A stretch of 64,000 nucleotides of DNA from Thuidium tamariscinum (lineage: Eukaryota > Streptophyta > Bryopsida > Hypnales > Thuidiaceae), in assembly GCA_947034885.2 (NCBI GenBank), contig OX344751.2:1-64000 (forward strand), in the 5' to 3' direction. Positions 1 to 64,000 of this stretch are shown here, piece after piece; position 1 is the first letter of the stretch, and every line of letters starts with the position of its first letter. A program made the translations under genes and the position numbers. Below the pieces are notes generated by a model. That model was not told the origin of the DNA and searched no databases. It saw only the letters and a list, made by a program, of their open reading frames with translations.

Positions 1-1058
1 AAACCCAAAACCCTAAACCCTAAACCCTAAACCCTAAACCCTAAACCCTAAACCCTAAACCCTAAACCCTAAACCCTAAACCCTAAACCCTAAACCCTAA
101 ACCCTAAACCCTAAACCCTAAACCCTAAACCCTAAACCCTAAACCCTAAACCCTAAACCCTAAACCCTAAACCCTAAACCCTAAACCCTAAACCCTAAAC
201 CCTAAACCCTAAACCCTAAACCCTAAACCCTAAACCCTAAACCCTAAACCCTAAACCCTAAACCCTAAACCCTAAACCCTAAACCCTAAACCCTAAACCC
301 TAAACCCTAAACCCTAAACCCTAAACCCTAAACCCTAAACCCTAAACCCTAAACCCTAAACCCTAAACCCTAAACCCTAAACCCTAAACCCTAAACCCTA
401 AACCCTAAACCCTAAACCCTAAACCCTAAACCCTAAACCCTAAACCCTAAACCCTAAACCCTAAACCCTAAACCCTAAACCCTAAACCCTAAACCCTAAA
501 ACCCTAAACCCTAAACCCTAAACCCTAAACCCTAAACCCTAAACCCAAAACCCTAAAACCCTAAACCCTAAACCCTAAAACCCTAAACCCTAAACCCTAA
601 ACCCTAAACCCTAAACCCAAAACCCTAAACCCTAAACCCTAAAACCCTAAACCCTAAACCCTAAACCCTAAACCCTAAACCCTAAACCCTAAACCCTAAA
701 CCCTAAACCCTAAACCCTAAACCCTAAACCCTAAACCCTAAACCCTAAACCCTAAACCCTAAACCCTAAACCCTAAACCCTAAACCCTAAACCCTAAACC
801 CTAAACCCTTAAACCACCCTAAACCCTAAACCCTAAACCCTTAAACCCTTAACCCTAAACCCTAAACCCTAAACCCTAAACCCTAAAACCCTAAACCCTA
901 AACCCTAAACCCTAAACCCTAAACCCTAAACCCTAAACCCTAAACCTAAACCCAAACCCTAAAACCCTAAACCCTAAACCCTAAACCCTAAACCCTAAAC
1001 CCTAAACCCTAAACCCTAAACCCTAAACCCTAAACCCTAAACCCTAAACCCTAAACCC
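1..1058. repeat. Terminal telomere array (CCCTAAA)n
   Basis: The first 1,058 bases are an almost unbroken CCCTAAA array, the C-rich strand of the land-plant telomere repeat TTTAGGG. The orientation, C-rich strand 5'-3' with the chromosome to the right, is that of a left chromosome end. The first 490 bases are nearly perfect after a small variant at the start. Between about 495 and 960 there are degenerate units (an extra A, CCCAAAA, and CCCTTAAACC near 808-855), as expected for the older proximal part of a telomere. Array length here may reflect assembly rather than biology. Confidence 0.98.
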
Positions 1059-1763
1059 TTACAACATTGCTTTAGGTCAAACTTTCGAAATCATCCATCT
1101 TCAAAAAGTCAACTTTGAGGTCAAATAGGCCATATCTCCCAAACTAAGCCCACTCTAATGGATTTTTTTTACTCCATTGTGTTCACAACCCTTGAAAATG
1201 GGGGGGTAGGTACCATGAAACCCTAAAAATACCTAAACCCTAAAAAGATACCAACCCTATTTGCTACTTTTGAAACTCTTATAACTTTCAACCCTAAACT
1301 CTTTTGGGGAAACCAACACCACCATTGGATTCACAATACCCACAAATAGGGGGGTAGGTCTTCTCAAAACTTCAAAATACATTACCCTAAAGAAAGTCAA
1401 CTCACCCTCTAAAAGTCCAAGTTGCTATATCTCCCAATCTGTGATAGTGTAATGGTGGTTTTTTTCACCATTGGATAGGCCATACCCCTAAATGGGGGGG
1501 TAGCCAAAATCCTAGCTCAAAAAAAACATGTCCAAAATTCGGGGATGCCCTTGTAACCCTAAACCCTAAACCCTAAACCCTAAACCCTAAATATACTCAA
1601 GGGCTCTCTAAAATGATAAAAAACTCTTCAATTGGACATTGTATGAAGAACTTATGGACGGATGAAGTTTCCAAATAACAACCTACCTTCATCCATCCAT
1701 AACTCATGCATACAAGGTCCAATCACCAAGTGGGATACAAATTCTAAACACCCACTCCTAAAC
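1059..1763. repeat. Subtelomeric unit A (reference 705-bp copy)
   Basis: The unit holds three diverged sub-repeats about 148 bp apart. Each runs from a phrase like GCTATATCTCCCAA through ACCATTGGATTCACAA to a G-run followed by TAGG (near 1200, 1347 and 1495). After these come the telomeric tract, then CTCAAGGGCTCTC and an imperfect inverted repeat GGATGAAGTT / ACCTTCATCC near 1660-1700. The end carries CATACAAGGTCCAATCACC, a phrase also found in the older 291-bp family. No ORF of note. Confidence 0.9.
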
Positions 1764-3028
1764 TTACAACATTGCTTTAGGTCAAACTTTCGAAATCATC
1801 CATCTTCAAAAAGTCAACTTTGAGGTCAAATAGGCCATATCTCCCAAACTAAGCCCACTCTAATGGATTTTTTTTACTCCATTGTGTTCACAACCCTTGA
1901 AAATGGGGGGGTAGGTACCTTGAAACCCTAAAAATACCTAAACCCTAAAAAGATACCAACCCTATTTGCTACTTTTGAAACTCTTATAACTTTCAACCCT
2001 AAACTCTTTTGGGGAAACCAACACCACCATTGGATTCACAATACCCACAAATAGGGGGGTAGGTCTTCTCAAAACTTCAAAATACATTACCCTAAAGAAA
2101 GTCAACTCACCCTCTAAAAGTCCAAGTTGCTATATCTCCCAATCTGTGATAGTGTAATGGTGGTTTTTTTCACCATTGGATAGGCCATACCCCTAAATGG
2201 GGGGGTAGCCAAAATCCTAGCTCAAAAAAAACATGTCCAAAATTCGGGGATGCCCTTGTAACCCTAAACCCTAAACCCTAAACCCTAAACCCTAAATATA
2301 CTCAAGGGCTCTCTAAAATGATAAAAAACTCTTCAATTGGACATTGTATGAAGAACTTATGGACGGATGAAGTTTCCAAATAACAACCTACCTTCATCCA
2401 TCCATAACTCATGCATACAAGGTCCAATCACCAAGTGGGATACAAATTCTAAACACCCACTCCTAAACTTACAACATTGCTTTAGGTCAAACTTTCGAAA
2501 TCATCCATCTTCAAAAAGTCAACTTTGAGGTCAAATAGGCCATATCTCCCAAACTAAGCCCACTCTAATGGATTTTTTTTACTCCATTGTGTTCACAACC
2601 CTTGAAAATGGGGGGGTAGGTACCTTGAAACCCTAAAAATACCTAAACCCTAAAAAGATACCAACCCTATTTGCTACTTTTGAAACTCTTATAACTTTCA
2701 ACCCTAAACTCTTTTGGGGAAACCAACACCACCATTGGATTCACAATACCCACAAATAGGGGGGTAGGTCTTCTCAAAACTTCAAAATACATTACCCTAA
2801 AGAAAGTCAACTCACCCTCTAAAAGTCCAAGTTGCTATATCTCCCAATCTGTGATAGTGTAATGGTGGTTTTTTTCACCATTGGATAGGCCATACCCCTA
2901 AATGGGGGGGTAGCCAAAATCCTAGCTCAAAAAAAACATGTCCAAAATTCGGGGATGCCCTTGTAACCCTAAACCCTAAACCCTAAACCCTAAACCCACC
3001 CTAAACCCTAAACCCAAACCCAAACCCT

Positions 3029-3317
3029 GTAAGGAGTACCACGGGTGGTCATTACCTCCCGAAGAGGGGCATCTACACTGATCGTGTAGGCACAGCTCGT
3101 CACTATCTAGGCTTGTATGGGGCAGAGTGGAGAGTACACATTCGATCTATTGCATAGATCGATACATACCACTCTCTATATTTTTTTGATTACATATTCG
3201 GATATTTTTTTCTATTATATATATACATTTTTCTATACTTTTCTAGTTTCCAACAAGTCCTCTTAATTTGACACACCTAAAAAAACATTCATAATTTATA
3301 CTCTAAATACCTTATTC
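3029..3317. repeat. Subtelomeric block B (first of five)
   Basis: A block of about 289 bp starting GTAAGGAGTACCACGGGTGG and ending before AAATATACTCAAGG. Identical or nearly identical copies start at 4531, 6261, 7727 and 9457, each exactly 465 bp before the next unit A start. It has an internal palindrome around CGATCTATTGCATAGATCG (near 3146-3164) and a TATATATA stretch. A diverged copy lies at about 25820-26140. Confidence 0.9.
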
Positions 3318-3989
3318 TAAATATACTCAAGGGCTCTCTAAAATGATAAAAAACTCTTCAATTGGACATTGTATGAAGAACTTATGGACGGATGAAGTTT
3401 CCAAATAACAACCTACCTTCATCCATCCATAACTCATGCATACAAGGTCCAATCACCAAGTGGGATACAAATTCTAAACACCCACTCCTAAACTTACAAC
3501 ATTGCTTTAGGTCAAACTTTCGAAATCATCCATCTTCAAAAAGTCAACTTTGAGGTCAAATAGGCCATATCTCCCAAACTAAGCCCACTCTAATGGATTT
3601 TTTTTACTCCATTGTGTTCACAACCCTTGAAAATGGGGGGGTAGGTACCATGAAACCCTAAAAATACCTAAACCCTAAAAAGATACCAACCCTATTTGCT
3701 ACTTTTGAAACTCTTATAACTTTCAACCCTAAACTCTTTTGGGGAAACCAACACCACCATTGGATTCACAATACCCACAAATAGGGGGGTAGGTCTTCTC
3801 AAAACTTCAAAATACATTACCCTAAAGAAAGTCAACTCACCCTCTAAAAGTCCAAGTTGCTATATCTCCCAATCTGTGATAGTGTAATGGTGGTTTTTTT
3901 CACCATTGGATAGGCCATACCCCTAAATGGGGGGGTAGCCAAAATCCTAGCTCAAAAAAAACATGTCCAAAATTCGGGGATGCCCTTGT

Positions 3990-4078
3990 AACCCTAAACC
4001 CTTAAACCCTTAACCCTAAACCCTAAACCCTAAACCCTAAACCCTAAACCCTAAACCCTAAACCCTAAACCCTAAACC
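3990..4078. repeat. Internal telomeric tract with variant units
   Basis: About 80 bp of CCCTAAA repeats between a complete unit A and a truncated one. It begins with the variant CCCTTAAACCCTTAACCC, which also occurs in the terminal array near 837-860. The matching tract in the next higher-order copy (7221-7273) lacks the variant. Confidence 0.9.
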
Positions 4079-7000
4079 AACACCACCATTGGATTCACAA
4101 TACCCACAAATAGGGGGGTAGGTCTTCTCAAAACTTCAAAATACATTACCCTAAAGAAAGTCAACTCACCCTCTAAAAGTCCAAGTTGCTATATCTCCCA
4201 ATCTGTGATAGTGTAATGGTGGTTTTTTTCACCATTGGATAGGCCATACCCCTAAATGGGGGGGTAGCCAAAATCCTAGCTCAAAAAAAACATGTCCAAA
4301 ATTCGGGGATGCCCTTGTAACCCTAAACCCTAAACCCTAAGTCCAAGTTGCTATATCTCCCAATCTGTGATAGTGTAATGGTGGTTTTTTTCACCATTGG
4401 ATAGGCCATACCCCTAAATGGGGGGGTAGCCAAAATCCTAGCTCAAAAAAAACATGTCCAAAATTCGGGGATGCCCTTGTAACCCTAAACCCTAAACCCA
4501 CCCTAAACCCTAAACCCAAACCCAAACCCTGTAAGGAGTACCACGGGTGGTCATTACCTCCCGAAGAGGGGCATCTACACTGATCGTGTAGGCACAGCTC
4601 GTCACTATCTAGGCTTGTATGGGGCAGAGTGGAGAGTACACATTCGATCTATTGCATAGATCGATACATACCACTCTCTATATTTTTTTGATTACATATT
4701 CGGATATTTTTTTCTATTATATATATACATTTTTCTATACTTTTCTAGTTTCCAACAAGTCCTCTTAATTTGACACACCTAAAAAAACATTCATAATTTA
4801 TACTCTAAATACCTTATTCTAAATATACTCAAGGGCTCTCTAAAATGATAAAAAACTCTTCAATTGGACATTGTATGAAGAACTTATGGACGGATGAAGT
4901 TTCCAAATAACAACCTACCTTCATCCATCCATAACTCATGCATACAAGGTCCAATCACCAAGTGGGATACAAATTCTAAACACCCACTCCTAAACTTACA
5001 ACATTGCTTTAGGTCAAACTTTCGAAATCATCCATCTTCAAAAAGTCAACTTTGAGGTCAAATAGGCCATATCTCCCAAACTAAGCCCACTCTAATGGAT
5101 TTTTTTTACTCCATTGTGTTCACAACCCTTGAAAATGGGGGGGTAGGTACCTTGAAACCCTAAAAATACCTAAACCCTAAAAAGATACCAACCCTATTTG
5201 CTACTTTTGAAACTCTTATAACTTTCAACCCTAAACTCTTTTGGGGAAACCAACACCACCATTGGATTCACAATACCCACAAATAGGGGGGTAGGTCTTC
5301 TCAAAACTTCAAAATACATTACCCTAAAGAAAGTCAACTCACCCTCTAAAAGTCCAAGTTGCTATATCTCCCAATCTGTGATAGTGTAATGGTGGTTTTT
5401 TTCACCATTGGATAGGCCATACCCCTAAATGGGGGGGTAGCCAAAATCCTAGCTCAAAAAAAACATGTCCAAAATTCGGGGATGCCCTTGTAACCCTAAA
5501 CCCTAAACCCTAAACCCTAAACCCTAAATATACTCAAGGGCTCTCTAAAATGATAAAAAACTCTTCAATTGGACATTGTATGAAGAACTTATGGACGGAT
5601 GAAGTTTCCAAATAACAACCTACCTTCATCCATCCATAACTCATGCATACAAGGTCCAATCACCAAGTGGGATACAAATTCTAAACACCCACTCCTAAAC
5701 TTACAACATTGCTTTAGGTCAAACTTTCGAAATCATCCATCTTCAAAAAGTCAACTTTGAGGTCAAATAGGCCATATCTCCCAAACTAAGCCCACTCTAA
5801 TGGATTTTTTTTACTCCATTGTGTTCACAACCCTTGAAAATGGGGGGGTAGGTACCATGAAACCCTAAAAATACCTAAACCCTAAAAAGATACCAACCCT
5901 ATTTGCTACTTTTGAAACTCTTATAACTTTCAACCCTAAACTCTTTTGGGGAAACCAACACCACCATTGGATTCACAATACCCACAAATAGGGGGGTAGG
6001 TCTTCTCAAAACTTCAAAATACATTACCCTAAAGAAAGTCAACTCACCCTCTAAAAGTCCAAGTTGCTATATCTCCCAATCTGTGATAGTGTAATGGTGG
6101 TTTTTTTCACCATTGGATAGGCCATACCCCTAAATGGGGGGGTAGCCAAAATCCTAGCTCAAAAAAAACATGTCCAAAATTCGGGGATGCCCTTGTAACC
6201 CTAAACCCTAAACCCTAAACCCTAAACCCACCCTAAACCCTAAACCCAAACCCAAACCCTGTAAGGAGTACCACGGGTGGTCATTACCTCCCGAAGAGGG
6301 GCATCTACACTGATCGTGTAGGCACAGCTCGTCACTATCTAGGCTTGTATGGGGCAGAGTGGAGAGTACACATTCGATCTATTGCATAGATCGATACATA
6401 CCACTCTCTATATTTTTTTGATTACATATTCGGATATTTTTTTCTATTATATATATACATTTTTCTATACTTTTCTAGTTTCCAACAAGTCCTCTTAATT
6501 TGACACACCTAAAAAAACATTCATAATTTATACTCTAAATACCTTATTCTAAATATACTCAAGGGCTCTCTAAAATGATAAAAAACTCTTCAATTGGACA
6601 TTGTATGAAGAACTTATGGACGGATGAAGTTTCCAAATAACAACCTACCTTCATCCATCCATAACTCATGCATACAAGGTCCAATCACCAAGTGGGATAC
6701 AAATTCTAAACACCCACTCCTAAACTTACAACATTGCTTTAGGTCAAACTTTCGAAATCATCCATCTTCAAAAAGTCAACTTTGAGGTCAAATAGGCCAT
6801 ATCTCCCAAACTAAGCCCACTCTAATGGATTTTTTTTACTCCATTGTGTTCACAACCCTTGAAAATGGGGGGGTAGGTACCATGAAACCCTAAAAATACC
6901 TAAACCCTAAAAAGATACCAACCCTATTTGCTACTTTTGAAACTCTTATAACTTTCAACCCTAAACTCTTTTGGGGAAACCAACACCACCATTGGATTCA

Positions 7001-10000
7001 CAATACCCACAAATAGGGGGGTAGGTCTTCTCAAAACTTCAAAATACATTACCCTAAAGAAAGTCAACTCACCCTCTAAAAGTCCAAGTTGCTATATCTC
7101 CCAATCTGTGATAGTGTAATGGTGGTTTTTTTCACCATTGGATAGGCCATACCCCTAAATGGGGGGGTAGCCAAAATCCTAGCTCAAAAAAAACATGTCC
7201 AAAATTCGGGGATGCCCTTGTAACCCTAAACCCTAAACCCTAAACCCTAAACCCTAAACCCTAAACCCTAAACCAACACCACCATTGGATTCACAATACC
7301 CACAAATAGGGGGGTAGGTCTTCTCAAAACTTCAAAATACATTACCCTAAAGAAAGTCAACTCACCCTCTAAAAGTCCAAGTTGCTATATCTCCCAATCT
7401 GTGATAGTGTAATGGTGGTTTTTTTCACCATTGGATAGGCCATACCCCTAAATGGGGGGGTAGCCAAAATCCTAGCTCAAAAAAAACATGTCCAAAATTC
7501 GGGGATGCCCTTGTAACCCTAAACCCTAAACCCTAAGTCCAAGTTGCTATATCTCCCAATCTGTGATAGTGTAATGGTGGTTTTTTTCACCATTGGATAG
7601 GCCATACCCCTAAATGGGGGGGTAGCCAAAATCCTAGCTCAAAAAAAACATGTCCAAAATTCGGGGATGCCCTTGTAACCCTAAACCCTAAACCCACCCT
7701 AAACCCTAAACCCAAACCCAAACCCTGTAAGGAGTACCACGGGTGGTCATTACCTCCCGAAGAGGGGCATCTACACTGATCGTGTAGGCACAGCTCGTCA
7801 CTATCTAGGCTTGTATGGGGCAGAGTGGAGAGTACACATTCGATCTATTGCATAGATCGATACATACCACTCTCTATATTTTTTTGATTACATATTCGGA
7901 TATTTTTTTCTATTATATATATACATTTTTCTATACTTTTCTAGTTTCCAACAAGTCCTCTTAATTTGACACACCTAAAAAAACATTCATAATTTATACT
8001 CTAAATACCTTATTCTAAATATACTCAAGGGCTCTCTAAAATGATAAAAAACTCTTCAATTGGACATTGTATGAAGAACTTATGGACGGATGAAGTTTCC
8101 AAATAACAACCTACCTTCATCCATCCATAACTCATGCATACAAGGTCCAATCACCAAGTGGGATACAAATTCTAAACACCCACTCCTAAACTTACAACAT
8201 TGCTTTAGGTCAAACTTTCGAAATCATCCATCTTCAAAAAGTCAACTTTGAGGTCAAATAGGCCATATCTCCCAAACTAAGCCCACTCTAATGGATTTTT
8301 TTTACTCCATTGTGTTCACAACCCTTGAAAATGGGGGGGTAGGTACCATGAAACCCTAAAAATACCTAAACCCTAAAAAGATACCAACCCTATTTGCTAC
8401 TTTTGAAACTCTTATAACTTTCAACCCTAAACTCTTTTGGGGAAACCAACACCACCATTGGATTCACAATACCCACAAATAGGGGGGTAGGTCTTCTCAA
8501 AACTTCAAAATACATTACCCTAAAGAAAGTCAACTCACCCTCTAAAAGTCCAAGTTGCTATATCTCCCAATCTGTGATAGTGTAATGGTGGTTTTTTTCA
8601 CCATTGGATAGGCCATACCCCTAAATGGGGGGGTAGCCAAAATCCTAGCTCAAAAAAAACATGTCCAAAATTCGGGGATGCCCTTGTAACCCTAAACCCT
8701 AAACCCTAAACCCTAAACCCTAAATATACTCAAGGGCTCTCTAAAATGATAAAAAACTCTTCAATTGGACATTGTATGAAGAACTTATGGACAGATGAAG
8801 TTTCCAAATAACAACCTACCTTCATCCATCCATAACTCATGCATACAAGGTCCAATCACCAAGTGGGATACAAATTCTAAACACCCACTCCTAAACTTAC
8901 AACATTGCTTTAGGTCAAACTTTCGAAATCATCCATCTTCAAAAAGTCAACTTTGAGGTCAAATAGGCCATATCTCCCAAACTAAGCCCACTCTAATGGA
9001 TTTTTTTTACTCCATTGTGTTCACAACCCTTGAAAATGGGGGGGTAGGTACCATGAAACCCTAAAAATACCTAAACCCTAAAAAGATACCAACCCTATTT
9101 GCTACTTTTGAAACTCTTATAACTTTCAACCCTAAACTCTTTTGGGGAAACCAACACCACCATTGGATTCACAATACCCACAAATAGGGGGGTAGGTCTT
9201 CTCAAAACTTCAAAATACATTACCCTAAAGAAAGTCAACTCACCCTCTAAAAGTCCAAGTTGCTATATCTCCCAATCTGTGATAGTGTAATGGTGGTTTT
9301 TTTCACCATTGGATAGGCCATACCCCTAAATGGGGGGGTAGCCAAAATCCTAGCTCAAAAAAAACATGTCCAAAATTCGGGGATGCCCTTGTAACCCTAA
9401 ACCCTAAACCCTAAACCCTAAACCCACCCTAAACCCTAAACCCAAACCCAAACCCTGTAAGGAGTACCACGGGTGGTCATTACCTCCCGAAGAGGGGCAT
9501 CTACACTGATCGTGTAGGCACAGCTCGTCACTATCTAGGCTTGTATGGGGCAGAGTGGAGAGTACACATTCGATCTATTGCATAGATCGATACATACCAC
9601 TCTCTATATTTTTTTGATTACATATTCGGATATTTTTTTCTATTATATATATACATTTTTCTATACTTTTCTAGTTTCCAACAAGTCCTCTTAATTTGAC
9701 ACACCTAAAAAAACATTCATAATTTATACTCTAAATACCTTATTCTAAATATACTCAAGGGCTCTCTAAAATGATAAAAAACTCTTCAATTGGACATTGT
9801 ATGAAGAACTTATGGACGGATGAAGTTTCCAAATAACAACCTACCTTCATCCATCCATAACTCATGCATACAAGGTCCAATCACCAAGTGGGATACAAAT
9901 TCTAAACACCCACTCCTAAACTTACAACATTGCTTTAGGTCAAACTTTCGAAATCATCCATCTTCAAAAAGTCAACTTTGAGGTCAAATAGGCCATATCT

Positions 10001-10435
10001 CCCAAACTAAGCCCACTCTAATGGATTTTTTTTACTCCATTGTGTTCACAACCCTTGAAAATGGGGGGGTAGGTACCATGAAACCCTAAAAATACCTAAA
10101 CCCTAAAAAGATACCAACCCTATTTGCTACTTTTGAAACTCTTATAACTTTCAACCCTAAACTCTTTTGGGGAAACCAACACCACCATTGGATTCACAAT
10201 ACCCACAAATAGGGGGGTAGGTCTTCTCAAAACTTCAAAATACATTACCCTAAAGAAAGTCAACTCACCCTCTAAAAGTCCAAGTTGCTATATCTCCCAA
10301 TCTGTGATAGTGTAATGGTGGTTTTTTTCACCATTGGATAGGCCATACCCCTAAATGGGGGGGTAGCCAAAATCCTAGCTCAAAAAAAACATGTCCAAAA
10401 TTCGGGGATGCCCTTGTAACCCTAAACCCTAAACC

Positions 10436-10890
10436 CCTAAATGGGGGGGTAGCCAAAATCCTAGCTCAAAAAAAACATGTCCAAAATTCGGGGATGCCCT
10501 TATAACCCAAAACCCTAAAACCATAAACCATAAACCCTAAACCCTAAACCCTAAACCCTAAACCCTAAACCCTAAACCCTATTTGCTACTTTTGAAACTC
10601 TTATAACTTTCAACCCTAAACTCTTTTGAGAAAACCAAGACCACCATTGGATTCACAATACCCACAAATAGGGGGGTAGGTTTAATCAAAACTTCAAAAT
10701 CACTTAACACAAAGAAAGTCAACTCACCCTCTAAAAGTCCAAGTAGCTATATCTCCCAATCCGTGATAGTGTAATGGTGGTTTTTTGCACCATTAGATAG
10801 GCCATACCCCTAAATGGGGGGGTAGCCAAAATCCTAGCTCAAAAAAAGCATGTCAAAAATTCGGGAATGCCCTTGTAACCCTAAACCCTT
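10436..10890. repeat. Diverged unit A fragments and telomeric tract
   Basis: A short A fragment (about 10436-10503) is followed by a degenerate CCCTAAA tract to about 10580. A clearly diverged A copy follows (GCTACTTTTGAAACTC, G-run TAGG, GATAGTGTAATGG). This marks the change from the homogenised subtelomere to the older, unhomogenised layer. Confidence 0.85.
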
Positions 10891-11405
10891 AGTTTCAAAT
10901 GGAACACCCTCTGAGTTCAAAATCACCCTCAAGCCTTAAACAACCAAAATAAAACAAAATTTATAGTCATTTGTCAAATTTTAAACCCTTAAAGTCTAAA
11001 CAAAATACCCGCTGTAGTTAACGGGTCCAAAGTGCATCAAGTCATGGCATTTTTTATAATTAGTTTCAAATGGAACACCCTCCAAGTTCAAAATCACCTT
11101 CAAGCCTTAAACAACCAAAATAAAACAAAATTGATAGTCATTTGTCAAATTTTAAACCCTTAAAGTCTAGACAAAATACCCGCTGTAGTTAACGGGTCCA
11201 AAGTGCCTCAAGTCATGGCATTTTTTAGGGTTTAGTTTCAAATGGAATACCCTCCAAGTTTTAAATCACCCTCAAGCCTTAAACAACCAAAATAAACCAA
11301 AATTGATAGTCATTTGTCAAATTTTAAACCCTTAAGAACTAGACAAAATACCAGCTGTAGTTAACGGGCCCAAAGTGCCTCAAGTCATGGCATTTTTTAT
11401 AGGGT
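10891..11405. repeat. Satellite S1, about 171-bp unit, three copies
   Basis: Units begin AGTTTCAAATGGAA at 10891, 11062 and 11234 (periods 171 and 172). Each contains GCTGTAGTTAACGGG (at 11011, 11182 and 11354) and ends in CAAGTCATGGCATTTTTT. No coding potential. Confidence 0.92.
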
Positions 11406-12349
11406 TTAGGGTACTTGATTATTTGCTTATCGCTTAAGATACCACCCACTAAGTGAGCTACTGGTCCACTCTTATCGCATCTGGCTTGCATGTGCAGCTG
11501 AAGTGCCATGAGGTTGGATCATTTTTTTTTTTTTGAATGGATTAAAGTTTTCACCTTGGGAATGACACTTAGCTGATCTGAACCCTTGATTATAAATGCT
11601 CCAAACAAAAGCTGCAGCTAAACCAGCATGTATGCTGCATGGTGTCATTAATCAGGTCAAGGAAATTCCACATATGTGATATACTGCTAATCAGATTTAC
11701 AAGCCATCTTTATACACACTGTAGCTTTAAGGGAATGCCTTTTACTTACCACATTGCAAATTAGGAAAAAAGGAGCTTCAAATCAACTGAAAAGGAGATA
11801 TTCAAATCATCTAAAAAGGGAAGCTTCAAATCAGCTCAAAAGGGTTGCTTGACAGCTAAAACCTAGAAAGGAAAGCCCCCTGTCAGGAAAAACAGAAAAA
11901 GAGGTCCAAATCAGTCTCCCAAAGACGGACTTGAATAAAATACAGTCATGCTATGGTACCTCCTTTGATTATGTAGCCCACATGAGCTGTACCTACAGTA
12001 AGTATCCAAACTCCAATACAAGTTGCAATGAAGTTCCGTTTCATTAGTTTTACTTTACTTTTTTTACTTTTACTTTTTCAATTCTTATTACATGGTGTAT
12101 AAATAGGATTCTTTAATTTTATATATATATATATATATAATATTTTGGGTCATTTTTGTTTGTTTTTATTGAGTGTTATCTTAAGATTTTATATTATTCT
12201 CTCATTTGTCTGTGTTTCTACGTTTGTGGTATTCATCTTTGGGTACTTGTTTTTGTAAACCCTTTATTTGTTCATTGTCGGTTGTAACCCCAAACCCTTA
12301 AACCCTTTAGGATAGCCCCTCATCATTGCTTCATAGACTTTTTAGGAGT
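11406..12349. other. AT-rich DNA without a gene
   Basis: Apparently single-copy sequence. It includes three short repeats of the type TCAAATCANCTNAAAAGG (11773-11845), a poly-T run near 11522 and a (TA)n microsatellite near 12120-12140. A degenerate telomeric phrase lies near 12285-12310. I find no supported ORF or RNA gene. Confidence 0.6.
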
Positions 12350-13740
12350 ACATTTAATACTTAGGATTTTATCTTTAGAAATTGAAGAATGATTAAACTT
12401 TAAATTATGCATTCAATCAATCTACTATCTGAAATGATTTTTGGTAGGGGCAATCTTGGAATTTTTTGTAACTTGTGCATGTTCCTTGTTTTTTTGTTTA
12501 TGTATAGATAATGATATCTAAAAGACTTGGCCACATTAAATACAATCAAAAATTTAGAATATGATATTTTAATAATTGATGCTTTTTCTTAAGCTACATC
12601 TAAGAAAAAGGTAGATGGTCAAATTAAATTTGATTTGTTTCATTTTGCCCCTTTACTAAGGTTTTAACTGCTTTTTACAAATAAATCTAGTAATTAAGGA
12701 ATCCTTTCTTTCAAGTTTAGAAAATGATTAAATTTTAAAATCAATTTAAGCATTCACTAAATCCAGTATTTCAAATAATTTTTGATGTAGTCAGGTAGGA
12801 GATTTTCAAATTATTTGCAACTTGTACATGTTACTTGTATTTTTTTCTAACGTATAGATAACAAGATTTTAATGACTTGGTCTCATTAAATGCAGTCTCA
12901 AATTTAAGTGAGGATATTTTAGAAATTTATGCTCACTTTTAGGCTAAGTCCAAATTAAAATGATGGAAAGGGTTTAGGGTAAAATTTGATTTGTTTTATT
13001 TGTCCCTTCATTATGGCCGTATGTACTCTCCATTGGTACATTTGGTATTGTATTCTTTTCAACAAAAATTTAAGAATGGTTAAGCTTAGATATCAAATTA
13101 GGCATTCAACAAATCTACTATTTGGAAAGGTTTTTGATAGTGAAAATTTTGTAACTTTATCCTACTTGTGCATGATACTTGTACTTTATTTTAATGTGTA
13201 AATATTGAATTTTAAATGACGTGGCACCATTACATACAATCCAGAATTTTAGGCTCCAGAATTTTTTAATGATTGGTGACCAGTTTTGGCTCCATCAAAT
13301 CAAGTAAAATAGATGGTCAAATCAATTATGTTTCTCTTGATTTAAAACCCTCTTTGTAGCTTCTAGTACCTTATATTGCATGTTGTATTTTAAATTCTTT
13401 TTGTTAAACTGTTAGGTTTAATGCACTTTTCAAGACAAATTAGGGATTGAAATACTCTACTATTTGACATGATATTTTGTCATGGAAATCTTGGAATTTT
13501 TTGCAACTTGTGCATGTCACTTGTATTTTTTTTTGACGTGTAGGTAATGAGATTTGAATGACTTGGACTCGTTAAATACAGTCACAAATTTGAAGGATGA
13601 TATTTTAGAGATTTATGTTCACTTTTAGGCTTACTTGAATTAAATAAAATAGATGGTCACATCAATTTTGATTTACTTGATTTTGTTCCATCTTCTTTGA
13701 ATAGATCCTATTTTTAGGTGGAGAATGGAGGTGGAATGAT
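12350..13740. repeat. Diverged tandem repeat, about 345-bp unit, four copies
   Basis: The anchor ACTTGTGCATG occurs at 12471, about 12820, 13164 and 13506, giving periods of 350, 343 and 342 bp. The phrases TAGATGGTCAAAT and GATTTGTTT recur in phase. The period is close to twice the 168-172-bp periods of neighbouring satellites, which may mean a dimeric unit. The 71-codon open stretch at 12986 lies inside the repeat and is not a gene. Confidence 0.8.
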
Positions 13741-14870
13741 CATTAAATGGACCACCTAAACCCTTAAATGCACCCCAAAAAATTGTTTTCCTATTGCAAG
13801 AGCCAATCATTGTCTTTGATTTTTACAGATTTACTAAGTATTAAACCCATTCATGAAAGTTAACTACAGCTGACTTTGAATCTCAATTAATTTTGACTCA
13901 AGATGAGCCCTTCCAAGATTTTTGCACCATTGAAAGGCTCTCAAAAAATTAGTTGAAATAGGCTTTTGAATTTTCGAATTTGGACCTTGCATGCAAAAGT
14001 TAGAGAATAATGGACCATTCATGAAAATTAACTACAGCTGACTTTGAATCTCAATTACTTTTGACTCAAGATGAGCCCTTCCATGATTCTTGCACCATTG
14101 GAAAGGTCTTGAAAAATTAGTTGAAATAGGCTTTTGAATTTTCGAATTTGGACCTTGCATGCAAAAGTTAGAGAATAATGGACCATTCATGAGAGTTAAC
14201 TACAGCTGACTTTGAATGTCAATTACTTTTGACTCAAGATGAGCCCTTCCATAATTTTTGCACCGTTGGAAATCTCTTGAAAAATGAGTTGAAATAGGCC
14301 TTTGAATTTTTAAAATTGAACCTCGCATGCAAAATTTACACATTAATGGACCATTCATGAGAGTTAACTACAGCTGACTTTGAATGTCAATTACTTTTGA
14401 CTCAAGATGAGCCCTTCCAAGATTTTTGCACCATTGGAAAGCTCTTGAAAAATGAGTCGAAATAGGACTTTTAATTTTTGAAATTGAACCTCGCATGCAA
14501 AAGTTACAAATTAATGGACCATTCATGAGAGTTAACTACAGCTGACTTTGAATGTCAATTACTTTTGACTCAAGATGAGCCCTTCCATAATTTTTGCACC
14601 GTTGGAAAGCTCTTGAAAAATGATTTGAAATAGGCCTTTGAATTTTTTAAATTGAACCTCGCATGCAAAAGTTACAAATTAATGGACCATTTTTGAGAAT
14701 TAACTACAGCTCACTTTGAAAGTCAATTACTTTTGACTCAAGATGAGCCCTTCCAAGATTTTTGCACCATTGGAAAGCTCTCAAAAAAATAGTTGTCATA
14801 GGCCTTTGAATTTTTGAAATTGAACCTTGCATGCAAAAGTTACAAAATAAAAACTTAATTAACTAATTAA
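13741..14870. repeat. Satellite S2, 168-bp unit, six copies
   Basis: The anchor TTAACTACAGCTGAC occurs at 13860, 14028, 14196, 14364, 14532 and 14700 (last copy slightly changed), an exact 168-bp period. The reverse complement of the anchor contains GCTGTAGTTAAC, the same word found once per unit in S1. Units also share GACTCAAGATGAGCCC and TTTTTGCACCATTGG. The block starts about 90 bp before the first anchor; 13741-13830 is single-copy. Confidence 0.93.
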
Positions 14871-15299
14871 GAACTTTACTGTAGATGACAACCTGTACTT
14901 CTAGCTTTTCCCCATAATGCTGAAAGTCATATTTTCAGATTTCTATTTAAAATTTTTATTTTTAAATTTTTATTATATATAGCGATTTTGCAAATCACTA
15001 CATGAAAGGGCCCTGATTTCTTGCCTTTTACACAAGAGTTGCTTTTAATATAGGTAATTTATAAATACTTTTTATTGAACTGATGAAGTAATTTTCACAG
15101 GAAAACCACTACTTGGCTGCCTTCTCGGGAATATGTTGAAATTTCTTATTCGGGTCATCTTTTTTTTAAATTTTGGTAATTTAATTAGAACTAATAAATT
15201 TTAAAAATAGGATAGATAATATCCTATTCGAAAAGAATTTTCTTCGTATATACATCTTTAAAAAAAAATCTAAATGAAATTTGAATGAAACTCTTTGCT
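14871..15299. other. AT-rich spacer between satellites
   Basis: AT-rich and without repeats I can align. It contains a CTGTAGATGAC remnant near 14880. No gene seen. Confidence 0.6.
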
Positions 15300-17090
15300 C
15301 TAATTAAGAATACCAAGTCAAGTTTTTAATTACTTGGGCCTTTTTTTTCAGTCAAAAAATGACACACACAAGTTCTTTTATTACTTTCACATCTACAATA
15401 ATTTTTTCATACACTTTTTTATGTGTTAGAGTATTAATCAAGTCCATGGAGTTTTAAAGAAGTTAACCATTGTACTCAAGAGCACTTAATCATACTTTCA
15501 AACACTTTGGCTATTTTTAACAAAACATAAATGACACCCACAAGTTCTATTGTTTTTTAAAAATACACTTTCATTTTTTCAAACACTTTTTTACATGTTA
15601 GAGTACTAATCAAGTCTATGAAATTTTAATGAAAATAACCGTTGTACTTAAGAGCATTTAATCATACTTTTGAACTCTTTGGCTATTTTTAACAAAAAAT
15701 AAATGACACCCACAAGTTCTATTGTTTTTTAAAATTCCACGTTAATTTTTTCAAACACTTTTTTACGTATTAGAGTACTAATCAAGTCTATGAAATTTTA
15801 ATGAAAATAACCGCTGTACTTAAGAGCATTTAATCATACTTTTGAACACTTTGGCTATTTTTAACAAAAAATAAATGACACCCACAAGTTCTATTGTTTT
15901 TTAAAAATACACGTCAATTTTTTTAAACACTTTTTTACGTGTTAGAATACTAATCAAGTCTATGGAATTTTAATGAAAATAACCGCTGTACTTAAGAGCA
16001 TTTAATCATACTTTTGAACACTTTGGCTATTTTTAACAAAAAATAAATGACACCCACAAGTTCTATTATTTTTTAAAATTCCACGTTAATTTTTTCACAC
16101 ACTTTTTTACGTGTTAGAGTATTAATCAAGTCCATGGAGTTTTAAAAAAAATGACCGTTGTACTTAAGAGCATTCAATCATATTTTTAAATTCTTTGGCT
16201 ATTTGTATTAAAAATTAAATAACACCCACAAGTTCTATTATTTTCCAAAAATCCACGTTAATTTTTTCATACCCTTTTACACGTGTTTAGGGTATTCCTA
16301 GACATCATAGAATTTTCATCAAATTGTTCACTGTACTTAAGAGTCCCAAATCAAACTTTTAGACATTTGAAATTTTTCAACCCATAAATAAATGATACAT
16401 ACAAGTTCTATTATTTTTTTAAAACCCACATCAATTTTTTTGTACATTTTTTTACGTGTTAGAGTACTAATCAAGTCCATGAAATTTTATTGAAATTAAC
16501 TGCTGTACTTAAGAGCATTTAATTTTACTTTTGAGCACTTTGGCTATTTTTATCAAAAATTAGATGACCCATACAAGGTCTACAATTTTTTTAAAACCCA
16601 CGTAAATTTTTTCATATAATTTTACACGTGTTTGAATATTAATCAATCTCATGGAATTTTCATCAAATTCTCTACTGTATTTAAGAGCATTAAATCAAAC
16701 TTTTAGATGTTTGGGATTTTCAATCCATAAATAAATCACACATGTAAGTTCTATTATTCGGTTTCAGACATACATTAATTTTTCCATACACTGTTTTACG
16801 TATTAGAATACTAATCAAGTCGATGGAATTTCAAAGAAATTAACCGCTGTACTTAAAAGCATTTAATTTTACTTTTAAGCACTTTGGCTCTTTTTATCAG
16901 GAATTAAATGACACCCACAAGTTCTATTGTTTTTTAAACATCCACGTACATTTTTTCATACACTATTTTAAATGTTAGAGTACTAATCAGGTCTATGGAA
17001 TTTTAATTAAAATAACTGCTGTATTTAAGAGCATTTAATCATATTGTTAAATACTTTGGCTAGTTGTATCAAAAATAAAATGACACCCCT
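15300..17090. repeat. Satellite S3, about 171-bp unit, roughly ten copies
   Basis: The phrase GACACCCACAAGTTCTATT recurs about every 171-172 bp (for example near 15534, 15705, 15877 and 16047), with degenerate copies at both ends. Each unit holds GCTGTACTTAAGAGC or a near variant (15813, 15985, 16502, 16846) and the phrase ACGTGTTAGAGTACTAATCAAG. The block ends at a short CCCTAAACCCTAAA tract near 17086-17100. Confidence 0.92.
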
Positions 17091-17745
17091 AAACCCTAAA
17101 CGTTTTAACAAAATAAAATCATTCTCCCTTTTCAATGATGGAAGATTTTTGATATTTAATGGGACCTTTGGAATTTGAATTCATATAATTGTTGTATTTA
17201 ATAGGTCTAAATGCAAATATCTCATGCATTTTGTACCAAATTTAAGAACAAAATCAACCCACAACTTGGGAATGTTTTAACAAAATAAAATCATTCTCCC
17301 TTTTCAATGATGGAAGATTTTGGATATTTAATGGGACCCTTGAAATTTTAATTCAATTAATTGCTGTATTTAATAGGTCTAAATGCAAATATCTCATGCA
17401 TTTTGTACTCAATCTAAGACCCAAATCAACCCACAACTTGAGAATGTTTTAACAAAATCAAATCATTGTGCCTTTTCAATGATGGAAGATTTTGGATATT
17501 TAATGGGGCCCTTGAAATTTTAATTCAATTAATTGTTGTATTTAATAGGTCTAAATCATGTTTTAGGGTCTCATGCATTTTGTACTAAATCTACCTACTA
17601 AATCAACCCACAACTTGGGAATGTTTCAACAAAATCAAATCATTGTCCCTTTTCAATGATGGAAGATTTTGGATATTAAATGGGGCCCTTCAAAATTTCC
17701 TTCAATTAATGCCTGTACTTAATATGCCTAAATGTGTATCAAGTA
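17091..17745. repeat. Satellite S4, about 172-bp unit, four copies
   Basis: The anchor GTTTTAACAAAATNAAATCAT occurs at 17102, 17274, 17445 and (changed) 17623. Each unit contains TTCAATTAATTGCTGTATTTAATAGG or a variant of it, shown here from 17353 onwards. The block opens at a telomeric tract, so S3 and S4 meet at CCCTAAA repeats. Confidence 0.9.
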
Positions 17746-19835
17746 CGTTAATGTGTATGATATTGATGCACCCAAGTTGTCTAATTCTTTAAGACATTAA
17801 ATTCATTACTTCTCTCATGAATTTTGCTTTTTGTTAAGGTTAATTTGGCCATGAAATTCTTGAAAATGCAATTGTTGTATTATATGGAATTTAGTTCAAA
17901 ATTTCTATGTACCACGTACGTGATGATGCAATTGTTTGGCTCAATGATGTTGTCTAATTTTGTGAGACTTCAAATTTCATGACTTTTTCTTTTGAATTTA
18001 GATTTGTATTGTGTGAAATTGGCCATGAAGGGTTACAAAATACAGTTGCTGTATTTTATGAGTTTCGATCCAAAATTCTCATGCATGGGGTACGTGAATG
18101 TGTAAGATTTTGGCTCACTCAAGTTGTTCATTTTTTGGAGACTTTGAATTCATGGGTTCTGCTCATAAATTTGAATTTGTATTGTAGAAAAACAACTATA
18201 AAATGTTAAAACAACATTGTTGTATTTTGTGGGATTCAATTCAAAATTCCTACACATTGGATACGTGAATGTATATGATTATGATCCACCCAACTTGTCT
18301 AATTTCTTGAGACTTGAAATTGATGAATTTTGTTCATGAATTTTATTTTTTTATGGTTAATTTGGCTTTGGAGTTTTTAGAAATACAGTTGCTTTTTTAT
18401 ATGGGATTCAATCCAAAAATTTTACGTACCAAAGAGGTGATTTTACAGGATTTTGGCTCATTCAAGTTCCTTAATTTTTTGAGATTAGAAATTCATGACT
18501 TTTGCTTTTGAATTTAGATTTGTATTGTATGAAATTGGCCATGGAATGCTAAAAAATATAGTTGCTGTATTTTGTGGGATAATTCAAAATTCAAACGCAT
18601 TGGCTACGTGAATGTGTATGATTACGATCCATCCAAGTTGTCTAATTTCTTGGGAATTGAAATTGATGAATTTAGTCCGTGAATTTTTATTTTTTTATGG
18701 TTAATTTGGCCACGGAGTTTTTAAAAATACAGTTGCTGTATTTTGTGGGATTCAATCCAAAATTCCTACGTGTCGAGGCCAAAATTGTGCAATAATTTGG
18801 CACATTCAAGTTCCTTATTTTTTTGTGACTTGAAATTCATGACTTTTTCTTTTAAATTTAGATTTGTATTGCGTGAAATTGGCCATGGAATGCTAAAAAA
18901 TATAGTTGCTGTATTTTATGAGTTTAAATCCAAAATTCTCTTGCATGGGATACATGAATGTGTAAGATTTGGCTCACTCAAGTTGTCCAACCTTAGAGAA
19001 CTTCGAATTTTTGAGTTTTGCTCATGAAATTTAGTTTGTGGTGTGGGAAAATGACCCTAAACCCTAAAAATAAGTTGCTGTATTTTGTGGAATTCAATCC
19101 AATATTCCTACGTATCGGGTACCTGAATGTGTATAGTTTTGACGCACCCAAGTTGTCCAAGTTTTGTAAGACTTCAAACTCATGACTTGTTCTCATGAAT
19201 TTTTTTTTTGTGAAGGATAATTTGGCCATGTGGTGTTGTTGTATTTTAGGGGATTTAATCCAAACTTTATATATACCGTGCACTTGATTGAGCAATATCT
19301 TGGCTCATTTATGTTTTCCAATGTTTTGGCTATAGGATTTCATGACATTTGTTCATGAATTTTATTTTGTATTCCGCAAAATTGGCCATGGAATGTATAA
19401 ATGTACAGTTGCTGTATTTTAATTGGTTCAACCGAAAATTCTCATACATGGGATACATGAATGTGTAAGATTTTGGCTCACTCAAGTTGTCCAATTTTTA
19501 GGGACTTCAAATTCATGAGTTTTGCTTATGAAATTGAATTTGTACCGAGAAAAGCAACCACGAAAAGTTAAAAACCCGTTGTTGTATTTTGTGGGATTCA
19601 ATCCAAAATTCCTACGTATTGGGTACGTGAATGTGTATGATTTTGACGCACCCAAGTTGTCCAATTTCTTAAGACTTCAAATTCATTACTTATTCATATG
19701 AATTTTGCTTTTTGTTAAGGTTAATTTGGCCATGGAATTTTGAAAAATACAGTTGCTGTATTTTATAAAGTTCAATCCCAAATTCTTAGGCATGGGGTAC
19801 GTGAATGCGTAAGATTTTAGCTCATTGAAGCCACG
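17746..19835. repeat. Satellite S5, about 170-bp unit, about twelve diverged copies (first block)
   Basis: The phrase GTTGCTGTATTTTGTGGGATT and variants recur about every 170 bp (near 18045, 18213, 18560, 18730, 18902, 19072, 19406, 19578 and 19746). They alternate with TACGTGAATGTGTATGATT and CACCCAAGTTGTCCAATTT. Open stretches of 60-100 codons here are by-products of the repeat. Confidence 0.88.
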
Positions 19836-21060
19836 TCATCATGGAATCCTGTAGAGAGGATCTAAAACGTCATCCAATCTACTTTCAAATGCCCTTCTTT
19901 ATGCAAAAAGCGTAAACCTTCCTCCCTCTTTATTTGATGGTTAAAAAAATCTATCTTTAGACTAAAGTAAATCCACCATCCTGTAGATGCCTTCAAGAGC
20001 TTTCCAAATATGTTTTTTTATTTATCATACAATACCCTAACTAGCAGCAATAGATGGATGAAGTATCTTGGTAGCCAACTTCATCCAGTCATATCTTTTT
20101 CATACAACGTCCAATGAAGGAGTGCCACATCATCATGGACTCCTATAAAAAAGACCTACAACGTCGTCCAATCCGATTTCAAACGCCCTTCTTTATGCAA
20201 AAGCCAAAAAGTCACCTCTCACATTTTACCTACGGTAATTAACTATTTTTAGCTAAAAGTAAACCCTAAACATCGAAGAGGCCTTTGTCCCCTTTCCAAA
20301 AGTCTCTTTGATTCATCCATGCCATGCTTCAAATAGCAGCATCGGATAGATGAAGTTCCAAAGTTCAAACTTCATCCGTCCATAATTGGCACATAGAATG
20401 TTCGATCATGAAGTGCCACATCATCTTGGAACCCCGTGAAAGAGCCCTACGACGCCATGCACTTGGAATACAATCGCCCTTCTCCCTGCAAAAGCCAAAA
20501 AGTCATCCCTCACATTTTACCTACAGTAGATTTCTATTTTTAGCCATAATTGAATGCACTTCATCCAAGAGGCCTTTGTCCCCTTTCCAAAAAAGTCTTT
20601 GATTCATCTATGCCACGCTTAAAATAGCGGCAACGGATGGATGAAGTTTGAACTTGCAAACTTCATCCGTCCACAACTCTCACATAGAACATCCAATTGT
20701 GAAGTGCCACGTCATCTTGCAATCCCGTTAAAGAGCCCTACGACACCATGGACTAAGAATACAATCGCCCTTCTCCCTGCAAAAGCCAAAAAGCCACACC
20801 TCACATTTTACCTACAGTAAATTTCTATTTTTAGCCAAAGATGACCGCACCACATCCAAGAGGCCTTTGTCCCCTTTCCAAAAGTGTCTTTGATTCATCC
20901 ATCCCTTGCTTATAATAGCGGCAATGGACGGATGAAGTTCCAAAGTTCAAACTTCATCCGTCCATAACTGGCACATAGAATGTCCGATCAAGAAGAACAA
21001 CATCATTTCACACTCGTACAAACAAAACCTATGAATACATGTGATTAAAAACCTTAAGGT
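19836..21060. repeat. Satellite S6, about 291-bp unit, four copies (first block)
   Basis: The phrase GTGCCACATCATCTTGG and variants occur near 19830, 20121, 20415, 20707 and (decayed) 20990. Each unit includes CGCCCTTCTTTATGCAAAAG, CTATTTTTAGNC, and an inverted repeat GGATGAAGTT / AACTTCATCC followed by CATACAANGTCCAAT. The last parts are shared with subtelomeric unit A, so the two families are related. Confidence 0.88.
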
Positions 21061-22881
21061 ACCTAAACCCCAAAAGTCAAACTACCCCAAATCCCCATAT
21101 AAGGCCAAAATTCAAAATTGTTATTTTTAGCCAAACAAGGTATTTTTGGAAAGCTCTTTCCAAGCCCTTTCCAAAATAGTAATTCACGTCTTCAAATTCC
21201 AAAAAATGAATCCACAAATCCAAAGTCAAACCCAAACACCCTAAAGTCAAAGTTGCTATATCTCACAAATGGTGAACTTATTAGCGTTCTAATCATCGTT
21301 TTCATGATCGCAAGGTTCACAAATGGGGGGGTAGGTTCAATAAAAACAACACCAAAAACGGCCATACCCCTAAGAACACCCTTGTAACCCTTAAACCGCA
21401 ACTCAAAATCAAATAATTCTAAATCCCAAAATCCACCAACAAACCCCTAAATCCCTAAATCCAACCCTAAACCCCCAACCCTCCATATAGACTCTAAAAA
21501 CACCAAAATCGGACATCATATGCTACCCTAATCAATTAACAAAAAACACCCAAAACAATTAATTAAGAACCCTTAAACCCCCCCAAAAAAACTAACACAC
21601 GTACCTGGATTTCTTCTACAGTTGATGTCCCGCTCTGAAATAATGAACCCCCCCTTGGCCTATATATACAAAAAATTAGGGTTTTTTGGATGAAAAGTAA
21701 ACGGATGTACTAAAAATAGAAAAATGGATGAAAAATTATAAAATCACCTCGTTTACATGGATGCATGAAAATCATGAAATTGGATGAAAAATGGATGAAA
21801 TACATACAAAAAGGCCATGGATGAAAAAAGGCTAATAGTTGACTTTTGCATAAAGAAGGGCGACTCAAATTCAAACATATATTCGGATAGGGTTTGGAAT
21901 GGGCTTTCCAATGACACGTGGCACATGCCAATTGGACTTGTAATGAAGAAGTTATAGGCGGATGAAGTTTGCATTTAGAAAACTTCATCCATCTATAACT
22001 TTTGCGTACAAGGTCGGATGAATAAGTGCCATACTTTTTCGGAACCCCCTTTCCAAACCCTACAACTTTACTTTTGATCACTTTTCCAAAATCGGCCATC
22101 TACAAAAAGTCAACTTGAGGGGTACCCAAAGTCAAATCGCCCTAAAAGAAGGGCGATTCAAATTCAAGCACATATTCGGATAGGGTTTGAAAAGGGCTTT
22201 CCAATGACACGTGGCACTTGCCAATTAGACTTATAATGAAGAAGTTATACGTGGATGAAGTATAGATTTGCAAGATTTCATCCATCCATAACTTTTGCAT
22301 ACAAGGTCGGATGAACAAGTGCCATACATTTTTGGAATCCCCTCTCCAAACCCTACAACTTTACTTTTGACCACATTTCCAAAATCGGCCATCTCCAAAA
22401 AGTCAACTTTAGGGGTACCCAAAGTCAAATCGGCCATAACTTTCTAAAAAAGCCCTATGTTTGGGCTTTTTATTACTCCATTGTGATCACAACACTTGAA
22501 AATGGGGGGGTAGGTACCTTCCAATCTTCAAAATTGATAAACCCTAAGAAGATAGCAACCACATTTGCAACTTTTGAAACGCTTATAACTCCTAACCCTA
22601 AACTCATTTCTACAATCCTAAACCACCATTGGATTCCTAATACCCTCAAATAGGGGGGTACGTCAACTCTCCACCCAAAAATAACCTAAATCAAGCAAAG
22701 TCAACTCACCCCTTAAAAGTCAATGTTGCTATATCTCACAAACGGAGAAACTATTAGGGCTTTTTATTGCACCAATGGAACCGCAATAGTTGAAAATGGG
22801 GGGGGTAGCCAAAATCCCCGCCCAAAAAAAGTATGTCAAAATTTCGGGAACACCCTTGTAACCCTAAACCCTAAGATACAC
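21061..22881. repeat. Decayed unit A and S6 sequences
   Basis: Diverged A-type pieces (GTTGCTATATCTCACAAAT, ATTGTGATCACAACACTTG, G-runs before TAGG near 21327, 22503, 22655 and 22797) alternate with S6-type pieces carrying the GGATGAAGT / ACTTCATCC inverted repeat near 21960-21990 and 22255-22285. A TATATATA stretch lies near 21661. The region ends at a CCCTAAACCCTAA tract (22861-22874) that abuts the aldo/keto-reductase exon. No gene seen. Confidence 0.75.
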
Positions 22882-23014
22882 CTGGAACAAAGTCCAACCT
22901 CCCCATTGATCTATAACATATTTGTACTTGGAGAGCAACGATGTGGTAAGGTCTGGCCTTCTGGGCTCAGGTCGTCCCAAGTACTTTTCAGACAAAAATC
23001 CTCCCAAAACAGTC
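22882..23014 (-). pseudogene. Isolated exon of a plant aldo/keto reductase-family protein
   Basis: On the minus strand a 133-bp exon-like segment lies between an acceptor-like TGTGCAG and a donor-like GTGTAT. It encodes TVLGGFLSEKYLG, then LTTSLLSKYK, and ends WGGWTLFQ. I recognise this as the conserved GTVMGGLLSEKFL ... SLQKYK ... WGGWNLFQ section of a plant NAD(P)-linked aldo/keto-reductase family. Only this exon is present. Just 2-3 bases beyond the donor site the sequence becomes TTAGGGTTTAGGG, so the rest of the gene was cut off at a telomeric tract. The part upstream of the exon (to the right) is not recognisable as the preceding exon. A broken or captured gene piece. Family recognition is from memory of conserved motifs and was not searched. 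Confidence 0.65.
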
Positions 23015-23183
23015 CTGCACATGTTATTGAATATCATTGCAAATCTGTTTTTTCGTGCAGTAAAGTACATCCTTACGCCAATAGGGCCTCTTTAAATTGA
23101 ACAAACCCAAAGTCTGGCCATAACGAATCAACAAAACAAAGCTCGGAATACGCTGCTTGCCAAAGAAGGAAGTTACTAAGCCA

Positions 23184-23349
23184 CTGCTCTCTACTTGTTC
23201 GTATCAACAAATCGTTGCTCTCTACTATTTGTTCGTATCAACAAATCGTTGCTCTCTACTACTTGTTTGTAACAACAAATCGTTGCTCTCTACTACTTGT
23301 TTGTAACAACAAATCGTTGCTCTCTACTACTTGTTCGTATCAACAAATC
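23184..23349. repeat. 34-bp minisatellite
   Basis: Four full copies of a 34-bp unit starting CAACAAATCGTTGCTCTC at 23205, 23239, 23273 and 23307, plus partial copies on both sides. Copies differ only at ATTTGTTCGTAT against ACTTGTTTGTAA. It lies between the reductase exon and the orphan gene. Confidence 0.95.
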
Positions 23350-23496
23350 CGGGTTCCATGCGTCGCCTAGCTAGTCTTCAACTCCTCGCAGATCCAGATC
23401 AAATCTAATCACATGCAAAACTTGCATAAGAGAACACTTACTTGACTCAAAATATTCTCTATGAAAGACCACTTACAAGAAACAAGTGAACTCACC

Positions 23497-24180
23497 TTAT
23501 TTGAAACAATCTGGTAGAGCTGCCTTCAAAGCTTCATACACGTTGATCGTCATGCACTGGAATTTGTGTGTGTTTTGAAGAGAAGGAAACTCGGTGATGG
23601 CGCGACTGCTTCGAGCGACAGCAGCATCAAGAGAGTCTAGTGTCGAAAAATGTACAGTGTCATTTCTAGAAGCGATGCAAACCTTGCCAATGTACTTGTA
23701 CCGTTTGACTTGCACTTGCATAGCCATTGCACTTGCCTGGAAAATAATACAAAATAGATTAGTAAATTATACATCACTAAATCCTAAGTCTTACAAATAA
23801 AACCTAACAAAAAAAACTAAAAAGAAATTTATCTGAACATATTGTTGCACGTTAGGGTCTGAATCATAAAGCTGGTTTCCATCACCAACACTTCGCGCTT
23901 CCTGTTTCCCCACTGACCACTTAATGACTTCACCAGCAGCAATAATCAGATCTCGAGTTGCCATCCCTAGAACAATGTCTTCCAAACCTCCCGCACGCTT
24001 CTTCAATTGGGTGATCTCCATCTGTTGTGCCTGTATAATTTTGCCAACCTCCTCAAACCTCGTGACCATCAGATTCTTTAGTTCGTCACTGTAAACCACG
24101 ATTTCTTGTAAAATAGTATGTGGACGCAGAGTGGATACATGAACAGCATCCGCTTCAGTCAGCGCACATATCTCCGCCAT
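23497..24180 (-). CDS. Orphan two-exon gene, about 193-residue protein of unknown function
   Basis: Exon 1 runs from ATG at 24180 (context CAGGATGGCGG, a good plant start) to about 23839. Exon 2 runs from 23736 to the TAA at 23499-23497. The proposed 102-bp intron (23838-23737) starts GTTCAG and ends TTTTCCAG, keeps phase 0 and removes a stop. A donor mutated to CAG/ATAAAT six bases later would also stay in frame. The predicted product is about 193 residues, with a helical, probably coiled-coil stretch around residues 35-70 (ELKNLMVTRFEEVGKI, then QQMEITQLKKRAGGLED) and a second half rich in KRYKYIGKVC and AVARSSRAI. I do not recognise a family. The stop is followed one base later by a strong donor-like GTGAGT, so a 3'UTR intron or a lost exon is possible. 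It sits in a small genic island inside satellites. Confidence 0.5.
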
Positions 24181-24280
24181 CCTGCCTCACAAATCGCAAC
24201 CCTAAACCCTAAACACGACAAGAGAACAGGTCCGAGAGCACATGCGATATGATATTATATTGGTTTTTTATTATTGGCCC
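24181..24280 (-). promoter_or_regulatory. Candidate promoter and 5' leader of the orphan gene, with telobox
   Basis: Reading the minus strand towards the ATG: two CCAAT boxes (24277-24273 and 24263-24259), an AT-rich TATAATATC (24259-24251), then a leader containing TTTAGGGTTTAGGG (about 24213-24200). This last word is a telobox (AAACCCTAA), an element known from promoters of plant growth and translation genes. The order supports a real promoter. The alternative is that the word is a telomeric junction like the one at 22861-22874. Confidence 0.45.
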
Positions 24281-24432
24281 CTCCTTACGCTCCCAATGTT
24301 GGGAGCTGCAGCGCCTGCACGGGGGAACGCCGGAAGGGAACTCTGGGAATTTCGAATGAAGACATCAATGTTGACGAATGAGAACCACTTCCATTCCTCA
24401 TTCATTCATCCGGTCAGTTTGGATGAATTTTT

Positions 24433-24450
24433 CGTCGTCGTCGTCGTCGT
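24433..24450. repeat. (CGT)6 microsatellite
   Basis: Six CGT triplets in a row, about 150 bp upstream of the candidate promoter of the minus-strand gene. Confidence 0.95.
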
Positions 24451-24469
24451 CTGTTTCATTGAGTCATGA

Positions 24470-25480
24470 AACCTTAAACCCCCCCTAAGTCCAAGTCCAA
24501 GTTGCCATATCTTGCAAACCGCGAACTTGTATAGCTTTTTTTGACCGCGGTTGGATTCGTGGACCTCGGGGACAGGGGGGTAGGTCCACCCAAAACCCCC
24601 CCAAAAGAAGTCGAAAAGTTATGGGATGCCCATGCAAGCGGTTGTTGTATTTGAAATGTCACGAATGCTTAAAATGACTCCGACATGTGCAATTTGAAAT
24701 TTTGTCATAGATTTGGTGGGATCGACGCGTTCTGAACTCGTGGGAGTTTTATTTTAGCCCAATTATGGAGCAATGAATGGAAATCTTACATGGAATACCC
24801 TTAACTACAGCAGACCCCGTATTTTGAAAGTCATGAATGTTTAAAATGACTTCTACACGTGAAACTTAAAATTTCAAAAGCACCACCTTGTAGATGCTCT
24901 AAACCGCTTTCCGAAAATGCAATTCATTTTGTCATCCGATGCTTCCATCAATGGGAATTGGTGGATGAAGTTCGACCAAACCAAACTTCATCTGCTCATA
25001 TCTTGTGCATAGAATGTCCGATCGCCAGGTGCCACGTCATTTTGGACTCCCACGAAAAAGACCTACAACCTCGTGCCTTCCGTTCCCAAACGCCTTTCTT
25101 TATGCAATAGTCTAAACGTGGCCCCTTGTTAAATGACACTTCCAAATTCCTATTTTTGGCCAAAAACAAAAGCACCACTTTGTAGATGCTTGTCACCGCA
25201 TTCCGAAAATGTGATTCACTTTATCATCCGATACTTCAATCAACGGGAATCGGTGGATGAAGTTTCAAAATGTAAACTTCATCCGTTGATATCTGGTGCA
25301 CCGAAATTCCGATTGCCAAGTTCCGCATCATCTTGAAATCCCGCCACAATGATCTAGGAAGCCCTGCAATCAAAAATCAAATCCAAGTACGTTGGCAAAA
25401 GTCAATTCTCCCCTGGTCATCGATGTAGAGCCAAAATCCAAAGTCGCTATTTTTAGCCAAATGGGACGTTTTTGGAAAAC
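24470..25480. repeat. Decayed A, S-type and S6 satellite pieces
   Basis: An A-type piece with GTTGCCATATCTTGCAAA and a G-run TAGG (24485-24585). Then two roughly 175-bp units sharing TGTATTTGAAATGTCACGAATG / CGTATTTTGAAAGTCATGAATG, shown here from 24645 and 24819; the word TTAACTACAGC lies at 24801. Then two S6-type units with GGATGAAGT / ACTTCATC inverted repeats (near 24965 and 25255). No gene seen. Confidence 0.7.
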
Positions 25481-25495
25481 CCTCATGAAGGTATG

Positions 25496-25603
25496 AGAAG
25501 GGTGTAAATAGGTTGTACATAGGGCGTAAAAAAGGTGTTCAAAAGGTGTAAATAGGATGTAAATGGGGTATTATGGTGTAAAAAGGGTGTGAAAAAGGTG
25601 TAT
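25496..25603. repeat. Degenerate GGTGTAAA minisatellite
   Basis: Short repeats of AAGGTGTAAATAGG and relatives (GGGTGTAAATAGG, AGGTGTTCAAAAGG, GGTGTAAAAAGGG) fill about 108 bp. Periods vary between about 10 and 20 bp. Confidence 0.8.
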
Positions 25604-25799
25604 TACAGCATGGTGATTGCAAGTCTAATGGCATACATCCACGGTCGATCACCCCCTCCAAAAAAAGTCCATGAATTTTATGAATGAAGGGGATGGAAGA
25701 TGGATTGGATCATAATTTGTATCTTTTCTTTTTATTTCAAACATTCCATTTGATTATGGCTCTGTGACCCAAAAGTCAACGAAATCAACCCCTAGTACC

Positions 25800-26865
25800 C
25801 CCACTATCGTTGTTTTCCCTAAACCCTCAACCCTACTGCAGTCTAGGCTTTAGGATGAATCACTTAGTGTATGTATGCAAACCATGTACATTCTCTTTTT
25901 TTCCCCCCCTACCTACTTCTCCAAATTGGAATAGCTCGACACTATGTTGGGTTGCATGGGAGAGAGTGGAGAGGCCACATTCGTTCTATTGCATAGATCA
26001 ATCTATAGGTTTCATACAGGAGTTTTGATTTGGATATGTGTCTATTTTTATGTATTATGTATATATACACACCTATTCGTACTATTTTCATTATCAATAT
26101 GAAACCCTTTTGCTTTGACTCCCCTAAAAAAACATTCTTAATTTTTCAAAAAATACCATGCTATAGACATAACCTGGAGCATTCCAAAATGTTAAAATAA
26201 TCTCCAATCGGACATGATATGCATTAATTATAAATGAATGAAGTTCCAAAATGAACACGCAGCTTCATCCATCCATAACTCGTGCATACAAGGTCGGATC
26301 AACAAGTGTGATACCAATCCGGAACACCCATTCATAGACCTACAATATTGTTTTGGGTCAAAACTTCAAAATCAACCATCTTCAAAAAGTCAACTCTAGG
26401 GGTCCAAAAAGTCAAATGGGCCATATCTCCCAAAAAAACCCATATGTTTAGGCTTTTTATTACTCCATTGTGTTCACAACCCTTGAAAATAGGGGGGTAG
26501 GTATCCTTCAATCCTTCAAATTCCTCAACATGACAAAAATAGCCCAAAAAATTGTCACTTTTGAAACGCCTGCTACAGCCAACCAAAAACTTTCTTTGAA
26601 AAACAAACACCACCATTGCATTCACAACACCCACAAATAAGGGGGTAGGTCAAATCCAAACTTCAAAATAATTTTCCATGAAGAAAGTCAACCCACCCTC
26701 AAAAAGTCAAACTTGATATATCTCACAAATAGTGATAGTGTTAAGGTGGTTTTTTTCACCATTGGATGCGCAATATATGATAATGGGGGGGGATAGGCCA
26801 AAAATCAACCCTAAAAAAGTATGTCCAAAAATCGGGGACACCCTTGTAACCTTAAAAACCCTCAA
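25800..26865. repeat. Diverged block B followed by diverged unit A
   Basis: 25820-26140 is an old copy of block B (TCGACACTATGTTGGG, GAGAGTGGAGAGGCCACATTCG, TCTATTGCATAGATC). 26141-26865 is an old copy of unit A in the same order as the modern ones, including the GGATGAAG / CTTCATCC inverted repeat, the three G-runs and a final CCCTTGTAACC. The B-A order is therefore ancestral and older than the homogenised array. Confidence 0.85.
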
Positions 26866-28285
26866 TTCCAAAATTTTACGTACCAAAGACGTGGTTTTGC
26901 AAGATTTTGGCTCATTCAAGTTCCTTAATTTTTTGTGATTAGGAATTCATGACTTTTTCTTTTGAATTTAGATTTGTATTGCGTGAAGTTGGCCATGGAC
27001 TATTAAAAATACTTTGTTGTATTTTGTGGGATTCAATTCAAAATTCCTACGCATTGGCTACGTGAATGTGTATGATTATGATCCACCCAAGTTGTCTAAT
27101 TTCTTAGGAATCGAAATTGATGAATTTAGTCCGTAAATTTTTATTTTTTTATGGTTAATTTGGCCATGGAGTTTTTAAAAATACAGTTGCTGTATTTTGT
27201 GAGATTCAATCCAAAATTCCTACGTATTAAAGCCAAAATTGTGCAATAATTTGTCACATTCAAGTTCCTTGTTTTTTTGTGACTTGAAATTCATGACTTT
27301 TGCTTTTAAATTTAGATTTGTATTGCGTAAAATTGGCCATGGAATGTTCAAAAGTATAGTTGCTGTATTTTATGAACCTAAACCCTAAATTCTCTTGCAT
27401 GGGGTACGTGAATGTGTAAGATTTTGGCTCACTCAAGTTGTCCAACTTTAGGGAACTTCAAATTCATGAGTTTTGCTCATGAAATTTAATTTGTATTGTA
27501 GAAAAATGGCCATGGATTGTTAAAAATACATTGCTGTATTTTGTGAAATTCAATCCAACATTCCTACGTATCGGGTACGTGAATGTGTATAGTGGTGACG
27601 CACCCAAGTTGTCTAATTTTTTAAGACTTCAAACTCATGACTTGTTCTCATGAATTTTGTTTTTGCGAAGGTTAATTTGGCCATGGAATGTTGCTGTATC
27701 TTAGGGAATTTAATCCAAAATTTATATGTATCGTGCATTTGATTGTGCAATATCTTGGCTCATTTATGTTTTCCAATTTTTTGGAATTTAGATTTTTAGA
27801 CATTTATTCATGAATTTTAGGGTGTATTCCGCAAAATTGGCCATGGAATGTAAAAATGTACAGCTGCTGTATTTTATTTGGTTTAATCGAAAATTCTCAT
27901 GCATGGGTTACATGAATGTGTAAGATTTCGGCTCACTCAAGTTGTTCAGTTTTTAGGGACCATAAATTCATGGGTTTGGCTTATGAAATTGAATTTGTAT
28001 TGGGAAAAACGACCACTTAAAGTTAAAAACCCGTTGCTGTATTTTGTGGGGTTCAATCCAACATTTATATGTATCAAGTACGTGAGTGTGTATGATTTTG
28101 ACGCACCCAAGTTGTCCAATTTCTTAAGACTTCAAACTCATTACTTATTCATATGAATTTTGCTTTTTGTTAAGGTTAATTTAGCCATGGAATCTTGAAA
28201 AATACAGTTGCTGTATTTTATAGAGCTCAATCTCAAATTCTTAGGCGTGGGGTACGTGAATGCGTAAGATTTTAGCTCATTGAAG
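26866..28285. repeat. Satellite S5, second block
   Basis: About eight units of roughly 170 bp with GTTGCTGTATTTTGTG, CTACGTGAATGTGTATGA and TCAAGTTGTCCAA, collinear with the first S5 block (including TAAAGCCAAAATTGTGCAATAATTTG near 27229, described from that point, matching about 18774). Part of a segmental duplication. Confidence 0.88.
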
Positions 28286-29520
28286 CCACGTCATCATGGA
28301 CTCCTATAGAGAGGACCTATGACATCATCCAATCTACTTTCAAATGCCCTGGCTTCTTTATGCAAAAAGCTTAAGCCTCCCTCCCACCCTATTTGATGGT
28401 TAACAAAATCTATTTTTAGACTAAAGAAATCCACCATTCTGTAGATGCCTTCAAGAGCTTTTCAAATATGTGTTTTTCTTTATTATACAATACTCTACCT
28501 AGCGGTAGTACATGGATGAAGTATCTTGGTAGCCAATCCTAAATCCAGTCATATCTTTTTCATACAATGTCCAATCAAGGAGTGCCACATCATCATGGAC
28601 TCCTATGGAAAAGACCTACAACGTCGTCCAATCCAATTTCAAACGCCCTTCTTTATGCAAAAGCGTAAACCTCCCTCCCTCTTGATTTGATGGTTTAAAA
28701 AATCTATTTTTAGCATAAGATAGATCAACCATCTTGTAGATGACTTCAAGAGCTTTCGAAATATGTGTTTTACTTTATCATCCAATTTTTGACCTAGCGG
28801 CAATAGATGGATGAAGTATCCCGAGACCAGCCTTCATCCACTCATATCTTTTTCATACAACGTCCAATCAAGGAGTGCCACGTCATCATGGGTTCCTACG
28901 GAGAAGATCTACGACGTCATCTAATCCAATTTCAAACGCCCTTCTTTGTGCAAAAGCTTAAACCTCTCTCCCTCTTGATTTGATGGTCAAAAAATTCTAT
29001 TTTTAGACAAAGGTAAATCCACCACCTTTTAGATGCCCTCAAGAGCTTTCCAAACATGTGTTTCCCTTAATCATCCAATTCTCCACTTAGCGGCTATAGA
29101 TGGATGAAGTATCCCAATATCAAACTTCATCCATTCATATCTATTTCGTACAAGGTCCAATCAAAGAGTGCCACGTCATCATGGGTTCCTACAAAAAGAA
29201 CCTATGACGTCATCTAATCCGATTTCAAACGCCCTTCTTTATGCAAAAGCACATAACTTTCATCACGTCATTTGACACTTGTAAGAATCTATTTTTAGCA
29301 AAAAGTAACACCACGACCTTGTAGATGCCTCCACGCACTTTCCAAATATGTCTTTGGTTTTTTCATCCAAAACTTGAAATAGCGACAATAGACGGATGAA
29401 GTTATAAAATCAAAACTTCATTTGTCCATAACTCATCCATACAAGGTCCAATGACCAAGTGCCACATCATTATGTGATCCTATGAACAATATCCATGACC
29501 TCCTTGAAATCAAAATGAAG
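28286..29520. repeat. Satellite S6, second block, about 293-bp unit, four copies
   Basis: GTGCCACGTCATCATGG and variants recur near 28285, 28583, 28875, 29168 and 29460, with the same internal GGATGAAGT inverted repeat. This block follows S5 in the same order as at 17.7-21.1 kb. Confidence 0.88.
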
Positions 29521-29890
29521 TAAGGCGCCCCACACAAAAGTCAAACCCCCTCAAAGTCAAAACTAAGCGCCAAAAATAGAAAAGGTATTTTTAGAAACAT
29601 AAGGCATTTTTAGAAAGCTCTTTTCAAGCCGAATCCAAAACATTACTCCTTGTCCAAAAATTCCTCAAAATGCACCCACAATCGCAAAGTCAAACCTCGG
29701 GACCCTCAAGTCAAAGTTGCCATATCTCACAAATGGAGCATTTCTTAAGCTTTTTAGTTTCACCATTGGATTCGTAGACCTCGAAAATGGGGGGGGGGGG
29801 GGGGTAGGTCCAATAAAAACCTTAATCCAAACTGTCGAAAAGCTTAAGGATACTCTTGTAACCCCTAAACCCTAAACCCAAACCCTAAAC
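29521..29890. repeat. Decayed unit A ending in an expanded G-run and a telomeric tract
   Basis: An A-type piece with GTTGCCATATCTCACAAATGG, a run of 16 G (29789-29804) before TAGGTCC, and the usual ending CTTGTAACCCCTAAACCC. The CCCTAAA tract (about 29861-29890) directly abuts integrase coding sequence at 29891. Confidence 0.85.
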
Positions 29891-30724
29891 CCTATTAACC
29901 CACCAAGTAGGGATGGAAGAAAACGTTATATTCTAGTAGCTACGGAATATGTCACTAAATGGGCAGAAGCCTCAGCTACTAGAACTATTGATGCTAACAC
30001 AGTAGCCAAATTTTTATATGAAAATATAATCACCAGATTTGGTTGCCCCAGAGAGTTGGTAAGTGATCGAGGTACTCATTTCATAAATGATACTATTGCA
30101 AAACTTACGGAAAAATATATGATTAAACATAGGAAAACTAGTCCTTATCACCCAAGGGCAAATGGCCAAACGGAAAAGACTAACGGTATTTTATGTAAAA
30201 TAATTACAAAAACGGTCCAAGGGTCAAACACAGATTGGGATGCCCGAGTGTTTGATGCCTTATGGGCATATAGAACAGCTTATAAAGTTACCACAAAAAG
30301 TACACCATTTCAACTAGTCTATGGGCAAGAGGCTATTTTACCAATTGAATTGGAAGTTCAATCGTTACGAATCGCCCTTGAAAATAGACTAGGTGATGAG
30401 GAATCGTTAAGAGAAAGATTTGCAATGTTAGAACAATTAGATGAAACTAGAAGACAAGCCTTTCTCAATATGAAGTCTATACAAAATAGAAGGAAGTCTT
30501 ATTATGATAGCAAATTAATCCCAAAGAAATTACAACCTAATGATTTGGTGCTTTTATATGATAGTCGATTTCAGAAATTTCTAGGAAAATTTAAAATGAG
30601 ATGGTTTGGACCTTATAAAGTCCTTAATTCTTATCCCAATGGATCTATAGAAATTCAAGATTTTGCTGGAAATAAACATGACACCCGTTACAATGGCTAT
30701 AGACTTAAACCCTACATAACTTGA
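29891..30724 (+). pseudogene. Ty3/gypsy integrase, 5'-truncated pol fragment
   Basis: An open frame of 277 codons without ATG enters integrase at PINPPSRDGRKRYILVATEY. It contains the second catalytic Asp (VSDRGTHF) and the catalytic Glu 36 residues later (NGQTEKTNG), the D(35)E spacing of retroviral-type integrases. After that come DALWAYRTAYK and TPFQLVYGQEAILPIELEV. The C-terminal end has a GPY-type module (MRWFGPYKV), and the frame stops at TGA. The first catalytic Asp lies only a few residues before PINPP in the family, so it has been removed together with reverse transcriptase, protease and gag. The cut falls at CCCTA, shared by telomere repeat and pol. IN at the end of pol is the Ty3/gypsy order. 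Confidence 0.9.
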
Positions 30725-33457
30725 GGACAAGTTATGAATTAAGTAGAGGGCCGGCCATAATGATGAATTAGGTGGCCAAAATTTGAAATTTTTACAATTT
30801 TCTATTTATTTTTATTTTTATTTTTTCGATTATTATTATTATTTCTAGTCCTATTATTATTTTGCAATAATCAGACCATTAATAAAGTAGATTTATATTA
30901 AATAATAATGACAATTTGACTTGAAGAAGATTTTGTAATTATCAAAAAGAAAGAAATAAAACAAGGCAATTTGTCATCAAACTGGGAAATAAATGTAGCA
31001 TTTATTAACGGCAAATCAAAAAACAATGAGTGGGCGACTGGTCGAGCCAGTCGCCACACCCGCCACTTCTTTCCCAAATTTTCTTGACAAATAGCCAGGG
31101 TTTGGATGAGTGAGCTTAAAACAAATTGTCAATTAGGGTTGTGTATGGCTAATCGTCTGATTAAGTGAAGTGCTGCGCACTGATTACGGAGTGATAAATT
31201 GTTGAGTTCATGAGCGGTTCGTCTGACGAGCGAGGAGGCAAATTGTTTGAGTAATCGGGAGTTGCAGGAGGTGAGCGAATTGATTTCTTTATGCAAATCT
31301 GATTGCAAATTGCCATAGAAATCTTTACTGCTTATCGGGCGAGTTCCTTGTACGAATAAAGAGTGTAGCAATTTGTCAATTTGCTGTGTACTTGGAGGGA
31401 TGTAAAAATGCGCATTAGCAACTGACAAATTGATAAACAGAGAAGTTGCGGAGAGAACTCGTAGCAATTTGTTAAGCGATTACAGAAATCGGGTCTTGTT
31501 CAAATACTAAGACAAATTGCAATTGAGTTGGCTGCAAGTGTGGGTAACAAAGACGATTTGTTAATACAAAACTTAGGCGATTTGTATAAGTGTTGCAGGT
31601 TCTTGAAGTAAAATACTAAACCTAACCAAAAGTGTTCCTAGTGGTTGGATGCGAGAGAGAATGGAAGCAAATCGCTGTAGTGCAAATTGTTTTATCAAAC
31701 TGACCAATTGCCTGTTTTTGCAGAAGGAAGAAATTAGTGGAACTGCATCACGGACTATTTGCCGAGAGAAGTGGGACCGATTGACAGCTTTCTTTTAAAA
31801 GAGGTTAGTCACGGTTCACTGACAATTTGACTGAAAAAAAAAAAAAGCCAGTTAGAAAACTACCGCGATGAACAAATTGTCTCAACTTGAGTCGTAGGTC
31901 TGTCGTGTAGACAATTTGTTAAGTGAGCTATCCAATAATGGTTGAACTCGATTTCTAAGAAGTTATATTGCCGAGCCGACTTGTCTAAAAGCAGTGCAAA
32001 AGCAAATAGCCGACAGTTTTTAACTTTTCAGTATTTTACAAGTTGTCACAACCAAGCTTAAAACGGTTAGAAGAGTCTCTCAGATTTTGTTGAAATCCTG
32101 AAGAAATGGTCATGTTGGTTTCTGTAAAAGAGAAAGTCTAATTGCCAGAAGTTATTTAAAATTCTGAAAGAAGATCTAATTGTCTGAAAATTTGAGAAAG
32201 GAAAATATAAAGAGAGAACATGATAAAATGACGAGTGTATAAACCTGTTCTCTTTAAATTAAATAACTTTATAGACAAATTGACGAGAAGAGTTTACTTA
32301 ACCAATTGTCGTAGAGAGAAGAACAAATAGCACCTTCCCTGTAATTGACAAATTGATCAGAGCAAATTGCCGAGAGTATGGCAAGAAGTGATAAGCGGAT
32401 AGACCAATCGAATTGCCTGTAGCGAAGTAATAGAAAAGAGAAAATGAGCAACTTGCGAGGAAATGACTGTGTAAGGAGTTTAAGGTCAAATTGTCTCGAA
32501 AATTTTATTTCATAATAAAGATCAAAACATGATAAAGAAAATTATAAGAGACTAATTGTCTTGTTGATAAAAGAAAAGAAGAAAAGAAAGGCTGCAGCAA
32601 TTTGCTAAACGAGTAGGGTAAAAGAAGTGAGAAGGAGCCACTGTTGAGTGTTAAAGTGAGACAAATTGCCGAGTAGAGGTACCAAACTGACAATTTGACT
32701 GCATTTACAGACAATTTGCCAAGTACAGTGAGTGGAAGGAGCGTGAGGACTGTACCACCAGACTGACAAATTGACCGACCGGTGAAAGACAAGGTAAGAG
32801 ATAGAGAAATTGTTGTTCAAACTCCCATTAGTCTAATTGCCAAGTGAAAGGAAAGAATAAAAAAATTATGTAAGAAAACATGATAATTAGTATTCTGATT
32901 CTAATTGCAGAGAGGTTAAGCCGAATTGCTAACATTTAACTTCTCTATCAATGAGAGAACATGATAAAAAAATAAAATAAAAAATAAAAAATAAAATTGA
33001 GAGAAAGCAAGGATAAAGAACTAACTGTCAAATGTTTAAACCTTTTCACTGCTATTTAAAAGAAAATAAGACTAATTGCTAAGAAGAAGAACTGGAAGCC
33101 ATGAGGAAGCAAATTGTCTTGTCGAGTTGATAAAGTTCTTGAGTGAATTAGGGAGCTTTGTTGTGTGAGTAGTGAGGCAAATTGACACAGGAAGGTAACT
33201 AAGTCAAATAGAAAAGAGAAAATGTGTGACTAAGTAAGGTGGAGCGTTGAAAATTCTCTAAGTCAATTAGCCTATTAGTAATTGAGAATGGAGCAATGAT
33301 TCAGAACAATTCAACATTTGAGTGAAATAAGGCAAGTTGTCTAAGTGTTAGAACTTTTTAAATCTAAATTGTCTTAACGAATCTTGACAGCCAGTCGACC
33401 CAAATTAAGGAAGTCGCAAAGTGTTAAAGCCAAATTGCCATTGTGACAAATTGACAG
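30725..33457. other. Long non-coding spacer between pol and the downstream ORF
   Basis: No ORF of note on the plus strand. From 30910 on it is dense with the GRCAAWTTGYC-type motif described separately, for example 31120-31136, 31511, 32660, 32710-32720 and 32765. Long pol-to-ORF spacers are known in some plant Ty3/gypsy lineages that carry an additional ORF. A purine-rich AAAAATAAAAT stretch lies near 32968-32996. Confidence 0.7.
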
Positions 33458-36400
33458 ATGGCACCACCCAAAGAACGACAGCTTTATGCTGTTCCACTGT
33501 ACGAATGGCCCCCGGACATTTATGAGCAAATTGTTAAGGCCAGGGAATTGCAGCTTCAATCGGTTGGAATGTGGGAGCATCTTCAAATGAAGTGGGAGCA
33601 ACCCGACATGGACCGCATCCGCTTATTCATCGTGGCAACTGGCTGTGGTGAAGTTTTGGACAAGATAATGATGCAAGGGCAGCCATGTCGATTTGACCAG
33701 GAGCGAGTGACGGAGATGTTGGGCTTTGAAGTTGGAGTCCCTCCACGGAAGTTCACCCTAAAGCTCACCAAGAGTGACAAGACAGAGATTTTTGGGGAGA
33801 AATTTGCACACGCCAAGAAGGGCAACAATTGGGATCTTCTGCAAGTGGGGTCACCTCTTTCTGAGTGGCTGCAATTTGTCAATCAACGGATCTTTTTGGC
33901 GAATCGACAGGAGTTAGCCACGGCCGAAGCAATTGCTTATGGTATGGCGGCGTGGAGAGGCCAGTTGCTGGATTGGGGGCAAATTGTCTATCAGCACATC
34001 AAGGTGGAGCTGACTTACAAGCGCACCAAAGACCCCTTAACCTTGGTGTCGAGAGTATACATCTCGGCGATTACCAAGGCCCCAGTAAACCGAGATCGAT
34101 TTGTCCAGCCCTTGAAAACTAGGGAGCCCCCGAAGACAACTAGCCGAATCCCAACAGCGAAGGAGTCATCTGAAGAAAAGGAGACTCAGACAAGTTGCCA
34201 AGAACCACCCCGGAGGAACATTGAATTGCTAAATAGCCCCATGCTTAAATCAAACCTCAAGCAACGATGCGAGGAGTACCAGAAGGCTAGAGAGGAGATA
34301 TTTCAAGAGCTCCAAGGTACCTTGCGACGGGAGGACGAATTGCGTGGACAACTCGGGCAAATTGCTAAAGAAAACAGTCAGTTGCACAAACGCTGTGACG
34401 AGTTCCTCCGCCGCAATGAAGAGGCAGCGATTAATCTGGAAGCGATTCAGCGGATGATGCACATGGAGAAGACTGCGTGGGACGAAGCTAGGGCGAATTA
34501 CCAGAGGAAGATCGCCATCCTGGAGAAACGTGCTAATGAACAGGAGGACTCCACCAAAAAGATGAAGGAGCTTGAGGCCAAGATTGCCAAGCAAGGGTTG
34601 GAGCTGCGGGCTTACCAGGAGAACTTCAAGGCAATTCGTCTAACGCATGAGAAAGAGAAGGCTGCCTTGCAAGCCCAGCTTGAGGGCCACCGCGACAAAT
34701 TACCCGGAGCGAATCGACAACCAGGTGTGAGTGCCCAAATACAGACCAGCGAATTGCTGCAGTTGAGGACGCTGCAAGGAGATGCCAGGGAACTAATGGC
34801 GACTAATGGCGAGTTGCAAGAAAAGATGGAGACACAACAGGAGATTATCTCCTCCCTGCATTACGCGTTGTGGCAGCAGCAGCTCAAATCGCCACCCTCA
34901 TTTTCTCTCTTCCGTGCGTACGAATTGCAAAGGAATGCGTTTTTGGAGATTTTTGACTTGCAGAAGGACGCCACCCTTTCCACGCAACAATTTGAGCGGG
35001 TATGGGCAGAAGCTGATGCCACAGAGAATCACAAGAATTTGTTCTGTGAGATGTTGGCAAGAGGCGATTTGCAATTGGAAGATTGGACCGCCCTCTTCTA
35101 CCCCATCATTGACGTGGGAGCACGAGTCGAATTGTACTACGTCATGCTGGAGCGCCAACTTCAACAACAAAGGCAGTTAGACTACCCAGACGAGGGGATT
35201 AGACGAGTGCGAATTGCTAATCACCGACGGGCCATTTACCCAGCGGAAAAGGTTTCAGACGACCTAGCAAATCGAAGGCTGGCCGAGTTGCATGCTTTGA
35301 AGGATTCAATTTTGACTACGGGGCCAGGCGGTGAGGCTTGCATGCTCGGACTGTTGACAAATTGTCTGGAGCGTGAAGGAGTGGCGCAGCGTGGCGAATT
35401 GACAAATAGTCATTATGTTTACAATTTGCAAAGGACGTATCAGCGATTAGACAAGATTCTACTCAGGGCAGCAGCGGGAGAGACTCTTGTGCCAGATACC
35501 AGGGAAATTTGCGAATTGCCTTTGCCGCCATCGGACTACAAATTGGCCAATTGGCTAAGTGTGAGGACGCCAGTGTTGGGGTCGGAGCTGACGAAGTACT
35601 TCCTGGGCAACTATCATCATATGTTTGGGAATCCAGCCGAAGAAATTCCGATTCCTTCTTGGAAGGTGCTCGAATGGTTGGTGGAGGATTACGGGCAGAG
35701 CGTGCGTGAAGACAAGGCGTATGATATAGTCTACAAGACTATATCCCAAAACTGGCAGTGGGAGGCACCAGTGGCCCTAAAGACAAATAGCCATTTCTGT
35801 CCATGCAAGAGGCGGAACAAGTGGAGGCCAGATTCCCTCATTGACTCAGTCGAGTACAATTGGCCTCTGATACTTGGACAATTTGCCACGCCAGAGCAAT
35901 GCTCGGATGCTTACTTGGCGTTCTATGACGCTCATATTTCGCACACAGATCCAGTTTGCTTTAGGGCTGCAGTATTTTGCAAATTCTTGGGTGAGAATTG
36001 CATGGAGCACGAAGTGACCATCAATATCAATCGATTTGACCGCTTGCGCCCTGAGTTTCACCTGATGTTGAAGCTGCAGCATCGGAGCACCAGGTTTCAT
36101 CGAATTGTTGAAGTCATGGCGATTACACACTTCTGGTGGGGCTCTCATTTGTATTTCGTGAATGAATTCCCTTGCACCCGTTACTGGGCGTGGCAGAAGT
36201 GGTACATGGCGGAGGAGAAAGATCCGAATGGCCTCTATTCCAGGGATGATGACGTGAGGAAGGCGGTGGACAAGGCGATGGAGCAGCTGCAGAGGCGACA
36301 AGACCAGCACCGAAACAAGCGACACAAACAACATTGACGAGGGTGTCAATGGCTTAAATAGGGGGCTATGTGAGCCGTTCAAAATTTTTGATTTTTGCAA

Positions 36401-38790
36401 ATTGCCTTGTGTAGTGAGAATAGAGGCAATTTGTTAGGTCAAGTTTACACTTAGAAGGAATTAGAGGCTAATTGTCATTCAGATTCTAAAGGACATAGTA
36501 TTCAAAGATATGAAGCAAGGCAAATTGACTTGGCAGTTTTTCCATGAACGGTTGATTTCCAGCGTAGTCATATACTTAGTCGATTTGCCATTTACATTTG
36601 TACAGCACTCTTGATTTTCATAGCTAGACTATTTGTCGTGTTCTATGTACCACTGAATTTCTTCAATTCAATATAATATCTACTTGTCTAATCGTCTTGC
36701 TAACTGAGTACCTGCGATGGGGCCAGCTTTTACGGCAAATTAACTGATTGAAAGTATTACTTGTGTTTTTGTGGGTCCAGGGATTGGACTTTGTCTTTGT
36801 GTGTGTGTGTTTATGAGTTAAGCAAATTTGACAAAGAGCAAATTGCCTCTGAACTCAGTTGAAGAAATTCTTTTAATTGTGACTTGATTCAGTGTTTGTG
36901 TGAGAGTGTGGAAAAGAGTTAAGCAAATTTGACAAAGAGCAAATTGCCTCTGAACTCTACTTTAAAAACTTTACTTGTGCATTACTTAAAATTAGAATTT
37001 GAATAGAATTATTTTGGTATGTTAGAACAATTTGCTGTGTATATAATTGAAATGCTGTGTGACTGTGATGATGTGTGAAGTGCTAAAACGAATTGTCTTT
37101 TTGTGATCTGTCTATTTGCCTTAGTTGCATTCAGTTTTTAAGGCATTGAAAATTATAAAAAAGCCATAATGCAACTAATTGTCATTGTGTCCTGTATGTG
37201 AGCAATTTGCCATTGAACTGAACGAATTGCCTATGTGTTCAGTGCTAAATTGTTGACAATTACTAAGAACATATGATACAGCTAATTGTCTTCGTATGGC
37301 ATGTATGTAAAATCAGCCATGGAGCTTTAGCAAATTGACATGGCCATTGTTCATGTTAATGTATGCATGTGATGTGTAAGTCAAATCGTCTATGTGTGAT
37401 GGAGAAGTGCAATCAGATTATTCCACCATACCTACAGTCGAATTGTCTTAAAGTTTAATTGCAAAATCAAATTGTCAGAATTAGTGGAAACTTGAGTGAG
37501 ATTTTTCAGCAATTTGCCTGAGTGAATAAATATAAACAGCCAATTGCCCAGCATGAGTTGGTGTGGTTGGTGAAGAAGCTGTGGTGAATTGCTTTGAAGT
37601 CAAATCGATGCAAAATTAAAGAAATGGAGAAATTTTGGCAAATTGCCAAAATACAAAGTGGAACCTGAAAAGATAAAACTAAAGTGACTTGGCCGAATTG
37701 CAAATTGACATCAAGCGTCAACCAGGGGGTTTTACCTAATTGATATTAAAAGTTTTATCTTATGTCTAATTGCATTTGTTATGATAACAAATTGTTATAA
37801 AATTGAAGATGAATAAATGAATAATTAAATTGTAAATTTTGACAAATTGCTATTGTGCATTGAAATTTTATAATAAAATTATTTGTGAAATTGTTGTGAG
37901 TTTTGATTATAGAAAAAGAAATTCTATAATTAAAATTTAATTTAATTGCATTGATAAATTGCATTATCGTAATTGTGAAATATGTCAAACTTATAGAAAA
38001 TATGATTTGATAAATATGAAGATGTAATTAAATTAGAGTTTAAATTGCTGAAATTGATTAATTAAATTAAATTACTTTTCAAAAGGAATTAATTTGATAA
38101 TAATTATTTAAAAAGATTAAATTGTTGATAAATCTAATTGAAAAGAAACCATGGTCTTAGGTCCATAGGAAGTTACTATGACGAATTGCCTTATGACAAA
38201 TTGCCTTGGTGTTGATGATGAAGAAAAATGACAAATGGCTTTGAAGTGTGATGGTGGAACAATATGACAAATTGCCACGTGATTTATAAAATCACCACTA
38301 AATTATTTTAGTGAATATATTAAGGAACAAATTGCCAATAATATTATAGATTGTTCTAAAATAAAATTGAATTAACCAATTGACTTGAACTTGTGCAGTG
38401 GCATGGAAATGAAGACAATTGCATATACATTCATGCCTTGCATTTAATTAGGGACAAATTGCCTTAGGACTGGGACTGGTTTGATACTCATTTAAATTTG
38501 TGATTAGGCTAGATAAATAGTGACGGAAGACAAATTGCTTGGTAAAAGAATTTCATGATAATTAAGGAATTGGCCGAAGAAGAATATTATATATATATTA
38601 TATAACTTGTTGCAATGATTAAGTCGGATAGTGCATGCAGGTGACAAATTGCTACATACCCTTGACAATTTGCTATTCCCTTTTAGAATACTAGTCCAGG
38701 ACTGGGACAGCACTCATGCGTCCATAGCATTATTAATGGACTGATCAACAAAATTGTTTCTTGGGAATAAGAGTGAAACCCCAAATTGCC
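30905..38790. repeat. Field of dispersed near-palindromic motif GRCAAWTTGYC
   Basis: Short words of the type GACAAATTGCC, GGCAATTTGTC, GACAATTTGCC, CTAATTGTC or GCGAATTGCC occur roughly every 25-80 bp from 30910 to 38790, in both orientations. The consensus is close to a dyad: half-sites GRCAA and TTGYC around one central A/T. Full or nearly full matches include 32710-32720, 33978-33988, 35877-35887, 38643-38653 and 38664-38674. The motif is present through the 959-codon ORF and both flanks, but nearly absent from the integrase fragment and from DNA beyond 38.9 kb. It is not tandem: spacer lengths and spacer sequences vary. Function unknown; I infer a binding site for a dimeric protein. Confidence 0.8.
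33458..36337 (+). CDS. Long intact ORF downstream of pol (959 residues), unknown function, coiled-coil protein
   Basis: One uninterrupted frame from ATG (context GACAGATGGCACC) to TGA. Residues 1-215 form a globular N-part whose WLQFVNQRIFLANRQELATAEA stretch (about residue 138 onwards) and following GQLLDWGQIVYQHI recall the plant-transposon domain found in extra ORFs of some plant retroelements; this is a tentative match from memory. A Ser/Thr/Pro-rich linker (about 216-257) leads to a long coiled coil (about 258-475). A Trp-rich C-part (about 485-940) contains HFCPCKRRNKWRP near 780, and the tail is basic (QDQHRNKRHKQH). No signal peptide or membrane segment is visible, so it is not envelope-like. 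It lies 2.7 kb downstream of pol on the same strand and is itself studded with the AAATTG-type motif. Confidence 0.8.
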   Translation: MAPPKERQLYAVPLYEWPPDIYEQIVKARELQLQSVGMWEHLQMKWEQPDMDRIRLFIVATGCGEVLDKIMMQGQPCRFDQERVTEMLGFEVGVPPRKFTLKLTKSDKTEIFGEKFAHAKKGNNWDLLQVGSPLSEWLQFVNQRIFLANRQELATAEAIAYGMAAWRGQLLDWGQIVYQHIKVELTYKRTKDPLTLVSRVYISAITKAPVNRDRFVQPLKTREPPKTTSRIPTAKESSEEKETQTSCQEPPRRNIELLNSPMLKSNLKQRCEEYQKAREEIFQELQGTLRREDELRGQLGQIAKENSQLHKRCDEFLRRNEEAAINLEAIQRMMHMEKTAWDEARANYQRKIAILEKRANEQEDSTKKMKELEAKIAKQGLELRAYQENFKAIRLTHEKEKAALQAQLEGHRDKLPGANRQPGVSAQIQTSELLQLRTLQGDARELMATNGELQEKMETQQEIISSLHYALWQQQLKSPPSFSLFRAYELQRNAFLEIFDLQKDATLSTQQFERVWAEADATENHKNLFCEMLARGDLQLEDWTALFYPIIDVGARVELYYVMLERQLQQQRQLDYPDEGIRRVRIANHRRAIYPAEKVSDDLANRRLAELHALKDSILTTGPGGEACMLGLLTNCLEREGVAQRGELTNSHYVYNLQRTYQRLDKILLRAAAGETLVPDTREICELPLPPSDYKLANWLSVRTPVLGSELTKYFLGNYHHMFGNPAEEIPIPSWKVLEWLVEDYGQSVREDKAYDIVYKTISQNWQWEAPVALKTNSHFCPCKRRNKWRPDSLIDSVEYNWPLILGQFATPEQCSDAYLAFYDAHISHTDPVCFRAAVFCKFLGENCMEHEVTININRFDRLRPEFHLMLKLQHRSTRFHRIVEVMAITHFWWGSHLYFVNEFPCTRYWAWQKWYMAEEKDPNGLYSRDDDVRKAVDKAMEQLQRRQDQHRNKRHKQH

Positions 38791-38900
38791 CATTCAAATG
38801 TCTTTATATGTGGAAATTAGCAGTATATTTCAATCCATTCTGACTTACATGTGACTTTAGTCATAATACGTTAGACTATTTGACCATTCCCCTAGATTTG
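36338..38900. mobile_element. 3' flank of the element, possible polypurine tract and LTR
   Basis: Just after the ORF, TAAATAGGGGGCTA (36355-36368) followed by TGTGAGCC at 36369 is a possible polypurine tract and LTR start. The 5' LTR is missing because the element is truncated, so this cannot be tested by pairing. The motif field continues to 38790. A local duplication of about 40 bp (GTTAAGCAAATTTGACAAAG) appears near 36817 and again near 36917. AT-rich TATA-like stretches lie near 36660 and 38585. No CDS. Confidence 0.35.
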
Positions 38901-40974
38901 AACCCCTATACTATAGTCTTGGGTTTTGTGAGATTTAGGCAAAATCTAGACTACACTTGTACTTAACTATTTTTTGAATAATGAAAATCAAGCCAATCTT
39001 TCTTGAAAGTTTTGTCTTAGACCTTCAACTCAGTTCTAAGTTCTTCAAATTCCTTCAAAAATTTTAATTCAAGGTCCATACTCCATAGTTCCAAAAAATT
39101 CCACGAATGGTGGTCAAAGTCATCTGATATTTTTACCACATTATCCTAGATAAATAAAGTACAAGATCCTACGGTTAGATCCCAAGAGAAGTATATTTGT
39201 GGTTTTCATATAGTGAACGCAGCAAAAATGGCAGTTTTGAGTGGTTTGTAACAAAAAAATGGCCTTGGTCCTTTAGGGGTTAACAATATAGGGAGAGATT
39301 TATAACCATATTTTATTGCAAGACATTCTCAACTCTCAAATTGTAACTTGTAAGGGCCTAATAGTTCAATTTCTAAACAAATTAGAAAAATGTATCACCA
39401 TACTTTCTACAATTCTACAGTTGGAAGATGATGACATTCAAGATTGCATAAGAGGATGAGTCAAATTTGAAAATGATGCAATTATACTTGAAAAAAAATT
39501 TGAAAATGTGAAAAATTATTGAATCTTTCATTTGAATGTAAGTGAATCTGTGAATGTGAATATGAAGGAGTGTACTTCAAATAATTTTATCCCTTACTAG
39601 TTTGCATTTAGAAATATGTAAAGAATATATATTTTTTCTATTAAAGTAGGGTGTATACATTTTTTTAATTAATAATGTGTTGAATCCTTAGATCATTCAT
39701 CAATTTACTTTCACTATTTATTATTTTATATGACACCCATAATACAAAAATGATGAAGAAGCTTGGGTTTAGAATTTAGGGTTTAGGGTTTGGGCTTGTC
39801 TACACTCTACAGAAGTGGACGTCGATGCTATTCGGATAGGGTGTAGGGTTTAGGACTTACTTTCTTTAAATGTGCATAATGAAACTCAATTTCACACATA
39901 CATTGAACATTGGATGCTTTTTCCAACACTTCCCATTTTAACCCTTAAAAGACCGCACTGTTTTTTTGGGATGTATAGAAATTTTGGGCAGGTACCTACG
40001 AGCGGGGACTTTTAGATCTAAGGCTGAAATTTGAATAGAATTTGGGGGCAAGGAAGATCTTTCATATGCAACAAATTTTCATGACATTTGAAAATACAAG
40101 TCAAAAGTTATAGCCTAATATGTTATTTTTTTTCATAACAGGGCATTTCATGCAAATCAAAGAAAATCACTTTTTTCATAAACAAGAATTCCACAAATTG
40201 ATTTTCTAGAATTTTGTATACGCGTGAAGTTTTGAATCATTCCATTTTGATGAATGAGTCAAAAGTTATGTGGATTTTTTGTTTTTGGTCAGTTTTGGAT
40301 TTCCTACTCTAAAAATAAACTTCAAAATCCTTTATCTTACCCAATTTCCAATATTCTTGGACAAAAATAAAATTGTAGGATGTAGATACATTATTACAAC
40401 ATTTCAAATTTTCGACCATTGAGAATTTGGGATTGGAAATTTTCAATTCCATATTTCAACTATAAATAATTTAGTATGTTTAATCATTCTCTACTACTAC
40501 ATACTTACTATTTTTTTCCATATGTTGTACTATTCCAAATGATTTGAAAATTTTCAAGCATGTGCCCAACTTGTCTAGGAAAACAAATCCAAAGAAACAC
40601 CACCATTTAGGTCATTTTTTCATAGAAATGTGAGCTTGTGAAGTGCACCTGCCTTGCTTTTCACAGAGTCAAAAAAATGATTTTAGTTAATTTGAATGCT
40701 TATATCTTGCAATCCACTCGGTGGAAATGTTTGAAATTTTTACTACATGTTTTTGATACTATATAATACAATATCCTATGGTCAGATATGTCAAAAAAAG
40801 TTTTTTGCCAAAAATTTTGGTACTTGTACTAGAAATGGCAGTTTTGGTCTTTCAGAGTGCTTCTAGTGAAAGTATATTGACGGTCCTTTAAGGGTTAAAG
40901 CTTTAAATATGACTTCTAGGAACCCAATGTTGAGTTTGGACTTGTGGAATCCAATGTTGAGTTTGGACTTGAAA
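38901..40974. repeat. AT-rich region with diverged direct repeats and an inverted telomeric tract
   Basis: Segments around 39110-39290 and 40720-40890 are diverged direct copies, sharing AAATGGCAGTTTT and GGTCCTTTANGGGTTAA. A related piece in reverse orientation lies near 39935-39955 (TTTTAACCCTTAAAAGACC). At 39765-39794 there is a TTTAGGG-type tract (G-rich strand on plus), opposite in orientation to all other telomeric tracts here. No gene seen. Confidence 0.6.
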
Positions 40975-41345
40975 TCTGAGCGGTCTTCGGCGGAGGTTAG
41001 TCGGTTGGTAGGGCGGACGCCTTTGTCGGACGCCCACTTGGTCGGTAGGGCGGACGGGCAAGGCCAAAGGGCGAACGTTGGGCGGTCGGAAGGGCGGACG
41101 GCGAAGTCAGTAGGGCGGTCGGCACTCGGCCAGGGCGGATGGGCAGGGCCAAAGGGCGGACGCTGGGCGGTCAGAAGGGCGGACGACAAAGTCGACAAGG
41201 CGGACGCTGGATGGTGGCAAGGTGGACGAGGACATCGGAAGGGCAGATGCATAGCGGGGTTGTCAAACGCCAGGTCCGGCCGACGACTTCCGAGGCGGAC
41301 GGGCCTGTCGTCGAACAACCCGAGGCGGACGCCAAAGGTTCGACA
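40975..41345. repeat. CpG-rich GGGCGGACG minisatellite (L1)
   Basis: Very GC-rich DNA in an AT-rich setting, made of irregular repeats of AGGGCGGACG with spacers such as GGTCGGTAGGGCGGACG. Open stretches of 160-180 codons on both strands are by-products of GC content and repeat structure, not genes. Confidence 0.85.
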
Positions 41346-42400
41346 ATTGAACATATCTCCTAAATCTTATCCTTCTCAATTTCAATTTTTCTTGAAAATC
41401 CCCAAATACTTCCAATGCATCCTAATGAAGCATATTGACATTTGAAGTTGGACAAGTAACCTCCAATTTTGTTTCTTTTTGGGTTGTAAGTCAAAACCAT
41501 CAAACAATTGTACAAAATTCTAAAAGTGTCCTTTGCTTTTGAAAATTTGCAGGTAGGTGTCCTACATCATGCCAAGCATTTATAAAAAAATTTAGAAAAT
41601 TTTATTTGCCCATGCAAAAGTTGTGACAAATATACTAAATTGTGACTAATGTGACTAATGCCCCAAAGAGCATTAGTCACATTAGTCACAATTGAACATA
41701 TCTCCCAAATTTCTAGCCTTTTCTTTTTCAATTTTTTTTGAAAATCTCCAAATACTTCTAATGCATCCTAATGAAGCATATTGACATTCGAAGTTGGATA
41801 AGTGACTTCCAATTTTATTTCTTTTTGGGTTGTAAGTCAAAACCATCAAAAAATTGTACAAAATTCTAAAAGTGTCTTTTGCTTTTGAAAATTTGCAAGT
41901 AGGTGTTCCACATCATGCCAAGCATGTATAAAAAAATTTAGAAAGTTCTAGTTGCCCATGCAAAAGTTGTGCCTAATATAGTAAATTGTGACTAATGTGA
42001 CTAATGCCCCCAAAGAGCATTAGTCACATTAGTCACAATTGAACATATCTCCCAAATTCCTATCCTTCTCAATTTCAATTTTTTTTGAAAATCCCTAAAT
42101 ACTTCCAATGCATCCTAATGAAGCATATTGACATTTGAAGTTGAACAAGTGACCTCCAATTTTATTTCTTTTTGGGTTGTAAGTCAAAACCATCAAAAAA
42201 TTGCATAAAATTCTAAAAGTGTCGTTTACCTTTGAAAACTTTCAAGTAGGTGTTCCTCATCATGCCAAGCATGTATAAAAAAATTTAGAAAGTTTTAGTT
42301 GCCCATGCAAAAGTTGTGGCTAATATAGTAAATTGTGACTAATGTGACTAATGCCCCCAAAGAGCATTAGTCACAATTGAAGATATCTCTCAAATTCGCT
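41346..42400. repeat. Tandem repeat, about 346-bp unit, three copies, each with a hairpin
   Basis: The anchor ATTGAACATATCTCC occurs at 41346, 41691, 42038 and (changed) 42376, giving periods of 345, 347 and 338. Each unit ends in a perfect inverted repeat: GTGACTAATGTGACTAATGC, a loop of about 8 bases (CCCAAAGA), then the complement, first at 41638-41693. The stem is itself a direct repeat of GTGACTAAT. In the third unit the right arm has lost one repeat. Confidence 0.92.
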
Positions 42401-42509
42401 TAGGACGTTGTAGGTATACGAACCTGGATCCCAATAAATATATGAATGTTAAAGGACACTATGAGCCCCCCTAAGACCCAAAGTTGAGGGTTGAAAAATA
42501 AAAGGGGTC

Positions 42510-42999
42510 CGTCTAAAGCCGTCCGTCGTCCGTCCATTCCGCCGCCCCGTCCGCCCATTTCGCCGCCCCGTCCGCCAACAAACCGCCCGTCCGCCATCCC
42601 GTCCGCCGTCTTGTTCGCCAATGCACCGCCCGTCCGCCCATTCCGCTGTCCCGTCCGCCACTCAGTCCTCCCGTCCGCCATCGCGTCCGTCTGTCGATCC
42701 TCCCATCCACCAAAATTTCTGCCGTCCCGTCCGCCACTCAGTCCTCCCGTCCGCCATCGCGTCCGCCAAAATTTCCGCCGTCCGCCACAATACACACCGT
42801 CCGCCCACCGTCCGCGCAAATTCAACGGCCCCCCGACCGTCCCGCTTCCCCGTACTCGACGTCCGACAGCCCGTCCGCCGGGAAAAACGCCATCCGCCAC
42901 GCTAATTTGGCCGTCCGCACGTCTGCTGCGCCCCGCTGCGTCCGGACGTCCGGATTTTGGGCGTAATTTCCCAAAAGACGTAGAGTCCGCACAACCCTG
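42510..42999. repeat. CpG-rich CCGTCCGCC minisatellite (L2) with hAT-like end
   Basis: Irregular repeats of CCCGTCCGCC, the reverse complement of the L1 motif, so L1 and L2 lie in opposite orientation on either side of the 346-bp repeats. The right end, ACAACCCTG at 42991-42999 (CAGGGTTGT on minus), resembles the ends of the 54800-55109 element and of the GC-rich DNA at 57405. It abuts retroelement coding sequence at 43000, so it appears to have inserted there. Confidence 0.8.
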
Positions 43000-45052
43000 G
43001 AGGACCTGACACCATTGGTATGTGTGCCCAAGAAGGAAGTCATGGAGAAGACTTTAAATACCTGTTTGGGAGACTGGAGGTTAGCCTCGAGAGTTGGTTG
43101 TGGCACGGCCCCTGCAGTGGCCGTGGCGGACGTCTCCCCCTCCGTCTTGATAGTGCGTCTCAACTGACGCCACACCTCTAGTGTGTTACGCTCATCAAAT
43201 GGAGTAACCTTGAGGGGCCAATCTCCTGATTCCACAAGGGTGGGGGGAATGTCTTCTTCTTCCCTCGACGTGGCTGACTTGCCCTGTCGGATGGAGCTGC
43301 TCATAAATGCCCCTGCCACGTTCTGCGTTACCACTACGGGGGATTGTTCTCTTATCGGAGAACTTTCCGTTAGAGGATTGGTTGGGACTCTGGTGTAAGG
43401 GCTCTTGCTACTCTGCTCTTCGCGGCGTCGTGCTACCCTTTTACCTTTGGGATCTGTTACAGAAGGAGGTGGCCCTACGATCGAAGAAGGGCAGACCTCG
43501 GGGGCTTGTCCCCTTGGAGTTGACGATCTGGACGGCGGATGCACTCGGCCTACTGGCGGCTCGATGTGCCAGTAGACGCTGCACTTCGCACATCGGGGAG
43601 GTGGAAGAACCGGCCGGGGCGTGGTGGCGACAGTCGGGCGCCTCGCTGGTGGAAGGGTTGGCCGATGGAGATTTCGCGGGGGTTGCGTAGTTGGCTCTGG
43701 CGGCGAAGGATTGGATTCCCTTACCTGGTATGAAGAGCGCGGCAGTGGGCGACGAGGTGGGTTGGGGAGGTCATTGCGGCGCGTGGACTCAGCGGTAGAT
43801 TCGTCGTCGCCTTCTGCGATGATGGGACCTTCAAGGGGTGCAGGAACTTCGGTGACGACATAGGCATCGTCGCTGGAATAGGGATGCTCGCGGAGCCATT
43901 GCTCGAGCGAGCCATCATCTTCAAACCCGTAGAGGCCCGAGCCCATGCATTTCAAGGGACCTGGGCTGGAAGGGGGGTGGTCTAGAACAGATTGGACCGT
44001 GGACAGTCCCAATGCTCTCAGCGGGGGACCTGTGGATGCAATGGTCACTACGGTCCTTGCATTTCTTGGACCATAGGTGAAGGTGGGCCTCTTCTCTGCC
44101 CAATTAACGATGTCGCCACATTGGCGGAGGAATCCTCGACCCAAGAGCAAGGGGTAAGTCGCACAAGCCTCCTCTTCGAATGGTAGAACTTCAAAGGTAA
44201 GTAGGTAATCTACTCCTCCTGTTTGAACTCGGAGGTCCTTGACTCGGCCCAAGGTCTTGACCGATCTTTGGTCTGCACACTTGAGGGTAACCAAAGATGG
44301 ATGGGTAATGACTAGACCTAGTTTGTGCATGGTGAAAGCAGGCATGATGTTGACCCCACTCCCATCATCGACTAGGGTTTTAGGGATGATCTTATCAACT
44401 ACTTCCACGTCGATTTCTACAGGATCAAAAGCCTCCCGAGCTTCCTTTGGTCCTAACACTATAACAAAACATCGTTTGAAAAAACCGTAGTAAAAAATGA
44501 CTACGGTTTTTTCAAACCATGTTTTGTTATAGTGTAAGGGGGAATCAGGATCCAGCGCCTTCGGCTGGTCGGGGTCGATCGGGAATGCCTTCGATTCAAG
44601 CGGAGGGTCTGACTGACTGATATGTCCCACCAATCGTGGGATGCGCGGGATAGTTGCCCCTTCTTTCAGTTGGCGCCGCAAGGCAGGGGCAACGTTCACT
44701 AATTGTCCAAAAGAGATGGTTGCCTTTACAGAGGCCAAATCATCCCACAGGTTATAAGGGGTAGAGGGGTTAGAGCCTTTCCGGGGCTTGGCCCTCAATC
44801 GGGGGCTAGTTGGGTGGAACGGGGTTCCTCTTTGAACAAATTGGAACTCGTTCTCATCCATCTCGGTGCGGATGGGAAGGTTCTCATGGAACCGGACCTC
44901 CTTAGCAGTCTCCTTCAACATGCTCTGTAGGTCAGAAAACTGGAGGGAGCCTTGGGACGAGTGTAAATGCATGCTACTATGGGAACTAGACTTTGGTGAG
45001 TCGACGTCGTCTGGGTCCTCTAAGGGTGGGGGGTTAGTCTTGGCCCCCCCTT
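43000..45052 (-). pseudogene. Ty3/gypsy protease region with proline-rich C-terminal extension, truncated
   Basis: A minus-strand frame open from about 45052 to the L2 boundary, in which it even continues to 42822. The centre holds a retropepsin-like domain: LVDDGSGVNIMP (active-site D-x-G-S type), followed by TLKCADQRSVKTLG and LLLGRGFLR. After this comes a long Pro/Ser/Arg-rich stretch with no reverse transcriptase; the frame runs into the inserted GC-rich element at 43000. The first 30 residues after the frameshift (PPPLEDPDDVDSPKSS) are in frame +1 relative to gag. A CACTA-type MITE is inserted in frame at 44457-44534. The pol part is missing, so the element cannot be autonomous. Confidence 0.8.
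44457..44534. mobile_element. 78-bp CACTA-type MITE with 3-bp target duplication
   Basis: Terminal inverted repeats begin CACTATAACAAAACAT and end with the complement; the whole element is an almost perfect hairpin (GTTTGAAAAAACCGTAGT / ACTACGGTTTTTTCAAAC). It is flanked by TAA on both sides (44454-44456 and 44535-44537), the 3-bp duplication typical of CACTA (EnSpm) elements. 78 plus 3 is 81 bases, so the host frame is kept and 27 codons are added. Confidence 0.93.
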
Positions 45053-46819
45053 GGTGACTACTAAGGCTGGTAGGGATTTCTGCATCTTCTCCAGCTCAAG
45101 AGCGGTAGTGATCAGTAGAGTACTCCGGAATTCGGTGACCTCTACACTGGGTGGCCCACCCACGCTGATCAATCGAACGTCCTGAGTACTTTGCATCGAT
45201 GGCATCGAAATGACCCCCTATGCGGTCTGGACGGTCGAGGGGGCATTCTGGGTCTGCCTATGAGCCGCGTGGTCGTAGAACATGTTAGGGGGGCCGGCCG
45301 CCTCAAGAGGTTCAGCGAACCGTATTCCCTGTTGGTTGTCCTGGGCTTGCCTAACATAGTCATATTTGGGTAGCTCGAGAGGAATAACCTTGTCTCGGGC
45401 GTTACAACGAACCGTCGGGTGGTGGTCACCGCAACGCTCACAGATCACGTTGTTCTCTGTCCAACACTAATCTGGTGGATGGCCCCTCCTACACGTGGGG
45501 CACTTAAAAGGGCCAAACCGATCTGAAGAGGCGTTGTCGCGTACCTAAGGTCGAGCATTCGGATGCTGGTAAGGCTGTGCCGGCCCGTGCGGCTGGGGCG
45601 GGGGAGGGGCGTCCTTAGTCATCGGGCAGAATGGCGGTGTATGGTTGGCCTGGCCGCAATGGTTGCACCACACTCCCGTGGAGTGTGTGCCAGACTCGTG
45701 GTACTGCGGAGGGGGTTGCTGACTCTGGCCCTTCACCAAGCAAGCCATCTGCTTCGCTAACTCTTGCACCGCTCGTGTCATGTCGTTGGAAACCTGTCGC
45801 ATCTCTGTACGAAGTTGGTCAACAGGGGCGGTTAGTGATAAGATGGGATCTCGAGTGGCCAAGGGGTAAGCTTCCTCCTTGGGTGCCGAGGGACGATAAG
45901 CCAGGGGGCTAGCCGCCTGTTGGTAAACTGGGATGAAGACTGGTATGCAGTCGATTGCCCGTCGTACCATGCGATCATTCTCCTTGTCGATGATCTCGAT
46001 CTCCAGTGCTGCACGGATCGCATCTTCAAAGGTGACAGGTCGTCGGGATAAGATTTCTCGGATGGTAGGTGCCGAGTCGATACCTTGGATGAAGTAGTGT
46101 CGTATGGTGCCGTCGTTAAGCAGTCCTCCTACAAAGCGGGTACATACCATCTGGAAGCGACGGACGTAGGTGGTGATGTCCTCCGTTGGGCCCCGCCGTA
46201 TGTCAATCAGGGTTGTCAGCGCCTACTGTTGTCCGGTCTCAGGGCGGAAGTATCGAAGGAATGCAGCCTGAAGCTGTCTCCATGTTACAAAGGTCCTGGC
46301 CTCGTGGGAGCGGTACCAAGAGTAAGCCGCCCCAGCCAGTGTATTGGGGAACCAGATAAGATAATAACCATGGTCGGTAACCAAATGGGAGATGAGAATC
46401 TCCTCAAATTTCTCGATGTGGGCCGCAGGATCATCGTCCCGGGACCCGGAGAATTTGGGCAAATGGTGGGGGACTGAAATTTCCCTTAGTCCTCGAGGTA
46501 CCACGATGGGGAGCCCTCGGGGCAACATCATTGGGTCAATTTCGGGCATCAAGTCTTCGGGTGGAGCATCTGGGACCTCATGGGGCCCAGGCGGAATTGG
46601 AGGGTGTCGATCCCCCATCTCTACGGATGCCTTTGGGGAGTTGACGTGCTCCGAGGACTCTGGTGAGCTAACTCCTTCAAAGGAGCCGGGGGAACTGACC
46701 TCCTCGTATGCTGATGATGTAGGCGAGCTTGGTTGAGTAGGGCGGGAGGAACTCCCCCCTATCCCCTTGGGCCGCAACACCCTGCCTGATTTGGGTGTCT
46801 CAAGGACCTTAGGTGGCAT
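45020..46819 (-). pseudogene. Ty3/gypsy gag with zinc knuckles, interrupted by amber codons
   Basis: The likely start is ATG at 46819 (MPPKVLETPKSGRVLRPKG). A Ser/Pro-rich N-part leads to a retrotransposon-gag domain (VPHHLPKFSGSRDDDPAAHI, then AAYSWYRSHEARTFVTWRQL). The frame continues through TAG stops at 46225-46223, 45547-45545, 45469-45467 and 45220-45218, all in one frame. Three Cys/His knuckles follow: CNHCGQANHTPPFC, CPTCRRGH (with a stop inside) and CERCGDHHPTVRC. The frame ends at 45020. The shift to the protease frame occurs at a run of seven G (minus strand; 45050-45044). Family assignment is firm. Whether the stops are decay or readthrough sites cannot be told from one copy; decay is more likely. 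Confidence 0.85.
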
Positions 46820-46917
46820 CTGTTCCTGGTATGCCAACTGTGTAGGCCGATAAAAGTGGTGTGCAATATAGATATAGTAAAAATGAACACAAGAGTCAGC
46901 TAGACTAGCAAGACTAG

Positions 46918-47901
46918 CTACTGGACCTCTAATGGCGCTATCACGTGGTTGGCGCAGATCAATGTGGTCACGATCTCGGTTGCGGTGGGCCGCACTTCGT
47001 AGAAGTAGGGGGCTTGCACCAGCTCGATGGTGGAGATAGCCTCTGCAAACTGGGGCCAAGTCTCAGCGTTGGTGAAGAATGTAGCGTCCTTGAGTCGATT
47101 GGGTCGGCTCCTCCTTCCCCGACTGGGATACTCGTGGTGTAGCGGATGGTAGCGGGGCTGATGCACTTGACCGTCTCCTGGCAAGTAATAGTTCGAGGCG
47201 CGGTAGTCGTCCGCGTCTTGACAACCCTCGCAAGCGGATGCGTACTCCGCAATGTACTGTAGCTGGTGGGCAGTGCTCAACGTAGCAGGGACCAGTTGTG
47301 ATGAAATCCTGCGGCAGCCGTCCAATGTCAGCGGCCCAGTGCTGAGGTGCCCACACCGGAAGTCGTCCGTTTGTAAGTACGGATTATCGATGAACCGGTC
47401 GAGGTCTAGGGGCGGGTCACCAAACCGGTATTGGGTGCCCGAATCGTCACTAAGAGGCGTCGGGGCCTCGTATCGAATGCCTATGAAGGGCAGCTCGAGC
47501 AGAGGCTCAAAGGTCTCGAAGCTTGGGTACTTCGCCTCGAAGCACTCCCTTGTGTATGTGCTTTCGAATCTCCACGTGGCTACTGCCACTTCCCAACAGG
47601 AGGCCAAGCACCTACCGATCTCAGCAATGTCTACTCCAAACCCCTCTCCTTAGATGGAGTGTGCAATGGAAGGGGTGTGCCGATTTGGAGAGATCAAATA
47701 CTATCGTGCTAACCCGTTCCAAAACTCGAAGGATACTCCCAACTCTACTGGTCCTCGCAGCAAGTCGGCGATCGATAATACCTTGCAACTAAAGGGGTCG
47801 ACCCACGAACTGACGGATGGTTTCCTTGGCGGCTTCCGGGGTAGATCCAAGAAGTCAAGTTGGAAAGCCTCCAGACATAAGCGGTACTCTTCTCCCTTCA
47901 A
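46918..47901 (-). pseudogene. Extra ORF upstream of gag, broken by two stops
   Basis: One minus-strand frame of about 328 codons runs from 47901 to 46918, interrupted by TAG (47703-47701) and by a TAA about 50 bases further on. The longest intact piece (47607-46918, 229 residues) includes WRFESTYTRECFEAKYPSF and ends FYEVRPTATEIVTTLICANH. It precedes gag by about 100 bp on the same strand. Extra ORFs before gag are known in some large plant Ty3/gypsy elements, but I recognise no domain here. The continuity of the reading across both stops suggests a former single ORF. Confidence 0.5.
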
Positions 47902-48011
47902 TTAATTCTCTTTATATGTAAGTCAGTTTATCTAAGAATGGCCCATACTAAGTGCCACTCCCAGCAGACGCACCATCATGTGGGCGCTTCATTCCCAACC
48001 TTGGAATTAAG

Positions 48012-48036
48012 CGATCACAACCAGGCTCTAACAATT
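48012..48036 (-). other. Possible decayed primer-binding site of the minus-strand retroelement
   Basis: On the minus strand, TTGTTAGAGCCTGGTT resembles the TGGTATCAGAGCC-type primer-binding site (complement of initiator tRNA-Met) common in plant LTR elements. Only part matches. Position, just upstream of the gag-side ORFs, is right. Confidence 0.3.
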
Positions 48037-48059
48037 CTACTACCTACGGGTGTCTAAGC

Positions 48060-48860
48060 GTCAATTCATTGTGCCTTCCAAGCAATGGATCTTTTTTACT
48101 ACCCTACCTAAGGTTTGTTTCGTTCTCTTGTCCTACTTCCAGTTGTTGCCTACTCTATGTGTTTCGTTCTCTTGTCCTACTTTTATGCTTCGTTCCGGTT
48201 TATCCTACTTCTACATGTTTGGGTTTATTTTAGCCCGCTCTACTTATGATATTTCCTACCCCGTCTCTACATCTTTGTATTTTTATCCTATTCTACGTAT
48301 TTGTCTTGGTTTTAGTCTATTCTACATATTTGTCTTGGTTTTGGTCTATTCTACGTATTTGTATTCTTTTGCCCTACTCTACGTATTGGTATTGTTCTAC
48401 TTCTACTTTACATATTTTAATTGAGTACCTCTACTTTACGTATTTGTCTTCTATACGTACTGGTATTTGGCTTAGTCTAATCTACGTCTTCTTCTATTCT
48501 ATGTATCCCTCTACTATACGTACTCGTATTTGGCTTAGTCTAATCTATGTCTTCTTCTACTCTATGTATTCTTCTACTATACGTATTCTTTTACTCCTAC
48601 GTTTGGGTATTCATTATTTTCCTTCTCTTTATGGTTGTCTTTCTATTTGCGATTGCTAATCACCAGACCTTAATCCTACTTGGGATGTAGACTTTTCCAC
48701 TCACTAACTCCCTACTACGTCAATTACTTCAAATCAAAAGAAGGGTTAGAGGCCCACCTCCGTTCCGTGGATCCGGTCTTCTTCACTCCACGCCACGTCC
48801 ATCATCGCCATGTCTTGGCCCGGCTCTTTTAATTATTCCCTTCCGGGTGCTTCTTACAAT
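48060..48860. repeat. Pyrimidine-rich region with repeated TCTACGTATT words, possible LTR
   Basis: From about 48290 to 48610, TCTACGTATTTG, TCTACATATT, CTATACGTACTCG and similar words recur every 20-45 bp; many contain the palindrome TACGTA. The region lies where the 5' LTR of the minus-strand element would be expected. Open stretches here are low-complexity (many Tyr/Phe/Ser) and are not genes. Confidence 0.5.
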
Positions 48861-49317
48861 TAGGTCCTTTTTTTGCAATGACTTCCTAGCTCAAGTAATT
48901 TCTATACTACTCCTAGTCCCAACTAATTTCTATTTATTTTGTGCAAGAAGCCAAGAACCCCTGGCTCCCCGAACCCTGGCCCCTCCCCGGCTACGGTACC
49001 CGGCTTCGGACCCGGCTGCGGACCCGACTGGCGGCCCGGCTAGTTGGCTGCGGGACCCGGCTGGCTGGCTGGGGCTCCCGGCTGGCTGGGCTGCAGGCTC
49101 TGACTGGTTGGCTGGGGCTGGTCCAGCACTTGGAGACTTGCAATTTTTGGCTTTTTGAGTGGAACTAGGAACCTCCTAACAAAAGAACAATTGATGTGGC
49201 CCAAGGGTTTTAATCCAATGGATGTTGGATGTTAAACGTTGATTTAGTGCCAACCATGTTGAACACTAAACGTTGATTCTAACTCAAGGGGAAGGTTATT
49301 TGACACCCCGCTAAGAC
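48861..49317. other. GC-rich short repeats and unique spacer
   Basis: 48975-49110 holds degenerate repeats of GGACCCGGCTGGCTGG in otherwise AT-rich DNA. The rest, to 49317, has no recognisable feature except GTTGGATGTTAAACGTTGATT, which recurs nearby as GTTGAACACTAAACGTTGATT; both are described from their first 18 bases near 49224 and 49258. Confidence 0.5.
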
Positions 49318-49555
49318 TTAGGGGGTTCAAAGCTTCGCCGTGAGAGTGAGGCGTTTTGACACGTGGCTAAGACTTTGGTGTCTTAAGAAAGGGGGGAGTT
49401 CATAGCTTCACCGTCCCCTATGGGACTAAATTAACCCCAAGACTAAGAGAAGAGGGAGAAGAGAGTGTCCACACAACCTATCTAATACTATAGTTCAAAG
49501 CTTCGCCGTCCCCTATGGGACTAAATTAACCCCGTGACTAAGAGAAGAGAGTAGT
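49318..49555. repeat. Short direct repeats of a CTTCGCCGT segment
   Basis: Three diverged copies of TTCAAAGCTTCGCCGT (49329, 49398 as TTCATAGCTTCACCGT, and 49493). Two of them continue into CCCCTATGGGACTAAATTAA and GACTAAGAGAAGAG. The unit is about 95 bp. Confidence 0.8.
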
Positions 49556-51280
49556 ACAAAGTGCAAACATATGCTCGAAGTCACCTTCCAAGTTACCCCT
49601 CGGTTCCTCACAATACTCTCCCACAACAACTCTCAATAGTACACAATACAATGAGTAATCAAGCTTAGATTGCAACAAGTTTCACCACTTGGGGGGGGTC
49701 TCAAGTCCCCAAGTAAAGAACTACACTTACCAAAGGGTGTAAGAATCCCAAAAAACCATCAAAGGCTCCTTGGCATCAAAAGCCAAAGGAAATCCGGCAT
49801 AACCCGGGCCCAATAGTCCTCCTCTCTTAAATGGGTAGGAGTAAGAAAAGAGAGAGAATGAGAGGAGAATGCCGCCCCTTTTATATCCAAAAGGGAGCAA
49901 CACCCTCCCCTTAATCTACTAAGAATAACTAGATGAGGGAATTTAGGAGGTCCGTACATGTTTACCCCTCCCAAATCTAATTATCCACCTAAAATCTACA
50001 CAATTTGAATTGGGAAATTCAAATCTTATCTAACCTTACAAGAACTTGCAAAACCGTCTAATTTACCTTCCCCAAAATCTACAAGTTCTCACATGGGAGA
50101 AGTTTCCATGTGTTCCCACCTACTTAATTTGAAATTACTTACACCAAAGCACATGAGCCACCTCCACTAACTTTTTGAAGTGATACTTGCTCCCACATGT
50201 GCCCGGAGTTCCCCACACGTTCCCTACGCGTTCCCCACGACCTGATGGAGCCCAAACTCCCCAAAAATGCATTGGGGGGCCTAAAACCCCCATTTCTTCT
50301 CCATGTGTTGTCCCCAAAAGGCTAACTTTTGGAGTCTAACTCCAAATGGCAAACAGATTGCGCCATTGACTCCGGAAGGCCATAATTAGCCTAAGGAGAA
50401 CCCCTTACCCCTTAAACTATGTCCAAATTCCCAAGGAATCTTAGCGTAAGCTGGGATCAAAGTTGGGATAAATTCCCAACTTTTGGAGTTTAGCAATTTT
50501 GGACCCCAAACCTTCACCAATCTTCCAAGTAGATGGAAGGGGGTAGGAATAGACCCAAGATAGGCTCCGTTCCGATGTCATATGGCCCCGGTACGCCGGT
50601 CAACCGCCGCTTTCGTCATTTAATTTGTCAATTGGGGAGGAATGTCGCCGATTCGGGATCTTCTGACTATCGTTTTGTCTTGAAACTTGGGGAAGCGCTC
50701 CATTGGTGTGAGATTGCCTCGCCGGATTTTTAGTGGGATTTTACTGCACTTTGGGATATTCTTTCAAATTCCCACCCAAAGTCCACCGCGGTTGACCGTC
50801 TGGGAAAATGTCCAAACAATGTCGGAAAATTCCCAAACTTTAGAGGGGACCACCCATGGGATTCCCCCACTCGGATGCAAATCTACATCCCTCCTGCGTG
50901 CTCCTAGAATTAGAAAATTGCCCGGTACCTGCATTTTAAGGTTAGTATTTTATCCGTATTCTCTTCGATGCTATGGGGAGTGGGGGATTCCTCCTAGATC
51001 CCCCTATGAGGACTTCCTAGCCTAGACAGGGCCTTTTTAGACTTTTTACCCTAATCTTGCATGTCTCTATCAATTTGGCGTCTATTTAGCTAAGACTAGG
51101 TCCGTTTTGGATGTAAACTATCCTAAATCCCACCTAATGACCAAATGGCACATTGATATGTGTAATGCCAATATAGGCTTAATGCCCTTTTGTGGGTTTT
51201 ATAAGCCCAAATACGCCTTAGTTTATGTATAAATTCGAAAAAAGAACCCATGAGTCCTCGGTGACGAATCGGGGACTCAC
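49556..51280. other. No gene recognised
   Basis: Mixed-composition DNA with small open stretches (60-112 codons) lacking recognisable domains or codon signal. A short GC-rich part at 50570-50700 (CCGGTACGCCGGTCAACCG) is noted. It may be decayed retroelement leader or LTR, but I see no direct evidence. Confidence 0.5.
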
Positions 51281-51319
51281 AGTGCTCCATTCGCGTCTGC
51301 TAGGAACAGACAAGGATCT

Positions 51320-52363
51320 ATGGGTTGGTGGAAAACCAATGATGGAATGGTTGAATTGACGGAAGGCAGGAAGCATCTAATAGCACTTCCAGACACGGCG
51401 ACCGTGATTTATTGTGATGATGTCGTGACCAAAGGCGGGTACGCAACAATTCGGAGGGTGCAAATTCGGGGATGCCGTGAAATACCTGAGTATTGGGAGT
51501 TTGCAGCAAAGTTATCTAATGTATAGCAGACGTTACCTCATCTTGCAAAGGCGGAACACCAAAACGAGTCCATGGTGGTGCGGATTGGCCATCCCGGAGT
51601 GATACGGTTTTCTGCAGTTCATGCAAGGAGGAATGAAGGATATGCATATTGGTGGAATGGCGGGACCTTGCGGAAGATGATGCATTTGGATAGAACTTAT
51701 CCAGACAACATACGTATGCACTTGCAATATAGCTCGCCAACGGATGCGGATGTCATTGCCGCGGATCATCTTGCACGATTTCGGAAGAAACGTACGGAGC
51801 TAGCATGGGCGTTGTTGCATATCATGCATGCGGTGCACGATGCAGGATATTTGCACAATGATATCTCATTGGACAACACTATGTTGCACTTTCCCGCGGA
51901 CGAGTCGCGCGTGTACATTGGAGTGTGCGATTGGGGCATGACTTCATACGTTACAGAACCACCGAAGTCATTGTACGTGTTCACATCCAAACAAGAGATG
52001 GATGCTGCTTTGCAAAACCGTTGGTGGGTGACCTCGAAGATTGCATATTTGCACGAAAAAGACAAAAATGTGCAAGTAATTCCAAGTTTATCCATTGCAA
52101 CGGAGGAGTACACGGTGTGCAAAATAGCCATGGCAATTAATAGGGATTGCATGTCAGAGGAGTACCACAAGTTGAACATGGAAACGGCAAGCATGAGCAA
52201 ATTTGATCACCAAGCGTTGGCAATGTCATTTCGTGTGTACTTGGAGCGCCCTTGCAAAGACGGCCCGGAGAATGCGGGCGGTTTGGCACGCATCATCAAT
52301 CGTTGGACCAGTATTTTCAACTGGCCTATTCCCAATGAACACTTTCGGCGTTCGTATGAATAG
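51320..52363 (+). pseudogene. Protein-kinase-like gene with an in-frame amber stop
   Basis: Two open stretches in one frame, 51320-51526 and 51572-52363, separated only by a TAG at 51524-51526. Together they read as one kinase domain: a glycine-loop-like segment (VTKGGYATIRRVQI), a lysine in the strand-3 position (EFAAK), WWNGGTLRKMM, a catalytic loop YLHNDISLDN (HxDxxxxN, with HND in place of HRD), and a magnesium loop CDWGMTS (DWG in place of DFG). The last part (ARIINRWTSIFNWPIPNEHF) ends the C-lobe. The N-terminal part before the ATG is short and preceded by a TGA about 80 bases upstream. I recall similar HND/DWG kinase-like proteins in non-seed plants, but did not search. The stop and short N-terminus suggest a pseudogene. 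Confidence 0.75.
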
Positions 52364-54799
52364 ATCGACATAGTATAGTAGCATACGTAAGTATAGAATG
52401 ATATATAGTCTATGTTATAGAGAGAATGTACACGTGCGGCATGTATAATACGGAGTACCAATGTATGGCAACCCAAATGAAATCTATTATATTTTTTGAA
52501 TTACTGAAAGCATTTGAAAATTTCAGCTATTAATGTTTATGATCTTTGATACTTGATAGGCAAACGTATTCATGGGGGGGGAATGAGATCAATAGTATTT
52601 ATTGTTGGTAGATGTTGTTGTGCACATAGATACTTGATAAGGTTGTGTAACAATTTGCATGATATATAAGGTCTAAGTAGTAAGTAAGGTAGAAGTACCT
52701 ATTAGCGCCCTGACTTGCAATCTAAGTATGTTAGGGTGAACTTCAAGAGAGTTATATATTTTTTAGAGGTGTACAAACGTTTCACAAATGAAATTCAAAT
52801 GACAAAATTCTTTTTGCGGAGCTTTGAGAAATTTATGGCAATTTTAAATAAAATCATGACATGGACAGATCATGATTCAAAATTCGAAAATGCCATTAAC
52901 CCCAAAAGGACTTGTGCCCCAAATGCACTTCAAAATACTAAAAACTTGTCCTGAAAGGAATGTCAAAAATCAAAATCTTCATGATTAAATTTTTTTTAAG
53001 AAAACCAACTTGTCGATCTTTTTGTTAACTTGTTCAAGTAATAGGGTACATTGTTCCAAAATTTTATTGTGAATTTCCCCACCAATTAATATTTGCAACT
53101 AAAAAGATGACTAAAATTTCTCTCAAAATCATTTGAATTTCCTCATAGTGATATAAAATTCATAGTTTCAAGTAATAAAAATATAAGATTGATGTTTGAA
53201 CAAAATAAGATATGCTTATTTTAGCTTAAGGATGATATTTGACCAAATGGAATAGAAACTATGAATTTTATCGATATAAAATTTATATTTTGGTTTCAAT
53301 TGATTTTGTGAAGATTTTTAATTGAAACAAAAATAACAAAATCAATTGAAACAAAAATTTGATTGAAACAATAGTTGATTATCAATTGAACCAAAAATGG
53401 GAGCAATTGATTTTGAGAAAAATTCTAATCGTTATCATTTTTTTACAAAAATTAAAAATAAATATAGGAAAACTAGCAGAAAAAATCCGAAATACTTTCA
53501 ATTTCTTCCAAAGGTACAAGTATAAATGGAGATCACTATATATAATTTTCAATTTGCCTTTAAAAAATTTTGAACCAAAAACTAGAATAACAAAGACCTC
53601 AAAGTCAAATTTGGCTATTAAAGAAAATTAAATTTTTGATTTTATACATTATCAAGAGAAATTCTATTGTAAAATTCTACTTTCTACATATTCTATTTTT
53701 CTACAAATTGCTTGATGAAAACTACATATTATTGTAATAATTTTAAAGTAAAAAGTTAAGAAAATTATATCAATTATACTATATATTGGAATAGTTTGAA
53801 ATTTTCACCATTAATGAATGTTAAATGGAAAATTGAATATTGCAATTGAAATTAAGGATTGATCTTAAAACGAATAAATATGAATGAAAAAGACAATGTA
53901 TTGTGTTTGACGGATTTCAACACATAGAACTTGCAATTGCAATAAATTTTTCAATTCTTGGAATTTTTCAAAATTTTAAGTTCAAATAAAAAGAAAAGTT
54001 TTCAAGCTTCATTTTCTTATTTTAAGTCAAATACCAAAATGGCTATATTGAAAGTTAGAATCAAAGTTGAACAAGGCACATCCACTTTTTTTATGCCTAA
54101 ATTTTAGGGGTTAATGTGGAATCAATGTAACCACATAAAGATGTTGTTTTCAAAATTTTTATTATTTTATTATTTTCATCATTATTTTAAAATTATTTTA
54201 ATACTACTTAATATTCAATGTTTTTACTAGTAAAATTTAAATTTCTTGAATTTAGAAACAAAATTATTAATTTTTTTAGTATCAGTTTAATAGGGTCATT
54301 TGCCAACATTGATGACTATTGACTATTAACGCCTAAAGGAATTATAAAATCAAAATCTTCATCATTAATTCTTTTTTTGGAAAACCAACTTGTTGATCTT
54401 CTTGTTAACTTGTTCAAGTAATCAAGTACATTGTTCCAAAAATTAATTATGAATTTCCCCACCAATTGTAAGTTCAATGCGCCTAAAACCGCCTACTTTC
54501 ACTACTTGTACATGTTGCTTTTTGTAGCCTTCAGCAATGTACAAAGGGTGTACATTGCAGGGGTGGGCGTTTTCAAAGCCCTATGCCCTTTCAACTTCAA
54601 AAATTCATAACTAATTCCACAAAACTTCAAAAATTATAAAACAATTTCGGTTAGATGTCAATTCCACTTGTCTTTCAAAGGCAATTTACTGGAAAATATT
54701 TTAAGACGTTTCCCCTCCCCAAAATTCGGTTTCAGCTTTTAAATTGACTGGTTACCTTATACGGTGAAAAGTTTTAATTTTTTTTCCAAACATTCTCAT
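52364..54799. other. AT-rich intergenic DNA with one pair of diverged direct repeats
   Basis: A roughly 130-bp segment at 52960-53092 (AATCAAAATCTTCATGATTA, then GTTAACTTGTTCAAGTAAT) recurs at 54340-54470 in the same orientation, about 1.37 kb apart. Between them, words such as ATTGAAACAAAAAT repeat near 53300-53400. The pair could be ends of an old non-autonomous LTR-type element. No gene seen. Confidence 0.5.
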
Positions 54800-55109
54800 C
54801 AGGGTCGATGCGGACGCCATCATGGACGCGTGGCGGACGCGGTCGGTCGGAGCGGACGGGATCGCTTTCGTGGCGGATGCCGGCGGTCGGGGCGGACAGG
54901 CGGTCGGACGGGACCTCTGACGCCAGCGGTCGGGGCGGACAGGTAGTCAGGCGGGACCTCCAACGCCGACTGCCGGGGTGGCCGTCCACCTCTGTTTTTT
55001 ACCGGGCGCACTAAATAAAGAAATTCAAATGTCACAGGACGTCCGCGGGGTGGCGGACGCTGGATGCTGGACGTGCGGACGCGGACGCCCGGACGTCCGC
55101 ATAGCCCTG
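54800..55109. mobile_element. 310-bp GC-rich hAT-like miniature element
   Basis: The left end, CAGGGTCGATGCGGACG, matches the inverted right end CAGGGCTATGCGGACG with one gap. CAGGG ends are typical of hAT transposons. The interior is CpG-rich, with GGCGGACG-type repeats. CTCAT occurs directly before the left end and one base after the right end, a possible shortened target duplication; a clean 8-bp hAT duplication is not visible. Surrounding DNA is AT-rich. Confidence 0.6.
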
Positions 55110-55883
55110 GCTCATGGCTCCAAACTCGTGTGCTAGCATCGTTGGAAAATTCCTTGCCCCAAATTAATACACCGTATCCTCGGGGAGATCACTCCTTGTA
55201 ATTTTAAGCATACACCTGAGTTAAGAGGGTATTTAACATAGGGCTATTTACCTTCATTTTAGTAATTAAAATGACCGTATTTTTACATATAAATTCAATC
55301 ATTTGGTTTTTATAGTTAGGCTATCTTATATACAAAATTTATATGTCTAATTTTTTCATATCCATTTACAACACACTATAAAAGTAGTGTCTTACATACA
55401 CACTATTTTTTTAATATATGCACTACTTGTATTGTAGTATAATTTCAAATGAGAAATAAAAATGTAAAATGAAACAATAGTTTTAAATATTCTAAATTCT
55501 ATGCCATGTATTCTAAACAATCTAATATGGTGAATAATAAACATCATAGAAACATTAAATATAGTTATGATACTAAAACTAAGAAAAACACCAATACTAG
55601 CAATATAACATGAACAATATGAGAAATTGACACTCTATAAACATTGTAGATTAACTCAAGAATATGACCTCTATTGTAATATAGAGACTATATATTTTAT
55701 TTTCACATATGCATTTACAGTGGTTTTGAATTTAGAATCAAAAAATAAAAGAGTGTTTATTAAACACTAGTAAAAAGAAGATGATTCTAAACATTTACAA
55801 GTATATGTTCAAGTAGTTGAGGAAAATCTAGAGTTTGTAGTGTCAAAGTATAATAAAGATTCAATGCAAATCTTGCACACTTT
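55110..55883. other. AT-rich DNA without a gene
   Basis: No ORF, tandem repeat or RNA gene that I can support. Short inverted words near 55373-55430 (AAAGTAGTG / CACTACTT) are noted. Confidence 0.6.
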
Positions 55884-56079
55884 CACTATAAGAAACTCAT
55901 GTTTTAGATGGCGGATTTTAGGTGACATCTAATGTAATAACTTGTGTTTTTATGTCAACAATGATGTCCGCCATAACATCAAGATGTTATGGCGAACATC
56001 ATTGTTGACATAAAAACACAAGTTACTACACTAAATATCACCTAAAATCCGTCATCTAAAACATGAGTTTCTTATAGTG
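55884..56079. mobile_element. 196-bp CACTA-type fold-back MITE
   Basis: Starts CACTATAAGAAACTCATG and ends in the complement. The two halves pair over nearly the whole length (GGCGGATTTTAGGTGA against TCACCTAAAATCCGTC; GATGTCCGCCATAACATC against GATGTTATGGCGAACATC). The ends are of the CACTA type. Flanks are TTT and TCT, so a 3-bp duplication would need one later change. Confidence 0.85.
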
Positions 56080-57403
56080 TCTACACCAATTTCTTAATGG
56101 GTACTTTGTGTGAACACAAATCTCCATAGTACAACCTCATTGTAAATTTACAGTTCAATTCTTTTGTCTTGAAACAGTAGATTCTTACATGCTATTACAT
56201 AATTGGTATACTTAAGGAAAGATTTGTATGTATAGGCTAGAATTATTTGATGATAACAATAAATCTCCTAAAAACATCCTTAGATTTACTAAATTGTGTA
56301 AGTTTTATCATTCAATTAAAAAAGTTTGTTTACATCTATACTCATTGTACTACAAACTTTTTATATGAATCCTATTTGTAAAGGCTAATTTATTAATAAA
56401 AATTCCTACTAAATGATGTTTATACATAGCCTAATTTATATATAATAGGATATGTGACATTTTGAGCACCCTATAGTAGTTCTACATATATATAAAATTT
56501 ATCCCCTTTGAATAAAATAGACCCTATATTTTAACTCACGTAGTTTTCTAAAAATCGCGAGTAATCTCCCCGGGACCGTATCGCAAACACTCAACACTTC
56601 AACTAATCAATGAGAACAAAAAAAGAGCCAAAATCTGTAAATATCAGTAGTGCCGTTGACCTTAGTTAGAGTGTATATTGCACAAGTTCAACAAGTTTGA
56701 ATAACCTACCTTCATAAAGTCAGTAATTGCTTGTGCAGAGCCCTAACTATGGTGTTAAAGCACAAAGCCCAAACTAACCGTTAGTGTTTTTTTGTTTTTA
56801 ATTTGGGATGTTAGAGCTTAGAGATATCCAATAGTGTCTCAGTCTCATTATCTCATTGTTATGTAACCATCCATACTCAAAAATATAATCAATTTTGGAA
56901 TTTAGGAAAGCCCAACAATGGTTCGTGATACTACAACATTTCTAATTCTTGTAGAAAAGTGGGAAGTATTAAGATAAATGAAGATATATATATAGTAATA
57001 CAATTTAGTCATATAGTTACATCAATAAGTATGTGATTGGGAGTTTTTATAGTTATGAAAGGAAATCTATATAGTGCATCTATATGTATTCTTTTTAAAA
57101 AAAAACTTTTTGGAACAATGGTAGACTTAATGAACAATGGTAGACTTAATGAACAAGAATAGGAATATCTTCTAGAATTCAAGTCTAAATTTTTCTTAAA
57201 AATTGGGTCCTAAAATGTAAAAATATGTCCAAAATTTAAAAATAAAATAAAATAACATAGTATTGTTTCTACTACACTAGATTCCTGCGATTCTGTACTT
57301 CATTGTGTGCCTAAACTACAGGAACTCACAATCCCTTACACCCCTCAAATCTTTTCTAATGTTTTAGGTTTTCTAGAGTGACATTTTGCCAATGAACTAA
57401 GTG
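56080..57403. other. AT-rich DNA without a gene
   Basis: No ORF or recognisable element. A short direct duplication of AACAATGGTAGACTTAATG occurs near 57114 and 57134. Confidence 0.6.
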
Positions 57404-57490
57404 ATCCAGGGTTGTCATAACGGGCGGACGTTCGGTTCGCCCGTCCGTCCATCCGGGACGTCCGATAGAGCTCTCGCCCGTCCGATAGGG
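57404..57490. repeat. Short CpG-rich repeat with CAGGGTTGT end (L4)
   Basis: CCAGGGTTGTCATAACGGGC (57404 onwards) is followed by GCGGACG / CGTCCG words. The start matches the inverted end of L2 at 42999. It looks like one end of the GC-rich hAT-like family; the other end is not clear. Confidence 0.5.
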
Positions 57491-57589
57491 TCAACACATA
57501 GTTGACTTTTTTAAAAGGTAATAAAAAAATCCACGTGGATTTAAGTTCATGCCACCTAGACACCATGGGCGCGCACGCAACTCAACAAG

Positions 57590-58190
57590 GCGGGGACGTG
57601 AGACAGGGCGGGGACGCAAAAAATGACAAGGCGCGGACGTCAACTTCTTTCTGCTTTTGTAATTGGAGTTTTGAGAATTTGGAGGCATGCAATATACCAT
57701 TGGAAAGGTATTCAAAATACCTTTCCAATGGTATATTACACGCCTCTAAATTCTCAAAACTCCAATCGCAAATTGGAAAACAAATCTACTACTAAAATCC
57801 ACTATGCAGAGAGTCCATGAGCAGGCGCGGACGCAAGGCCGGGCGGGGACGTCAGGGCGGGGACGCAAGTCTGGGCGGGGACGCTAGGGCGGGGACGCAA
57901 AGACGGGGACGCAAAGATGGGCGCGGACGTTGGGGCGTAGACGTCAACTTTCTTCTGCTTTTGCGATTGGAGTTTTGGGAATCTGGGGGCGTGTTATATA
58001 CCATTGGAAAGATATTTTGAATACCTTTCCAATGGTATATTACACGCCCCCAGATTCTCAAAACTCCAATCGCAAATTGAAAAACAAATCTGCTGCCAAC
58101 ATCCACAACGCAGTAAATCCGAGGCAGGGCGGGGACTTCAAGGCGCGGACGCGAGGCAGGGCGGGACCACAAACTGCGTGGGTGTTTTCA
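57590..58190. repeat. Two modules of a 105-111-bp palindrome plus GGGCGGGGACG minisatellite
   Basis: Each module has a long palindrome (57662-57766 and 57963-58073; GCGATTGGAGTTTTGGGAAT ... CCATTGGAAAG / CTTTCCAATGG ... CCAATCGC). It is followed by AAACAAATCTRCTRC and then CpG-rich repeats of GGCGGGGACGCAAG and GGCGCGGACG. Further palindromes of the same family are at 60577-60687, 63683-63793 and 63941 to beyond the window. Confidence 0.9.
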
Positions 58191-59135
58191 AATGGCCTTG
58201 GCCTTGGGATTCCTCTTCTTCCCTAAACCCGCCCCCCCAAAAGGCCACATTAATTACTGTCAACTCATTTGTGCACGGTTGACTAGATCTCCAAGTACAT
58301 GGAGGTCAAATGAACACATTAAGAACTCCACCTACCAACTACAACTTGCACAAGGGTGGAGGCCTTTGAGAGCTAAGTGCATTTCTCTCTCTTGTGGCCT
58401 AACTCCTCAAATCTTCTTTCTCACAAGACCTTGGATTCTTTATTCTTGAATTGAATCTTTGGGAACTTGGAGGATAAAATAGTTCTTTTGTTTGTATTTG
58501 TTTTCCTCAATTTGATTCTTGAAGGCTTTGGATGGGGTTATTAGAGGGTGATGTAGCCCTTGCTATTTATTTATACCAAAGCTTGGATATGTAGGTTATT
58601 TTTTGACTTTCTCTTACAGTAGTTTTACTTAATTATTTATTGTGTAAATTCTAAAGAAGGGATTTAGTGAAGGGCGCGTCTTTTTCCATTTCTTTTTTAA
58701 GTAATTTGAATGAATGGTTTTTTTCCCCTTACCATTTCTTTATTTTACTTTAGAAAGTGTGAAGAATTAATTAATAATAGTGGAGGCCCTCGTTCTTCAT
58801 TTATTTTAGGGCGGTGTACAATTGAGTTCCCCTAGGGATTGTTCATTTAGTTATTGAATGCATGAAGGAGGGATTTGGAAGAGAGGAGGAGGTGACTTTG
58901 TTGTATTTCTTAAAATCTTGAAGTAGAGTTTTTAGTTCTTGAGGAATTTTTTTTTTTTGGATGAATGTCTTAAGAAATGATACAATGGGGACCAAGGGCA
59001 CTCTCTCCCCATTTTTCTTTCCATGTAGCATTTATATTGTTGAAGGGAATTTAGAATTTAATTTTTTAATGATTGAATGAAGGATTAATCACACAATTTT
59101 ATTATCTCAATCCTTGAAGGTCACAATGGATATTA
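57711..59135 (+). repeat. Inverted repeat arm A
   Basis: This segment recurs, reverse complemented and nearly identical, at 62470-64000 (arm C). Part of it (57923-58735) also recurs at 59935-60728 (arm B). The arms carry one palindrome module, then CAAATGGCCTTGGCCTTGGG, TACATGGAGGTCAAATGAAC and an AT-rich tail ending GAAGGTCACAATGGATAT. Open stretches of 62-98 codons occur identically in all arms but show no domain and are not called as genes. Confidence 0.95.
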
Positions 59136-59934
59136 TTTTTTTTCCAAATTTTCAAAGGAAAGTCTTAGATACTCTAAACTTAAATTCAATACTTCTTTTC
59201 TTTCTTTTCAATAAAATTCTATTGAAAGTTGAGTTTAGCTTGAATAAAAGACAACCTTTCTCACAATTGCAATAAGAAAGACAAAAATTAGGTAAAACTA
59301 ATATTTTCCATTTATCCTATTGACACAATTAATTGTATAGTTATCTAGAATATGAAATAACATTAATTTCTATGATACAAAGAAATAAATTTAAATGATT
59401 AAAATGCCTCCACTTTAGTTCCATCCTTTTTATATTCACAATTAGGTGTTGAACCAAACTTAGGCAGCATATAATCTTTCTTTCCATTTAAAGAAAAATT
59501 TAATTGAATTCAATCCATTCAATAAAATAATTCAAGTGCCTCTCGTCTTGTTCCGTCTTTTCTATTCCAACAATAACTTGAATCAAGCAAAGCTAGGTAT
59601 AAGCTTCAGCATTAATGGATAAAAGTATAGAAGAAACCTTCACAAGCCTTTTCAATGGACTTGGGGCAATGAGATTCTTCTTCTCCCTAAAATCAAGAAA
59701 TTACTTTCATGTTGCGAAGTCATATTTGTACTAGAGACCAAATCTAGAAGTCCATGATGCTGAAATGGCCATATTAAATAATTCGCCTACCTCAATCTTT
59801 AAAAGGATTGGAAAAGGCATGCATTCTTAATTTTGGGGCCTACCTTTCTATGTCTTGTTTCTATCCAAGCACCTTGCTACTTCAATTTTCAACTCAATAC
59901 CAAAACTTTTAAAGGGACACTTTACAAAAAACCA
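59136..59934. repeat. Spacer with inverted tandem units and a diverged family copy
   Basis: 59160-59640 contains units of the roughly 105-bp family seen at 61090-62095, in reverse orientation (for example CTATTCCAACAATAACTTG). 59640-59934 is a diverged direct copy of 60770-61075 (GGATTCTTCTTCTCCCTAAAA, listed from 59680, then CTACCTTTCTATGTCTTGTT). Confidence 0.7.
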
Positions 59935-60728
59935 TTCATTCAAATTACTTAAAAAAAGCAATGGAAAAAAACGCGCCCTTCACTAAATCCCTTCTTTAGA
60001 ATTTACACAATAAATAATTAAGTAAAACTACTGTAAGAGAAAGTCAAAAAATAACCTACATATCCAAGCTTTGGTATAAATAAATAGCAAGGGCTACATC
60101 ACCCTCTAATAACCCCATCCAAAGCCTTCAAGAATCAAATTGAGGAAAACAAATACAAACAAAAGAACTATTTTATCCTCCAAGTTCCCAAAGATTCAAT
60201 TCAAGAATAAAGAATCCAAGGTCTTGTGAGAAAGAAGATTTGAGGAGTTAGGCCACAAGAGAGAGAAATGCACTTAGCTCTCAAAGGCCTCCACCCTTGT
60301 GCAAGTTGTAGTTGGTAGGTGGAGTTCTTAATGTGTTCATTTGACCTCCATGTACTTGGAGATCTAGTCAACCGTGCACAAATGAGTTGACAGTAATTAA
60401 TGTGGCCTTTTGGGGGGGCGGGTTTAGGGAAGAAGAGGAATCCCAAGGCCAAGGCCATTTGAAAACACCCACGCAGTTTGTGGTCCCGCCCTGCCTCGCG
60501 TCCGCGCCTTGAAGTCCCCGCCCTGCCTCGGATTTACTGCGTTGTGGATGTTGGCAGCAGATTTGTTTTTCAATTTGCGATTGGAGTTTTGAGAATCTGG
60601 GGGCGTGTAATATACCATTGGAAAGGTATTCAAAATATCTTTCCAATGGTATATAACACGCCCCCAGATTCCCAAAACTCCAATCGCAAAAGCAGAAGAA
60701 AGTTGACGTCTACGCCCCAACGTCCGCG
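59935..60728 (-). repeat. Inverted repeat arm B
   Basis: Reverse complement of arm A positions 57923-58735, nearly identical, including the palindrome (60577-60687) and the CpG-rich GTCCCCGCCCTGCC repeats. The right edge is sharp at CGTCCGCG (60721-60728). Confidence 0.95.
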
Positions 60729-62469
60729 ACAGGGCGTGGACGCTATGGTGTGGACATTACAGCTTGGACAAGAATGGAGAGGGAACCTTGGCGGGCCTTT
60801 CAAATGATCTTGGGGTCATAGGATTCTTCTTCTCCCTAAAATTGAGGGATCACTTGAATGTTGTCAACTCATTTTTGTACTATGAACCAAATCTACAAGT
60901 ACATGATGGTCAAATGGCTACATTAAATACTTCACGTACCCCAATTTGCAAAGGAGTTGAAGAAGGAATGCATTCTTATTTTTGGAGGCCTACCTTTCTA
61001 TGTCTTGTTTCCTCTCAAGGCACCTTGCCACTTCAACCTTCAATTAAACACCAAAAATTTTAAAGAGACACTTTGAATAATAAAAAATTTTGTCCATTGG
61101 AGGTTGAGGTTATTTCTTGCTTAGTTTGGTTCAAGTTATTGTTGGAATAGGAAAGAAGGAACAAAAGGGGAGGCACTTGAATTATTTTATTTTATTTTCC
61201 TACAATAGAAATCAAGTTTTTTTTTGCCTAAGTTTGGTCTAACATTTAATTGTGGGAATTATAGAAAGAGGGAATTCCAAGAAAGCATTTGATTCATTGA
61301 ATTTTTTCTTACAATATAAGTCAAGGTTATTTCTTGTCCAAACTTGGATCATTGAATTGTGGTAATGGAAAAGAACGGAGAACACTTGAATATTTTTTTT
61401 CTCTTTTAAAATACCAGTCAATGTTATGTTTTGTGTGAGGTTGATTCAACATTTTATTATAGGAATAGGAATGAAAGGGAACTTTTAAATCATTTTATTT
61501 TATTTTATTTAAAATAAGAGTCAAGGTTGTTTCCTTACCCAAGTTTGGATCATTTAATTGTAAAAATGGAAAAAGAAGGGGGACACTTGAATCCTTTACA
61601 CTTCTTTTCACCATAGGAGTAAAGGTTAGTTTTTGAATCTTGACTAAGCTAGGATTGTGGAATTGTAGAAATTGAAAAGAAGAAGAGGTACTTGAATCAT
61701 TGAAAAAAATTCTCTAATAAAGAGAAAGATTATTTTTAGCCTAATATTGGTTTAATATTTGATTGTGAAAATAGCATAAATGGAATTAAAAAGGAGGGTT
61801 TTGATTTGTTAATATTTCTATTCGCCTAATAGATAGAAAGGCTATTTCTTTCCTAAGCTTGTTTTAACATTTAGTTGTTGCAATAGAAAAGAAAGGATTA
61901 AAAGGGAGGCACTTGAACCATTTAATTTTTTTTTTCTATGATAGAAGCCAAGGATATTCCTTGCCTAAGTTTGGATCAACATTTAGTTGTACAAATACAA
62001 AAGCAACAAAGGTATTTGATTTATTATGATTTCTTTTTCCCAATAGAGACAAAGGTTATTTTTTGCCTAAGCAATTAAATGTAGGAACATTGAAAAAGAA
62101 AATAAATGAGTAATGTTCATATATAACTATATATGCACTTCATTTTCATATTCTTTTGGACAAATCTAAAAAGGTTACGACTCCTCAATCATTTGTTCTA
62201 TTAAATGTAGGCCCCCAAAACTAAGAATGCATTCATTCTTCAACTCTTTTGCAAATTGAGGTAGGTGAAGTAATTAATGTGACCATTTCACCATCATGAA
62301 CTTGTAGATTTAGTTTGTAGTACAAAAATGGGTTGACAACATTGAGGTAATCCCTCAATTTTAGAGAGAAGAATAATCATATGACCCCAAGTCCATTTGA
62401 AAGGCCTACCAAGGTTCCACTCCATTGTTGTTCTAGCCGTAAGGCCCCCGCCCTAGCGTCCCTACCAAT
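60729..62469. repeat. Spacer with degenerate roughly 105-bp tandem repeat
   Basis: 60770-61075 is a diverged copy of the body of the arm family in plus orientation; 62210-62450 is another in minus orientation. Between about 61090 and 62095 some ten degenerate units of about 105 bp recur (GTCAAGGTTATTTCTTGCC, TTTGGATCAACATTTAATTG, GAGGCACTTGAATCATT). No gene. Confidence 0.75.
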
Positions 62470-64000
62470 TATATCCATTGTGATCTTCAAGGATTGAGAT
62501 AATAAAATTGTGTGATTAATCCTTCATTCAATCATTAAAAAATTAAATTCTAAATTCCCTTCAACAATATAAATGCTACATGGAAAGAAAAATGGGGAGA
62601 GAGTGCCCTTGGTCCCCATTGTATCATTTTTTAAGACATTCATCCAAAAAAAAAAAATTCCTCAAGAACTAAAAACTCTACTTCAAGATTTTAAGAAATA
62701 CAACAAAGTCACCTCCTCCTCTCTTCCAAATCCCTCCTTCATGCATTCAATAACTAAATGAACAATCCCTAGGGGAACTCAATTGTACACCGCCCTAAAA
62801 TAAATGAAGAACGAGGGCCTCCACTATTATTAATTAATTCTTCACACTTTCTAAAGTAAAATAAAGAAATGGTAAGGGGAAAAAAACCATTCATTCAAAT
62901 TACTTAAAAAAGAAATGGAAAAAGACGCGCCCTTCACTAAATCCCTTCTTTAGAATTTACACAATAAATAATTAAGTAAAACTACTGTAAGAGAAAGTCA
63001 AAAAATAACCTACATATCCAAGCTTTGGTATAAATAAATAGCAAGGGCTACATCACCCTCTAATAACCCCATCCAAAGCCTTCAAGAATCAAATTGAGGA
63101 AAACAAATACAAACAAAAGAACTATTTTATCCTCCAAGTTCCCAAAGATTCAATTCAAGAATAAAGAATCCAAGGTCTTGTGAGAAAGAAGATTTGAGGA
63201 GTTAGGCCACAAGAGAGAGAAATGCACTTAGCTCTCAAAGGCCTCCACCCTTGTGCAAGTTGTAGTTCGTAGTCCTCGCGTCCTGTCTGTCCCCGCGAGG
63301 CCACCTGTGGCTGGTTGGTTTGTACTTCTCCTTTGGCAATGAATTGGCTTTCATTTGTTTCAAAAAAAACCAAAACAAGTTGTAGTTGGTAGGTGGAGTT
63401 CTTAATGTGTTCATTTGACCTCCATGTACTTGGAGATCTAGTCAACCGTACACGAATGAGTTGACAGTAATTAATGTGGCCTTTTGGGGGGGTGGGTTTA
63501 GTGAAGAAGAGGAATCCCAAGGCCAAGGCCATTTGAAAACACCCACACAGTTTGTGGTCCCGCCCTGCCTCGCGTCCGCGCCCTGAAGTCCCCGCCCTGA
63601 AGTCCCCGCCCTGCCTCGCGTCCCCGCCCTGCCTCGGATTTACTGCGTTGTGGATGTTGGCAGCAGATTTGTTTTTCAATTTGCGATTGGAGTTTTGAGA
63701 ATCTGGGGGCGTGTAATATACCATTGGAAAGGTATTCAAAATATCTTTCCAATGGTATATAACACGCCCCCAGATTCCCAAAACTCCAATCGCAAAAGCA
63801 GAAGAAAGTTGACGTCTGCGCCCTAGCGTCCGCGCCCGTCTTTGCGTCCCCGCCCTAGCGTCCCCGCCCGGCCTTGCATCCGCGCCTGCTCATAGACTCT
63901 CTGCATAGTGGATTTTAGTAGTAGATTTGTTTTCTAATTTGCGATTGGAGTTTTGAGAATTTGGAGGCGTGTAATATACCATTGGAAAGGTATTTTGAAT
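62470..64000 (-). repeat. Inverted repeat arm C, running off the window
   Basis: Reverse complement of arm A, with one insertion (63268-63375) and an extra CpG-rich repeat near 63590-63630. The last 60 bases match the reverse complement of about 57661-57720, so the arm continues beyond the window. Confidence 0.95.
63268..63375 (+). mobile_element. 108-bp retroposed insertion (SINE-like) with 12-bp target duplication
   Basis: CAAGTTGTAGTT is present on both sides (63256-63267 and 63376-63387). Arms A and B have a single copy at the matching place, so they preserve the empty site. The insert has a GC-rich head (CGTAGTCCTCGCGTCC) and ends in an A-rich tail (TTTCAAAAAAAACC). A target duplication of more than 10 bp with an A-rich 3' end is the signature of target-primed reverse transcription, as for SINEs or truncated LINEs. 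No clear pol III A and B boxes are seen, so it may be 5'-truncated. Confidence 0.85.

Follow-up and report, generated by a model that had tools for sequence, protein, structure and literature searches.

Why should almost 8 kb at the 3' end of a plant retroelement, coding sequence included, be strewn with one short, near-palindromic word, and what might read it? The question is raised by a 64,000-nt stretch of the genome of the moss Thuidium tamariscinum (GCA_947034885.2, contig OX344751.2, positions 1 to 64,000, forward strand), hereafter the window, in which a preliminary description had noted a field of the 11-mer GRCAAWTTGYC at 30.9-38.8 kb, had taken it to cover an additional open reading frame (ORF) and its flanks, and had likened it to the motifs that VANDAL transposons of Arabidopsis carry for their own VANC proteins.

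The field lies in what remains of a Ty3/gypsy element. The window copy is 5'-truncated inside the integrase at ~29,898, where it abuts CCCTAAA telomere-like repeats (29859-29897, self-BLAST). The surviving 3' part of the integrase (rve) gene occupies 29898..30724 on the plus strand (PF00665, E 2.5e-11 on 29876-30721), and its stop codon at 30724 is followed, all on the plus strand, by a spacer of ~2.7 kb (30725..33457) that makes up the first third of the motif field, by the additional ORF, P0001, of 959 aa (33458..36337), and by a 3' long terminal repeat (LTR) of 2587 bp (36369..38955) that has TG...CA termini and reads TGTGAGCC...GACTACA. This LTR had gone unrecognised; it was found by comparison with an intact sister copy, element 2, and its ends are those at which the alignment to a 96.5% identical solo LTR (L060, C8:23582162-23584747, with the 5-bp target-site duplication (TSD) GAAGC on either side) stops exactly, at 36369 and 38955. 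With the LTR so placed, the 30.9-38.8 kb field amounts to spacer, ORF and 3' LTR, so that the earlier view of an ORF with flanks holds for the ORF and the spacer, the right part being LTR. Many further pieces of this LTR family occur in the genome at 69-97% identity, and together with the solo LTR they indicate that the family was active in the past.

Element 2 (C1:11,045,889-11,064,883) shows what an intact member looks like. It is bounded by the TSD AAGGC at both ends, has a sequence resembling a primer-binding site (PBS) after its 5' LTR (L041:2390-4958), and ends in a 3' LTR that runs from L039:8816, just past the ORF stop, to L040:1384; the two LTRs are 99.8% identical over 1185 columns and 100% identical over 1384. 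Its layout matches that of the window, with spacer, ORF and 3' LTR forming one block of ~8.4 kb at the 3' end of the 19-kb element. The Ty3/gypsy features are thus spread over two copies, LTRs, TSD and PBS in element 2 and the PF00665 integrase in the window, and the Ty3 assignment is one by gene order and integrase, not by pol phylogeny.

A plant-type CCCTAAA telomere (1-1059) opens the window and is followed by subtelomeric repeats, of which those at 1059-11400 form a higher-order repeat broken up by CCCTAAA blocks that recur regularly, several hundred bp from one to the next, and at 57589-64000 there are several repeats of 0.2-0.8 kb, ~78-99.6% identical, some direct and some inverted, which include GGCGGGGACGC-like units. 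Telomere-like repeats also stand on both sides of the element fragment, the CCCTAAA run on its left and a degenerate TTTAGGG run (39763-39855) on its right, in opposite orientations and both pointing outward, as though the two ends of a broken piece had each been given a cap.

That the words are in excess is plain from the counts, for which a strict site was defined as GNCNAWTNGNC, a loose site as RNCNAWTNGNY, and the expectation was drawn from 200 dinucleotide shuffles per region. Between 30725 and 38955 there are 44 strict and 97 loose sites (~0.8 and ~4.5 expected, the three regions summed), and the excess is found in the spacer (20 strict and 41 loose vs 0.16 and 1.21), within the coding sequence of the ORF (10 and 19 vs 0.47 and 1.84) and in the LTR (14 and 37 vs 0.17 and 1.43). 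The integrase piece has 1 strict and 2 loose sites (0.06 and 0.42 expected), the 25-kb right flank 1 and 7 (2.9 and 15.8) and the 18-kb left flank 5 and 11 (1.3 and 11.4), which bears out the near absence first described for the integrase and for the DNA past 38.9 kb, with the refinement that the field stops on the right where the 3' LTR does. Counted literally with up to one mismatch, GRCAAWTTGYC occurs 56 times (10 exact, 46 with one mismatch) between 30 and 39 kb, a span of nine 1-kb bins, against a single occurrence in the remainder of the window.

The site is indeed a dyad, although the original 11-mer was drawn too tightly. A two-strand expectation-maximisation (EM) search of 30900-38800, seeded with one of the words first reported, returned 169 sites, 95 on the plus and 74 on the minus strand, in which the constant part is a CNAWTNG core with an outer G...C; 134 such cores lie in 30725-38955, and the dyad-site field as a whole (30905..38790) has no strand. 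An unbiased palindrome scan of 80 inverted half-sites at 7 spacings gave C.A N1 T.G 158 times in the field vs 29 expected (z 23.8), with its special case CAA N1 TTG at z 24.9, while the best score among the controls (two flank pieces, gag-pol and two 3' regions of another lineage) was z 10.0, from a count of 9; C.A/T.G ranked first or second in all 9 pieces from the A and C families and L056 that were given to the scan. Beyond the site itself the flanking positions carry little information, the spacers are unrelated, and the spacing within the field is random-like; a tandem satellite is thereby ruled out, as had been supposed. Helical phasing was also considered and proved weak (R 0.13-0.16 from 191 non-independent pairs, six periods tried).

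Could such a field arise with no function at all, the words being made by repeat expansion or biased mutation? Slippage and duplication can cluster words, and the field does contain one pair of 65-bp repeats (self-comparison) and tandem-repeat rows, though at no more than two places, 32964-32997 (A-rich) and 38177-38276, a short repeat that contains sites. The unrelated spacers speak against this origin, as does the behaviour of the sites in coding DNA. When the ORFs are reshuffled among synonymous codons, the 19 loose sites of the window ORF compare with a mean of 6.7 and the 17 of element 2 with 3.8, and none of 1000 shuffles reaches the observed count in either case; amino-acid choice already lifts the number of ORF sites above that in dinucleotide shuffles. 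Loose sites in the pol pieces show no such excess over synonymous shuffles (581 and 201 of 1000 reach the count), and the 3 strict sites in the pol of element 2 are reached by 18 of 1000.

The individual sites move about under this constraint. Only 2 of 27 ORF sites are common to the window and element 2 (1.1 expected), 2 of 27 to the window and a third copy, L044 (1.3 expected), and 3 of 19 to element 2 and L044 (0.8 expected), and ORF sites thus turn over while their density is maintained. Among LTR copies the key motif positions are the better conserved ones: in the window family (3 copies) 740 of 777 (0.952) are conserved vs 5915 of 6533 (0.905) elsewhere, with none of 366 shifted controls as high, and in the element 2 family (6 copies) 966 of 1020 (0.947) vs 0.915, with 4 of 363 shifts as high; one of these six copies, L050, shows no excess conservation (0.876 vs 0.890). 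The excess is larger when only C and G positions are counted (0.951 vs 0.862 and 0.962 vs 0.893), which is opposite to the direction expected from deamination. Taken with the conserved LTR positions and the turnover at constant density, the synonymous excess in two ORFs leaves a functionless origin extremely unlikely, and we regard it as very probable that the dyad array is kept by selection.

Comparison between copies points the same way. In element 2 the loose sites are densest in the LTR (10.9 per kb), followed by the spacer (9.3) and the ORF (5.9), whereas gag-pol has 1.2-1.3 per kb and the flanks 0-0.3. Sites are present in the 5' LTR too. The integrase regions of the window and element 2 are 79% identical in nucleotides over 866 columns; their spacers have just 41 alignable bp, and the field is kept in both. 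Direct comparison of the two LTRs gives no match at E 1e-3, a single match across the ORF end runs 57 bp into the LTR, and the third copy aligns with parts of the 3' ends of both LTRs. Neither of the two outcomes named in the preliminary description as refuting it was seen in the copies compared: site density exceeds that of shuffles, and the field persists in other copies while the spacers diverge, although 8 of 21 related ORF copies in the tree have no detectable field. The shuffles and the further copies together support the view that this retroelement carries a field of dyad cis-motifs.

What varies among copies is the outer part of the site. Position 2 of the half-site is A or G in the window and T in element 2 (p ~1e-13 when sites are treated as independent); it is T in L022, L012 and L017, mostly T in L011 and L014, and A or T in L018, L021 and L025, several of the loci behind these tallies sharing ancestry, and position 10 mirrors position 2 between families. 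More distant families in the same genome, with related ORFs, carry other site codes in the same places. The C-type word CCNAWTNGG occurs 35 times in the fetched pieces of L053 and 21 times in those of L055; L056 has CNATNG, without the central base, 136 times vs ~25 expected; and family B (L043) has GACNATTGA 13 times in sense and never in antisense (0.3 in shuffles), a motif that the palindrome scan did not pick up. The codes scarcely mix, the three A fields holding 44, 49 and 28 A-type sites with 0, 1 and 0 of C-type and 0, 0 and 1 of B-type, the L053 field 31 of C-type and 4 of A-type, and the L043 field 13 of B-type and none of the other two. Each family thus has many short motifs of its own, largely private to it, at ~80-135 cores per field; common to the variants is an inverted CNA/TNG half-site, with outer bases and spacing that differ, and in L053 and L056 the sites extend into the end of the integrase.

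The family B copies are of interest for their arrangement, since at L043 and C2:11173370-11194436 integrase and ORF copies recur 14,950 bp apart and a PBS-like word (L043:7821) stands right after the region 3' of the ORF; apparently these are two tandem elements sharing an LTR. In a more distant lineage (L057 on C4 and L058 on C3, integrase ~49% identical) the palindrome TCCGGA occurs 8 and 9 times vs ~1 expected, and L057 has GGAN5TCC 12 times vs 1.2 expected; L030 has ATCCGGA 14 times vs 0.3 expected. This is possibly another lineage with palindromic boxes of its own. A candidate alternative field of AAAAGTAA in L013, L015 and L038 was rejected, 9 of the 13 TACTTTT copies in L042 falling within one 500-bp bin.

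A tree of the conserved part of the ORF product (45 sequences, 24 of them genomic leaves, with family B set as outgroup) places the 13 field-bearing leaves in one clade, weakly supported at 0.54, and the 8 fieldless leaves, counted among the 21 outside family B, beyond it. Within the field clade L023 is equivocal, spacings 0-4 all being raised, and L030 is weak, with 4 strict sites. All 8 fieldless copies have stop codons in the ORF, and since several field-bearing ones do too, decay alone need not explain the lack of a field.

Are the sites read in DNA or in RNA? If the motif acted in RNA, then Gag, the ORF product or a host factor would bind it in the ORF mRNA or in the genomic RNA, here in the 3' part, and the binding would serve export, packaging or stability; the location of the field as a single block at the element's 3' end would suit such a role. 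So would the strand bias: although both orientations occur, as first described, they are not neutral, with T4T8 outnumbering A4A8 by 73 to 29 and a central A6 outnumbering T6 by 312 to 187 (64:25 and 290:173 without L021, which overlaps L025), the asymmetric variants preferring the sense strand and family B being wholly sense. This mild polarity and the fully oriented family B motif are unexpected for a purely symmetric DNA site; we take the polarity to be that of a bound complex, a reading that leaves room for an RNA role. Within sites, however, positions 2 and 10 form Watson-Crick pairs 137 times vs 152 expected (n=499; 133 vs 141, n=463, without L021), and positions 1 and 11 do so 270 times vs 306, a pair for which the site criterion itself introduces bias. 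An RNA hairpin is made unlikely by this lack of pairing at positions 2 and 10. Both half-sites change together between families, as in a DNA dyad, yet are unpaired within sites, which favours a symmetric DNA-binding protein over a hairpin, and a palindrome would bring no obvious advantage where RNA is recognised as a linear sequence; we consider action in RNA quite unlikely.

If a protein binds the DNA, it might be one of the host's. On that account the sites bind host transcription factors and accumulated in the LTR and 3' region for cell- or stress-specific expression, which accords with a field that covers LTRs, these being promoters, and with the suitability of symmetric sites for dimeric host factors; the palindromic boxes of Sireviruses have likewise been discussed with host stress-related factors, according to the accessible part of that report (PMC2829016). 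To serve four variants in the same genome, each of them found largely in a single family, several such factors would nevertheless be needed, the number of cores per field, running through a coding ORF and a whole spacer, goes beyond ordinary promoter needs, and a common CNA half-site with shifting outer bases and spacing suits the divergence of one protein family, so that host factors seem to us an unlikely, if serious, explanation.

An insulator is a further thought. The gypsy element of Drosophila carries about a dozen Su(Hw) sites in one short stretch, and a chromatin-organising array of that kind could block the spread of silencing with no self-encoded binder; dense, clustered sites in a retroelement, placed in LTR and 3' region, recall it. 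Here, unlike in gypsy, the sites extend across 8 kb, coding DNA among it, and vary from family to family, and we hold this to be very unlikely.

We lean, by a modest degree, towards a selected binding-site array for an element-encoded protein, most likely the product of the additional ORF, acting in anti-silencing or LTR activation. That the binder is encoded by the element at all is, on the sequence evidence, fairly probable; between anti-silencing and plain activation the balance would be about even. The family-specific site variants fit a co-evolving, element-encoded binder, but site, LTR and ORF phylogenies travel together, and their co-variation therefore does not single out the ORF product.

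The protein itself consists of an N-terminal region, predicted long helices at ~264-477 and a conserved C-terminal domain. The helices, of ~149 and ~47 residues with pLDDT ~65-70 over most of their length, probably form a coiled coil in the model, through which the product may dimerise. The C-terminal half was modelled at a mean pLDDT of 76.6, and the searches returned no solved structural relative for this half, no Pfam match for the conserved domain and no DNA-binding fold in the product among known folds, so that its presumed role as a DNA binder derives from the cis evidence. A first search, in which the best 7999 candidates were scored, found one homologue, P0002, at 27%; the C-terminal part then found 13, and a profile search 16, of which 12 were new. 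Of the 15 family proteins, scanned at E up to 0.1, 4 have an N-terminus distantly resembling Transposase_32 (PF20167; best E 2.9e-5), a likeness that falls short of the cut-off, and ORF pieces from L044 (E 0.0017, profile positions 17-174 of 177) and L010 (0.051) show it too, both below the curated cut-off; Pfam scans of P0001 and of its N-terminal piece gave no match to PF20167.

How this compares with known systems depends on the feature considered. In the accessible parts of the VANDAL reports (PMC5735166; PMC10398659), the VANC motifs are YAGTATTAY and AGTTGTCC/AGTTGTAC, which are not dyads, and they sit in non-coding tandem repeats and are absent from the coding probes tested; VANDALs are DNA transposons with a VANA transposase, and VANC has DUF1985/DUF287. 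Shared with them are the many copies of a short motif, the additional protein for which the mobile element itself codes, and related families whose differing motif sets diverge fast. The present element differs in being a Ty3 LTR element with integrase rve, LTRs, PBS and 5-bp TSD, in having dyad sites that enter coding sequence and have no tandem-repeat origin, and in its protein: Pfam scans gave no DUF1985 or DUF287 for P0001 at E up to 1, for the 15 family proteins at E up to 0.1, or for P0002 and five ORF pieces at E up to 10. The parallel first drawn with VANDAL thus survives in the privacy of the motifs to their families, and the best reading, by analogy, would be a system VANC-like in logic that is not VANC.

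The nearest retroelement precedent is offered by the Sirevirus RM boxes, which, as far as the accessible text goes (PMC2829016), are palindromic, occur in high copy number in LTRs and beside an env-like gene, and have element-specific variants with altered spacing around a common CGG-CCG core; they belong to Ty1/copia elements, number 9-32 copies among the table rows listed and form CpG islands, and host factors are discussed as their possible binders. Our element, filed as Ty3, has AT-centred CNA/TNG cores in place of that palindrome, ~80-135 per field and running through the ORF too. Since these boxes were already described, the cis part of the system is not wholly undescribed, as had been thought possible. 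Athila elements have an additional ORF with Transposase_32 (PMC11728184; PMC7264820); like theirs, the ORF here is in sense between pol and 3' LTR, and part of its family has an N-terminus with a distant, sub-threshold likeness to Transposase_32, while P0001 departs from them in the missing PF20167 match, the probable long coiled coil and the C-terminal domain. The accessible parts of those two sources mention no motif field. Retand, according to the part of the report available (PMC11963269), has an antisense TRP28 ORF (PF04195) and tandem repeats between pol and 3' LTR; it resembles our element in having an extra ORF of suggested DNA-binding or regulatory role in a long region between pol and 3' LTR, and differs from it in the antisense ORF and the tandem arrays, where ours has a sense ORF and dispersed dyads. 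Among the open-access matches listed, a scope outside which most of the subscription literature lies, we recognised no report of a Ty3 element with a comparable field of dispersed dyads.

On the reading we prefer, that of an element-encoded binder, the ORF product would form dimers by way of its long coiled coil. It would recognise a pair of inverted CNA half-sites together with the outer bases that differ between families, and would occupy dozens of such sites in the two LTRs and the element's 3' part. Once bound it would hold open both its own gene and the promoter in the LTR, whether as an activator of transcription or, in the manner of VANC on VANDAL, by taking away or blocking silencing marks, and the largely private outer bases and spacing would restrict the effect to its own family. 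As a wider proposal, which we put forward tentatively and at somewhat less than even odds, the additional ORFs that plant LTR retrotransposons carry, whether env-like or of Athila type, may encode sequence-specific DNA-binding regulators of private inverted-CNA arrays on the element's own LTRs and 3' region. Protein and array would co-evolve in outer bases and spacing, and retroelements would then have their own equivalent of VANC anti-silencing.

It is common for plant retrotransposons to carry an extra ORF between pol and 3' LTR, the role of which is unsettled, as the accessible part of one source has it (PMC7264820), and a 2026 paper states, in the portion available, that whether Tork and Athila elements encode such ORFs, and whether the proteins modulate the epigenetic landscape of the element, remains to be investigated (PMC12844716). 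The single genome of T. tamariscinum holds four or more sister families whose extra ORFs are related, along with four site codes that can be read, which makes the role of these ORFs directly testable by protein and site swaps. The system would show how a selfish element can let the specificity of a DNA-binding protein drift, and it may yield new sequence-specific chromatin-opening proteins; if true, the reading of private arrays would give a function to a protein class whose role has been unsettled.
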